Positions 1 to 64,000 of a stretch of 64,000 nt of DNA are shown here, in pieces. Origin of the DNA: Rhytidiadelphus loreus. Its lineage: Eukaryota > Streptophyta > Bryopsida > Hypnales > Hylocomiaceae. The DNA is taken from contig OX344763.1 in NCBI GenBank assembly GCA_947034895.1, forward strand, positions 20,863,001 through 20,927,000, read 5' to 3'. A program made the position numbers and the translations under genes. Below the pieces are notes generated by a model. That model searched no databases and had not been told where the DNA came from. It saw nothing but the letters and a program-made list of their open reading frames with translations. Position 1 is the first letter of the stretch, and each line of letters begins with the position of its first letter.

Positions 1-960
1 AAAATGAGATAATTATTGAATAGTGTTTGAACATTCATATGCCACATTTTGGCTCCTAAGACCTTACACATTCACCATACAAAATCACTATAGTATGAGC
101 ACTCATTACCAACTTCGCTTAAATATTAACACCTTGAATGACAATATGAATACAAAAGGAAGATTGTAAAGCAACAATAAAGGAAGTGATTGGAAGAAGT
201 CAAAGAATAAATGCCATTATGTGAAACCACCATTGGAGTAATTAGTGAATTTTTTTACAACATGTGTATTTGCTTGATTTATAGGTATGTGATTATGACT
301 CTATGGTCAATAATTGAAGCTCTACCAAGATGTACTTTGGAAGTGGAAACTTTTGCCAAAGTACCTCTCTTTTCACTTCAAGATACTAGTTCTTTTTAAA
401 AGTAACTACACTTCAATGTGTCTAAATAAGCATTTGAGAATTACTACCCATTATACAATGACCTGATTCTTTTGTTGAATTTGGTTGGAAGTCAATAAAA
501 TATGCAAGATTCCCTTCTTCTACATTTGGAGGATACTATACAAATAAACTATGAATTCTCAAATTACTATACACACATTTATCCAAAAGTGCTCTCATAA
601 ATAGGAGTAACACAATTGAGACCAAAATTTGTAGAAGTCCATTTTAGAGAGGGGTCCAACCTAGTTGCAATCCCTTTAATTAGAGTTAGTTCTTTCCCTT
701 CATCTAGATCCAATCAATCTGTTTGTTTTTCCTCGTGTTTTTCACACTTAAACACACTTAAAGGGTAACTTTGGAAATCATCCCTTTTCATTACCAAGTG
801 AATCATTGGCTTAAGATATAGCAAAAGCACTTATTGGAAGTCAAACTACTACAAAACACCTCCCCTTTTCTCAACAAAATTCAAAGGATGATTTGTTGCA
901 CTTTTACACCACTAGAAGGATTCCGTGTCATCCATCAGACTGCAAACGTCCTCCTCCACA
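1..960. repeat. Unit-1 leader, AT-rich duplicated segment
   Basis: AT-rich, no recognisable gene. The segment recurs, diverged, upstream of the other plus-strand GLP genes (near 8240-9170 with 9938-10110, 21340-21645 with 23291-23747, 48490-49534, 56112-56941). Shared landmarks include 'tgagataattattgaat', 'accaacttt' and 'gaagctctacca'. It holds the empty TTAA site (676-679) that is occupied by insertions in units 4 and 5. The short ORF at 211-399 is not conserved as protein between copies, so I do not call it a gene. Confidence 0.75.
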
Positions 961-1730
961 TTTAAGGGTAAAGCGAATACATGAGTTGCAAGGAGTGGCG
1001 TGATTATTCGTTATTCTCGTCAACGAACTCGGCTTTGCGAGGAAGCTGCTGCCAAACAAAAACTCCATTAACTTATACGGAGTATCTCCTGTTGGCATGC
1101 CATGCTGCTCGCTCTCACTACCACGAAGAAACGAAAGTCGCCTCCACCTTAGTAACTCAGCTCCAAAACCTCTTCCCGGACTCCTTTCCACTTGAGAGCA
1201 ATTCGCTTTCAATTCTATCTACGAGCATTAGTTATCAACTCGCTCGCCGCAAAAGATTTCCTTTCCATGTCCGACCTTCTGCGAATTAAGGCACCAATTA
1301 CAACGAAACCCATGAATCTGCTTCTTCCGAACGAACGAGTAGCCCGTCCCTGTTCTTTCGGTGCAGCTCAACGGACGTCGGGACACTATCCTGGAAGGCT
1401 CCATTACTGGTTCAGATTCTGCGTGGAGAAGTCATGATGAATCTGATCGAACGTTCGAGGTATTTCTCAGTTCTCGCGGGCCACGGAGATTGTATGTATA
1501 AATGGCTCACCAGTGCGGGATTCAATTTCACACTCAAACATCACCATTGAACACTCGAACAACCTTCTAGCTTCACAGCCACAGCCGGTTTCGAGCCTTG
1601 CCTGCCTCTGAAGTCTCGTCAATTGGCTTGCTAGTCTTCACCAATTCCCTCGCTAGCTACTGTACCTACTCTCCGACAATTCACTTGGCAATCCTCATTG
1701 CTTGAGAAGCTCGGTAAGCTGATTGTAGCA
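961..1730 (+). promoter_or_regulatory. P1-type promoter and 5' leader of GLP1
   Basis: This GLP-proximal block is conserved upstream of GLP1, GLP2, GLP4, GLP6 and GLP8. It starts near 'gagttgcaaggagtggcg' (982 on) and includes a TATA box, TATAAAT, at 1497-1503, about 230 bases before the ATG. No upstream exon was recognised. The ORFs at 928-1437 run in both strands and shift between paralogues, so they are not taken as genes. The transcription start is inferred to lie shortly after 1503. Confidence 0.65.
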
Positions 1731-2411
1731 ATGGCCGGCTCGAGAAGAGGAAGCACCATTCCCTTTGTTATTGCCTGCTGTGCGATAATGCTGGTCGTCG
1801 GCACTGTCAACGCCGCCGACCCCGACCCGTTGCAAGATTTCTGCGTCGCAGATCTGTCGCCCACTGCGCCTCTCGTCAACGGATTCGCATGCAGACCAAG
1901 AAGCACCGTCTCCGCGAAAGACTTCGTGTTCTCGGGATTCCGAGCGCCAAGCGCCGACGTGAAGCTGTCGCCCACCGGGGCCATCGCGGCGCTCGCCACA
2001 CCCGTCGAGTTCCCGGGACTCAACACGCAGGGAGTCACGCACGCACGACTGGACTTCGACTTGGGCGGCGTGGTGCCGCTGCACACGCACCCGCGCGCCA
2101 CCGAGACGCTGTTCGTGTTGAAGGGACGCATCTACACCGGCTTCGTGAGCGACGACAACGTGCTGTACGCGTCCACGCTGGAGAAGGGCGACGTGATCGT
2201 GTTTCCGCGCGCGCTGCTGCACTTCCAGCTGAACGTGGGCAACGAGCGCGCCATCACCTTCAACACGCTGACGTCTCAGAATCCGGGTCTGCTGCTCACC
2301 GCCAACCAAATCTTCGAGCCCAACATCACGAGCGCCGTGATCGAGAAGTCTTTCGGCGTGGACGCCGCGACGGCCAAGCTCCTCAAGGGCTCGTACCCCG
2401 GTCACCCTTGA
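1731..2411 (+). CDS. Germin-like protein GLP1
   Basis: Predicted secreted, apoplastic cupin of 226 residues; germins and GLPs form Mn-binding hexamers, some with oxalate oxidase or superoxide dismutase activity, which cannot be decided here. Residues 1-28 form a signal peptide (basic MAGSRRGS, then a hydrophobic core, cut before ADPDP). Cys38 and Cys54 are the conserved disulfide pair. Germin box 1 has His118, His120 and Glu125; box 2 (GDVIVFPRALLHF) gives His164. These are the four metal ligands. Asn198 in NIT is a glycosylation site. The start is the ATG at 1731; an upstream open stretch has only non-ATG starts. The gene is intronless and GC-rich within AT-rich flanks. No convergent partner remains downstream, unlike units 2-4. 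It is most like GLP2 and GLP3 (LLHF, NER, NITSAV). Confidence 0.92.
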   Translation: MAGSRRGSTIPFVIACCAIMLVVGTVNAADPDPLQDFCVADLSPTAPLVNGFACRPRSTVSAKDFVFSGFRAPSADVKLSPTGAIAALATPVEFPGLNTQGVTHARLDFDLGGVVPLHTHPRATETLFVLKGRIYTGFVSDDNVLYASTLEKGDVIVFPRALLHFQLNVGNERAITFNTLTSQNPGLLLTANQIFEPNITSAVIEKSFGVDAATAKLLKGSYPGHP

Positions 2412-3540
2412 GTGGTAGTTCCGTTTGGCAGCTAATTCCGCCGGGCACTAATTCAATAGCTGAACTGGAATTCAGCGTAGAATTTAATTCGAATTGATTG
2501 CTTAGCTAGGGTCGTACCGAATTTGACGTGAACATTCAATCACGTATAGCTAGAAATTCATGCATTTGTTTTGATCGAGTCAATGAGATTCGGAGGTTTC
2601 GTGAGGTTGCGAGAATTAATTATTGGTTCATTGGGTGTGTACTGCACAAATAAAGCGGCACTTGTCCTTTCAAGTAACCGATTCCAAAAAATCGTGTTTG
2701 AGATTTTGGACTGTGGCAGAGTTAGTCAGAGTGCTTGGTAACAATGGCATACTTTGATCTTTGAGAAACCGCTAAGGTTCGCAGACACCTTCATGAACAT
2801 TTCAAAAATTTCGCAGCTGAGGGTCTGAAGAATTTCATCACTGACACGGTCATTTATGAGTAGGTATAAAAGCACTCAGGCAAACGAGTCTATAAAATTG
2901 GCACACTCAACAACAGAAGACATGGCATGACGAATTGTTGGAGTTCATGATTGTGTAATAAATGCATGCTTTACATATTACAATGAGCATTTATCACACT
3001 TTCAGCTCGTCATCAGAATTTAAGCTTCTTGGACGGGTATAACAGTCAGGACACCTTGAAATACTAATTACTTAGAACATACTACGTAATGTCCAATCGA
3101 CTAGTCAACATAAATATGTGCATAAATCCTTGGTTGAGAATCAGAACCCATTCCGTCCCCTTCAGCATTAGCCATGCAAGTCGAAAATGTGAAACTTCAA
3201 AGTGTTAGTGGTGAATGCTTCAGAGAGCCCAAAATGGTGCACAAAATTCGGACTGACACAGGTCTGAGAATCAAGAAAGGAACTGCAGTTTCGCTGAATT
3301 GGCGGAAAATTCAAGAGTTGGACGCTTTTAAAGGAGAAACTCTGCATGCTTTGGTTCATTTGTTTATCCGTCTGGGTCTTCAATCCAAATTTATTTTCGA
3401 GCTCCATTCCTGAATGCGCCAGCTTTGTGAAACTATGCCTAAGAATTTAAATACTTGGGTCTGAACTTTTGTAGGCCGTTACAACATCCGACTGTTCCGA
3501 ATACCACCCTATGCAGAATAAATATGGAGGACGAAGAATT
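2412..3540 (+). repeat. A-type 3' flank of GLP1
   Basis: No firm gene. This downstream flank is shared with GLP2 and GLP6 in the same orientation, and with GLP5 as the reverse complement on the plus strand at about 29040-30060. A polyadenylation signal AATAAA lies at 2649-2654, about 240 bases after the stop. A 79-codon ORF at 3174-3413 has a relative at 29175-29357 on the minus strand (shared M-V-H-[KR]-[TI]-R-T pattern). Homology to the other units ends near 3541, just after 'atggaggacgaagaattt'. Confidence 0.7.
3174..3413 (+). other. Small conserved ORF in A flank, unknown
   Basis: 79 codons, no family recognised. The related ORF at 29175-29357 (minus) keeps segments such as MVH, RTGT/RTDT and SLNWR, but its N terminus and C terminus differ. 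That could be weak coding conservation or simply shared ancestry of the duplicated flank. It is not seen in units 2 and 4, where this part of the flank is replaced or deleted. Confidence 0.2.
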
Positions 3541-3659
3541 TCGGGAATTCTGAGAATTGGAACTTGGTGTCGTGTCTTTCGTATGAAATTTTAGCAAAAT
3601 TTTGCAATCTTTGAGTGTAGGTTAATGTTGGGTTCGGGATAGGAGCTTGTTTTGAGTAG

Positions 3660-4245
3660 CGATTCGAGGCTTTCTTGGAATGGCTGGAGGGATGCATTTG
3701 TTAACCACTGCAGTGCGCGGGAACCTTACAGAGGGGATTATTGAGGACGGATGCTGGAGGTTGGATGCACTTGTTGCGAGAAAGTGATTATTTAGGTTGT
3801 GGAATAAGTAGTAGTAGAGCAAGGATTGTAAGCAAATGTTTTAGTGGTTATGGTACGAAATTTGGAATGCGCTCGATTAGGTCACCGTCTAAAACTGGCG
3901 ATAGCGTTTCATCGCTGGGCAAGACGAGGTTGGAGCGTAAGGTTTTGCGATTTGCTGCCATGTTAGGAGATGCTCCATCGTGCATTTTCGTCGGGTCAAT
4001 CGAGACAGCTGAGCTAGAAAGCGCGCTTGGAAGCTCTGTACCAGCAGGCACGGGACTCATATTATAGCGGGCAGCCGTTAGTCGTGGACGACATGTTCGA
4101 CAAGGTGGAGTTGCAGCTGCGGTGGCATGGGTCGAAGCTGGTTCTTAAGTATCCCCGGTGCAGCTTGAGGCGGTTCACGGCGTACGCGGATGCGGAAGTG
4201 GATCCGTCGCAGATGCGAGCATTGAAAATCGTTTGGGAATCATAA
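3660..4245 (+). pseudogene. PGRL/PGR5-like family gene fragment, frameshifted
   Basis: The 3' part (4027-4245) encodes ALYQQARDSYY, VDDMFDKVEL and PRCSLR, followed by a stop. These resemble the soluble stromal domain of the PGR5-like (PGRL) thylakoid proteins, from memory of the family. The preceding frame at about 3850-4026 encodes ETAELESAL and lies in another phase, so one extra base near 4027 breaks the frame. The transmembrane part expected next is absent. An ATG frame at 3679 that closes at 3784-3786 may be a separate remnant. The fragment occupies the place where a minus-strand GLP should be in unit 1. A degenerate fragment or retrocopy is inferred; family assignment is tentative. Confidence 0.4.
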
Positions 4246-5221
4246 TGAATGACACCCCTGGAGCTATTTCCATTCATATCTACTGTGATCACTGCATAAC
4301 GTTCAATGACCTTCATCCAAAAGTCATCCACTTTCATCTAATTTTCATCAAATGATTGCCTGATTTCGACCACATTTATCCAGATTTTGTTCAAATTTGA
4401 ATAAAAGTAAAATAAATATACAATGGTAACATTTGTTTTAGTTTGTTTTGTATGTAACATTGAGATATCTCTAATTGTGCATTCACTGAAGATTCTCTTT
4501 ATACCGCTGCAGAGCTTGATTTGAGGAGGGTTATACTAAAGTTGCATCATTGCTTTCAGACATATGATGGATTTGTGAGCAATTTCTAAAGCTGTAAATT
4601 GAATCGAATTATGAAAAATAGAATATAGGAGTTTATGATGTCATTCTTGGCATCACCAAAAAACTCTCAACAAGTAGAAATACCCCAAAGTTGTTTTGCA
4701 CTTTCATTGGGTTCTTAAGTGTGAAAGTTATGGATTTTCAATTGAATTTTGTTTCTATAAATTTTATTTAATTATGGATAAATTATTCTAAAAAATAAAA
4801 ATAAAAATAATACATAGGTATATCATAGAAAACATTTGGACAAGTGCACAATGACACACAAGTTGTTCATAAGTCGAACTTTGAAAAATTACATTGATCT
4901 TAAATTAAAAAAAGATAATAACAAAAAAATTATTGTATTTCAGGAGAATTTTCTTAAATTCAATTCATAATTGAGTTTAATATTCTCTAAAAAAATCAAT
5001 AATGATAATTTAATTATAAATTATGAAATTATCTAAAATGAAGTGAAAGAAATATAAAATGATTGCAATAAAAATTGTCATTTTATTTCTACAAAAAGAA
5101 ACAATTGTGTATTCAAATAGGAACATAAATTAAATGAAAACCAATGCTTTGTAAAAAGCATCAATATGACAACTAAATTCTCAAAATCATCTTAGTTTTA
5201 TATGAATGATAATCCTATATA
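4246..5221. repeat. AT-rich start of unit 2
   Basis: No gene seen. The segment 4250-4400 ('caaaagtcatccactttcat', 'ccaaattttgttcaaatt'-like) matches 20870-21040 and 32150-32290, marking the same point in three units just after the GLP pair. The rest is very AT-rich with A/T homopolymers. Confidence 0.6.
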
Positions 5222-6421
5222 TTAACTCCTAAAGCCATAAATTGCTTTTTTTTGGCAACGCAATTTTGGGCAACTCACTCTAAGTGGAGTTTTTATTTTT
5301 TTCTTTGAAATTTTCACACAACTTGTTGCCAAAGAGTGGCTTCAAAGCCCAACAATTTTCATAACTTTTGACTACATGGTTAAAAAGTTATTTGTATGAT
5401 ATGTAGTTTTTAGAAATTGGTGGGCAATTTGGGCACTTAAAAAAACTTCTTCAAAAATCATTGTTTTAAGAAATTAAATTTTGAAATTGATTTTCTAGAT
5501 TTATATATATGTGGAAAGCTTTAAATCATTCCATTTTGATTAATGAGATGAAAGTTATGAAGAGCATTACATGTGTTTTTAGACCCTTAGAAGGCCGTTT
5601 CATCCTTGTTCCCATTCCTGTGAACATTGTTCTAATGCCCAAAATATTTAATAATGAAAAAATGAAAAAAAATGAAAAAATATATTTAAAAAATAATTAA
5701 ATAATATGCTGCCGATGTGGCTATCGCCCGACCACATCAGCATGTTGATTTGGCAGCATGGGAACGCCTAGGAACGCTATGATAACTCATAGTCTTCTAC
5801 AGGACTGAAATCTCTTCTAATGTTTTAATTTGCAGGTAGTTATAGAATTTATATTCTAAGATAAACTTTCAAGTCCTTTATTTAGCTCAATTTTCAATAT
5901 TTTTTGAAAAAAATAAAAACACTCAGTGTAGATTGTTTATTACAAATTTACAACATTACAACCATTGGGATTGGCATTTTTCAATTCTATAAATAAATTG
6001 TTAACAATTTAGTATTTTGAATCATTCTTTACTTCTTTCTACTTACTATTTTTTCCTATATGTTGTACAATTCCAAATGATCTCAAAGTTTTTAAGCATG
6101 TAGCCTACTCGCCTTGAAGAATGAATCCAAACCATTACCACCATTTTAGACATTTTTCATACAAATGTGACTTTGTGAAGTCGGTAGCTACCCTATTTTT
6201 TCCAAGGGCCAAAAAAAGGATTTTTGTCACTTCAACTTGCAATCTACATAATGGAAATTTTTGAAATTTTTTCCACATCTTTTCAAACCAACATATTGCA
6301 AGGTTCTATGGTTCTATGTGACCAAAAGTGTGTTTTTTTCTAAAATTTTGGTACTTCTTCGAGAAATGGCAGTTTTGGAGAAATTTTGGTGAAAACATAG
6401 TCAAAAACCTTTAGGGGTTAA
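5222..6421. mobile_element. TTAA-flanked noncoding element (T2 family)
   Basis: Begins TTAACTCCTAAAG (5222) and ends CTTTAGGGGTTAA (6421), so it has imperfect inverted termini inside a duplicated TTAA. It is about 1.2 kb with no coding capacity. Related sequence lies at 47353-48291, the right part of the copy that was split by the giant element (for example 'ttttggcaac', 'gctttgaatca' and 'gttgtacaattccaaatga'). About 250 bases at 5560-5815 are extra relative to that copy and contain a local inverted motif around 5706-5760. TTAA target use recalls piggyBac-type MITEs, an inference only. Confidence 0.55.
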
Positions 6422-8058
6422 ATGAAATACACATAAATTCTAACATGAGTGCATGATATTCCTGCATATAATATGAGCGCATGTGATGGAATCTCATGCA
6501 AATGGAAGGAATCTTGATCGAAACTGTGCTCTTATGCAAAGGAGATTGTGATTTGTGAAGTTTGACAATGTTTAGAAACTTTGCAAATGGAAGCTTTGGA
6601 TTACATAATTATGTGGTTCAAATCTCAGTTATAGGTATGTGAATTTAATCACCACCAATCTTGAGCTTATTATTGTGCCCTAAAGTATAGGATACCAAAC
6701 CATCCATGACTCAGTCTTGACTATTGTTCATCACTTTAAAAGGGGTTGTAAAAAAGATCAAACAATTTTGGTAGTGTTCTGCCAAACCTACAGTTTTTTA
6801 CACTTAGTACTGTGAGTATTACGGTACTACAAAACAGAACAATCTTAGCCATTGATCTAAAAAATCAACAACTAATAGTACTTTTGAGTTTTGACTACTT
6901 GTAAGTACTGAAAAAGTACTATTTGAAAAAAAGACAGTTTGTCATAGAAAATAGATACAATTAAGTATAAATTAATAATAATTAGAAAATCATGAAAAAA
7001 AATAAAAATTTGCCATTTGTAAAGACTTGATAGTGATTAATGATCACATTTCACCCAAAACTATCTAGAAGTTAAAACCATCTTAATGCTACTTACAAGG
7101 GCCCCCTACTCACACCATGTTGAAGACAAAGAATTGTGCTTTTTACTGCCCTTTGGTCAACACATGCTCAACTAGTGTGGGAATAGTCCACAAAAAATTC
7201 AAGTGAACATCATGATTTTTGGATACTCCATAGTACTAAACCCCCCTAAATTGCAAAGTGTGTCAAATTAGCTAAATTGACATTTAATTATAAAATTATT
7301 TTTCAAAATTTCTGAAAAATAAAAAATCTCATGCTTTTTGAGTTTATCATCTTCAAAAATTCAAAGTTTGAATTAAATATTTTTTTCTCCTCATAGATTA
7401 TATTCTTGTCTGTATGAAAAGCTTTGATTCATTCCATTTGGATTTGTTATGAGAAAGTTATGGAAAATCTTGTTTTTCAGATAATTAGAGCATCTTCTTG
7501 AGATAATAATTTGTAGAATGAATTTCTAAACTCTGAATGCAATTTTTTATAATTTTTGAAAATAAAAATTCTACATGGTTTAGAACAATCTCATCATTAA
7601 GATTAGTGTGTTCTAATTCCATTATAGAAATATTATTAATTTAGATTTTCCTTCTATCTCATACCTATTCCTACAAATAGTTTTCTAAAGAATGAAAATT
7701 AAATTTTTTTGAATTTTTATTTTTTTTCCTAGATTCTCAACAAAATTCCCCGCAATAAAGATTTAAAAATCAAAACTCTGTAGTACAAAAATTTAATTGA
7801 AGAAGTTTCAAAATCAAATAATCTAGATGCGCAATGTGATGAATTTTTTTTTTTTTTTACTTTAAACAATGATATCTTGCAATCTGTGCAATTAAAATTT
7901 ATGAGCTTTTTTTTACACATTCTCATACTAGTTAGGTGTAAGATCTTGTAGTTAGATGTACAAACAAAATGATTTTCAAATTTTTTACTTTTTGCTATAG
8001 AAATGGCAGTTTTGATTGTTTTTTGGCATAATAAAGGCCTTAGTCCTTTAGGGATTAA
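6422..8058. repeat. AT-rich stretch with a second T2-like remnant
   Basis: No gene. The part from about 7250 to 8058 matches the TTAA element at 56942-57880 (shared blocks near 7400-7540 and 57200-57340) and ends CTTTAGGGATTAA at 8058. Its left TTAA end could not be fixed; 'accccccctaa' at about 7241 is a candidate. Small ORFs here (such as 7729-7926) are low complexity and unsupported. Confidence 0.45.
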
Positions 8059-9169
8059 TATGTTTGCACACTTAAGAGGAGACTAATGATGGGTCAAAAG
8101 TTTAGGTAGTGAAATGCACAGTGGAGTAAACAAGGAGCTTACCATTTGGATGTTGAAGCTTTGACTTGTTGAAATTGCTTTCAATGTTTGAACATGCAAA
8201 ATCAATTTCATTTGATTTTTTGAATATTTATATTTGCAAATTTCTTTGTGAAAAATAAGATAATTATTGAATGTTGTTTGACCATTTATACCAATCATAC
8301 GTCACATTTTAGCTCCTATGACTTTTTATGTACACCATATTTAGAATCAATAAAGTATGAGCAAGTATTAATTACCAACTTTACCTAAATATCAACACCT
8401 CAAATGATAGTATGAATGTGGAAGGAAAATATGGTAAAGCTTCAATAAAGGAAGTCATTGCAAGAAGTCTAGGAATAAATGTCCCATTATGTGAATCTAC
8501 CATTGTAGAGTTCATTAAATTTTTGCAACATGTGTATGTGCTTGATTTATAGGTATGTGATTGTGCTCCTAAGGTGGATAATTGAAGCTCTACCAAAGAT
8601 GAACTATGGAAGTAGGGATATTTCTCAAATTTTAGACCAAAATACTCTCCTTTCACTTCAAGTCACTAGTTTTGAGTTCTCTTTAAAAGTACTTGCACCT
8701 GAACATGTCTAATTGAGCAATTGAGAATTGGTACTTGTTACACAATGACCTAATTTTGTTAAATATTTGTTCAAAGTCAAAAGAATACATTAGATTCCTT
8801 TTTCATGCATTTGTGGGATACCATACAAATAAACTATGAATTTTTAAATTGCTAGACACAGATCTATCCAAAGTTGCTATGAAAAATAGTTGAGGCCAAA
8901 ATCTGGAGGAGCTCATTTTAGATAAGGGTCCAAACTAGGTGTAGGTCCTTAAATTAGAGTTAGTTTCTTCCTTTATCCAAATCTAGTCAGTTTTTGTAAT
9001 TTTTTAACTAAATACATGAGTTGCAAGGAGAGACAATTATACATAATTCTCGTTATTCTCATTATACGTTATATTTTATTATATTATACAATGGTCTAAT
9101 TTTTTTGTCTAATTTTGTTGAAAGTCAAAAGAGTACACTAGATTCCCTTCTTATGCATTTGGGGGATAC
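8059..9169. repeat. Unit-2 leader, AT-rich duplicated segment
   Basis: Matches the unit leaders at 1-960 and 48290-48900. Position 8232-8262 keeps the uninterrupted site into which a CACTA-type MITE inserted in unit 5 (55891-56111). No supported gene; the opposed ORFs at 8381-8712 lie in the leader and are not conserved. Confidence 0.65.
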
Positions 9170-9173
9170 TATA

Positions 9174-9933
9174 GGGTGATTGCAAGAAACACTTGTCCTA
9201 TTTCTTGTCCCTTTGTCCTTAAAAATTGGCTTTTTGTTCATAACTTTTGCGTTGTTTGTCCATTTGGCATGAAATTTGGAATGAAGGTAGATGCTAAAGT
9301 TACAGACCTTGAGTAATTTTTTAAATTTAAAAAAAATTAGTTTACTATTTTTAATCTGCCCCCGATTGGGTGTCTACCTTGGCCATTTTGGAGTTTTTTA
9401 GTCCTACTTTTTACCCAAAAATCCGAATTTGAAACCACAAATTGGACATATTGGAGGTCTACTAACACTAAAAGGGTTGATGTTGAGTTTTTATGAAAAT
9501 AGCATCATGTCGATTGCATACATGGGGTCAAAGTGACCATCCTTTATGCAAAAGCTATGAAGAAGGAAAAAATTTCCTTCATGAATTTTTTGGTGCAATG
9601 CAAGCGCAATCTTCACTAGTAAAATGGCGTTTTTTTATGGATTTCTTTTGAATTTTTTTTTAATTACTAAAAATGAAAATCTCTACAGACCCCTTTTCTG
9701 CTATTTTCTGTTCCTAGTGGCTTTTGCAGTACTTCGTAGTAGTCCATAGTACTGCATAGTACAACATAGTACTAAATCAACGGTGTAGATCTACAGGCGC
9801 CTTCAATCAACGATGCAGATTTGTCGGGGCACTTTTAAAACGTAGTATTAGTAGTATTGCATAGTACTGTCAATCCTATGATCAGAGAACGCAATTTTGA
9901 ACGAAAAACGTGAAGTGTTTCTTACAACTACCC
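9174..9933. mobile_element. Foldback/MITE-type element with GGGTRRTTG termini
   Basis: The left end GGGTGATTGCAAGAAACACT and the right end are inverted copies with a few mismatches. The flanks both read TATA (9170-9173 and 9934-9937). The uninterrupted site 'gatactatacaaataaac' is present in unit 1 at about 531-548, so the insertion is exact. It is 760 bp and noncoding, with a cluster of short 'catagtac' repeats at 9725-9870. Confidence 0.7.
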
Positions 9934-10111
9934 TATACAAATAAACTACTATACATATGAATTTTCAGGAATAGAGACAATACATTTGAGGCCAAAACCT
10001 ACAGGAGTCAATTTTGGAGAAGGTTCCAAACTAAGTGCAGGCCCTTTAATCAAAGTCAGTGTTTTTCTTTCACCCAAATCTAGTAAGTTTAGTCTTTTTT
10101 TAACTGAATAT

Positions 10112-10325
10112 ATGAGTTGCAAGGAGTGGCGTGATTATTTGTTATTCTCGTCAACGAACTCGGCCGCTTTGCGAAGAAGCTATATGAGTTGCAAGGAGTG
10201 GCGTGATTATTCGTTATTCTCGTCAACGAACTTGGCCGCTTTGCGAGGAAGCTATATGAGTTGCAAGGAGTGGCGTGATTACTCGTTATTCTCGTCAACG
10301 AGCTCCGCTTTGCGAGGAAGCTGCT
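10112..10325 (+). repeat. Three tandem copies of a 72-bp P1 promoter segment
   Basis: Copies start at 10112, 10184 and 10256 with 'atgagttgcaaggagtggcg', each running through 'cgtcaacga' to a 'gcgaggaagct'-like end. The other GLP P1 regions (982, about 26609, 49832, 57937) carry a single copy. The third copy is slightly shorter and leads into the standard P1 sequence, which is then cut by the copia insertion at 10364. Confidence 0.85.
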
Positions 10326-10363
10326 GCCCAACAAAAACTCCATTAACTTATATCTTGTGTTGA

Positions 10364-10598
10364 TGTTAAGGTGAAGGCACAAACATTAAGCATAACAAAC
10401 AACACAATTGAACAAGAGAAATATATCCTCCCATAGCATGGGGAAGGTCATTATATACTATCTAATACAGGTGTGTAAAAGTTAAAGTTAAAGTTAAAGT
10501 AACTAGTAGATCGCTCTATATAGATAGAACCTTTTATTCTAGTGTCATCTAGAAATAGCATCTACTATTCTATTTCTGAGTCAATGACTACTTCAACA
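10364..10598 (-). repeat. 3' LTR of copia copy 1
   Basis: 235 bp, with TGTT...AACA ends. It differs from the 5' LTR at about two bases (near 10483 and 10580). It contains three adjacent AAAGTT/AAAGTA-type repeats at 10488-10502. Confidence 0.93.
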
Positions 10599-10690
10599 CT
10601 CCTCCTCGATCTATAGTTACCTCATTAAAAACTGATCTGTGATAAAACCTAAATTAGGAAAAATCCCACAGACAGAAAAGAGTGTAACTT

Positions 10691-13600
10691 CTATTGAGGA
10701 ACTATCTCATGCAACAAACGCATGCCGGCCTCTTGTACTAATCTCCTATGAGTATAGGCCGGAAGAGCTTTGGTCAACATGTCTGCAATGTTGTGCGCCG
10801 ATTCGATCTTCTTGACTTCTATTTGCCCAGATTGAATGAGGTCTTGGGTGAAGCCAAATATCTGTGGAGAAATGTGTTTGGTGCGGTCAGTTTTGATGAA
10901 GCCAGACGCCACTTGAGCTATACATGCAGAGTTGTCCTCAAAGATGATAGTCGGCTTGAATTCTTGAGTAATTTCGCATTGCTCCATGATGATCTTGTTC
11001 ATGTTCCTCAACCATACTGCTTCCCGAGTTGCTTCATGGAAAGCAATAAGTTCAGAGTGGTTTGAAGAAGTAGCAGTAACCGTCTGCTTCACTGATTTCC
11101 ACGAAATAGGAGAGTTATTCTTCAAAAATATGTATCCAGTTTGTGACTTCCTAGTACTCTCATCGAATTTGAATCCGGCATCAGCATAACCTATGATATC
11201 TGAGGTCCCTTCTTTGGAATAACAGAGTCCCAAGTTTTCAGTCCCCCGGAGGTATCGGAATAAGTGTTTGACACCATTCCAATGACGAGCTTCCGGTCTC
11301 TGGCTATGACGAGCTAACACACTTGTAGCAAAAGAAATGTCAGGCCTGGTATTTGTGGACAAGTAAAGGAGAGCTCCTACTGCTGCGAGGTACCGGGTTT
11401 TGTCACAAAACTCCTCCTCCTCCTCGCAAGGACGGTAGGGGTCATCCATAATTCGACTTCGTCCCATCATGGGAGCGGAAAGAGGACTAGCTTGGTCCAT
11501 TTGAAACTTCTTGAGAAGTCTTTGGGTATAGCCGGTTTGATGGAGAAAAATACTTCCATCTAGTAAGTGAGTCACCTCAAGGCCAAGACAGAAAGAAGTC
11601 TGACCTAGTAACTTCATCTCAAACTGAGAGGTTAGGAGACTTATAGCATGACTACAAGTGGATGGGGTGCCTACTAAATTGAGATCATCTACATAAACAT
11701 CAATCACTACAAAGCCTGTATCATTCTTAAGTGTAAAAATGCAAGGTAGGGATGGATCATGTTTGAACCCATGGTGGAGTAAGAAATCCCGAAGGTGTTT
11801 GTACCACATTCTACCTGCTTGTTTAAGGCCGTAAAGAGCTTTCTGAATTTTCAGACCAGAATAGGATCCTGAATTGTCATCTGATGGGGTATTGTCAAGA
11901 AAATCAGGTGGTGGTCTAATATAGATGGTGGCATCTAGGGGACCGTAGAGGTAGGCTGTAACAATATCTAGCAAACGGGTTTCTAATCCAAGTTGAACAG
12001 CCATCCCTAGCAAATATCTAAATGTTGCAGAATCCATAACAGGAGAATATGTAAAGTCATAATCAACACCAGGGTGTTGGTTAAAACCTTGGGCAACTAA
12101 TCGGACTTTGTATCTAACAACATGTCCCTGAGCATTCCTCTTTTTAGTGAAGATTAACTTGAAACCGATGGGTTTAGTATGAAGCTTTGTATCTAGGGGC
12201 CCAAAGACTTTGTGTTTCTTGAGAGATGAGTACTCGGCTTGTAAAGCATCAGACCATTGAGGCCAATCAGATCTAGATTTTGCGTCAGCTAAGGTGATTG
12301 GATCAGAATTTGAGGTGAGAATCCGAGTGATAAAGGTATTTACAGAGGTTGTTTCACTTGGGGTACAAGGGAACAATGGATCCGGATGAGAATCAGAAGA
12401 AAAATCACTATGAAGGCTAAGGGGATCAAGTTTTGACTGTTTGGAGGAAGATGTTAACTGAGTAGGTTTTCTCTTCTCGGGAAGATCACTAATCAATGGT
12501 TGGCCGGCTCCAGGAAGTGGATTACGAGTAATCCTCGCAGTATTAGTGAAACCATCCGGAAGCTTTTCAGCTAAGAATTTTAGGGTAAGAAGTTTCTGAA
12601 CTTCTGAGTCTATTAGGGCAGTTCTAGGGTCTGGATTAAGAGTGAACGTTTCAGGTGACTGAAAGTCCAAAGCAGAATTAGATTTGGAGTTAGAGATCAG
12701 AGGAAAATGGGTTTCTTCAAAGTGACAGTTTTGAAACCGGGCTCTTTGTAGAGTTCCACTAGAAGGGGAGATGTAGCGAATGATACTAGGAGAATCAAAA
12801 CCTACGTATATTCCTTCCTGCCGGTGGTTACCAATGGTTTTCCTATGTGGTTCAGCTACGGGAACCCATACTCTACACCCAAAAGTTCTAAAATGAGAAA
12901 CGTTAGGAACCTGTCCCGAAAGTAACTCTAAAGGAGAATGATCATTAAGGAGAGTAGGGCGGAATCTAAGGAGAGTAGCGGCATGAAGAACGGCATGGCC
13001 CCAGAAAGTAGGGGATAGCTTTGCATGCAGTAAAAGCGGCCGTGTAATTAGCTGAATTTTCTTAATGAATGCTTCAGCTAAACCATTTTGGGAGTGTTCA
13101 TATGGAACTGAATAGGTCAAGGTAATCCCAGAGGCTACACAATAATCTTCAAAGTGTCGTGACCTAAACTCCTAGGCATTATCCATCCTAAGAGTTTTCA
13201 CGGGGTAGTCCGGGTAATGAGCCCGGTACTTGATTAACATAGCTAATAGCTTGGAAAAGACCATATTTCTAGTGCTAAGCAATGATACCTCAGAATGAGT
13301 CCCGGACGCATCTACAAGGACTAGAAAATATCTGAAAGGTCCAGAAATAGGATTAATGGGTCCGCAAACATCACCTTGTAAGCGTTGTAGCTTTGGTGGA
13401 AGCTCCGTTGGTAGTTTCCACCTCGAGGGGCGCTTGATAAGCTTTCCTTGGGAACAAGTAGCGCACTCCCCCACCTTGTCAACGTCGCTGGGGCAGATGT
13501 TATGGCCTGCTAGCAACGGCAACATACGCTTGAACATTGTAGTTCCAGGGTGCCCCAACCTGCTGTGCCATAATCCAGTCTTGGCTGGAAACATGACAGA

Positions 13601-13912
13601 GAAAGCAGAGCCCATAGGTTGCTTAATTCCAGTAGCTGGAAGCATCAGAGCCGGTCCGGTAGTACCGCTGATGTGAATTGCATATAGGCCATTGGCTCCT
13701 GCACGTGCAGTGGCTAGGAATCTTTGTCCTTGCTTGAGCTCTAGAACCTCTTCACCATTCCTCACCGCAGTGAGAATGTGGACTCCGTTTGCCCGTAGGT
13801 CCCGGTAGCTGATCAGGCTCCGGGGGGCAGATGGAGCATACATTGCTTTCGCAATTTGGAGGGGGGTCCCCCAAGGCAAAATCAGTGTTGCCTGGCCCTC
13901 ACGGAACATCAT
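10691..13912 (-). pseudogene. copia pol: integrase, reverse transcriptase, RNase H
   Basis: Read from 13912 down to 10691 in one frame, with one in-frame TAG at 13172-13174. The N-terminal part has the integrase zinc-binding pattern (WHSRLGH...CATCSQGK), then RMDNA directly before the TAG, and EHSQNGLAE supplies the catalytic Glu after it. The reverse transcriptase carries YVDDLNLVG. RNase H shows SSNHSELIAF, EDNSACIAQ and TDRTKHI. The stop falls beside the second integrase Asp, so integrase would be lost unless read through. All other hallmark motifs look intact. The TAG can be explained by one base change. Confidence 0.9.
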
Positions 13913-15023
13913 GTCCCGTTTTCCTGCAATGGTTGTAATACCACATTTTTTGCCAGGACTCGGCTAGGCCGGAAAAGTCAAAATACTTTTGATCTCGCAA
14001 GATCGTATGTGTGGTAGCACTATCCAAGAGAGCAACATCAGATTGATCTACGGACTGTACGGTGCTCACCATATAATTCTCTACATCTGTCTCCTCTATC
14101 GAGGGGGCATCAAGGGTATGGGCCTCTCTCTGCCCAGCCTTAAGCTGCTGCAACTCCTTATACATTTTAGAAAGGTAATTAGAAGCTCTACAGTCTTTAG
14201 CAATATGCCCTACCCTACCACATTTGTGACATGTACGGGTATCCTGAGACTTTGAATTAGATGAGTAGGGTTTGTCAGAGATTTTAGACTTATCTCTAGG
14301 TTTTGATGAAGATGGTTGCTTTTGATGTTGCTTCCACCGCTGCTGTGTCTTCATGTCCCTTGGCCTACGTGTTGGTATCTCCACCGTGTGCGCTTCTTTG
14401 GCAGGCTTGGACTCAGCATTCTTCAATAGAAGTTGTTGTTGCTTTTCCGTAAGCAAAAGATAAGACATCAACCGAGAGTGAGTTTTAAACCTCATATTTC
14501 GGTACTGTTGAGCTAAAAGAGCAGAAGCAGGAGGGAAGGTGGAGAGAGTCTTATCAATGAGTTCCTTGTCGGTGATTGTCTCTCCACACAAGCGCAACTG
14601 GGCGGTGATTCGGTGCAGCTCTGCGTTGAATGCCAAGAGGTCAGAAAAATCCAAGACGCGCAAATGAATCCAGTCGTTGCGGGCTTGAGGAAGAAAAATT
14701 GTCTTCTCATGGTGAAATCTGGCCTCGAGCTGCTTCCACAATTCGGCAGGATGATCAACTTGAATGTATTGTTGCCGAAGGGAGAAGTCTAAGTGCCGTC
14801 TTAGAATAAGAAGCGCCTTCCACTTGAAAGATGATGGTTCCAAATGCAAATGATCGCCCCTTTCTGCCGTCAAAGTACCATCCAACTCCTCCGCACACAA
14901 ATAGGATTTGGCATCGATGCTCCACTCCAAGTAATTGCTCCCGTCAGCTTCCAACGCCTCAAAAAGTAAAGGTTGAACTCGTCCTTTTTCTCCCTTGGGA
15001 CGTTTCGCTACAGGCATCGCCAT
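13899..15023 (-). CDS. copia gag with start of protease
   Basis: 374 codons from the ATG at 15023. It encodes a plant copia Gag, with the zinc knuckle CHKCGRVGHIAKDC and then the aspartic protease active site DSATTHTIL close to the end. It overlaps the pol frame but in another phase. The coding strand has six A at 13951-13946 where copy 2 has AAAAG, so a one-base insertion probably created the frameshift. Programmed frameshifting is less likely, because copia elements usually use a single frame. Confidence 0.85.
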   Translation of the reverse strand: MAMPVAKRPKGEKGRVQPLLFEALEADGSNYLEWSIDAKSYLCAEELDGTLTAERGDHLHLEPSSFKWKALLILRRHLDFSLRQQYIQVDHPAELWKQLEARFHHEKTIFLPQARNDWIHLRVLDFSDLLAFNAELHRITAQLRLCGETITDKELIDKTLSTFPPASALLAQQYRNMRFKTHSRLMSYLLLTEKQQQLLLKNAESKPAKEAHTVEIPTRRPRDMKTQQRWKQHQKQPSSSKPRDKSKISDKPYSSNSKSQDTRTCHKCGRVGHIAKDCRASNYLSKMYKELQQLKAGQREAHTLDAPSIEETDVENYMVSTVQSVDQSDVALLDSATTHTILRDQKYFDFSGLAESWQKMWYYNHCRKTGHDVP

Positions 15024-15128
15024 CGATAGAGAAAACTAGGACAGCCGACAGCAAAGGCTCTAAAAACAAGAGAGAATGAAAACTAAAATAAAAGTTGAGA
15101 GATCAGGGAGAGTCTCGTGCTGATAATG

Positions 15129-15363
15129 TGTTAAGGTGAAGGCACAAACATTAAGCATAACAAACAACACAATTGAACAAGAGAAATATATCCTCCCATA
15201 GCATGGGGAAGGTCATTATATACTATCCAATACAGGTGTGTAAAAGTTAAAGTTAAAGTTAAAGTAACTAGTAGATCGCTCTATATAGATAGAACCTTTT
15301 ATTCTAGTGTCATCTAGAAATAGCATCTACTATTCTATTTCTGACTCAATGACTACTTCAACA
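15129..15363 (-). repeat. 5' LTR of copia copy 1
   Basis: 235 bp, TGTT...AACA, followed on the outside by the target duplication GTTGA at 15364-15368. It is expected to contain the element promoter, firing leftward, away from GLP2. Confidence 0.93.
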
Positions 15364-15995
15364 GTTGACATGCCATGCTGCTCGCTCTCACTACCACGAA
15401 GGAACGAAGGTCCCCTCCACCTTCGTAACTCAGCTCCAAACCTCTTCCCGGACTCCATTCCACTTGAAAGCAGTTCGCTATCAACTGTATCTCGCCGGCC
15501 GCGAAAAATTTCCTTTCCATGTCCAACCCTGTGTGAATTAAGGCACCAATTACAACGAAACCCATGAATCTGCTTCTTGCGAACGAACGAGTAGCCAGTG
15601 CCTGTTCTTTCGGTGCAGCTCAAAGGACGTCGGGATCACCACTTCCACACACTATCCTGGATGGCTCCCATTCTGGTGGATCTAGGTCCGACTCGGCGTG
15701 GAGAGGTCATCAAGAATCAGATCGAACATTCGAGGTATTTCACAGTTCAAGCGGGCCACGGCCCACGGAGAGTGTATGTATAAATGACTCACCAGTGCGG
15801 GATTCAATTTCAAACTCAAACATCACCAAACATCCATCGAGCTTCACAGCCACAACCGGTTTCGAGCCTTGCCTGGCTTTGAAGTCTCGTCAATTGGCTT
15901 GCTATCTTCACCAATTCCCTCGCTAGCTAGCTACTCTCCACCAATTCACCTGGCAATCCTCATTGCTTGATAAACTAGGTAGGTTGATAGCAACA
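15364..15995 (+). promoter_or_regulatory. P1-type promoter and leader of GLP2
   Basis: Right part of the P1 block after the copia insertion. TATAAAT lies at 15779-15785, about 210 bases before the ATG, so the core promoter is intact and only distal P1 sequence is displaced by 5 kb. Opposed short ORFs (15307-15926) overlap conserved noncoding sequence and are not supported. Confidence 0.65.
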
Positions 15996-16676
15996 ATGGC
16001 CGGTTGCAGAAGAGGAAGTGCCATGGTTCTTGTTATTGCCTGCTGTGCGATAATGCTGGTCGTCGGCACGGTACAGGCCGCCGACCCCGATCCGTTGCAA
16101 GACTTCTACGTCGCGGATCTGTCGCCCACTGCGCCTCTCGTCAACGGATTCGCCTGCAGACCGAGAAGCACCGTCTCCGCGAAAGACTTCGTGTTCTCGG
16201 GATTCCGAGCGCCAAGCGCCGACGTGAAGCTGTCGCCCACCGGGGCCATCGCGGCGCTCGCCACACCCGTCGAGTTCCCGGGACTCAACACGCAGGGAGT
16301 CACGCACGCACGACTGGACTTCGACTTGGGCGGCGTGGTGCCGCTGCACACGCACCCGCGCGCCACCGAGACGTTGTTCGTGTTGAAGGGCCGCATCTAC
16401 ACCGGCTTCGTGAGCGACGACAACGTGCTGTACGCGTCCACGCTGGAGAAGGGCGACGTGATCGTGTTTCCGCGCGCGCTGCTGCACTTCCAGCTGAACG
16501 TGGGCAACGAGCGCGCCATCACGTTCAACACGCTGACGTCTCAGAATCCGGGTCTGCTGCTCACCGCCAACCAAATCTTCGAGCCCAACATCACGAGCGC
16601 CGTGATCGAGAAGTCTTTCGGCGTGGACGCCGCGACGGCCAAGCTCCTCAAGGGCTCGTACCCGGGTCACCCTTGA
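15996..16676 (+). CDS. Germin-like protein GLP2 (Cys38 to Tyr)
   Basis: 226 codons, starting MAGCRRGSAMVL. It has a signal peptide ending before ADPDP, then germin box 1 (HTHPRATETLF) and box 2 (FPRALLHF), with all four metal ligands and the NIT site. The first conserved Cys (position 38, DFCVADL in the paralogues) is Tyr here (codon 16107-16109, TAC for TGC). The germin disulfide to Cys54 therefore cannot form, although Cys4 is gained in the signal region. The gene faces GLP3 across a 2.2 kb spacer. Its distal promoter carries the 72-bp triplication and the copia insertion. Confidence 0.92.
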   Translation: MAGCRRGSAMVLVIACCAIMLVVGTVQAADPDPLQDFYVADLSPTAPLVNGFACRPRSTVSAKDFVFSGFRAPSADVKLSPTGAIAALATPVEFPGLNTQGVTHARLDFDLGGVVPLHTHPRATETLFVLKGRIYTGFVSDDNVLYASTLEKGDVIVFPRALLHFQLNVGNERAITFNTLTSQNPGLLLTANQIFEPNITSAVIEKSFGVDAATAKLLKGSYPGHP

Positions 16677-18892
16677 ATGGTAGTTACGTTCGGCAGCTAA
16701 CTCCGCCGGGCTCCAATTCAAGAGCTGAACTGGAGTTCAGCGTAGAATTGACTTCGAAGTGATTGCTTAGCTATTGTCGTGGTGATTCGATTTGAACATT
16801 CATTAATGTAAGGTAAAGCATAAAATTCATGCATTTGTATTGATCGAGCCAATGAGATTTGGAGGTTTCGTGAGGTTGCGAGAATTCATTATTGGCTCAT
16901 TGGGTGTGTACTGCACAAATAAAGCGGCACTTGTCCTTTGAAGTCACTGATTCCAAAATTCGTGTTTGAGATTTCGGACTGTGGTTAACTGGTTATGTTA
17001 GAGTGCTTGGTAACAATGGCGTACTTTCATCTGTGAGATGCCGCGCTAAGGTTCGCAGGAACCTGCATGATTTTTTTAAAATCTCGCAGCTGAGGGTTTG
17101 ATGAATTTCATCACTGGCACGTTCATTTATGAGTAGGTATAAAAGCACTCAGGCAAACGAGTCCGTAAAATTGGCACACTCAACAACAGAAGAGATAAGT
17201 TAGCATGTCACGTTGTTGTCGTTCAAGATTGTATAATAAAAAGATGCTTTACATATTAGAATGAACATTTATCATACTTTCAGCTCGTTATCAGAATTTA
17301 AGCTTCTTCGATGGATATAACATCTAGGCCACCTTGAAATACTAATTACTTAGAACATACGGAGTACTACTTAATGCTGAATCGACTGGTCAGCATAAAT
17401 GTGTCCGAAAATCCTTGGTTGAGAGTCATAACCCATTCCGTCCCCTTCAGCATGGGCCATGCAAGGCTTACTGGGGGATAGTCGAAAATGTGAAGCTTCA
17501 AAATGTTAGTTGTGAACATGGCTTTTTTTTTATTTTTCAATTTCTAAGAAGTGCCAAAGTGGCAATATAAAATGTTATAGTGGTGCTCCAAATTTCAACA
17601 TTCATTCCCATATTGGATAGAAAATATTAGATTAGCTCATATCACATGTCTATAATTTGATTTTCATTCACAATCTGGCAACTTCATCCAAGATTTTTTT
17701 TTATATAAATTTTTTTGGCAATTTCATCCATTTTTCTAGGCACTTGACTGCCACTTTTTAGCCAGTTTTTTTTTTTTGGTGCAATCTGGCACCAGAAAGC
17801 CAAAAAGAAAGCCCTTGAATGCTTCATATGGAGGACGAAGAATATCTGAAGTCCAATAGATCTATAGAGGGCGACATACACGTACACTATCTGATAGCTC
17901 ATGCTCATATTTATGGTTTCCTTGTCAATATGAGTAAGCTTGCCCGCAGTATTACACGTCTATTTACTGCAGATTTGTAGAGAAAAAGCTCCGCACCTGA
18001 CCTGAGAATGGGTGTACGTGCAGGAATACATTCCTTTCCATGGGCCTACCAACAGGAGGAAGTTGTTCTCATCAGGTCATAATATACTCTGTTTTCCACG
18101 AGTCATGACTGTCACGAGTCTCGCATTTTGATCATTCAAGCACATTCGGCGGCTAGGTGATTCAAGTTGGAAGCTCATAAACTGGCAGGCACATGGCTAG
18201 CTCGTGATGAATCAAAGCACCTAATTCGGAAATCGAAGCTACATATGAACGTCAAGTTCGTGAAATCAATAGAATCGGCGGAATTCCACGACATTGACAA
18301 TTTTTCAGGGACGTGGACTGGACACGTAAACCTACAGCCTGAGTCTAAATTGAAGAGCTTTGCGCAGCTGAATGACACCGTCAGTGCGTCCCGAATAATC
18401 CCCACTCGACGAAACTGACGATTAAAGAGACCATTAAGGAGGAAATAATCCTTGCAGAGATGAAACCGTTCCTTCGACCTGCATCTCGTGAAATGGGAAT
18501 GTATATCACCAACACTCTACTGTGATCACAACTTCATACAGCATTTTCTATGCACTCAAATTTCAATCTTGAGAGCCTGAGAATTCCTTCTGTATATTAC
18601 AAAAATCTCGGATATCACAGCTTAACAGCTCACTTGATTGAACCAGTAAAGCATTTGCTAATTGTAAACCAAATACCCAGTTCAGTGGAAATATTACAGG
18701 CAACACCATCGGTGAATTACACTGCCTTGAATGGAATGTAATACTTTTATTATGCACTGAATACACATGAATGTTTAAATCATATCGCAGGCCCCTAGCT
18801 AAGGAATGAATTCGAACTAAATTCTAATCTAAACTCACGTTCAGCTGTGGAATTGGTGCCCGGCGGAGTTAGCTGCCAAACGGAACTACCAC
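16677..18892. repeat. GLP2-GLP3 spacer (A flank then B flank)
   Basis: 16677-17520 is A-type flank, with AATAAA at 16918-16923 and homology to 2412-3210 and 51298-52090. 17521-17810 is a dispersed noncoding repeat also found at 38227-38510. 18150-18892 is B-type flank belonging to the 3' end of GLP3, with TTTATT at 18746-18751 (a minus-strand AATAAA). Small ORFs here have no protein-level support. Confidence 0.7.
17521..17810. repeat. Dispersed AT-rich repeat, copy 1
   Basis: About 290 bp sharing blocks with 38227-38510: 'tggcaatatnaaatgtt', 'gtggtgctc', 'attttcattcacaat' and 'catccaagatttt'. It interrupts the A flank in unit 2 only, so it is an insertion. Termini were not resolved. Confidence 0.5.
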
Positions 18893-19573
18893 TCAAGGGT
18901 GACCGGGATACGAGCCCTTGAGGAGCTTGGCCGTCGCGGCGTCCACGCCGAAAGACTTCTCGATCACGGCGCTCGTGATGTTGGGCTCGAAGATTTGGTT
19001 GGCCGTGAGCAGCAGACCCGGATTCTGAGACGTCAGCGTGTTGAACGTGATGGCGCGCTCGTTGCCCACGTTCAGCTGGAAGTGCAGCAGCGCGCGCGGA
19101 AACACGATCACGTCGCCCTTCTCCAGCGTGGACGCGTACAGCACGTTGTCGTCGCTCACGAAGCCGGTGTAGATGCGGCCCTTCAACACGAACAGCGTCT
19201 CGGTGGCGCGCGGGTGCGTGTGCAGCGGCACCACGCCGCCCAAGTCGAAGTCCAGTCGTGCGTGCGTGACTCCCTGCGTGTTGAGTCCCGGGAACTCGAC
19301 GGGTGTGGCGAGCGCCGCGATGGCCCCGGTGGGCGACAGCTTCACGTCGGCGCTTGGCGCTCGGAATCCCGAGAACACGAAGTCTTTCGCGGAGACGGTG
19401 CTTCTGGGTCTGCAGGCGAATCCGTTGACGAGAGGCGCAGTGGGCGACAGATCTGCGACGCAGAAGTCTTGTAACGGGTCGGGGTCGGCGGCCTGGACAG
19501 TGCTCACGACCAGCATTATCGCACAGCAGGCAATAACAAAAGTCATGGCACTTCCTCTTCTCGAGCCGGCCAT
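18893..19573 (-). CDS. Germin-like protein GLP3
   Basis: 226 codons from the ATG at 19573 (MAGSRRGSAMTF); the open stretch upstream has no ATG. The signal peptide ends before ADPDP. Cys38/Cys54, box 1 ligands His118, His120 and Glu125, box 2 His164 and the NIT site are all present. The mature protein is almost identical to those of GLP1 and GLP2 (LLHF, NERAITF). Convergent with GLP2, with a P2-type promoter and TATATATA near 19800. A minus-strand polyadenylation signal lies at 18746-18751, about 140 bases past the stop. Confidence 0.92.
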   Translation of the reverse strand: MAGSRRGSAMTFVIACCAIMLVVSTVQAADPDPLQDFCVADLSPTAPLVNGFACRPRSTVSAKDFVFSGFRAPSADVKLSPTGAIAALATPVEFPGLNTQGVTHARLDFDLGGVVPLHTHPRATETLFVLKGRIYTGFVSDDNVLYASTLEKGDVIVFPRALLHFQLNVGNERAITFNTLTSQNPGLLLTANQIFEPNITSAVIEKSFGVDAATAKLLKGSYPGHP

Positions 19574-20470
19574 TGTTGCAATCAACCTTCCCAGCTTATC
19601 AACTGATGCAGCTAGACCAGCAAATGAAGTAATGTGCACCTCCAGCGGATATCAGCAGCTATCCAGCTCAAGTTCACTGCAATTCTAGCTCACTAGCGAC
19701 AGAGATGAGCACAAACAAGTTAATGTGTAAGTCAGTTTCAACTGTTCAGGAACCAAGTTTGGCTGTGGAGATTGATGACTGAATACCTCGTTGCTGTGGT
19801 ATATATACTCTTGGCAAGGCGGGCGAACGAGTGGTACCACGCAAGTTCTTTCAGTCCCCAAGTCTATGTTTGGAATCCACGTACTAGAGGTTCCCGGACA
19901 TTGTTTGGTATGTTGCGACGAAAGTATGTGAGTTGCCTTCGCTCGGGCAGTTGACTCCGCAGGTTTGATCTCCGACTCTCCGAGCAGAAAGCAGAAAGTG
20001 AGTTTGGCAAAGGATCCTGTCGGCAAGGAAATACGGCCACCGGACAACGTAACTTAGTGTAGCTAGCGCAGAGTTGCTGGATAGAGCTTGAATAAATTAA
20101 AGGACTAAAAGTGGGACACTCGCAGCTGGAGGAAAAGATATTTGGAAATGAAAAGTAATCCCGCCAATACGCATTGGACACGCGGGGCCGGGTAGGGAAT
20201 TCCAAGTTAAAAATCTCCCTCGCGAAGAAATGGATGCTGTGAGCTCCTTCCAAGGGGTGGTGGCAAGTTCAGTCAAAGCATGTCGCACGAGGTCACGGCA
20301 GCTGCTTCACTGCAGCTCATGGCTGATTGTCCACATTCGAAGAAAGAATCTCCATAATAATACGAAAACGGAGCCCTGGCTTATTACTAACATCACAAAT
20401 CAGAACTTCTCAATGAACCGCTGGAGCTATGTGAAATCCCTCTCTGATGCCGATTGTGAAAGAGCTCTGT
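19574..20470 (-). promoter_or_regulatory. P2-type promoter of GLP3
   Basis: Conserved with 30853-31680 (GLP5), and up to 53770 with GLP7. The palindromic GTATATATAC at 19799-19808 is the TATA box, about 230 bases before the ATG. It is unrelated to P1 by eye. The distal part (20150-20210) has a GC-rich block 'acgcggggccgggtaggg' shared with GLP5. ORFs in this block are not conserved in frame. Confidence 0.6.
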
Positions 20471-20472
20471 TT

Positions 20473-20810
20473 TAGGTAAGGTAGGAGGTCCATAAATGGA
20501 CCATCTAAGGGCTAGAACTGAATTTTGGGGAGGTGAAACATCTTGAAATATTTTTTAGTAAATTTTACTTGAAAGACAAGTGAAATTGACATCTAACCCA
20601 AGTCCTTTCATATTTTTTGGAGCTTTCTAGAATTAGTTATAAAATTTTGAAGTTGAAATGGCATAGGGCTCTAAAATGGATCACCTCCTAAAATGACTGA
20701 CACTGTCTGTACATTGCTGAAGGCTATGGAAAATAAACATTTACAAATAGTGTTCATTTAAGGAGGTGGTCCATTTTAGAGCCCGCTCCATTTCAGGACC
20801 TCCTACCTAA
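20473..20810. mobile_element. Foldback MITE with TAGGAGGTCC ends
   Basis: The left 'ggtaggaggtcc...aaatgga' is mirrored on the right by 'tccatttcaggacctcctacc'-like sequence, with a further internal inverted block around 20675-20690 and 20760-20780. Unit 3 (about 32030-32090) has the uninterrupted neighbourhood. The exact boundary and target duplication are unclear because the terminal repeat continues into T-rich flanks. Confidence 0.55.
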
Positions 20811-21645
20811 ATATTATATTTGAAGTTTGAACTTGTGATATTACCCACAATTATGGAAGTTTGAATGTGGTATTTTATATGATATCACTATGTAATGTAG
20901 TGTACACTATTTCCATTCCAAATAGTGTGATCATTACTGTGTAACTTTCAATGACCATTCAAAAGTCATCCACTTTCATCAAATGATTGCACTAATTCAA
21001 CCACATTTATCCAAATTTTGTTCAAATTCAATTATTAGAATGAGCTAATCACTCACTATTCAATATTTTGCAATGATTGAATGATTCAAACGTAGAGGTA
21101 ATATTTCTAGTAAAAATTGGCTTATTGTCATCTAAAATGATGGAGATATTTAATACCGTAGTACACTTATGAGGAGGTTCATGGTGGGTCAAAAGTTTAC
21201 GTAGTGAATTGCATGGTGGGATAAACAAGGAAGTCACCATTTGAAATTTTGACTCATTTTTGGAGATACTTTCAATGTTTGAACATTCAAAGTCAATTTT
21301 GTTAAATGTTGTGAATATTCATATTTACAAATTTCTTTGGAAAAAATGAGATAATTCTTGAATATATTTTTACCATTCATACACCATATTTTGGCTTCTA
21401 TGAATCTATGATCTTACATGTGCACCACATAGAATCATTAAAGAATAAGCACCCATAACCAACTTTGCATAAATATCAACACTTTAAATGATTGTATGAG
21501 TGTAGAAGGATGATATGATAAAGCTTCAATAAAGGAAGTCATTGGACAAATTTCAAGAATAAATGTTATTATGTGGAACCACACTTGCACTGCTTAGTGA
21601 ATTTTTTGCAACATGTGTATGTACTTGATTTATAGGTATATAGAG
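20811..21645. repeat. Unit-3 leader, AT-rich duplicated segment
   Basis: Matches 32080-32420 and 48300-48760. At 21146-21149 a plain TTAA sits where unit 4 carries the TTAA element that hosts the giant transposon. No supported gene. Confidence 0.6.
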
Positions 21646-23290
21646 AATTTTGTTGAAATGGCAATATTCTGTGTGTTATTTCTAAAACACTCAATCTAAA
21701 TGGTAAAACTGACATCTAAAATAGGTATAGATTTTAGAAATCTAAGACTCATATTGATTTCAGACTGTGCAGTTTGAATTGTGAAAGTGTCATCTCTGAC
21801 ACATGTAGATTTAAGACATCTAGGTTAATTCTAGGTAAGATATAGATTTAAAAAATTTAGGTCACTTATACATTAGAACAAATTTGGGGTCTCTAAAAGG
21901 GTGCTCCACAATCCTAAAGGGACCTTGAAATTTGGGTTTTTTTTGCAAAAAAGTTGTTTTCCTCTTATTTCCGCCCGCCTGAATCTGTAGTGTAGCAATG
22001 TAGAAATCGAAATTAATGAATAAAAAATTGACTAAATTTTAAAAAAAAGAAATTCCAAGCTAAAATAGATTTTTTTAAATTTATAAAAATTTATTAAAAA
22101 AAAAATCGCAAAAACTGGAAAGTTTTGAGATATTCACCTTGGCTGTGACCACGAGGCAACCCTCTAGAGACTCCAAAATTTCTCTAATGACATTTCAAAC
22201 AAGGGTATTGGCACAATATGGATTCTAAAAAGGATTGTCTCACTAAAACACTATCATTTTTTGACTCATTCAATGTGCACTAGAAATTACACATTTTCTA
22301 TTTACATGAATTTGATGACACTAGAAGAAAGCTTTGTTTAATTGGATGTTCTTGCGTCAAAGTTGGCGGATTTTCTTAAGCATCCAATGTAACATCTTCA
22401 TGTGTATATGTCAACAATGACATCCAATGTAGCATAAAGATGTTACATTGGATGTCATTGTTGATATAAACACATGAAGATGTTACATTGGATGCTTAAA
22501 GATGCTTAAGAAAATCCGTCAACTTTAACGCAAGAACATCCAATTAAACAAGGCTTTCTACTAGTGTGACAAATTCATAAGAAAATTGTAAAAGTCCATC
22601 CAAAATACTATGGAGAAAGAAAGATTGAACAATTTTGATATTCCTTTTCATTCCTTTGTTGTCAAATCTGGAATTGTCCCAATTTTAGATTTGAGGCAAA
22701 ACTACAAAAGGAACAAATTGAAATACCAATTTATAGAGAAATTGTTCATAAACATGATAATTAGCTAAAACAATGTTTCAGTCATATCCATGCTTAATTT
22801 TAACTCTTAATTTGATGTATTACTATATTTCTTTATTTATGAAAACTTTTAGAAATCACAAATTTTTACACAATTTAAAAGGAATGCGCTTTCATAACAT
22901 CTTCCACCTATAACCGTATGATTTACTTAAGTAAAAACTTAATAAGGTGCAAGCCTAGTTGATTTAATAGAAATCCTTAAATACATAGTCCTTTCACTAC
23001 TATAAGTGCAATCAAGTGTTGAATATGTTAAATTAGGAGAAAATTCAATTATCAAATTTGACCTTTATATCACATAATTGTGGTGTACCAAGTACCAATA
23101 TGACTTCTATAGTTCTATAACACCATGTAAAATTTGTAATTTTTTAATATTGTTTTCATTTCTAGAAAGACATTTTGTAATGTCTAGAGAGTCTGGGAAG
23201 CGATACCCATATTGTGCTATTGCCCATTGCCTAGTTTGCCTGGGAAAATTTGCCAAAGTTGTGGAATTTCACCATTTTAACAAAATTACC
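21646..23290. mobile_element. 1.6 kb noncoding insertion with TTTTGTTRAAATGG ends
   Basis: The leader of unit 1 runs straight through 'ataggtatgtgattatga', but in unit 3 about 1.6 kb is inserted. Its left end 'attttgttgaaatgg' and right end 'ccattttaacaaaatt' are inverted. The same termini (with C for T) bound the 221-bp MITE at 59066-59286. The CACTA MITE at 22319-22566 is nested inside. No coding frame is convincing, including 23078-23386. Confidence 0.5.
22319..22566. mobile_element. CACTA-type MITE, long hairpin
   Basis: 248 bp with CACTAG...CTAGTG ends and inverted arms of about 110 bp, so almost the whole element folds into a hairpin. A 3-bp target duplication TGA flanks it (22316-22318 and 22567-22569), as expected for CACTA transposons. 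Noncoding. Confidence 0.85.
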
Positions 23291-23747
23291 CATGTATGTG
23301 AATATGTGATTGTGAACCCATGGTCAATAATTAAAGCTCTACCAAAGATAAACTTTGAGAGTAGATATTCTCCAACTCTAAACTGAAGTACCTCTCTTTT
23401 CACTTTGACATGCCAATTCTCTTTAAAAGTACCTAAAGCTAAAAGTGTCTAAATGACCATTTGAAAATTGGTACATATTATACAATGACCTGATTTTTTC
23501 ATTGAATTTTATTGGAAGTCAAAACAATATGCTAGATTTCCTTCTTATACATTTGCGGGATGCCATACAAATAAAATATGAATTTTCAAACTAACAAAAA
23601 CACATCTATCCAAAAGCGCTCTCAAGAATAGAAGCAAGGCCAAAATCAACACGAGACAATTATAGAGAACAGTCTGAACTAGGTCAATTCCTTTACTTGC
23701 ACTTAGTTTCTCCCTTCATCCAAAATGAGTCAATTTTTAGTTCTTTT
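23291..23747. repeat. Rest of unit-3 leader
   Basis: Resumes the leader homology ('catggtcaataatt', 'gaagtcaaaacaatatgc', 'ccaaaagcgctctcaagaata'), ending in the copia target CTTTT at 23743-23747. No gene seen. Confidence 0.6.
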
Positions 23748-23982
23748 TGTTGAAGTAGTCGTTAACTCAAAAATATAATAGTAGATGCGACTTCTGGATG
23801 ACTCTAGAATAGTAGGTGCTATTTATATAGAGCAATCTACTAGTTACTTTAACTTTAACTTTAACTTTTATACACCTATATTGGGTTGTATATATTGATC
23901 TTCCCCATGCTAGGGGGGGATATATTTCTTTTGTTCATTTGTGTTGTTTGTTATGCTTAGAGCTTGTGCCTTCACCTTAATA
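23748..23982 (+). repeat. 5' LTR of copia copy 2
   Basis: 235 bp, TGTT start; the end is TTAATA where copy 1 has TTAACA. It is followed by the primer-site-like TTATCAGCACGAGACT. Confidence 0.9.
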
Positions 23983-24080
23983 TGTTATCAGCACGAGACT
24001 CTCCCTGATCTCTCAACTTTTATTTTAGTTTTCATTCTCTCTTGTTTTTAGAGCCTTTGCCGTTCTAGTTTTCTCCATCG

Positions 24081-26270
24081 ATGGCGATGCCTGCAGCGAA
24101 ACGTCCCAGGGAAGAAAGAGCACGTGTTCAACCTTTACATTTTGAGGCGTTGGAAGTTGATGGGAGCAATTACTTGGAGTGGAGCATCGATGCCAAATCC
24201 TATCTGTGTGCGGAGGAGTTGGATGGTACTTTGACGGCAAAAAGGGGCAATCATTTGCATTTGGAACCATCATCTTTCAAGTGGAAGGCGCTTCTCCCTT
24301 CTGAGACGGCACTTAGACTTCTCCCTTCGACAACAATACATTCAAGTTGATCATCTAGCCAAATTGTGGAAGCAGCTCGAGGCCAGATTTCACCATGAGA
24401 AGACAATTTTTCTTCTTCAAGCCCGCAATGACTGGATTCATTTGCGTGTCCTAGATTTTTCTGACCTCTTGGCATTCAACGTAGAGCTGCACCGGATCAC
24501 CGCCCAGTTGCACTTGTGTGGAGAGACAATCTCTGATAAGGAATTCATTGATAAGACTCTTTCCACCTTCCCTCCTGCTTCTGCTCTTTTAGCTCAACAA
24601 TACCGAAATATGAAGTTTAAAACTCACTCTCAGTTGATGTCCTATCTTTTGCTTGCGGAAAAGCAACAACTTCTCTTAAAGAATGCTGAGTCCAAGCCTA
24701 CCAAAGAAGCGCACACGGTGGAGATACCAACACGTAGGCCAAGGAACATGAAGACGCAACAGCGGTGGAAGCAACATCAGAAGCAACTGTTTTCCTCAAA
24801 ACCTAGAGATAAGTCCAAAATCTCTAATGAACCTTACTCAATTGATTCAAAGTCTCATGATACCCGTACATGTTACAAGTGTGGTAGGGTTGGGCATATT
24901 GTTAAGGACTGTAGAGCTTGTGATTACCTTTCGAAAATTTACAAAGAGTTGCAGCAGCTCAAGGCTGGGCAGAGAGAGGCCCATACCCTTGATGCCCCCT
25001 CGATAGAGGAGACAGAACTAGAAAATTATATGGTGAGCACGATACAATCCGTAGATCAACCTGATGTAGCTCTCTTGGATAGTGCCACCACGCATACGAT
25101 TTTACGAGATTAAAAGTATTTTGACTTTTCCAGCCTAGCTGATTCCTGGCAAAAGTGTAGTATTACAATCATTGCAGGAAAACGGGACATGATGTCCTGT
25201 AAGGGCTAGGCAACATTGATTTTGCCAGGGGGGATCCCTTCCAAATTGTGAAAGCAATGTATGCTCCATCAGCCCCTCGGAGCTTGATCAGCTATCAGGA
25301 CCTATGGGCAAATGGAGTCTACATTCTCACCACGGTGAGGAATGGTGAAGAGGTTCTGGAGCTCAAGCAAGGGCAAGATTCCTAGCCACTACACGTGCAA
25401 GAGCCAACGGCCTATATGCAATTCACATCAGCAGTACTACCACATCGACTCTAATGCATCCAGCTACTGGAATTAAGCAGTCTGCGGGCTCTGCTTTCTC
25501 TGTCATGTTTCCAACCAAGACTAGATTATAGCACAGCAAGTTAGGGCACCTTAGAACTACAATGTTCAGGCGTATGTTGTTGTTGCTAGCAAGCCATAAC
25601 ATCTGCCCCAACGACGATGACAAGGTGGGGGAATGCGTTGCTTGTTCCCAAGGAAAGCTCATCAAGCACCCCTCGAGGTGGACACTACCAACGGAGCTTC
25701 CACCAAAGCTACAACGTTTACAAGACTTCTCAAGAAGTTTCAAATGGACCAAGCTAGTCCTCTTTCCGCTCCCATGATGGGACGAAGTCGAACTATAGAT
25801 GACCCCTACCGTCCTTGCGAGGAGGAGGAGGAGTTTTGTGACAAAACCCGGTACCTCGCAACATGAAGCAGATGGTTACTACTACTTCCTCAAACCACTC
25901 TGAACTTATTGCTTTCCATGAAGCAACCCAAGAAGGAGTATGGTTGAGGAACATGAACAAGATCATCATGGAGCAATGCGAAATTACTCAAGAATTCAAG
26001 CCAACTATCATCTTTGAGGACAACTCTGCATGTATAGCTCAAGTGGCTTCTAGCTTCATCAAAACTGACCGCACCAAACACATTTGTTCACAGATATTTG
26101 GGTTCACCCAAGATCTCAATCAAATTTGGGCAAATAGAAGTTAAGAAGATCGAATCAGTACACAACATTGCAGACATGTTGACCAAAGCTCTCCTAGCCT
26201 ATACTCATAGGAGATTGGTACAAGAGGCCGACATGCGTTTGTTGCATGAGATAGTTCTTCAATAGAAGTT
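24081..26270 (+). pseudogene. Degenerate copia gag-pol of copy 2
   Basis: Gag starts at the ATG 24081 (MAMPAAKRPR). A small deletion near 24300 shifts the frame, and gag resumes at 24364-25113 with zinc knuckle CYKCGRVGHIVKDC and protease site DSATTHTIL. It ends at TAA (25111-25113) where copy 1 has CAA. Integrase N-terminal pieces run to about 25718. RNase H pieces (SSNHSELIAFHEAT, EDNSACIAQ, TDRTKHI) follow at 25863-26144. Several stops and frameshifts make it inactive. Confidence 0.88.
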
Positions 26271-26357
26271 ACACTCTTTTTTGTCTTTGGGATTTTTTGT
26301 AATTTAGGTTTTATCACAGATCAATTTTTAATAAGGTAACTACTAATCGAGGAGGAG

Positions 26358-26591
26358 TGTTGAAGTAGTCGTTAACTCAAAAATAGAATAGTAGATGCTA
26401 TTTCTGGATGACACTAGAATAGTAGGTGCTATTTATATAGAGTGATCTACTGGTTACTTTAAGTTCTCTACACCTTTTACACACCTGTATTGGGTAGTAT
26501 ATATTGATCTTCCCCATGCTAGGGGGAGATAGATTTCTCTTGTTCATTTGTGTTGTTTGTTATGCTTAGAACTTGTGCCTTCACCTTAACA
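26358..26591 (+). repeat. 3' LTR of copia copy 2
   Basis: 234 bp, preceded by the purine tract GAGGAGGAG and followed by the target duplication CTTTT. The triple 'actttaa' stretch of the 5' LTR is changed here, showing the age of the insertion. Confidence 0.9.
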
Positions 26592-27323
26592 CTTTTGAAC
26601 TGAATACATGAGTTGCAAGGAGTGACGTGATTTTTCGTTATTCTCGTCAACGAGCTCTGGCTTTGCCAGGAAGCTGCTGCCCAACAAAAACTCCATTAAC
26701 TTACATCTTGTGTTGACATGCCATGCTGCTCGCTCTCACTACCACGAAGGTACGAAAGTCACCTCCACCTTCGTAACTCAGCTCCACAACCTCTTCCCGA
26801 ACTCCTTTCCACTTGAAAGTATCCCTATCTACGAGCAGTCGTTATCAACTCGCCCGCCGCGAAAGATTTCCTTTCCATGTCTGACCTTGTGCGAATAAAG
26901 TCACCAATTCCAAAGAAACCCACAAACCTGCTTTTTGCGAACGAGCGAGTAGCCAGTGCCTGTTCCTTCGCTGCAGCTCAACGGACGTCGCGACACTATC
27001 CCGGATGGCTCCATTAATGGTTCAGATTCTGCGTGGAGAAGTCATGATGAATCTGATCGAACATTCGAGGTATTTCACAGTTCAAGCGGGCCAAAGAGAG
27101 TGTACATATAAATGGAATTCAATTTCACACTCAATCATCACCATTGAACACTCAAACATCCACCGAGCTTCACAGCCACAACCAGTTTCGAGCTTGCCTG
27201 ACATTTGAAGTCTCATCAATTGGCTTGCTAGTCTTCACCAATTCCCTTGCTAGCTAGCTACTCTCCACCAATTCACTTGGCAATCAACCATTGCTTGATA
27301 AGTTGGGTAGGTTGATTGCAGCA
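26592..27323 (+). promoter_or_regulatory. P1-type promoter and leader of GLP4
   Basis: Complete P1 block with a single copy of the 72-bp segment (from about 26609) and TATAAAT at 27107-27113, about 210 bases before the ATG. It supplies the intact target 'ttgtgttgacatgcc' (about 26710-26724) that copia copy 1 split in front of GLP2. Confidence 0.65.
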
Positions 27324-28004
27324 ATGGCCGGCTCGAGAAGAGGAAGCGCCATGAATTTTGTTATTGCCTGCTGTGCGATAATGCTGGTCGTGGGGACTGT
27401 CAACGCCGCCGACCCCGACCCGTTGCAAGACTTCTGCGTCGCAGATCTGTCGCCCACTGCGCCTCTCGTCAACGGATTCGCCTGCAGACCCAGAAGCACC
27501 GTCTCCGCGAAAGACTTCGTGTTCTCGGGATTCCGAGCGCCAAGCGCCGACGTGAAGCTGTCGCCCACCGGGGCCATCGCGGCGCTCGCCACACCCGTCG
27601 AGTTCCCGGGACTCAACACGCAGGGAGTCACGCACGCACGACTGGACTTCGACTTGGGCGGCGTGGTGCCGCTGCACACGCACCCGCGCGCCACCGAGAC
27701 GCTGTTCGTGTTGAAGGGCCGCATCTACACCGGCTTCGTGAGCGACGACAACGTTCTGTACGCGTCCACGCTGGAGAAGGGCGACGTGATCGTGTTTCCG
27801 CGCGCGATGATGCACTTCCAGCTGAACGTGGGCAACGAGAGCGCCATCACGTTCAACACGCTGACGTCTCAGAATCCGGGTCTGCTGCTCACCGCCAACC
27901 AAATCTTCGAGCCCAACATCACCATCGCCGTGATCGAGAAGTCTTTCGGTGTGGACGCCGCGACGGCCAAGCTCCTCAAGGGCTCGTACCCCGGTCACCC
28001 TTGA
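27324..28004 (+). CDS. Germin-like protein GLP4
   Basis: 226 codons (MAGSRRGSAMNF), with signal peptide, Cys38/Cys54, box 1 ligands and box 2 His164 present. It differs from GLP1-3 by MMHF in box 2, NESAITF and NITIAV, and shares all three changes with its convergent neighbour GLP5. It has a P1 promoter but a B-type 3' flank, the reverse of GLP2 and GLP6. The long antisense frame over it reflects GC-rich codons and is not a gene. Confidence 0.92.
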   Translation: MAGSRRGSAMNFVIACCAIMLVVGTVNAADPDPLQDFCVADLSPTAPLVNGFACRPRSTVSAKDFVFSGFRAPSADVKLSPTGAIAALATPVEFPGLNTQGVTHARLDFDLGGVVPLHTHPRATETLFVLKGRIYTGFVSDDNVLYASTLEKGDVIVFPRAMMHFQLNVGNESAITFNTLTSQNPGLLLTANQIFEPNITIAVIEKSFGVDAATAKLLKGSYPGHP

Positions 28005-30171
28005 GTGGTAGTTCCGTCCGGCAACTAATTCCGCCGGGCACCAATTCCGATCCACAGCTGAACGTGAGTTTAGATTAGATTTTAGATTGAATTCATTCCT
28101 TAGCTATGGTCCTGCCGATATGATTAAAAATTCATGTGTATTCAGGGTATTATATAAGTATTCGGACATTCCATTCAAGCCAGTGACATTCACCGGTTGA
28201 GTTGCCTGTAATTTTTCCACTGAACTGGGTGTGTACTTCACAATAATTAAGTAATGCATTACTTGTTCTTTCTAGTGAGCCGTTCAGCTCCGATGTCCAA
28301 GATTATTGAAATTTGCGAAAGGAATACTGAGGTCCCCTAGATTTTTTAATGCATATTTGATGTTGTCATCAGAGTTGAGTGTTGGTGATATACATTCCAA
28401 TTCTACGAGATGCATGCAGAAGGAACGGTTCCATCTTTTTAGAAATTACTTCCTCCGTGTTTTGCAATGTAAACGTCAATTTCGCCAACTGCGGTCGTTT
28501 CGGAGTGCAAAGATGGTGACATTCAGCTCCGCGGAGCTCTTCAATTTGGACTCCTGTAGATTTACGTGTCCAGTCCATGTCCCCGGAAATTTGTCAAAGT
28601 CGTGTAATTCCGCCGACTCTATTGGATTTCACGAAATTCACGTTCATATGTAGCTTTGATCACCGAATTAGGTGCTTTGATTCATCACTAGCTAGCCAGG
28701 TGCCTACCAGTTAATGTGCTTGGAACTTGAATCGACTAGCCTCCGAAAGTGATTGATGATCAAAATGCGAGTATCGTGACAGTCATGCCCTTGTGGAAAA
28801 CTTAGTATCTTATCGAGCAGATGAGAACAACTTTTTCCTGTTTGTAAGATCATGAAAGGAATGAATTCTTGCAGGTACACCCATTCATGTCAGATGCGGA
28901 ACCTTTTCTCTACAAGTCTGGAAGAAACAGACATGAAATACTGCGGACAAGGTTAATCATATTGACAAGGAAATCAACAAACTTGAGCATGAACTTTGAT
29001 AGTTTAAGTGTACAGTATGTCGACCTTCACATCTATTGGACATGAGAAATTCTTCGTCCTCCATATTTATCCTGCATGGGGTCGTATTCGGGACAGTTGG
29101 AAGTTGTAACGCCCTACAAAAGTACACATCCAAGTATTTAAATTCTCAGGCATAGTTTCACTAAGCGGATGTATTCAGGAATAGAGCTGGAAAAGAAATT
29201 GGATTGAAGATCCAGAGGCTGAACCATTGTAAAATTTCGCATTTAAAAGCGTCCAACTCTTGAATATTCGCCAATTTAGCGAAATTGAAGTTCCTGTCTT
29301 GAATCTCAGACTTGTGCCAGTCCTAGTTCTGTGCACCATTTTGGCGCTCTGAACCAATCACCAAGAAGACTTTGAACTTTCACATTTTCGTCTATCGACC
29401 AATATGCCATGGAGGCCTCATGTTGGTTATGACTCTAAACCAGGGAAATCTGGACTCATTTACGTTGACTAGTCGATCAGCATTAAGTAGTATGTTCCAA
29501 GTATTTCAAGGTGGCCGGATTGTTACATCCATCCAAGAAGCTGACATTGTGTTGACGAGCTGAAAGTGTGATAAATGCTCATTTTAATACGTCAAGCATG
29601 TATATACTACACAATCTTGAACTAAGCTTATAACAATGTGTCATGCTATCTCTTCTGTTGTTGAGTGTGTAAAATTTACGGACTCGTTTCCCTGAGTGCT
29701 TTTATAACTACTCCTAAATGACCGTGCCAGCGATGAAATTCTTCAGACCCTCAGCTGCGAGATTTTTGAAATGTTCATCAAGGTTTCTGCGAACCTTAGC
29801 GGCTACTCACAGATGAAAGTATGCCATTGTTACCAAGCACTCTCAGTCTCTCACTAACATAACCACAGAACAAAAATCTCAAACACCAAAATCTGGAATC
29901 GGTTACTTGCACGAAGAGAGATGATTTACTTGTGCAGTGTACACCCGATGAACCAATAATGAATTCTCTCAACCTCACGAAACCATCGTATCCCGTTGGC
30001 TAGATCAAAATAAATGCATGAATTTCATGCTTTTCCTTATATGAATGAATGCTCAAATCAAATCAGCACGACCCTAGCTAAGAAATCAACTCGAACTAAT
30101 TTCTACGCTGAACACCAGTTTAGCTCTTGAATTGGAGCCCGGCGGAATTAGCTGCCATACGGAACTACTAC
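28005..30171. repeat. GLP4-GLP5 spacer, inverted relative to other pairs
   Basis: 28005-28740 matches the reverse complement of the flank below GLP3 (18150-18892), so it is B-type next to GLP4. 29040-30171 matches the reverse complement of the A flank of GLP1 and GLP2, so A-type adjoins GLP5. The order is therefore flipped as a block. AATAAA is lost in the A flank here (AAGTAAA around 29927-29933). No supported gene; the ORF at 29175-29357 is the relative of the one at 3174-3413. Confidence 0.8.
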
Positions 30172-30852
30172 TCAAGGGTGACCGGGGTACGAGCCCTTGA
30201 GGAGCTTGGCCGTCGCGGCGTCCACGCCGAAAGACTTCTCGATCACGGCGATGGTGATGTTGGGCTCGAAGATTTGGTTGGCGGTGAGCAGCAGACCCGG
30301 ATTCTGAGACGTCAGCGTGTTGAACGTGATGGCGCTCTCGTTGCCCACGTTCAGCTGGAAGTGCATCATCGCGCGCGGAAACACGATCACGTCGCCCTTC
30401 TCCAGCGTGGACGCGTACAGAACGTTGTCGTCGCTCACGAAGCCGGTGTAGATGCGGCCCTTCAACACGAACAGCGTCTCGGTGGCGCGCGGGTGCGTGT
30501 GCAGCGGCACCACGCCGCCCAAGTCGAAGTCCAGTCGTGCGTGCGTGACTCCCTGCGTGTTGAGTCCCGGGAACTCGACGGGTGTGGCGAGCGCCGCGAT
30601 GGCCCCGGTGGGCGACAGCTTCACGTCGGCGCTTGGCGCTCGGAATCCCGAGAACACGAAGTCTTTCGCGGAGACGGTGCTTCTTGGTCTGCATGCGAAT
30701 CCGTTGACGAGAGGCGCAGTGGGCGACAGATCTGCGACGCAGAAGTCTTGCAACGGGTCGGGGTCGGCGGCGTTGACAGTGCCGACGACCAGCATTATCG
30801 CACAGCAGGCAATAACAAAATTCATGGCGCTTCCTCTTCTCGTGCTATCCAT
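30172..30852 (-). CDS. Germin-like protein GLP5
   Basis: 226 codons from the ATG at 30852 (MDSTRRGSAMNF). The N terminus resembles GLP6 (MDSTKRGS), but the mature protein equals GLP4 (MMHF, NESAITF, NITIAV). Signal peptide, disulfide cysteines, four metal ligands and glycosylation site are present. It has a P2 promoter with TATATATA at 31083-31090 and an A-type 3' flank, so it is a promoter/flank recombinant relative to GLP3 and GLP7. Confidence 0.92.
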   Translation of the reverse strand: MDSTRRGSAMNFVIACCAIMLVVGTVNAADPDPLQDFCVADLSPTAPLVNGFACRPRSTVSAKDFVFSGFRAPSADVKLSPTGAIAALATPVEFPGLNTQGVTHARLDFDLGGVVPLHTHPRATETLFVLKGRIYTGFVSDDNVLYASTLEKGDVIVFPRAMMHFQLNVGNESAITFNTLTSQNPGLLLTANQIFEPNITIAVIEKSFGVDAATAKLLKGSYPGHP

Positions 30853-31680
30853 TGCAGCAATCAACCTTCCCAGCTTATCAACTGATGCAGCTAGACCAGC
30901 AAGTGAAGTAATGTGCACCTCCAGCGGATATCAGCAGCTATCCAGTTCAAGTTCACTGCAATTCCAGCTCACCAGCGACAGAGATGAGCACAAGCAAGTT
31001 GATATGTAAGTCAGTTTCAGCTGTTCCGGAACCAAGGTTGGCTGTACGTGGAGATTGATGACCGAATACCTCGTTGCTGAGGTATATATACTCTTGGCAA
31101 GGCGGGCGATCGAGAGGTACCACGCATGTTCTCTCTCAGTCCCCATGTCTATATTTGGAGTCCACGTACTAGAGGTTCCCGGACATTGTTAGGTATGTTG
31201 CGACGAAAGCATGTGAGTTGCCTTCACTCGGGCAGTTGACTCCGCGGCTTTGATCTCCGAGCAGAAAGCATTCATGAGAATAAGTTTGGCAAATGATACT
31301 GTCGGCAAGGAAATGTTGCCACCGGCCAACGTAACTCAGCTAGCGTAGAGTTGCTTGATAAAGCATGAATAAATTAATGGACTAAAAGTGGGACACTGGG
31401 AGCTGGAGGAAAAGATATTTGGAAATGGAAAGCAATGACGCCAATACGCCAATACGCACGCGGGGCCGGGTAGGGAATTCCAATGTTAAAAAATCTCCAG
31501 CGCAGAGCCATGGGCGCTGGGAGCACCTTCCAGGGGGTGGAGGGAGAGTGGCGTGTTTAGTCAAAGCACGTCGCACGAGGTTGGTTCCTGGGTCACGGCA
31601 GCTGCTTCAGTGCCGGTTCATTCCGGGCATATGTGGCTGAGAAATCTCCATCATCATACGAAAACGGAGCCCTGACTAAA
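30853..31680 (-). promoter_or_regulatory. P2-type promoter of GLP5
   Basis: Collinear with 19574-20400 upstream of GLP3. TATATATA at 31083-31090 is about 230 bases before the ATG. The GC-rich distal block 'cacgcggggccgggtaggg' is at about 31457-31475. Minor indels only. Confidence 0.6.
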
Positions 31681-32423
31681 GTAGCAGCACCCATAACCCT
31701 CAATGTACCCATAATCATCTCCTCTAAAATCTTGGAAAATTTTGGGAAGTGAATAGATTTGATTACATGGACGCATTACATCTGAATTTCAGACCCTAGT
31801 GTTGGTATTAGGTTCATGTATAGTAGACTCTTTAAAAATTCACATACTCACAATGTCCAAAAAATACATTTGAAAGTGTATAGGAATTCTTTTATTTTTC
31901 CTAGTAGGCTCCAATAATTTGTTGGATGTGTATTAATAGACATCATGTCCAAAACACTTAAATTGATAGTTATGGGTGTTGCTACCTTAGTATCACAAAT
32001 CATAACTTTTCAATGAAACCATTTTTTATGCCAATTGTGAAATGTCTCTGGTCTAGTATTCTTATGTGTGAATTTGTGATAGTACCCATGGTCATGGAAG
32101 TTTGGGGTATTTTAGATGATATCAATGATATAATGTAATCCACACAACTTTCATTCCAAATAGTGTGATCAACACTGTGTAACTTTCATTGGCATTCATC
32201 CAAAAGTCATCCACTTTCATCTAATTTTCATCAAATGATTACACAAAGTTAAGTACATTCATCCAAATTTTGTTCAAATTTATTGAGTTAGTGTGAGGTA
32301 CTGAGGTAATCTTAGTATCATACACTATTCAATATTTTGTAGTGAATGAATGATGCAAATGCATTCATTCTGATATTTTTCTTGTAAAAATTGGCATATT
32401 GTCATTTAAAATGATGGAGATAC
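31681..32423. repeat. AT-rich end of unit 3
   Basis: No gene. 32080-32420 matches 20860-21145 and 4246-4400, the junction between successive units. Confidence 0.55.
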
Positions 32424-32447
32424 TTAACCCCAAAAGGACCAACATGG

Positions 32448-32474
32448 CAGAATTCGTAATTTTTGCACTTGGCC
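32448..32474 (+). repeat. Left TIR of giant element
   Basis: 27 bp, identical to the reverse complement of 47326-47352. Inside, GCACTT recurs at 32465 and 32485. Confidence 0.85.
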
Positions 32475-32849
32475 GTTTAAAATTGCACTTATGAAGCATT
32501 CGGACAAAAGTGACCTCATCTCCAAAAGGGGGGGGGTCATTTTCCAATTATTGATTTTTTGTACAATATGAAATCGTAGAATGAAACAAAAATTCTTCTC
32601 CATGCAAATGATTGTATTTTTATCACATTCTTTGCATTCATAGTGCAAAATACAAGTTTTTTTTAAGAATCCACAACTTCACAAATGCTTTTCAATACTC
32701 ACTTTTAAAATTTATAGAGCAATATTACAATTCTCCAAGAAAGTACAAATATACTCATACTGTACTAGGTAAAGCTGCAGTTCAGAATTGCAATGCTTGT
32801 GCACTACATGTACAACTACTACAAATCCTCCTACATGTAATAACATGCT

Positions 32850-35800
32850 TCAATATGCATGTATGTCATTCTCCAATCGTTCATTGTCCAACTCCTCCAT
32901 CTGCATTGCAATATATTCCAACAAATGAGGTTTTGCTAATGTCGGAATATTGACTTCCTTCTCTGTAACCTCTCCATGAACTAGTACATTATTCCGTACC
33001 ACAAACCCACTTCTTGATTTTGTAGGTATATCTTCCCATGAAAATATAGCTGCTTCTTTCTCCACCCATCCATGTCTCTCACGGGACGGCTCCCAAGATC
33101 CTTCCAAACAATTAGCATACCGTTCTTTGCTTGAACGTCCTCCTATACTAGCTCTGGCACTCAGAATTGGCCAGTACCATATCACTTTCATCTTGGTTGC
33201 CCACTTCCGTTGACCGAACTCCAAAATCTTCCCAATATAAAATGGCACGCCTTCTTTTACTTCAGTTGGCTCCACAGTGAGGGCTACGAACTGTCCAACT
33301 CGTAGGTCTTTCTCTGGTTCAAACACTGGAAATGGATCTTCTTCTTCATTAGTGCTCCGAACTACATTTGTACTTGTCCCTTCATTTATCCTTCTTCTTT
33401 TTGGAGCCCTTGTTCCAAGAGGTTGTTTCGTTTTGTTCCTTCGCGGACCAAAGTAGCCTTGTGCTTCTGGATTTGGCATTGTTGCCATGATTGAATCCAC
33501 TGCTGCTGACATCATGTTTGACTCTTCACCTGTAGTTGGAACTGTATTCAACTCTGTATTCTTTCCTTCATTCACTTCAGTTATTGATGGCCAGAAAGGT
33601 AGTTCGCTCTGTACTGTTCTATCCATATTGGGAAATTCTCTGAGGTGCTTCATGAACTCTTCTGTGTCCTTCATCGCTTGAAGGTTCTTCTCCACATTTA
33701 TTCCCCTCTCCACACATTTTTCCTTGTACACAATGAAATCTTCCAACGCCCTGAGCTCTCTCTCATCCGCTGCAAATACCTCTGTTAGAGCCGGTTTCTC
33801 CATTGGAGTAGGTAAAGATTGCAAACACATGTGCCCCTCTGTCGGACCCCACGCATCTTTGCTGAAGTGCTTGTGTTGAACTCTGGGCATTCCATTTTCC
33901 ATGTAGAACCTCATGTGGTGTGGAAATGTTATCCCTGTTAATTGGTCCCCTCCCCTCAAAAGGTGTGGTGTGATAAAGGACTTCCAATCTCGAACGTTCT
34001 CAAGTTTTCGTGCACTCACAAAAGACTCTGTATATGATGTTCCTTTCTCAACCAAAGATAACATCTCGTCAAGAGAGTCAATATTGGTCCTCTTCAAAGT
34101 ATTTGAAATAATACTGAATCGTTGGTCTATGTCTTCATGGGTGTGCCCAACGATGAGAAAACATAATTGCACCTCCTGAAAGTAACCCATGCCCACTAAT
34201 GCTGCACATAATGCAAACATGTATATGTTCTTGTTCTCGCGAGTTGTGTTGTCTGCTTGGATTCTTAAAGTTGGTGGTAGCTTTCCTTTCCGTCTTCGAA
34301 CATCAGATATCACATGCATTATTGTGGTTATCACTTGATTGTTGTCATGCTTGTGGTGCGCGTCAATCCACACATCTGCATACAATCCAATCCCATGCAC
34401 TAGTACTCCACATAGATGAGTTTTCACAAACCGAGACTCTATGTTCTTCACAGTTTGCCTCATCTTCGGAACCATCATCGTATTCTGGTCCATACCATCC
34501 ACTATCAAACACATATATAAGTCTGGTGTAATCATTGCTAACCTCTTGAACAACCAATAATCGCGTCTCTCTTCCATTTGATGATGAATGTGTATAATAT
34601 ACCACTTCTTTATCTCCGCACGCGTTGCTGCATTTGTTGTACCTTCCATTCCACACTTATATTCCCAACAATGGTAACACTTTGAAAATCGGGAGTACAG
34701 TGGAATCTATACGTGTGAAAATTCCTTGCGCCACAATCGATGAAAAGAAGCGAGCGACAATGGCTCTCCATCTACCATCTTCTTCACTTCTTCATTGACA
34801 TAGTGAAATACATCCACCTTTGTTGTGTTCATGGGTAACAATACCAAAGGTACTATGCTATTGTCAACCTTCCTTCGTACTTGCTGGTGAGGTTGAGTGC
34901 ATCCAGCTTCTTTCACAAATTCTTCAAAGCTCTGACGTGCTGCAGACATTTTTGCTCCTTCTCTCAAATGACATGTATTTCCGTGTACCGCAGACACTCT
35001 TCCATAAACTTGTTGTGATTGCTTCAACTGCTTGAACCGCCGTTGCGAATAACCCAATGCTACTACATAGCAAGCATTGCAAACATGGATGCCATCCAAT
35101 TTAGTCTCATATTTGTCCCTCTTCCCTCCTTCTTCTCTTTTGTAGAAAGCACTCAACATTTGTAGCATCCATGTTGATCGAACCTCATACTTTTGCCCCC
35201 ATGCCATATATCTTTGATTCAAAATGTACTTTTTGTCTATCTTTGTCAAGCAGTTCTGTTTGCATCCGCCTTCATTTTTGGCTGTTAGTACACTTTGCAA
35301 AGTCACTTTCTGAGTCAATGATTCTCCTCTTAAACGTGGTCCTCGTTCTCTTCTTCTACGGGTACCCATTGAATAACTTCGGGTACTTCTGCATTCCGGT
35401 AACCCATCCCTCACTTCTCCACTATCTCCAAAATTGTTCAGCCGTTCAATTCTTGAAGATCTTTCATGATGGGTACTACTAGTACCGGGAGTATTGTGAG
35501 ATATTTCTGATGGACTGGGATTATTGTTGCTCTCGTGGAACTCGAATTCTGGTGTTGCTACTGGAGAAAAGGTAAAATTGTGTCCTCCTCCTGCTTGCAT
35601 GTTAATTGGCCTTCCCCCTCCTTTGATACGAATTCTTGATTTTTTCCAACGAATCACCAACCCCAAACACTGCCCGAGACGCTCCCCTACCAATTCTCCA
35701 GTCCACACAGTTCTATCCACAACATGCAACACTCGCACAACAACTTCATGAGGGAACAATTTAACATGATGCAACTCCATCCCACAAACAATACTCTCCT

Positions 35801-36020
35801 CAATGAGTCATGTTCCAACAATTGCTCCCAACTCTGAGATGAGTTCTACGGTGTCTTCCCTCATCTGTGTTGCCACTTCATGCCTTTCAACATCACTGTC
35901 TCTAAATAGAATTGCTCGACAAGCTCGGACTATTCTGTGCCCAACACTTCCTGGGGTAGGCCCTCCTATTGTTGCATTTGTTGGTAAGGCCACTAGACTA
36001 CCGAAACCTCGAGCATCCAT
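32850..36020 (-). pseudogene. DUF7869-like transposase candidate, two in-frame stops
   Basis: One frame of 1056 codons from the ATG at 36020, interrupted by TGA at 35808-35810 (codon 71) and TAG at 34707-34709 (codon 438). Sequence resumes in phase each time, and SRFSKC after the TAG fits the family. The middle has a Cys cluster (CNACY). The core carries VDGMDQ (about 507-512), QADN...REN (about 588-597) and VGHTHEDIDQ (about 624-633). These acidic residues recall an RNase H-like DDE/D site, as expected of DUF7869 proteins. The C terminus has a basic stretch (PKRRRI) and a BAH/SH3-like chromatin-reader-type segment (VGQFVAL...SWE). A splice-acceptor-like TTGTAG/GAG upstream (about 36049-36060) could add an exon. 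It may act on the element's own TIRs, by inference. Confidence 0.65.
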
Positions 36021-38226
36021 ATTCGTCAATTCTTTCACCCAAGGTTTCTCCTACAATACCATTTACATGTAAGATTCACAGTACCACAAAAACAATTCAA
36101 AAAATAAAAACTTCATTTTCATACTTCAGAAACTTATCAAGTAGAAGTAAAACCAAGATTGTAAGAAACACTTCATTGTTAAGTGCCTTCAGATGGGATT
36201 GAAAGAATATAATTCCAACGATGTGATTGTTCTAGCAAGCACACTGAACCATTTAAAAAAAAATGGAATTTTTTTTCAATATTACATTCTGCAATGAATT
36301 ATATAAGTTCTTTTTCCAAAAAAATGCTTACATTGCCCAATAAATAAGATTGTTCATAACTTTCACATCACTAATCCAAATGGAATGAATCAAAACTTCA
36401 GATGTAGACAAAACATAATCTTCTACAAGAAAAAGCAAAAAAAAAAAAATATAATTTTTTTTCAATATTTTTTATGTTGCCATCTGAGTTCAATTCTTGC
36501 CTTTTTTTGGTATAACTGTTGCTACCAAGCACCGATGGGAATAAAAAATGTATTCCCATAAAACTTATTTGCTTTTCTGTCTTCAATGAAAGTTTCAAAA
36601 CATTCAAAAATTATCCCACAAGGAGACAATGGGACTTCAAGGGTTCACTAAAGATATTAGCATGTAAAGTCAGTTCATGTGTGTTTTTACCAATTCTAAT
36701 TGCATATTAAAGTGTATGTCCATCAATCAACCACTTAAAAGTTGGATTTGAATATTTGACTAGTAAAACTTATCAAAAGTTTGTTTAGTAAATTTACATT
36801 TGAGGCAGTCAAGTGGAATTGACATGTATGCTTCGGTTATTCATATTTTGTGAAGCTAATAATAATTCATTATGAATCATTAGTTATGACCTCCTGCCAT
36901 GTATTCCCTCTGCGCCAAAACGATTTTCTTCTATTTTGTTGACATTTATTTTATGCCAATTTCATTAATCATATTGAGAAAGCTTCCTAATTTTATATCA
37001 CTAGAATCAATAAAGAACATTTCATGTATTCATTTCATCCTACATGAAAAATGCCACAAGGAAGTGTCCACATGACCTACTCAAAACCCTTAAAAGAACA
37101 TGAAGTCTCGCATGAATTTCAAATTGAACTATCATTCATTCATAATCTGACTTGTAATGCTTTTATTATTCATGGTTTCGAGCTCATAACTCATTTCGTG
37201 CCATCGTTGAATCTCTAGAACAATTGCCAAAATATTACTAATGAGTACAAAGCACGCTCACTGTCCATCAAAAAACAGTATTTAAGGGAAAAATTTCGAA
37301 TTCAAAATAATATTTTTGGTACTCTAATAGGTTATCTATGATTTCTATAATGAGTTCATTTGAAATGTGTTTGATATTTCAAAAACAAACATGCCAATAA
37401 CCACAAACATGAGTGGTCCTACTTTGGTAACAAAGTTGCACTAGTGAAGTAGGCTGCAAATTCTGCCCAACAAGGCAGAAGCCATTGTAACAAACGCCTC
37501 GAGCCTTCAAGGTCACTCCTTAGCACAAATATTTTGTGATGTATTGGACAATCACATAAAAAAATTCTTTTTGTAATGCAATTGAAGATTCAAGAATGTC
37601 CTCAATTACGTTCTAATTATAATATAAAACTTAATAAGTTAACTAAGTGTCAAATTGCATCAATTATATGATTTATATCTCAATATTGCTTTCAATTAAG
37701 GTTCAAAAATACATTTAATTTTGTGTCAATTATTTCGATTTCAGCATTATATTGTAGCAAGCCAAAGTACACTTAAAACAACAGCTAAACAAGTTCAGAG
37801 ACTCTCATAAAGCAATTTTTCCCACTTTATGCACTAACTTTGTAGAGGCAGAGGTAAGTTTACTTTCTTAAATACAAACCACATAGCTCTCTAGCAAAAT
37901 TGTATCACTCCATAAATTTCAAAATTGTGAAAGAGGAGAAATTTTTTTATTACCCCAACATAAAACACTGTTCTTTTGGGTATGTACAACCATAATCAAC
38001 AATGCCCCAAATGTTACACATACACTTGGTTAAAAAAAGGTCAACATCATGGAGATTTCGGTTACAAAACATGTACACAATCAAACTATGAGAGTTTAAC
38101 ATGGTGCCTACTGCTGTTTCTTGATTCACCTGTAAACAACATTTTGAAAGTTCATAACTTATTCATATGGAGTCTGTCTAAATTTTACTTGTTCTGATTT
38201 CTCTTCAAAGTCCCAATCATATCCAA
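36021..38226. other. AT-rich interior of giant element
   Basis: No gene recognised. Contains long A/T runs and a few short ORFs (36398-36607, 37976-38197) without recognisable motifs. It could hold promoter or intron sequence for the divergent frames; nothing specific is seen. Confidence 0.4.
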
Positions 38227-38510
38227 TGTTTTTTTTAACGTTTTTCATGTAATGGCAAAGTGGCAATATTAAATGTTCTGGTGGTGCTCTAAGTTTCAAC
38301 AGTCATCCACGTACTGAAAAAAAAATGTGATATTATGTATCTATGATTCTATTTTCATTCACAATGTGGTGATTTCATCCAAGATTTTCCTTGAACTTGA
38401 AGTTCTATTGGTGATTTCATCCAAAATTTTACTAAACATTTTCTATACCTTGCTGCTCATCTAAATTTTTTGGTGCTTCTAAGCACCAAATCGCCAGAAA
38501 AAAATAACAC
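38227..38510. repeat. Dispersed AT-rich repeat, copy 2
   Basis: Relative of 17521-17810, so the sequence is mobile and occurs both inside the giant element and in the GLP2-GLP3 spacer. Noncoding. Confidence 0.5.
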
Positions 38511-38744
38511 TGATCATATCCATTAAATAATGAATATAAGTAAAATAAAAGTAATATGAGAAGATAAATGCAGCCTCATAGTGAAGGACTCTCTATTTTA
38601 ATCTTTACTGATGGACATATGACATTTACTTATGGAAGCAAGTTAAATCTTCATTCCACTATGTGCATTCTTCCTAACTCCAATCACATTGTCTTGCTTG
38701 AAATTGGCAGAATAATTAGCCCTAGAACGCCTGGAATGTCATTC

Positions 38745-38803
38745 TTTCGGAGGGCAATGGCGTTCGGAGGGCAATCGTATGCGTTCGGAGGGCAATCGTA
38801 TGA
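38745..38803 (+). repeat. Short tandem repeat, unit about 21 bp
   Basis: Three copies of 'ttcggagggcaat' spaced by 17-21 bases. It lies in an 82-codon ORF (38568-38816) with no recognised family. Confidence 0.6.
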
Positions 38804-39059
38804 ATTATTAGTTTAAAATAAAAATTCTCCACGTAAATGATGTTTATTGAGTGGGAGCCAAACTACATAAATAAAATGCAATAAATTTCGGGAAAATTGA
38901 TATTTTTTAATTACAATTAGAAATTTTTATGTATTTTCAATGTCTATTGACTCCAAGGCCAAGTTCAAGGCCAAGGCCAAACCCATATTGTTCGACTTCT
39001 ATCCCTTTTTCTCCCATATCTATGACAAATAACCCTTTCTCCACAAATAACAAATAACA

Positions 39060-39235
39060 AATATATTTTTCTCCCATATCTATAACAAATAACAAATAAC
39101 AAATAACAAATAACATCCAAATAACAAATAACATCCAACAACAAATAACATCCAACAACAAATAACATCCAACAACAAATAACATCCAACAACAAGCAAC
39201 ATCCAACAACAAGCAACATCCAACAACAAGCAAAT
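39060..39235 (+). repeat. Minisatellite, 'aacaaataacatccaac' type
   Basis: More than ten imperfect copies of a 7-17 bp motif, shifting from 'aacaaat' to 'aacaagcaacatcc' toward the right. It gives the minus-strand hydrophobic shadow ORFs (for example 38937-39341), which are not genes. Confidence 0.75.
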
Positions 39236-39238
39236 CCA

Positions 39239-39262
39239 GACCCCGCGCAGTTGCGCGGGGTC
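39239..39262. other. GC-rich perfect hairpin
   Basis: 11-bp arms (GACCCCGCGCA and its complement) around a 2-base loop. It separates the minisatellite from a GC-rich block with CT-repeats. It could be a cruciform or a transposon end; no CTAG/CTRR Helitron end follows it. Confidence 0.55.
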
Positions 39263-39339
39263 GACAACGTGGGGCGGCGGGAGTATACCTGCGGAGGGGG
39301 GAATACCGTCGGCTCTTTTTCTCAGGTCCTCGTTCGAAC

Positions 39340-39660
39340 ACTGCTGCTGTCTGCTCTCCTTCGCCGCAGCTGTCTGCTCTGCTCTCTCTCTCCTCCGCCG
39401 CAGCTGTCTACTCTGCTCTCTCTCTCCTCCGCCGCAGCTGTCTACTCTGCTCGCTCTCTCCTCCGCCGCAGCTGTCTGCTCTGCTCGCTCTCTCCTCCAC
39501 CGCAGTTGTCTGCTCGCTCGCTGTCTGCTGCTCGCTCGTCCACTGGCTGCTGGCTGCTCGCTAGCCCGCTGCTGCTCGCGTCCGGCGCAGGTACTCTCCT
39601 CCGCCACTGCTCGCTGGGCCGACACTACTGCTGTCTGCTCGCTGGGCTGCCACTGCTCGC
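39340..39660 (+). repeat. GC-rich tandem repeat, unit about 39 bp
   Basis: Four to five copies built on 'tctcctccgccgcagctg' and 'ctgctcgctc', decaying rightward. It is strikingly GC- and pyrimidine-rich within an AT-rich element. It might be the promoter or leader of the plus-strand frame at 42268, but the 2.6 kb gap and the lack of a clear splice model leave that open. ORFs over it are compositional. Confidence 0.6.
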
Positions 39661-40139
39661 TGTATAGTGTGTAGATTTTAGGGTTTTAATTGAGGGCCTG
39701 TTTTTCTTTTGTTGTTGTATGCGTTGTTGGCTTTGTTGTGTTGTTGCCGTTGTTGCCGTTGCGTTGTTGTTGTTGCGTTTTTTCAGTTGCGTTGTTGCAG
39801 TTGTGCTTACTGGAGTCACAATCGAGTTTTCTTCAAGTATTGAATGCATGATTTTACAGGACGCAGCACCCCTGAAGAAGCGCCTATTCCGACGCAGCGC
39901 CTGTTCCGTTATAGATCTGTAGGTCGTTTTTGGGAGCCTTGCTGTCATCATCTCTGCGGAAGCATTTTTAGGATATTGTAAACTGCTTGGACGATTTCGT
40001 GGTTGCCCGTGCTCTTGTGTTGGAACTCGTGTGCATTACCTTTCTGATCTAGCATTTCTGTATGCAAAATTACAAGTTTCATGACTACATTCTGAGCTCA
40101 TATGAACGACATAATTGAGATAGTGAAAGAATACCATTA

Positions 40140-41345
40140 CCTCAGATATCTAAATTGAACAAGAAGTGAACTGTAACCACAGAAATTCAATCTAGACATG
40201 GTTGAGACCACAGTGGAAAATAAAACACAGCAGTATTACTCATAGATCGAAGGATTATAACTTGAATTGTAATGACTGATCATAAGGATGTTAACTCTAT
40301 GAAACTATTTGATGTCTTTCAATAGTATTTTCATTTGCCTAATTTTAAATATTGGTCACCAAAAAAATCTGAGTTTGTAACTTATAACATGCATAACTCC
40401 AATCAATTTACAACTTCTTAAAACCTATTTTTAAAAAATAAATAAATGAATTTTTAATGTGATTTTTCTTCCAAGATTTGGTGTATTTGAGGCTCATTCC
40501 AAGAATTCTCAACACTTAAAAAATAAAGATTTGCAATGGACACCCTTGCATAAAATCTTGAATAGAAAAAAAACATTCAATTATTTTCAGATTTGGACTA
40601 TTGATGCTAAAACTAAACTTTGAAGAATGTTATTCAAAAATATAAACTACTAGAAAAAGAAACTTGGTTAGATTTTATTTAGCTTCAAAGTACTGTCGGC
40701 ACCAGAATTTTGTGCCTAAGGCATTCAGGGGTTAAATCCTTAATGCCTCAATCCATTTTCAAATTTTGAAACATTTTTTATTATATCTTTGTACAATAAT
40801 ACCATTTACCAAAATTTCATGAAATTTGGCATAAAAGGAAGTTGTATTTTTAAGATTCAAGTGTTACATTGGATGAATGAGAAGGTAGTTGGATGAAATA
40901 GTGTCTACAAGCCCTTTGTTCATTGTCCAAAATATGGACGTCGGAGCACTGAATTGTTAAAGTGTTGAAAGTCAATAGAATATAGAGAAAGAAACAAACG
41001 AAACAGAGAATAGAACATCAATGCTCATAGAGACAGAGACATCAAGTGATGGAAGTCACACTCAAATGCAACCAATTGAATCTGGAACCAAATACATAGA
41101 ATAAGACTATATTTCTAGAACGATTTGAAATACCTAAATAAAATAAAAGCAATTAGGGGAGGCTTTGTCAGTTTGTAGTGAACAACACAGGTACTACACG
41201 GTGCTCCGTGTATAGAGTGCATAGCCCCCAAATCACCATCTTTTTCTACTTTGCCCAGTAGCTATTATTAGAAGTGGGCAAATTTTCATATTTTCTTATT
41301 GACAATTGACAAGTGAAAGAAGGTTCCAATGCATCAAAGAACACA
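40140..41345 (+). repeat. 1.2 kb dispersed repeat inside giant element
   Basis: Collinear with 62660-63655, outside the element. Shared blocks include 'aatctagacatg', 'aacatgcataac', 'tatttgaggctcattcc', 'gcaatggacaccc' and 'attattaga'. No coding sequence. In this copy the small TTAA element at 40732-40960 is inserted. Confidence 0.6.
40732..40960. mobile_element. Small TTAA element (T1 family), degenerate
   Basis: TTAAATCCTTAATGCC at the left and GGAGCACTGAATTGTTAA at the right. It matches the copy at 49535-49770 ('gattcaagtgttacattgg', 'atatggacgtcggagc'). The dispersed repeat at 62660-63655 lacks it. Confidence 0.55.
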
Positions 41346-42267
41346 AGTAAAAGAATTTTCTTTTCATTAACCATGTATGGAATCTTCATAATTATAGAAT
41401 TTTCTTATTAAAAGTTATAGTAAAAGGGAAGTTGCAAAATTAGGTTTGGAAGGAATCCTATAAATGCAGTCAGTAATACTTGAAACATTTAGTAGTAATA
41501 AACCAAAATATAAATTGATTCTAGATTCATTGTTTGTGTGCTAGAAGAAATATGTTGTATTTGAATATTCAATTCAATTTTGTATTTATGAACATAAAAA
41601 ATGTCACATGTATGACAAAAGTATTGCTCACTAAATAGAAGAAGGTGATATTATGAATTCATATGAAATTTTCATGTAATATGACTTGAATAGATAAGGT
41701 ATGGTACAACATGGTTGATTTCTATTGTTCTAATGGAGTTTTTGTAGTTCAAAGTTTGAAAGCTCATTACTTATACAATGTTTTTTAGATTTCGTGGTAT
41801 ATGAAAATTTTATATAATTATTATAAGTGAGTGCAATGCGTATGCCTTATGTGGTTTGTGAAGTAACTTTCTTACAGTCAGGCTTTTTTTTTTGTAGTCA
41901 AATGTTGTTTACTTTTTGTGTAGTAGATATTCTTTTAAAGTAGAAGATCTAAATTGTACTAATGACTTATGAATGTGAAGTATGTGGGAAATAATAAATT
42001 TCTTTTGAGGATCAATGAACTAACTTTCTACATATATTATGGAAATAGTATGCATTCCACACATGCCTGTACTAGTGTACATAATGATTTTATATGTACA
42101 TGCAATGAAAAATGAATTTGTGAATTTCAAAAATGAATGCATCCAGAAGGCATTTTTTGGTTTCTTAAGACTTTTAGCAGTGTATTCTTCAAAATATAGG
42201 AGACAATCATTGCTTAGTTCTTGTACTTATACTTTTGTATTTCATGATGATTACCAACAGAACCATT
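41346..42267. other. AT-rich region upstream of the long plus-strand frame
   Basis: No supported gene. A possible promoter region for the frame at 42268; several TATA-like stretches exist but none stands out. Confidence 0.3.
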
Positions 42268-45200
42268 ATGGCTATCAAAACATATAATGAATGGGTTGAA
42301 CACGGATGGTGGCTTGTGGCGATTGACACAGCAACGGATGCAGCAACAAGCACTCCGACAGGAATGTTGTAGATCACAGAGCACCCTATGCGGGAAGGGA
42401 GGCATTGGACAGCTTTGGATATGGAACGTGGGAAACTGACATCCATTTCCACTGCACCTGACGATTTCATATTTTTGAATGTTCAAATGGAAGTAGGCAA
42501 CAATGCGAGGTACAAGCTGCAGAGGAATTTGATGATGGCACCAATTCCACCTTCTTGTTTGGAGGTAGAGAAACCCATGAGGGTCATACAAAAACTTGCA
42601 GAGCATTGGAATATTATGCCAGAATTGCTTCAGAATGCACGTAGTGAAGCAGTGCAAAGGATCATGAAATTGAGTCTAGAAGATGTTTTAAGAGGGAGGC
42701 GATATGTGGTGGATGCCTTGGCTTATGAAGAGATGCAAAATACAGATCCCTCCAATGTCAGAGATAAAACTCCGCCACGTGAACCTGAAGAAACGGATCC
42801 TGTGTACAGGATACTTGCAGCTCCGTTAAACGTGCACTGGTTGCTTGTTCAAAACCGTGTTAGAAGGCGTTCACCACCACGAGCAGTTCAAGAGAATGAG
42901 TCCTCTCCTATTTCTGTTGAGCAACGAAGAGTGAGAACCAAGCATGGAAAAAGTCCACACGATGGAACAAGAGGGAGGTCATCATCTAGTGCAGGCACAT
43001 CTAGGGGTGCTGTTGAACATGGTGGTTTAATCTCACCACGTGTTGAACCAAGCACAGTGATGTCTACAGGTGCAGCTATCAACACCTTTCCAGTTTCAGC
43101 ATCCATAGGAGGAGAGTCATCCAAAAGAGTTGCCCAACGGAAGAAAGGACCACAAGGTTCTAAAGCATCCAAAGTTGTTAATCCACGTGGAAGAGGAAGA
43201 GGAAGAGGAACTGTGAGACAAGTAGATACTCAAATGCCACCAAGCACCGAACATGGTATAGGAGAAAGGAATACACGCGCAATAGAAGAGCATGTTGAAC
43301 ACGATGAAGCATTTGAAATTGTGGAAGAATCCGGAGAAGAAGAAGAAGAAGAAGAAGAAGAAGAGACCCATAGAACTCACGTGTCTACAAGTGTTGGTCC
43401 ATTTGTAAGATTTCCTTCAAATGATGAATTTCTAGCGGGATACATATAGGGTATGGGCTTGGTTTTCAATGCGAGGATTGAAAACATTCGAGCTGTTGGA
43501 CACGTGGAGACGAATCACCGAGCTTTGACTGATAGGCGTGTGTCAACCACGTATAAGCGACTTTGTGGAAGAGAAGAGCCTAATATGTCACCTCTAACTT
43601 TACGTCCAATTGCTTATATTGTGGAAGGAGTGAACATGGAAGGTGTTGCCCAACAAAGGGAGATCCCATTTTCAAACACTGATGCAGTGAAAGAGTTTAA
43701 CGCTGCATACCTACATAATGCTCGAGCTGTTGCAAGAAATCCCGACATGTCGAAGATCAATTGGTTGGAAAACAACATCATTTGGGAGCCAGTTGATGGT
43801 CAACATGTGGTTGCAGCTTGCAAACAAGGTGAAAGGCAGCACATAGCAGGGTTGTTGGAGGATGAGGAGTACTTTAACATATTTGCCAGAAGGAAAGCAC
43901 GATTTGTTGTGTACAATGATTCGAAGGTGTATATAGAAGCGTCTGTGCGAATAAATGCTAAAGAATTTGAGAGAGAGTTCTACACAACAATGGAAAAAGA
44001 TCTGGTGAAGCTACGAGCAATTTGGGAAGCTTGTGGGAGACCTAATCCACAATCACGAGCAGATGATGCACAACGAGCTAGAGCAGTAACGATGGCAGCA
44101 AGTGCGTTGCATTGGATGAGGTCATCTGTGCAGAATGTATCGTTGGGGGGTATTTCTAAAAGGATGGCACAGTACACCCGCCATGCATGGCAGGAAGACG
44201 AAGTTGCGTATGAAGCTGTTCTACAAGTTTGCCGGGATTATGAAGAAGGACTATTTTGGTATAGCAAAGATGATTTGAAGAAGTGGAAGAAGTATGCAGA
44301 TCAGAAGTCGTTGGATGCAAATGTTGATGTGAGGGAAAACAGAAAGAAGATGGAGAGGCTTTGGCTGAGGCCACTGGTGAGGGTTCCTAAAGTAAATTAC
44401 TTGCGGTTGGCAAAAGAAATGTCTGCTAAACCTCTTGTTGATGGTGAACGTCCACAACAAAGATTTTTCTTCAACAATGCTAGTAGCAACACTCCAGCAA
44501 AGGGTACTTTGGCTTGGGCAACTGAGCGTATTCAACGAAGGGAAGTAGTGCGAAATGCAATACGGTGGTTGATGGTCGAATCAGGGCAAACACATCCGAA
44601 GACTATGGACAATTTTTTCCTTATGAATGTGCGAAAATTTGAAGGACATGACCGCAAGCAGTTGCAAGTGCTTGTTGAAGTAGTTGACAAGAAAATGAAG
44701 ATAGCTTGGTCATCTCCAACAGTGAAGACTATCGAAGCGCTGCGGAGGTTTGAAGCTCTAATACCTCCAATGATCAAAGATCATTATGTGAATATCGAAC
44801 GTGGTGGATCAGGGTACCACGGGTATAACAAAGATGTGACGAACTTGGATGAGGCGAGCTGGGATTGGCAGTTGACTGTACCGTGTAATACACATGAAGT
44901 GAATGTTGGAGGTGTTTCAATTCGATGCGGAGGATGTTTTTTTACAAAAGGTGTTGTGGAATTGGGAATGCCTTGTTTGTGGATATTTGATTGTAGACGG
45001 TGCGGGGCAAAAGGAGAGGATGAAGCTTGGACAGACGTTGAGTACAATACTGCATTGCAAATAGTGCAACAGTGGATGGCAGGCATTCACAAGTGAACAA
45101 CAATATTTTTGTTTCCACCAGGAACGTATTTCGAAGAGAAGATGAGAGAGAATATGGTATTGCCATCAGCGTGTACATGGCGGAAAGGAGTTTGGGTGTT

Positions 45201-46878
45201 TCAACCACAAACAAGGTCAACATATGTATATGACCTACGACACGAAGGCCGAACTGATCGGAGTATACAAGCGGTGGGTGACATTGCAATTGTAATGGTA
45301 CATCCTAATGCATCGAGGGTGGCAGACAACGTACGAGGAGGTCTTCACCAAGTACCTGTAGTATTTATAGATGCATGGAGAAAAGGAAGGATGCCTTCTA
45401 CTGTGGATCCAGTGGAGAGGACCCCTATGGAGTTGCAAAGGTTGGTTGCGTCATATTTACCTGAGAAATGGGGGCTTGTTACAGTGGGCATTACATCAGC
45501 CATACCAAGTATACTGCAATCAGCTTTTGTGGGTACGGAACTGATTGTATTGGATGGTTCAATAGATCGAACACGTTTTCTATACAACACATTGTAGGAA
45601 CAATTTCATGCAGGAATCCAAATGCGACAAGCTGCAATGCTAATGAATGAAAATGCAGAGATAGGAGACCCTCAAATTAGTAGTGCACCATCTGCGCAAC
45701 GTTCTACAACGCATGTACAACAATCTATGGCAGAAGAGGAGGAGGAAGACAGTCTTGGAGATGAGGAAGAGGATGTCGAAGACGGGGAAGATTTGCATTC
45801 AGAAGATACGCCGATACGAGAAGGATATGAAGTAAGGCAACCTCGAAGCCCAAATGACCCAGAGTATGTCGAAGGGGAGGAGGAAGAAGACGAGGATGAG
45901 GTAGAGTATGACAGTGAAGAGGATACAGAAGAGACATCTACCTCAGATGACGAATCATTAGATGAGTCTTCTGATTCATCAGAGGAAGGGGAAAAGGAAG
46001 TACATAAAGTTGTCTTTGAAGAGAAGAGAATGAAAAGTATTGAGAAGACAATTGAGGTTCCTAATGCATCAGAGGAGTTAGAGACTACGAGGACACTACA
46101 ACATGATGTTGCTCAAAGCATTGTCTCTTCAACGCCAGAAGTTCAAAAAGAAGATGGGTCCTCAAATGATGCAGTTCTTGAGGGAGAGACTGTTACACAA
46201 GAAGAAGTTCTGAAAGACGTGGATGTAGAAGAAGTACAAGGAAGTCTTCATATTGCAAGAAACGAAGGAAGTGAAGGCACTCATGGAAGAATGCACGAGA
46301 TGCGAAGTGAACTTGGAGTACCTGCAGAAGTGGTGACATCTATGGAAGAAGAAGCAATAGAAAAAGAGAGGACCATATCAGAGGCAAGGACTCCAATTCA
46401 TGCAATGGAAGAGGTGGATACAGAGATGGAAGATGCGGTGAAAGAATCATGTGAAGAGGTTTTGGCTTCAGCATCTGCGACTACAACTTCGCAAGGTACA
46501 ACAGTGATTGGTTTGACAAATGAAACGCATTTGAGTATTATGTCTTTTGCGTGGGCCTCTCAAGAGCAAGCGATGACGGAAGGAGCGGATGGACTTTATT
46601 ACGATCAAGAGGGTATTAGATATCGTCGTAGTGGAACTGAGGGAGAATATAGATTTAAGCAAGTAACATCAGTTTTGGAGGAGACAATGCACATGGACGA
46701 AGAACCTTCTCTAAGAGCTCAAGTTGTGGTCGATACGACTTTGGATTACGATGAAGTACAAATTCCAGATGAGGTTCATGCAATACTCACTACACGATCT
46801 ATAAATAGTACAAGTGGTGAAACACTTGGAAGTCAATCTCCGAGGGTCATTGCAGAGACACCAGAGCCATTAGAGTAG
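42268..46878 (+). pseudogene. Long unknown frame (1536 codons), four in-frame stops
   Basis: A single reading phase from the ATG at 42268 (MAIKTYNEWVEHGWW) to TAG 46876-46878. It is interrupted only by TAG 42370 (codon 35), TAG 43447 (394), TGA 45094 (943) and TAG 45595 (1110). No frameshift is seen. Order: N-terminal globular part; Ser/Arg-rich then basic linker (RGRGRGRG) and a run of ten Glu near codon 380; a large conserved-looking core with EPVDGQHVVAA (about 507-517), loosely like the ParB/sulfiredoxin VDGxHR motif; a zinc-ribbon-like set CGGC...CRRC (about 887-912); a segment with VVFIDAWRKG and LIVLDGS; and an acidic tail rich in Glu/Asp. I do not recognise the family. Location in the giant element suggests a transposition accessory or cargo protein. 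Confidence 0.6.
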
Positions 46879-47319
46879 TATATTGACAAAGTTCATATGG
46901 AGAATGTTGTTTAGTTTGACAAGAACAAAGTTGGACATCTTGTATGAGGATTCCTTTGTTCTACTGTAATACTTCAATGATAATAAATGGATGGTGTGCT
47001 TTTTCTTTCCAACTAAGGACTAATGTTTTAGAATATAATGAAAATGATTGTTTAAAAATGAAGTGAACAAGGAACATCAAGTGTGTTGTATATATCAACA
47101 ATTGAGCTTTTGAATGATTCCATATTGGAAAATTACAAATTTGTACAATTAGTTCGGGCGTTTTTAAATAACTTTTGCATGCAAGTGTACTATAGGTAGT
47201 AGAAATGGAAGGTTAATATCGTACAATGAACAAGGAAAAAAATTGAAAATTACTTGTGAAAATGGTGTACCAATTTTTTTAAAGTGAAGAAAATGCACCT
47301 ATTTTGCAGTACAATTAGT

Positions 47320-47335
47320 GCACTTGGCCAAGTGC
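47320..47335. repeat. Perfect palindrome overlapping right TIR
   Basis: GCACTTGGCCAAGTGC, 16 bp. The left end has only the half site GCACTTGGCC. Possible transposase-binding site. Confidence 0.6.
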
Positions 47336-47352
47336 AAAAATTACGAATTCTG
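47326..47352 (-). repeat. Right TIR of giant element
   Basis: 27 bp, perfect inverted match to 32448-32474, followed by tgtt and then the direct repeat caacatg at 47356-47362. Confidence 0.85.
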
Positions 47353-48291
47353 TGTTCAACATGCATTTTTTGGCAACATAGAAATTTTGGGCAAGTACAT
47401 GTCAACATGTGACTGGAGGTTTGCATATTTTAGGCTAAAATTTTAATAGAAGATGGGAACAAGGAATATCTTTCATATGCAGTAAATTTCATGACATTTG
47501 GAAATATGAGTAAAAAGTTATGGCCTAATTTGTTACTTTTTTTCCCGGCCGAACATGCCGGGTAGTCGGGGTAGATCATAAAAAAACACTTCTTTTAGAA
47601 ACAAAAATTTGAAATTGGTTTTCTAGGGTTATTTATTCACAGAAAGCTTTGAATCAATCCATTTTGATCAAAGAGTCAAAAGTTATGAGGAGTTTTAGTT
47701 TGTGGGTAGTTATGAAATTCCTAAACCCTAAAATAAGCTTTGAAGTCTTGTATCTTATTGAATTTTTAATATTTTTTGAAAAAAATAAAATCATAGGATG
47801 TAGATTGTTTATTACAACATTGCAACCATCGGGATTGGCATTTTTCAATTCCATAACTAAATTCTTAACAATTTTGTATTTTGAATCATTCTCTACTTCT
47901 TTCTACTTACTATTTTTTTCCTATATGTTGTACAATTCCAAATGATGTGAAATTTTTTTAACATGTAACCAACTTGTCTAGGAAAAAGAATCCAGAGAAG
48001 CACCACCATTTTGGACATTTTTTCATAGAAAAGTGAGATTGTGAAGAGTAGCTGCCCTGTTTTTTGCACGGCCGAAAAAATGATTTTAGTGAATTTGAAT
48101 GCCTATATCTTGCAATCTACGTGGTAGAGGTTTCTGAAATTTTTTCCACATCTTTTCTAACCACCGTACTACAAGATCCTATAGTTACTTGTGTCCAAAA
48201 ATGTTCTTTTTTTAAAAGTTGATACTTGTACTAGAAATGATAGTTTTGGAGCATTTTAGGTGAAACCTTAGTCAAGGAACTTAAGGGTTAA

Positions 48292-48906
48292 TACATTTGC
48301 ACTCTAAAGAGGAGACTTGTGATGGGTCAGAAGTTTAGGTAGTAAATTGCACTATGGGATAAATAAGGAACTAATCATTTGGATGTTGAAGTTTTGACTT
48401 GTTGTTGAAAATACTTTCAAGGTTTGAATATGCAAAGTACATTTTGTAAAATGTTCTTAATATTCATATTTACAAAGTTCTTTACAAAAAATGAGATAAT
48501 TATTGAATAGTATTTGAGCATTCATATGCCACATTTTGGCTCCTAAGACCTTATATGTTCGCCACACAAAATCACTATAGTATGAGCACTCATTACCAAC
48601 TTTGCCTAAATATCAACACCTTGAATGACGATATGTATACAAAAAGAAATGGTAAAGCAACAATAAAAGTAGTTGTTGGAAGAAGTCAAGGAATAAATGC
48701 CATTATGTGAAACCACCATTCGAGTGCTTAGTGAGTTTTTTTGCAACATCTTGATTTATAGGTATGTGATTGTGAATTTGTGATCCCATGGTCAATAATT
48801 GAAGCTCTACCAAGATGAACTTTGGAAGTGGATACTTCTCTAGTACTAGACCAAAGTACTTCTCCTTTCACTTCGAGAATCAAGATACTAGTTCTTTTTT
48901 AAAGTA
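48292..48906. repeat. Unit-4 leader
   Basis: Matches 1-400 and 8059-8700. No gene. It ends at the insertion of the MITE at 48907. Confidence 0.65.
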
Positions 48907-49260
48907 CATTAGAGAAAAAATGAGGCCTCCGGAGGGTTGCTCCAACAAAAGCTAAACTACTCTTCCATCTTTTTATTTTGGCAAAATGAAAAATTTCCCT
49001 TACAATCGCCTAGTACCTCAAACTTGCAGTTTTCAATGCTACATTGCTGCCAGTGGCACAGGAACCCAATTTTACATTTTTTTTTTCTCAAAAAGAAAAA
49101 AAAATTAGTCGTCAAGGCTGACTGCTCCGGCAATATTCACCCAAATTGACTTTCCTCTGCGGCTAGATTCTGGCCAGAGACTACTTTGAAAACAATAGCT
49201 TTGTTTGGTGACTTTGGTCACTTTGGAGCAAGCTTCCAGGCCTCATTTTTTCTCTAATGA
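48907..49260. mobile_element. MITE with CATTAGAGAAAAAATGAGGC ends, copy 1
   Basis: Inverted termini of at least 22 bp. The uninterrupted site is visible in unit 1 (about 398-410, 'aaagtaactacac'). The interior relates to 54988-55419 (shared 'gctaaactact' and 'aaaacaatagct'). Noncoding. Confidence 0.75.
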
Positions 49261-49534
49261 ACTACACCTCAACATGTCTAAATAAGCATTTGAAAATTAG
49301 TACCCATTATACAATGGCCTCATTTTTTGGTTAAATTTTGTTTAAAGTCAAAAAATATATTGGATTCTCTTCTTGTGCATTTGGGAGATACCATACAAAT
49401 AAACTATGAATTTTCAAATAGCTAGACACACATCTATCCAAAATCGCTCTGAAGAATAGAGGAAACACAATCTAGGCCAACATTTGTAGGAATCGATTTT
49501 GGTAGAGAAGGATCCAAACTAGGTGCAGGCCCTT
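49261..49534. repeat. Unit-4 leader, continued
   Basis: Leader homology resumes ('atgtctaaataagcatttga', 'aaactatgaattttcaaat') and runs to the TTAA insertion site. Confidence 0.6.
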
Positions 49535-49770
49535 TTAACCCCTTAATGCCTTGATCTTTTTTCTAATTTTGGCACATTTTTGCTCATATCTTTCTACAAA
49601 AATATCATTTATAGCAATTTGATGAAATTGATCATTAAGGAAGGTTGTCTTTTCAAGATTCAAGTGTTACATTGGATGAATGAAAAGTTAGTTGGACAGA
49701 ACAAAGCCTCGAAGCCCTCTGTTCATCGTCCACAATCCACAATATGGACGTCGGAGCGCTTAAGGGTTAA
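49535..49770. mobile_element. Small TTAA element (T1 family)
   Basis: TTAACCCCTTAATGCC at the left and GCGCTTAAGGGTTAA at the right, 236 bp including both TTAA. The empty TTAA is in units 1 (676-679) and 2 (10046-10049). Unit 5 has a different TTAA element at the same site (56942-57880). Confidence 0.75.
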
Positions 49771-50616
49771 TTAGAGTCAGTCTCTTTCCTTTATCCAAAT
49801 CCAGCCAGTTTAGTTTTATTCAACTGAATACATGAGTTGCAAGCAGTGACGTGGTTTATACGTTTTTCTCGTCAACGAACTCTGCGTTGCGAGGAAGCTG
49901 CTGTCAAACAAGAACTCCATTAATTAACTTATATCTCGTGTTGACATGCCATGCTGCTCGCTCTCACTGCCACGAAGAAACGTACGTCGCCTCCACCTGC
50001 GCAGTTCATCTCCACAAACTCTTCCCGGAGTCCTTTCCACTCGAAAGTAGTTCCCATTCAATTGCAATTCTATCTGCTTGTATTAATTAACAACTCGCCC
50101 GCCTGCCGCGAAAGATTTCCTTTCCATGTCCGACCATGCATGTGAGAATTATGTCACCAATCCAACGGAACCCATGAATTCGCTTTTTGCGAACGAACGA
50201 GTAGCAAGCACCTGACTGTTCATTCAATTTCGGTGCAGCTGAACGGATGTCGGGATCATGCACCACTTCCAAACACTATCCTGGAAGGCTCCTGGTAGAT
50301 TTGGGTCAGACTCTGCGTGGAGAATATGAGGAATCAGATCGAACATGCGAGGTACTTCGCAGTCCTCGCGGGCCATGGAGAGTGTATGTATAAATGGCTC
50401 ATCAGCGCGGGATTCAACTTCACACTCAAGCATCACCACTGAAGACTCAAACATCCATCTATCTCAACCGGTTTCCAGCCTTGCCTGGCTTTGGAGTCTC
50501 GTCAATTGGTTTGCTGGTCTTCAATAATTCGCTTGCCAGCTAGATACTCTACGGAAATTCACTTGGCTATCCTCATTGCTTGAGATCCTGAGATCCTGGG
50601 AAGGTTGATTGCAACA
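49771..50616 (+). promoter_or_regulatory. P1-type promoter and leader of GLP6
   Basis: One 72-bp segment from about 49832, then the conserved block with TATAAAT at 50389-50395, about 220 bases before the ATG. It gives the empty sites for two MITEs found in the unit 5 promoter ('cctgcgcagttcatc' near 50000 and 'atgtcaccaatcc' at about 50152). Confidence 0.65.
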
Positions 50617-51297
50617 ATGGACAGCACGAAAAGAGGAAGCGCCATGAATTTTGTTATTGCCTGCTGTGCGATAATGCTGGTCGTCGGCACTGTCAACGCC
50701 GCCGACCCCGACCCGTTGCAAGACTTCTGCGTCGCAGATCTGTCGCCCACTGCGCCTCTCGTCAACGGATTCGCCTGCAGACCCAGAAGCACCGTCTCCG
50801 CGAAAGACTTCGTGTTCTCGGGATTCCGAGCGCCAAGCGCCGACGTGAAGCTGTCGCCCACCGGGGCCATCGCGGCGCTCGCCACACCCGTCGAGTTCCC
50901 GGGACTCAACACGCAGGGAGTCACGCACGCACGACTGGACTTCGACTTGGGTGGCGTGGTGCCGCTGCACACGCACCCGCGCGCCACCGAGACGTTGTTC
51001 GTGTTGAAGGGCCGCATCTACACCGGCTTCGTGAGCGACGACAACGTGCTGTACGCGTCCACGCTGGAGAAGGGCGACGTGATCGTATTTCCGCGCGCGA
51101 TGCTGCACTTCCAGCTGAACGTGGGCAACGAGAGCGCCATCACGTTCAACACGCTGACGTCTCAGAATCCGGGTCTGCTGCTCACCGCCAACCAAATCTT
51201 CGAGCCCAACATCACGAGCGCCGTGATCGAGAAGTCTTTCGGCGTGGACGCCGCCACGGCGAAGCTCCTCAAGGGCTCGTATCCCGGTCACCCTTGA
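50617..51297 (+). CDS. Germin-like protein GLP6
   Basis: 226 codons (MDSTKRGSAMNF). Signal peptide to residue 28, Cys38/Cys54, His118, His120, Glu125, His164 and NIT are present. It is intermediate between groups: MLHF and NESAITF, but NITSAV. It has a P1 promoter and A-type flank with AATAAA at 51534-51539. Convergent with GLP7 but clearly different from it in the region before box 1. Confidence 0.92.
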   Translation: MDSTKRGSAMNFVIACCAIMLVVGTVNAADPDPLQDFCVADLSPTAPLVNGFACRPRSTVSAKDFVFSGFRAPSADVKLSPTGAIAALATPVEFPGLNTQGVTHARLDFDLGGVVPLHTHPRATETLFVLKGRIYTGFVSDDNVLYASTLEKGDVIVFPRAMLHFQLNVGNESAITFNTLTSQNPGLLLTANQIFEPNITSAVIEKSFGVDAATAKLLKGSYPGHP

Positions 51298-52855
51298 GTG
51301 GTAGTTCCGTATGGCAGCTATTTCCGCCGGGCACCAATTCAACAGCTCAACTGGAGTTCAGAATAGAATTTAATTTGGATACATTCCTTAGCTAGAGTTC
51401 AGCCGATTTGATTTGAACATTCAATTGTGTAAGGCATGAAATTCATGCATTTGTATAGATCGAGCCAACGAGATTCGGAGGTTTCGTGAGGTTGCCTGAA
51501 TTCATTATTGGTTCATTGGGTGTGTACTGCACAAATAAAGCAACACTTGTCCGTACATGTAACCGATTCCTGAGATTGGTGTTTGAGATTTTTGGACTGT
51601 GGCTGAGTTAGTCAGAGTGCTTGGTAACAATGGCCTATTTTCATCTGAGAAGCCGCTAAGGTTCGCAGAAACCTTGATGAACATTTCAAAACTCTCGCAG
51701 CTGAGGGTTTGAAGAATTTCATCGCGGGCACGGTGATTTACGTGGACGTGTAATAGCACTCAGGCAAACGAGTCCAGAAAATTTGCACACTTAATAACAG
51801 AAGAGATAAGTTAGCATGACACGTTGTAGTTCAAGATTGTGTAATAAATACATGCTTTACATATTAGAAGGAGCACTTATCACACTTTCAGCTCTTCACC
51901 AAAATGTACGCTTCTTCGATGGATAAAACATTCAGGCCACCTTGAAATACTAGTTACTTAGAACACACTACTTAATGCTGAATCGACTAGACGACTGGTG
52001 AACATAACTGTGTCCAAATTTCCTCGGTTGATCGAGAGTCATAATTAACCTATTCCGTCCCCTTCAACATGAGCCCTGCAAGGCTTACTGGTGGATAGTC
52101 AAAAATGTCAAGGTTCAAGCATAATCAGCGGCTACGAGATTCAAGTTCGAGGCACCTGGCTAGCTAGTGCTGAATCAAAGCACCTAATTCGGAAATCAAA
52201 GCTAGCATGTATGAACGTCAAGTTCGTGAAATCAATAGAATCGGTGGAATTCCACGACTTTGACAAATTTCTAGGGACGTGGACTGTAAACGTAAACCTA
52301 TAGCCTGAGTCCAAATTGAAAAGCTCTATGCAGCTGAATGTCAGCATCTTTGAGCCCCGAATCGTCCCCATTCGGCGAAATTGACGATTAAATTGAAAAG
52401 AAAGGAAGAAACAATCCTTACAGAGATGAAACCGTTCCTTCTACATGCATCTCGTAGAATCGGAATGTACATCACGATCACTCTACTCTAATCACAACTT
52501 CATGCAGCATTTTCTATGCACTTAAAAATCAATCTTGAGGGCCTCAGTATTCCATTTGTAAATTACAATAATCTCGGACATCAGAGCTTATCAGCTCACT
52601 TGAATGAACAAGTATTGCATTCGTTAGTTCTAAACCAAACACCCATTTTAGTGGAAATATTCCGGGCAACACAATAGGTAAATGACAATGGATTGAATGA
52701 AATGGAATATTCATATAATACCCAGGATACACATGAATGTTCAAATTCGGTACGACCCTAGATAACCAATAAATTCAAATTCAATTCTATTCTGAACTCC
52801 TGTTCAACTGTTGAATTAGTGCCTGGCGGAAATAGCTGCCATACGGAACTACCAC
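51298..52855. repeat. GLP6-GLP7 spacer (A flank then B flank)
   Basis: 51298-52100 is A-type and 52130-52855 is B-type, the same order as between GLP2 and GLP3. The middle part present in units 1 and 3 is missing, so this is the shortest spacer (1558 bp). No gene seen. Confidence 0.75.
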
Positions 52856-53536
52856 TCAAGGGTGACCGGGGTACGAGCCCTTGAGGAGCTTGGCCGTGGC
52901 GGCGTCCACACCGAAAGACTTCTCGATCACGGCGATGGTGATGTTGGGTTTGAAAATTTGTTCGGTGGTGAGCAGCAGACCCGGATTCTGAGACGTCAGC
53001 GTGTTGAACGTGATGGCGCGCTCGTTGCCCACGTTCAGCTGGAAGTGCAGCATCGCGCGCGGAAACAAGATCACGTCGCCCTTCTCCAGCGTGGACGCGT
53101 ACAGCACGTTGTCGTCGCTCACGAAGCCGGTGTAGATGCGTCCCTTCAACACGAACAGCGTCTCGGCGGCGCGCGGGTGCGTGTGCAGTGGCACCACGCC
53201 GCCCAAGTCGAAGTCCAGTCGTGCGTGAGTGACGCCCTGCGTGTTGAGTCCCGGGAACTCCACGGGGGTGATCAGCGCCGCGACGGCCCCGGTGGGCGCC
53301 AGCTTCACGTCGGAGCTTACCGCTCGGAATCCCTTGTAGACGAAGTCTTTCGCGGAGACGCTGCTTCTGGGTCTGCAGGCGAATCCGTTGACGAGAGGCG
53401 CAGTGGACGACAGATCTGCGACGCAGAAGTCTTGCAACGGGTCGGGGTCGGCGGCGTTGACAGTCCCGACGACCAGCATTATCGCACAGCAGGCAATAAC
53501 AAAAGTCATGGCGCTTCCTCTTCTCGAGCCTGCCAT
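52856..53536 (-). CDS. Germin-like protein GLP7 (divergent member)
   Basis: 226 codons from the ATG at 53536. All germin signatures are present, but it is the most diverged intact copy: YKGFRAVSSDVKLAP for FSGFRAPSADVKLSP, ALITPVEF, RAAETLF in box 1, VILFPRAMLHF in box 2, and TTEQIFKPNITIAV. It shares LAPTGAV and SSVSAKD with pseudogene GLP8. These two may keep the ancestral type that the other copies lost by conversion. P2 promoter. Confidence 0.92.
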   Translation of the reverse strand: MAGSRRGSAMTFVIACCAIMLVVGTVNAADPDPLQDFCVADLSSTAPLVNGFACRPRSSVSAKDFVYKGFRAVSSDVKLAPTGAVAALITPVEFPGLNTQGVTHARLDFDLGGVVPLHTHPRAAETLFVLKGRIYTGFVSDDNVLYASTLEKGDVILFPRAMLHFQLNVGNERAITFNTLTSQNPGLLLTTEQIFKPNITIAVIEKSFGVDAATAKLLKGSYPGHP

Positions 53537-53770
53537 TGCTACAATCAACCTTCCCAGCTTGTCAAGTGATGAAGCTAGACTAGCAAGCTAATTGATGAGC
53601 ACTCGCAATGAATATCAGCACCTCAAGTACTACGTACAATTCAAGCTCACCAGCGACAGAGATGAGCACAAGCAAGTTTATATGTAATCCGTTCAACTGT
53701 TCAGGAACCAAAGTTGGCTGTGAAAATTGATGATTGAATACCCCGTTGCTGAGGTATATATACTCTGGCC
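53537..53770 (-). promoter_or_regulatory. P2-type promoter of GLP7, truncated
   Basis: TATATATA at 53755-53762, about 220 bases before the ATG. P2 homology stops about 8 bases beyond the TATA box and is replaced by MITE sequence, so distal P2 elements present in GLP3 and GLP5 are missing. Confidence 0.6.
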
Positions 53771-53808
53771 ACACCCGTCTTGGAAAACGGATGAACTTAT
53801 TAAGTGCC

Positions 53809-54540
53809 CCACCCGTCTTGCAAAACGGATGAACTTGTTAACCCCTTTAGGATGTTAGCAGCCCAAACTGGCCTACGAATTTTTATATAATACAGTATGC
53901 CTTGCCTTAATTGGGTCCTCTTTCCAATGTTTTTGCTTTCCATTAAATATGTAGTGAGCTTTGATGTGTTTTTGTTGTATGGTTTGAGGTGGGCAAATGT
54001 AAGTGGATGGCTCATTGCTTCTCTCCTTTTGTTCAACATGTGATTCTTCTCATTAATTGCTGAAATTCAATTCAAGTCTTGGGATGTGAGACAAAAATGC
54101 AAAATTTTGGATAAAATTATTAATCTACTGATGGAAACTTGTGCACTATCACATTTTCAGATTTCAGACTTTAATGCGAGTCAGACTGTATTTTACTACG
54201 TAGTATACAAAAGTGTACACTTGCTAATATCCTAAAGGGGTTAAGAGGCCAGGCAAAAAGCCTTGGGTGGCTTGCAAAATGGGGGATTTTGCAAGCCAAA
54301 GCATGGCTTGCAAATTGGCTTGCAAACCACATGAGACAAGAGCACCAGCACTTTCCCCCAAAGTACAGACCTTTAGCGCTATAACCCACTGGTCCACCTT
54401 GCAAAGCGGTCCAAATTTGGAAACTTACCCATCTTGCAAAATGTGGTTATAGCATGCAATGGGTGGGGTGTTTTGGCTTGCAAAGTGGATGGCCCCGGAT
54501 TTTGCAAGCCAAACCACCCCGCATTTTGCAAGATGGGTGG
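53809..54540. mobile_element. MITE with CCACCCRTCTTGCAAAAYG ends
   Basis: The left CCACCCGTCTTGCAAAACGG and the right end are inverted copies with two or three changes. The inside is full of 'ttgcaaa' and 'ttgcaagcc' repeats (54270-54530). A partial second left end sits at 53770-53800. The TTAA element at 53838-54244 is nested inside. Confidence 0.65.
53838..54244. mobile_element. TTAA element (T3) nested in a MITE
   Basis: Left TTAACCCCTTTAGGATGTTA and right TATCCTAAAGGGGTTAA are inverted for about 20 bp, with TTAA at both outer ends. 407 bp. The AT-rich interior has no coding frame. Confidence 0.75.
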
Positions 54541-54987
54541 TGATGCTCTTAGACAACAGACTTATTTGGCATTCCCTGTGATCACTTTGGAGATTCTGTA
54601 GTTTGTACCTGCTAGTTTTTGTCAATCGTTTTGTTTCCCTGTGTTCCAATGCCATTGTGGGAGGATCTTCAAAGAATTTCTATAATTAAGGAAATCGAGT
54701 GGGTTTTCTTTGTAGGGATTTTCATAAACTCTCCTCAAATCCCCATGTGAAATCCAAATTGATAGATTTTACAACAAATTGACAAATCTTACATTTTAAT
54801 GTTGTTTCCACCTAATAGTTTGTAGATTTTACAAGATGCAATTGTCCCATATTGATTGTTAAGAGCACGATGAGGTTGACACATAATACTTGTAAGTTGT
54901 CAATCTTCATGACAATGTATTCTAATCACAAAAATCTAACATTCTAGAATTTGTATGTTTGAAAAACTAAGAAATTTTGTAGATTAT
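54541..54987. other. AT-rich intergenic stretch
   Basis: No gene or known repeat recognised apart from small A/T-rich duplications ('gtagattttac'). Confidence 0.35.
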
Positions 54988-55134
54988 CATTAGAGAAAAA
55001 ATGAGGCCTCTAGAGGATTGCTCCAGCAGTAGCTAAACTACTGCCATCTTATTTTTTGGCAAAAAAAAAAATTCCCCTAAAATCACCCACCTCAAACCTG
55101 TAGTTTTCAATGCTACCAGTGGCATAGGAACCCA

Positions 55135-55184
<50 letters not shown>

Positions 55185-55419
55185 TTTTAAATTTAAAAAT
55201 TAGTCACAGAAAAAAAAACTATATATATATTTTTTTATTTTTTATTTTTTATTTTTTAAAATTTAAAAGAAATTTGGTCGCCAGGGCTGACTACTCCGAC
55301 GATATTCACCAAAGGTGACTTTCTTCTACAATTAGATTCCAGCCAGGGACTGTTTGAAAACAATAGCTTGTTTGGTCACTCCAGAACAGCCCTCCAAAGC
55401 CCTGAAATTTTTTGTAATG
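54988..55419. mobile_element. MITE with CATTAGAGAAAAAATGAGGC ends, copy 2
   Basis: Left end matches the copy at 48907; the right end is degenerate (AAATTTTTTGTAATG). The middle is expanded by a TA microsatellite and T-runs at 55140-55265. Confidence 0.65.
55140..55265. repeat. TA microsatellite and T-rich runs
   Basis: About 40 bases of alternating TA at 55140-55181, then AT/T runs to 55265, inside the MITE copy. Confidence 0.9.
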
Positions 55420-55890
55420 GAAATTGTAAAACAAACGAAATGTACATATTACTAACATTTTGAACTCTTGAGTCTTGAATCCTAGAAAAGGGTCTAGATC
55501 AATAATATTGAAATGTACAAATCAATGAGATTGGAAATTCAAATTCTACATATTAGTTAGATATGAACCTCCAAAATCTATGAATTATTTTAATTGTGTG
55601 CACTAAAATCTACATTAAATTTAGATGTTAGAGGCATAAATCTACATTCTAGAATATTGAATTTCATAAATTGAATTGATTTGGAGTCGGAGACATCTTC
55701 AAATAACACTGGAAAATGCACAAATTGCCCCTTCAATAGAATTGCATGTCTCACATTTCCTTGCGATGACCACATTCCCTGTTTATAGAAAAAAGAAGTA
55801 AAAAGTGGATTGTCACAAGGGATTTCCATTACAATGTCTATAGGGGACTTTGAAAATGTTTGTTGTATATTTGCAAATTTTTGTGTGAAA
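55420..55890. other. AT-rich intergenic stretch before unit 5
   Basis: Mostly no recognisable content. The last part ('ttgcaaatttttgtgtgaaa') rejoins the leader homology and carries the CACTA target. Confidence 0.35.
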
Positions 55891-56111
55891 CACTACAAGA
55901 GAAAGGGGTGTTTTAAGCAAGGTTTTAAGTATAGTCCTAGACACATGATATTAAGTAATGACCTATAAGTCAAATTTCAGCAAAAAATGACCTAAACACA
56001 TGTCTTTTTAGTCATTTTTTGCTGAAATTTGACTTAAAGGTCATTACTTAATATCTTGTGTCTAGGACTATACTTAAAACCCTACTTAAAACACCCCTTT
56101 CTCTTGTAGTG
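55891..56111. mobile_element. CACTA-type MITE, second family
   Basis: 221 bp, from CACTACAAGAGAAAGGGGTG to its inverted copy, with arms of about 100 bp. The 3-bp duplication AAA (55888-55890 and 56112-56114) fits. The empty site is in unit 2 at about 8232-8262. Confidence 0.85.
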
Positions 56112-56941
56112 AAAAATGAGATAATTATTGAATGTTGTTTGACCATTCATACACCACATTTTGGTTCCTATAACCTATTGACCTTACATGTTCACCACAC
56201 AGAGTTATCAAAGTATCAACATGCATTACCAACTTTGCTTAAATATAAACCATCAATAAAGGGAGTCATTGGGACTTGGAATAAGCCAAGGGTTAAATAT
56301 CATCACTTGAATCCACTATTGGAGTTTGCATTGGAGTGCTCATTGAATTTTTTGCAACATGTGTATGTGCTTGATTTCTGAGTATGTGACTACAGCCCTA
56401 TGGTCAATAACTAGAGCTCTACTAAGATAAACCTTGCAGGTGAATACTATACTTCTCCAGTTCTACATCCAAACACTAGGGACTTTTTTGCATTTCCTTG
56501 TCTTACTTTCTCCTGTGTAGGTGGCAATCTTGTGATTTTTCCAGTATGTGTATAGAGGAGAAAGTCACTAGATTGTCACATACACGGGTGAAAGTGAAAG
56601 AGGGAAACAAAAAAAAGACCCAAGTGAAGTACTCTCCTTTCACTTCAAGAATCAACACACTAGCTCATTTTACATCTAAACACGCATAAATAAGCAATTG
56701 AAAATTCATTGGTACCTATTATACAATGGCCTGATTTTTTGTTGAATTTTGTTGGAAGTCAAAACAATGCGCTCAATTCCCTTCTTATGCATTTGGGGGA
56801 TACCATACAAATTAACTAGGAATTTTCAAATTGCTAGACACACACCTATCCAAAATCGCTCTTAGGAATAGAGGCAACACAATTGAAGCTACCATATGTA
56901 GGAGTCGATTTCAAAAAGGGTCCAAACTAGATGCAGGCCCT
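56112..56941. repeat. Unit-5 leader
   Basis: Leader homology ('tgagataattattgaat', 'caccacattttgg', 'gatccaaactag'-like) with an extra stretch at about 56470-56620. No supported gene. Confidence 0.6.
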
Positions 56942-57880
56942 TTAACCCCTAAAGTCCCATTGTCTCTTCAGGGAACAATTTGGAATTCAGGCAAGTTTCT
57001 ATTGGCTGAAATTTTACCCTAATTTTTTTAAACTTTTAAAAAAAATAGAAAATCTGATAAGCTTTGTGAGAATAATTTTTTTATTTCAATCGGTGCCCGG
57101 AAGCAAAAGTTATACCACAAGAAGCCTAGGAACTAAACTCGGCGGGTAGCACAAAAAATATTGCAAAAATTCAAAATAAATTTTTTAAAATTTTTTTTCT
57201 CAAAGATTATGTTTTTTTCTACATCTGAAGCTTTTATTCATTCCATTTTGATTAGTGATGTGAAAGTTATGAACAATCTTATTTTTTGAGCAATCTAAGC
57301 ATCTTTTTGAAAAAATAACTTGTAGGATTCATTTTAGAATGCAATTTTCAAATTTTTTCAAATTTTTTTATTTGAGAAGGTTAAGTTTGCTTACTAGAAT
57401 AATCTCATTGTTGGGATTATTGTATTTCAATCCCATCTAAGAGCTATTAACAATTTAGTTTTTCTTTCAATCTGGACCTACTTCTACTTGACAATTTTTT
57501 GAAGTATGACAATCAAGTTGTTATTTTTGAATTTTTTTTCCTAGACTCCCAACTCAATTCTTCAACACAATAAATTTTTAATTCAAATTCCATAGTGCAC
57601 ATTTTTTCCACAAATAGCAATCAAAGTCATCTAAAATTGCAATCTGACTAGTGTTAAAAAAAACTTGTTTTTTAAACTTTGAATGCTCCTATCTCTCAAT
57701 CTGTATGGTCAAACTTCATGAAATTTTACCACATAATCTCAAACAAGTAAATTTCAAGATCCTACGGCTTAATTCCAAAAAAAGTATTTTTTTCTTTCTT
57801 TTCTATTGGACAAATGCAGTAGAAATGACAGTTTTGAATAGTTTTTGACAGAACAATGACCTTACAACTTTAGGGGTTAA
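56942..57880. mobile_element. TTAA element (T2 family), 0.94 kb
   Basis: TTAACCCCTAAAG at the left and CTTTAGGGGTTAA at the right. It occupies exactly the TTAA used by the smaller element in unit 4. The interior matches 7250-8058. Noncoding. Confidence 0.75.
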
Positions 57881-58681
57881 TTAGACTCAGTCTTTCCCCT
57901 TCATCCAAATCCAGTCAATTTTTTAAAACTGAATACATGAGTTGCAAGGAGTGGCATGATTATACGTTATTCTTGTCAATGAGCTCTGCTGTGCGAGGAA
58001 GCTGCTGCCAAACAAAAACTTCATTAATTTATATCTCATGTTGAGATGACATGTTGCTCGCTCTTATTATAGGAGGGGGCTGCAGAATCGCTCAATCATT
58101 TACAGTAGCCCCTACAAATGCTGTGAAAATGGTGCAGAAGCAGTTTTGTATGATGTAGATTTTTTATGTTGAGAACCACCCATCCAAAGTGGTTCATTCT
58201 AGAATAATTTTAGGGTGGAAAAAGTGATTGTACTGTATAGTATTTAGTAATGAATGAATGATGATGTACCTCATACTGAAAGTGAAGTGTAGTTAATGAG
58301 ATGCAGTAATTTTTAATTGTAAGTTGGAACTAAATTGAATTAAGATGTGTTTTCCATGATTTAGAGAGCGCCATGAATACTTTAAGTTGTCATTTGATCC
58401 ATTCACTGGCATTTTTGTATTCTTTATAGCTGCCATCTATGTGCGTAATGAGCGACTAATGCACTTTTGCCTTAGAAAAATCGCCAAAAATTTATTTTTA
58501 TTGCGGGTTTTCTGATTAAAAAAAATGGAATAACAGCTCCTCTTCTTTCTCTACCATGAAAAAAAAATTACATACTTTTGGTTTCACCGGCTTCTAGAAA
58601 CAGGCCTACATTTCCTTATATGCACCATTACTGAGCCTTCTACCTTACCACAAAGGAACGAAAGTCGCCTCCACCTGCGCA

Positions 58682-58895
58682 GGGAGAATTGACCCCCTCA
58701 TTGCCCCGGTCAACATTGGTTTGAAAAAAAAGGCCCTATGTTGTGCCAATTTTTTGGTAATTCTTGGATCTCCCCAGAGTAATTCAGGGCCTCTGATTGC
58801 AAATATGAATTCAGAATTTCAAAAGAAAATTAAGCCTTGCAAATAAAAAATTCCAGGGTTTGCCCTGGAGGGGCAATGAGGGGGTCAATTCACCC
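58682..58895. mobile_element. MITE with GAATTGACCCCCTCATTGCC ends
   Basis: Inverted termini of about 27 bp with one mismatch. 'cctccacctgcgca' is present on both sides (58668-58681 and 58901-58914) but only once in GLP6, so it is a target duplication or close to one. Noncoding. Confidence 0.7.
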
Positions 58896-59065
58896 TGGCC
58901 CCTCCACCTGCGCAACTCATCTCCACAGAATCTTCCCGGACTCCAGTTTCCACTCGAAAGTAGTTCGCATTCAATTGCAATTCTATCTGCGTGCATTAAT
59001 TATCAACTCGCCTGCCCGCCGCTAAAGATTTCCTTTCCATGTCCGACCATGTGTGAATTAAGTCA

Positions 59066-59286
59066 AACGGATGTTTCGTTAAAATGGCGGTATTCTTAAA
59101 CCATTTTTTCATTCATTTTTCTAGGACAGGTATAGATTTCAGACCACATGGTCTAAAGTCTAGGACTAGTTTACATGTCAAATTACATGGTCTAAAATCT
59201 AGGACTGGTTTACATTTTAGACCACATGGTCTGAACTTAAAAGTGCCAAGTTTGTAGAATATTGTCATTTTAACGAAATATCCATT
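59066..59286. mobile_element. MITE with TTTCGTTAAAATGRCRRTATTC ends
   Basis: 221 bp, inverted termini of about 30 bp, flanked by GTCA (59062-59065 and 59287-59290). GLP6 has the uninterrupted sequence at about 50152. Internal 'accacatggtct' repeats. Related termini bound 21646-23290, and a fragment lies at about 61085-61320. Confidence 0.75.
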
Positions 59287-59762
59287 GTCACCAATCCAAC
59301 GGAACCCATGAATCTGCTTTTTGCGAACGATCGAGTAGCCAGCACCTGACTGCTCATTCAATTTCGGTGCAGCTGAACGGATGTCTGAGATCATGCTCCA
59401 CTTCCAAACACTATTCTGGAAGGCTCCTGGTAGATTTGGGTCAGACTCTGTGTAGAGAAGTCATGAAGAATCAGATCGAACATGCGAGGTACGTACTTCG
59501 CAGTCCTCGCGGGCCACGAAGAGTGTATGTACAAATGGCTCAACAGTGCGGGATTCAATTTCACACTCAAGCATCACCATTGAAAACTCAAACATAAATC
59601 TATCTTCACAGTCACACCCGGTTACCAGCCTTGCCTGGCTTTGAAGTCTCGTCAATTGGCTTGCTAGTACGTCTTCACCAATTCCCTTGCTAGCTAGCTA
59701 CTCTACGGCAATTCACTTTGCAATCAATCATTGCTTACAAGTTGAGTAGGTTGATTGTAGCA

Positions 59763-60330
59763 ATGGCCGGCTCGAAAAGAGGAAGCGCCATGACTTTTGT
59801 TATTGCCTGCTGTGCAATAATGCTGGTCTTCGGCACCGTCAAAGCCGCCGACCCCGACCCGTTGCAAGACTTCTGCGTCGCCGATCTATCGCCCACTGCG
59901 CCTCTCGTCAACGGAGTCGCCTGCAGACCGAGAAGTAGCGTCTCCGCGAAAGACTTCGTGTTCTAGGGATTCCGAGCGCCAGGCTCCGACGTGAAGCTGG
60001 CGCCCACCGGGGCCGTCGCGGCGCTGACCACCCCCGTGGAGTTCCCGGGACTCAACACGCAGGGAGTCACGCATGCACGACTGGACTTCGACATAGGCGG
60101 CGTGGTGCCGCTGCACACGCACCCGCGCGCCACCGAGACGCTGTTGGTGTTGAAGGGTCGCATCTACACCGGCTTCGTGAGCGACGACAACGTGCTGTAC
60201 GCGTCCACGCTGGAGAAGGGCGACGTGATCGTGTTTCCGCGCGCGATGATGCACTTCCAGCTGAACGTGCAGTGGGCAACGAGCGCGCCATCACGGCGAT
60301 GGTGATGTTGGGTTTGAAGATTTGTTTGCC
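59763..60330 (+). pseudogene. GLP8, broken germin-like gene with fold-back end
   Basis: Starts MAGSKRGSAMTF with an intact signal peptide and Cys38/Cys54. A TAG at 59964-59966 replaces the Ser codon of the FSGF motif. Germin box 1 and box 2 persist downstream in frame. A 5-base insertion at 60270-60274 then shifts the frame. At 60290-60295 ('atcacg') the sequence switches to the reverse complement of the germin 3' coding region (to 60330), and then enters B-type flank. The C-terminal 50 residues are lost. It resembles GLP7 (LAPTGAV), so it is an old copy. Confidence 0.88.
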
Positions 60331-60735
60331 AAATTTGGACGATTCGGGGCGCAAAGATGCTGACATTTATAATTTAGCTGCGCAGAGCTCTTCAATTTGG
60401 ACTCCTATACGTTTACGTTTACAGTCCACGTCCCCGGAAATTTTTCAAAGTCGTGGAATTCTGCCGATTCTATTGATTTCACGAACTTGACGTTCATACA
60501 TACTAGCTTTGATTTCCGAATTAGGTGCTTTGATTGATCACTAGCTAGCCAGGTGCCTGCCAGTTTATGAGCTTCCAACTTGAATCTCGTAGCCTCCGAA
60601 TGTGCTTGAATGATCAAAATGCGGGAATCGTGACAGTCATGACTTGTGGAAAACTTAGTATATTATTGGCCTGATGAGAACAACTTCCTCCTGTTGATAA
60701 GCTCATGGAAAGGGATGTATTCCTGCAGGTAAAAG
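60331..60735 (+). repeat. B-type flank of GLP8
   Basis: Matches 28490-28870 next to GLP4 in the same orientation and the reverse complement of 18050-18410 and 52130-52380. GLP8 therefore has the P1 plus B-flank arrangement of GLP4. No gene. Confidence 0.7.
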
Positions 60736-62640
60736 AAAAAGAAAAGACATGCTTGTGTTTGATCCACGTATGATCTTTCAAGTCCAGTTTCTTTAGTCCA
60801 GTTTCTTTAGATGGGGAATATTATTATGGGCATCAAACTAGGTGCTGGATTGGAGAAGAAGTCTCTTCTATCTCTTCTTTTAAGAGAATTTTTAATTCAA
60901 CATTTGAAAACTAATTATTGCACTGGACGTAAAAACAGTACCACCAAGTAGATTTTCAAATGGTAGTTCATAGATTGTGTTGTATCTCCACCTTTGTACA
61001 CATATTGGTCACATATGATTGAACACTATTTTTTTAGTCTCTGGATACTATCGAAATCTAAATTGGCAATTTTGTATTCCATTGGCAATCTAAAATGGCG
61101 GTATTCCATTGGCATTTGTACATGAAGAAACAGAGATTGAAATGTATTGAGGCACCTATTCATCTCATATTAAGCATCCATTGTGTCCCATGCATGCCCA
61201 AATCACTACTCATTTATGTATGGCATTGCCCCCACCATCGTCTTCCACAAGATCTCATGCCCTAGTTGGTCCCTTGAACCGTCATTTTAATGGAACACCA
61301 CCATTTTAACGAAATTGCCCATCTAACTATTTTGGAAATACTAAATACTAATGGAGTTGGCTCCTCATTCAACAACAAAATTTAAGATTTTGTGGAAAAA
61401 GTTGTGACTTTTATCAATTTGAGTTCATATAAGTTTGTTAGCTATTATGAGAAAACCCCACGGATCTTTACTAGACAAGTCAATGATTGAACCTCTTATT
61501 TTTTCTATCTTCACTAGACATTACTCTTATTCATTTCAATATGCCTAGTTAGCTGTCTGGTTTATTGCAAGTGTCCGTTCATTGGCATGTGTTCAATACG
61601 TTGGAGTTCCACTGACAATACAATTTGTGTTAGTCTCACATGTTCTTTTCCTTTTTTCTTTTTCCTTTTTTTGGAGCCATTTCAGTTCAATGAACCGAAG
61701 CCTTCGTGTTGCACAGTACTTTCATGTTCCAAAGGGATCTACATAAATTCCTTCAATAAAGCTTTTACTCCTACAAAACCTACTAGTACCATCAGCTTCT
61801 GATTTTTAAATGTAATAAAACAGCCAGTAACTTAAGTCTTGGAAATACCTTAGAATATCCAGTTCAAATTCAAAACGCCAGCTCCACTGCAGTTTCCATT
61901 AAAAAAGAAAAAGAAAAAGAAGACATGCTTGAAAAAGAAAAAAATGTACAACTTTTGACTGGGCCGACCGCCTTGGTTAATGGACACGTGCTCGTTTTCA
62001 AGTGAGTCCACTTGTACCACGAGCATTTGCACTTCTTCTCTTTTAACGTCATTTTTCACAAGTAAGGTACATTGAAAATGGAAAAAACGACAAAATGGAG
62101 AAATTCAAAAATGCTAAGATAACTAAAGATCCCTTTCCTTTTGCAATGAAATTCCGTTTCATTTGTTTCAAAAAATAAAAATAAAGTGGGAAAATCTAAC
62201 TACTTGATTTCTTCTTGATCATGTATATCCCCCAAAACTGTCATTAATAAGCTTATTTGTACGTGGAATTTGACAGAAGTAACTATTAGGGGAGGGAGGG
62301 GGGGGGGGGTACATTAATGAAAAGAATTTCACTCATTGGCTACAGTAAATAACTTTGCAACGGGTCGTGACTTACTCCTCAGATGGGTATTTGACACGTG
62401 CTGCTTTGAGAGGGAGCCCACTTGGAACATGATTGAACTTGCTCACCATCGCCCGTTATCATCATTTTTTTCAGAAATTCCTGAAATGGAAAAAACATGA
62501 ATCATCATGATTTGAAAGACTTCAAATAAAAAAGGCTTCAGTGGGTAGTAAATCAGCTCAAAATGACCCTGGAATTTAACCCCAAAATGACCTTGGAATT
62601 TCCTAAGCTTCTAGGAATTTGTTCTAAATTGGAAAAAAAA
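60736..62640. other. AT-rich intergenic region
   Basis: No gene recognised. 61085-61320 has MITE-like ends ('aaaatggcggtattcc' and 'ccattttaacgaaatt') related to 59066-59286. A duplicated 'gaaaaagaaaaagaaga' occurs near 60728 and 61905. A run of G lies at 62297-62310. Confidence 0.4.
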
Positions 62641-62659
62641 AAAATTTTGATAAGTTGTA

Positions 62660-63655
62660 TCATATTTTCTTGAATTGTAACCGTATAAAATCAATCTAGA
62701 CATGTTAGAGATCACATTAGAAAAGAAAACACAACAATATCTCTTATGGATTGAAAGATTATAGTGTTTGATCATGAGGGTGTTAAAACTGTGAAAGTGA
62801 TTTGCAGTCTTTCAATCCTCTTTTCACATGTCAAATCTAAAAAGTTGGGCACCAAAAAAATATAAGGTTAAAGGGCTTAACATGCATAACCCCAATCAAT
62901 TTATGACTTCTCAAAATATACTCTACAATTTTTTTAAATGAATTTCTAATGTGATTTTTTCTTAAAGATCTAGTATATTTGAGGCTCATTCCCAAGAGCC
63001 CTCAACACTACAAAAAGTCAAGATTGCAATGGACACCCGTGCACAAAATCTTGAATAGAAAAATCATAATCAATCATTTTCAAAATCAGATTTTTGAAGC
63101 TAAAACTAAACTTCAAAAAGATTTTTCCAAAAATATAAACTACTAAAAATATTAATTTAGTAAGATTTTATTTAACTTCAAAATTTGGTCAAGGACACAT
63201 TCTGTCCTCAAGGTCATTTAGGGGTCATTTAGGGGACACATTCTGTGCAGTAAATAAGTTATGCTTTTTCTTTTAAACCTACTTATTGCAGTGATGGGTA
63301 CTGTCGGTATTTGAATACTTACCCCATTTTGGAGGGGACTGTAAGTTCCACGCGGTGTCAGTCCATCAGCTCTAATTTCATGCTTTGCAGGCGTACTTCA
63401 TTAGTTCATAATGCTTGTGAGCTCGTTTGTCACTTATACAGTGGGAACATCTCCAACCTTTCTCGGTAAGCAGGCAGGGCCTAGCGTCCAGCGTGCCCTC
63501 TGTTGTTTTGGCCCCTAACGTGAAGCCATTTAAGGTACCAAACTGACACTTTTTGCTATTGTGCCTAGTTACTATTATTAGACTGATTCAATTTTTTCAT
63601 ATATTCTTGTTGGCAAGTGAAAGGAGGTTTCAACACATCTAAGAATGAGACATTT
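62660..63655 (+). repeat. Dispersed repeat also inside giant element
   Basis: Collinear with 40140-41345 but without the TTAA insertion. Either a free copy of the repeat or the edge of another large element beyond the window. Confidence 0.55.
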
Positions 63656-64000
63656 GAATAGAGTATGCAGAAGTTGTAGAGGAATAGAGGTTGGTTCTAA
63701 AATGGCTTCTTTCACATATATAGGAAAATAATTGATTGTGGAGATGTATACAAAGTGACAAAGTGAAGATGATGTTTAGGGTCAATGGCACATTTTTGGA
63801 GGTCCACCTCAGACTCAATATGTTATCCGCCCCTATAAAAAAAACTTCTCTACGCACCATTCCCATGTGTCCAACTACATCAGGAACTTCAGGGCTAGTG
63901 AATGGGGTGCCATATTGTTATCAAAACTACATATTGTTAAGTTGATGTGGGGAATAATGTTAGAGTCATGTCATGTTGACTGGAGATACGTTAATGCAAA
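63656..64000. other. AT-rich end of window
   Basis: No supported feature; two short opposed ORFs (63639-63945) lack recognisable motifs. Confidence 0.3.

Follow-up and report, generated by a model that had tools for sequence, protein, structure and literature searches.

At the locus described here, two divergently oriented genes lie between terminal inverted repeats (TIRs) within a 64-kb window of Rhytidiadelphus loreus DNA (the whole stretch analysed). The features, with coordinates counted from the first letter of the window, are as follows:

32444..47356, no strand: whole element, 14,913 bp under a model with AACAC termini (32447-47355 in the earlier note)
32440..32443, no strand: left target-site duplication CAAC (alternatively CAACATG, 32440-32446)
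32448..32474, plus strand: left TIR with an exact 27-bp core and ATGG as its terminal 4 nt; 28/31 identical to the right end
32850..36020, minus strand: predicted DUF7869 transposase gene of 1056 codons, interrupted by 2 stops; start set by alignment to P0001
35808-35810 (TGA) and 34707-34709 (TAG), minus strand: nonsense codons of the DUF7869 gene
33858..34436, minus strand: match to PF25273 (DUF7869), E 5.7e-51, 173.3 bits against a Pfam cut-off of 26 bits
34497..34499, minus strand: candidate catalytic Asp 1, D70 in IVDGMDQ; D in 49/51 rows, 2 gaps
34251..34253, minus strand: candidate catalytic Asp 2, D152 in IQADN; D in 48/51 rows, 2 N, 1 gap
34131..34133, minus strand: candidate catalytic Asp 3, D192 in VGHTHEDIDQ; D in 51/51 rows
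38746..39803, no strand: central tandem repeats of the spacer that separates the divergent genes (17 bp x7.3 at 39105-39229; 34 bp x5.1 at 39354-39526)
42268..46878, plus strand: partner gene, putatively ParB-like and methyltransferase-like, 1536 codons
42370 (TAG), 43447 (TAG), 45094 (TGA) and 45595 (TAG), plus strand: nonsense codons of the partner gene
43450..44052, plus strand: predicted ParB/Srx-like domain, with VDGQHVVAAC at 43792-43821; limits from alignment to P0139, the source of the model
44860..45594, plus strand: predicted beta-class methyltransferase-like domain, from fold and alignment
44986-45006, plus strand: motif IV position, FDCRRCG, degenerate
45478-45504, plus strand: motif I position, VTVGITSAI, degenerate
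47326..47352, minus strand: right TIR with an exact 27-bp core and AACA as its terminal 4 nt (reverse complement)
47357..47360, no strand: right target-site duplication CAAC (alternatively CAACATG, 47357-47363)

The two TIR cores, spaced by 14,851 nt, are exact inverses of each other, as the earlier note had reported, and a search of the 64-kb window for the 27-bp pattern with up to 3 mismatches returned 2 matches, both of them the TIRs themselves, while two matches were obtained in none of 100 shuffled sequences. The copies of CAACATG that had been noticed beside both ends are likewise real; when two points are drawn at random at a distance of 14-16 kb, a 7-mer common to both lies within 0-4 nt of them at a frequency of 0.0023. 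Reading all seven bases as the duplication, however, leaves unequal element ends (G on the left, TGTT on the right), whereas a terminus at AACAC, as found in related elements, gives a 4-bp duplication, CAAC/CAAC, that directly abuts both ends. This terminus model of the window element was a post hoc choice made with the data already seen. A target-site duplication of 4 bp is more likely than one of the 6-8 bp originally proposed. An exact 4-bp duplication occurs in two of four copies, namely in the window (CAAC) and in the related locus L001 (AACA), but not in L002 and L008, and readings of 7 bp or 6 bp (TAACAA in L001) can also be made. IS3EU and GingerRoot were ruled out on their termini, which according to PMC10045372 are TA..TA always in the former and mostly in the latter, with a 6-bp duplication in both, as compared to AACAC on the right and ATGG on the left here.

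The proposal that the element interrupts a repeat with an intact relative at 5222-6421 holds for one side: the right flank aligns to it (47366-47697 to 5248-5569 and 47692-48291 to 5822-6421), but on the left the alignment extends no more than about 25 bp from the junction before the flank matches elsewhere (4268-4540).

The protein encoded on the minus strand is supported, at the level of sequence and structural model, as an RNase H-fold transposase with the acidic triad DDD. A structural model gave DDE/D recombinases in 49 of 50 VIA rows, the three near-invariant Asp (numbered in the window frame 32853-34706, minus strand) fall at RNase H positions of a model, and of the eight related loci three are bounded by a TIR on either side, all of which strengthens the suggestion, made from the letters of the sequence, that DUF7869 is or was a transposase. 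The protein search gave 512 matches, with many animals and a charophyte alga among the 120 matches listed. A BAH-like PDB sequence match at 488-536 (E 0.32) was set aside as possible only, and a PDB profile match of the N-terminal part to a Plasmodium reticulocyte-binding protein (E 0.00092) was judged spurious. No paper naming DUF7869 was found in the literature searched.

Both genes are decayed. For the second frame, the length of 1536 codons was given correctly before, but its four internal stops had gone unmentioned. The other two frames of the two gene stretches contain 50, 69, 78, and 108 stops, and the closest homologues have W at three of the six stop positions, Q at two, and G at one. 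An alternative genetic code, under which the frames would be open across the stops, was rejected because these mix TAG with TGA and replace W, Q, and G, mostly by decay-type changes (G-to-A or C-to-T decay would account for five of the six).

By fold alone, the window partner is predicted to combine ParB with a methyltransferase: the model of P0139 matches the ParB/sulfiredoxin fold in its N-terminal domain, and the methyltransferase part matches the fold of beta-class N6/N4 DNA methyltransferases, with motif IV preceding motif I. Searches of the window partner by sequence returned sub-cut-off matches in Pfam (best Beta_helix_2, E 0.002), no match in the PDB, and one weak PHROGs family of unknown function as the best hit (E 0.0018); no ParB family appeared in Pfam or sequence-profile searches of its family. 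The folds of bacterial ParB and of CcrM-type methyltransferases match the two domains, but these are separate proteins in the matched PDB entries, and the catalytic motifs are missing from the window partner. In beta-class enzymes, motif IV reads (D/N/S)PP(Y/F/W) and motif I is glycine-rich. In the partner family alignment A5 (47 rows), the PP of motif IV is absent in 24 of 24 and the FxGxG loop of motif I in 11 of 11 covering rows. The partner probably no longer methylates, because both catalytic and cofactor motifs are gone in the window lineage, in which DNA binding was probably kept.

Related loci L001-L008 lie on MAG contigs of another organism. They resemble the window element in having a DUF7869 gene, a methyltransferase-containing second gene in divergent orientation, TIRs, and gene 3' ends directed toward the TIRs, with 25-35% identity to P0001 across the matched DUF7869 stretches. 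Where both ends are visible, these elements measure 6.0-7.8 kb as compared to 14.9 kb in the window, and the right TIR is absent in L005. The same divergent second gene occurs in all five of the eight loci with enough sequence (L001, L002, L004, L006, and L008); it has a Pfam methyltransferase match in L001 and L002, keeps the motif IADIPYGF (an intact motif IV) in 5/5, and retains DLFSGTG in L001 and L002 and DLFSGTS in L008. Its ParB-like part was read by eye and gave no PDB match. Partners of the two groups have no detectable sequence similarity: when the window partner family was compared by profile with the relatives' ParB part and with their methyltransferase part, no match was significant, and cross-domain controls scored no worse. 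The idea that a partner travels with DUF7869 is thus supported among the relatives (5/5 adequate loci), but the partner in the window is not detectably homologous to theirs. Other MAGs supplied three more DUF7869 loci (L009, L010, and L011), in which tblastn detected no counterpart of the L001 and L002 second gene. Viral contigs contained no match to DUF7869, the window partner family, the relatives' ParB part, or the TIR pattern, and viral structures gave none at E <= 0.001.

The spacer of the related elements carries 20-21-bp palindromes. Their counterpart was sought in the window element and not found, which counts against a shared binding-site mechanism; the central tandem repeats there are not palindromic, and a role for them would follow from position alone. 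L011 contains eight palindromes of type CTCGATTACGCGTAATCGAG, some at apparent introns, which were not counted as partner support.

Taken together, we read 32444-47356 as one inactive cut-and-paste DNA transposon with a DUF7869 transposase and, on the opposite strand, a ParB-like and degenerate methyltransferase-like partner (probability about 0.78). Direct evidence comes from the TIRs, flank repeats, gene layout, model folds, conservation or loss of motifs, and the second gene and TIRs of the relatives.

Somewhat better than even are the odds that this transposon is a member of a superfamily that has been named before, Sola (probably Sola1), with DUF7869 as the Sola1 transposase and the partner as the accessory gene of Sola1-1_Ec32, in which case the mechanism would be unchanged and the novelty lower. 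As described in the available text of PMC12477816, Sola1-1_Ec32 from Ectocarpus is a giant DNA transposon (21.5 kb) that encodes a 1104-aa protein, ParB-like with an N4/N6 DNA methyltransferase, opposite the transposase, and thus has the same gene layout as the window; green and red algal cases are cited there as well (Iyer 2011, Petroll 2025). The gene pair, previously called unrecognised, therefore has a counterpart in print to this extent; within the ParB and transposon literature searched, PMC12477816 alone was relevant and nothing closer was found. The likeness is one of description; the methyltransferase motifs are degenerate in the window, and the word DUF does not occur in the main text of that paper. 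According to the accessible part of PMC10741241, Sola elements have a DDD transposase, 4-bp duplications, variable termini with TIRs of 11-1124 bp, and sizes up to >15 kb, and occur in a moss, traits that fit the DDD candidates, the probable 4-bp duplication, and the 14.9 kb seen here. This comparison, too, is by description, and the inexact duplication in two of the four copies and the 6-bp reading of L001 speak against it. A further parallel is provided by fungal DNA transposons with TET/JBP genes, whose products oxidise methylcytosine and which likewise carry a DNA-modification enzyme as cargo, but the enzyme is unrelated and the transposase lineages are other ones (PMC12730594, available part).

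It is unlikely that the DUF7869 gene came from one element or host gene and the plus-strand gene from another, unrelated one, with nesting bringing both between inverted repeats. Spacer repeats (36088-36604 and 40167-40960) do recur elsewhere in the window, a second copy of the window family was not seen, and profile comparison links the partner to no relative, yet the related loci hold the same divergent pair inside TIRs, the second gene there including a methyltransferase, the window partner has both predicted folds, and the two genes of the window element have decayed alike and stop 376 and 448 bp short of the inner boundaries of the TIR cores. Slightly less probable still is that the second protein remains an active methyltransferase whose motifs are unusual (DCRR in place of DPPY), as both motifs are missing from every covering row of the family while the relatives retain theirs. 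A reading without any transposon, in which DUF7869 host genes lie clustered inside an inverted repeat that arose by chance, would suit the single copy in the window but is highly improbable in view of the shuffling result, the duplicated bases at both ends, and the TIR-bounded relatives.

For TIR recognition, excision, DNA binding, methylation, and a regulatory role, we infer the following course for the transposon. The DUF7869 transposase, with its RNase H fold and DDD site, would recognise the TIRs of about 31 bp and excise the element, whose insertion at a staggered cut would have generated the CAAC duplication. The partner gene runs the opposite way from a common central spacer, and its product would combine the ParB-like and beta-class methyltransferase folds. 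In related elements, the spacer palindromes would be a natural binding place for the ParB-like protein, which may bind the DNA of its own element and methylate N6-adenine or N4-cytosine, so that the transposon is protected or regulated; in the window lineage, binding would persist with methylation lost. More speculatively, and rather doubtfully, the DUF7869 lineage might possess a partition-like system of its own, in which the ParB-methyltransferase loads on parS-like palindromes of the divergent promoter and either coats the transposon or marks it, the window branch having kept binding after the loss of methylation.

Through its TIRs and the predicted DDD recombinase fold, DUF7869, so far a domain of unknown function, becomes a testable transposase. 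The partner would be a further transposon case of a prokaryote-type DNA-binding and methyltransferase-like protein, beside Sola1-1_Ec32 and the green and red algal cases. The palindromes of the relatives offer a candidate binding site, and a branch in which the catalytic motifs are gone and the protein is nevertheless kept may provide a handle on accessory-protein function.

The earlier note had described 27-bp terminal inverted repeats (TIRs), and these are borne out: positions 32448-32474 and 47326-47352 are exact inverses, match nowhere else in the window even when three mismatches are allowed, and found no equal in shuffled sequence (two matches in 0/100 shuffles). Between them lie two divergently transcribed genes:

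36020 to 32850, minus strand, DUF7869 gene (candidate transposase), 1056 codons
42268 to 46878, plus strand, partner gene, 1536 codons

The minus-strand gene contains two internal stops and the plus-strand gene four, with no frameshifts in the frame as read; both open frames are considered real because the alternative frames of the two stretches hold 50, 69, 78 and 108 stops. At five of the six internal stops the closest homologues show W or Q, suggesting decay by G-to-A or C-to-T changes, and this copy of the element is dead. Repeats in the spacer recur elsewhere in the window (36088-36604 matches 57021-57539; 40167-40960 matches 62671-63182 and 49535-49770, at 76-78 % similarity), and later insertions therefore probably make up part of the 14.9 kb. 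The C-terminal part of the DUF7869 protein (33165-33299) bears a weak likeness to BAH-like beta domains (E 0.32 to 7xpk), possibly a chromatin-reading part of the transposase.

When the DUF7869 alignment was run against contigs of prokaryote genomes, 11 loci were returned, eight of them (L001-L008) in one metagenome-assembled genome (MAG) labelled uncultured Trichormus. Trichormus of this kind is the symbiont of the fern Azolla; the second gene of these loci appears intron-split, and their contigs are taken to be contamination from a eukaryotic host. TIRs of 33 bp were found at both ends in L001, L002 and L008 (25, 26 and 31 identical positions; element lengths 7722, 7803 and 6042 bp, respectively), while the other five contigs begin inside the element, with the left end outside the available sequence. 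The right TIR is present in seven of the eight loci and was not found in L005; over the 21 pairs of right ends, mean agreement is 67 % inside the TIR as against 30 % outside.

These relatives also bear on the exact termini. CAACATG does stand on either side of the window element (32440-32446 and 47357-47363), as previously stated, and the chance of such a shared 7-mer, offsets free, is 0.0023; read as a 7-bp duplication, however, it gives unequal element ends. Of the seven right ends of the relatives, four close the TIR with GTGT and the others with CTGT (L003), TGGT (L004) and ATGT (L007). Since all seven continue with T, and A precedes ACAC or ACAT at all three left ends, the terminus is most simply read as AACAC, a model chosen after the ends had been inspected. 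It yields exact 4-bp duplications in L001 (AACA) and in the window (CAAC), and none in L002 (TTTT/AAAT) or L008 (GTAA/CATA); at the window termini ATGG on the left faces AACA on the right, giving a TIR identity of 28/31. A 6-bp duplication is a possible alternative, judging from TAACAA in L001 and a counterpart with one mismatch in the window.

The proposed uninterrupted relative of the insertion site proved right in kind; the right flank aligns to 5248-5569 and then 5822-6421, but on the left the claim depends on a short stretch, the junction resembling 5221-5247 across about 25 bp; farther left, the flank aligns to other copies (4268-4540 and 20825-21153). The window also holds a broken Copia-type LTR element (10691-15035, minus strand; RVT_2 E 4.5e-52, gag_pre-integrs, zf-CCHC; TAG at 13174-13172). 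A unit at 1635-2411 is about 85-95 % like copies in both orientations, with reading frames open on the other strand too:

about 15.9-16.8, 18.8-19.6, 27.3-28.1, 30.0-30.9, 50.6-51.4, 52.7-53.6 and 59.3-60.3 kb, both orientations, units like 1635-2411

Domain search of a single unit, 1635-2411, identified a cupin (PF00190, E 2.1e-31), and the set is thus probably a cluster of cupin genes.

Each of the five loci whose contigs reach far enough past DUF7869 (L001, L002, L004, L006 and L008) has the same second gene in divergent orientation; the contigs of L003, L005 and L007 break off too soon to show it. The first part of its protein is ParB-like by eye (YQYFVIGGSHSAEARRQL, NNDNDYRQKMSSIE), and Pfam and PDB sequence searches gave no match to this part. 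The second part is a methyltransferase (PF01555, E 4.1e-8 for one exon of L001 and 2.9e-13 for the joined exons of L002), with IADIPYGF as motif IV in all five. Motif I is DLFSGTG in L001 and L002, with S as the last residue in L008 (DLFSGTS); L004 and L006 stop before it. By its fold, the window partner is identified as ParB plus a methyltransferase whose motifs have been lost, and layout and fold, rather than sequence, make it likely that this protein belongs to one family with the partner of the relatives. Proteins of the partner family share a short, conserved C-terminal motif, preceded by a long acidic tail:

46588-46650 in the window, and homologues P0137 and P0139-P0143, DG(F/Y)YY...(V/I)R.(T/R)R.G

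Palindromes of 20-21 bp and of the type AGTCGATGCnnnGCATCGACT (variant ATCCGATGCAGTGCATCGGAT in L005) occur in L001-L007. Each of these loci has 1 to 10 perfect ones, placed between the two genes or, if the contig stops there, directly upstream of the DUF7869 gene; they are candidate binding sites for the ParB-like protein. The spacer of L006 carries ten copies (2552-3034). L008 has none; relative to L001 it is missing the spacer, and both genes lack their 5' parts. At the matching position, the window spacer has tandem repeats (38746-39803), which are non-palindromic, and palindromes sought in this spacer were not found. Eight palindromes of the type CTCGATTACGCGTAATCGAG, two of which differ by one base, accompany the DUF7869 gene of L011, on a contig of a marine MAG: an upstream array holds five (55-301), and the other three lie at intron-like sites (1517, 2470 and 2539).

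The 21.5-kb Sola1-1_Ec32 of Ectocarpus carries a gene for a 1104-aa ParB-like plus N4/N6 methyltransferase protein opposite its transposase, and the authors who describe it point to further cases in green and red algae (PMC12477816). Sola elements are described as having DDD transposases and 4-bp duplications; they can exceed 15 kb and occur in a moss (PMC10741241). By published description all these traits fit the window element, and by this analogy the Sola1 transposase may well be a DUF7869 protein, although the element is not classed as Sola here. The TA..TA termini and usually 6-bp target-site duplications of IS3EU (PMC10045372) are absent from the window element. Fungal transposons carrying DNA-modifying enzymes (TET/JBP) are also known (PMC12730594). 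Since a transposon with a ParB-methyltransferase has been published before (PMC12477816), the element is a variant and no new kind.

The main inference of the earlier note, a transposase with a travelling partner, probably holds: DUF7869 is very likely a transposase, and a second gene travels with such elements in the readable relatives. The transposase would bind the TIRs, cut, and insert the element elsewhere at a 4-bp stagger, while the accessory protein may bind the element to guard or regulate it and, in the relatives, may also methylate it. If the window copy was already broken at its last move, it could have made that move only with proteins supplied by intact copies.
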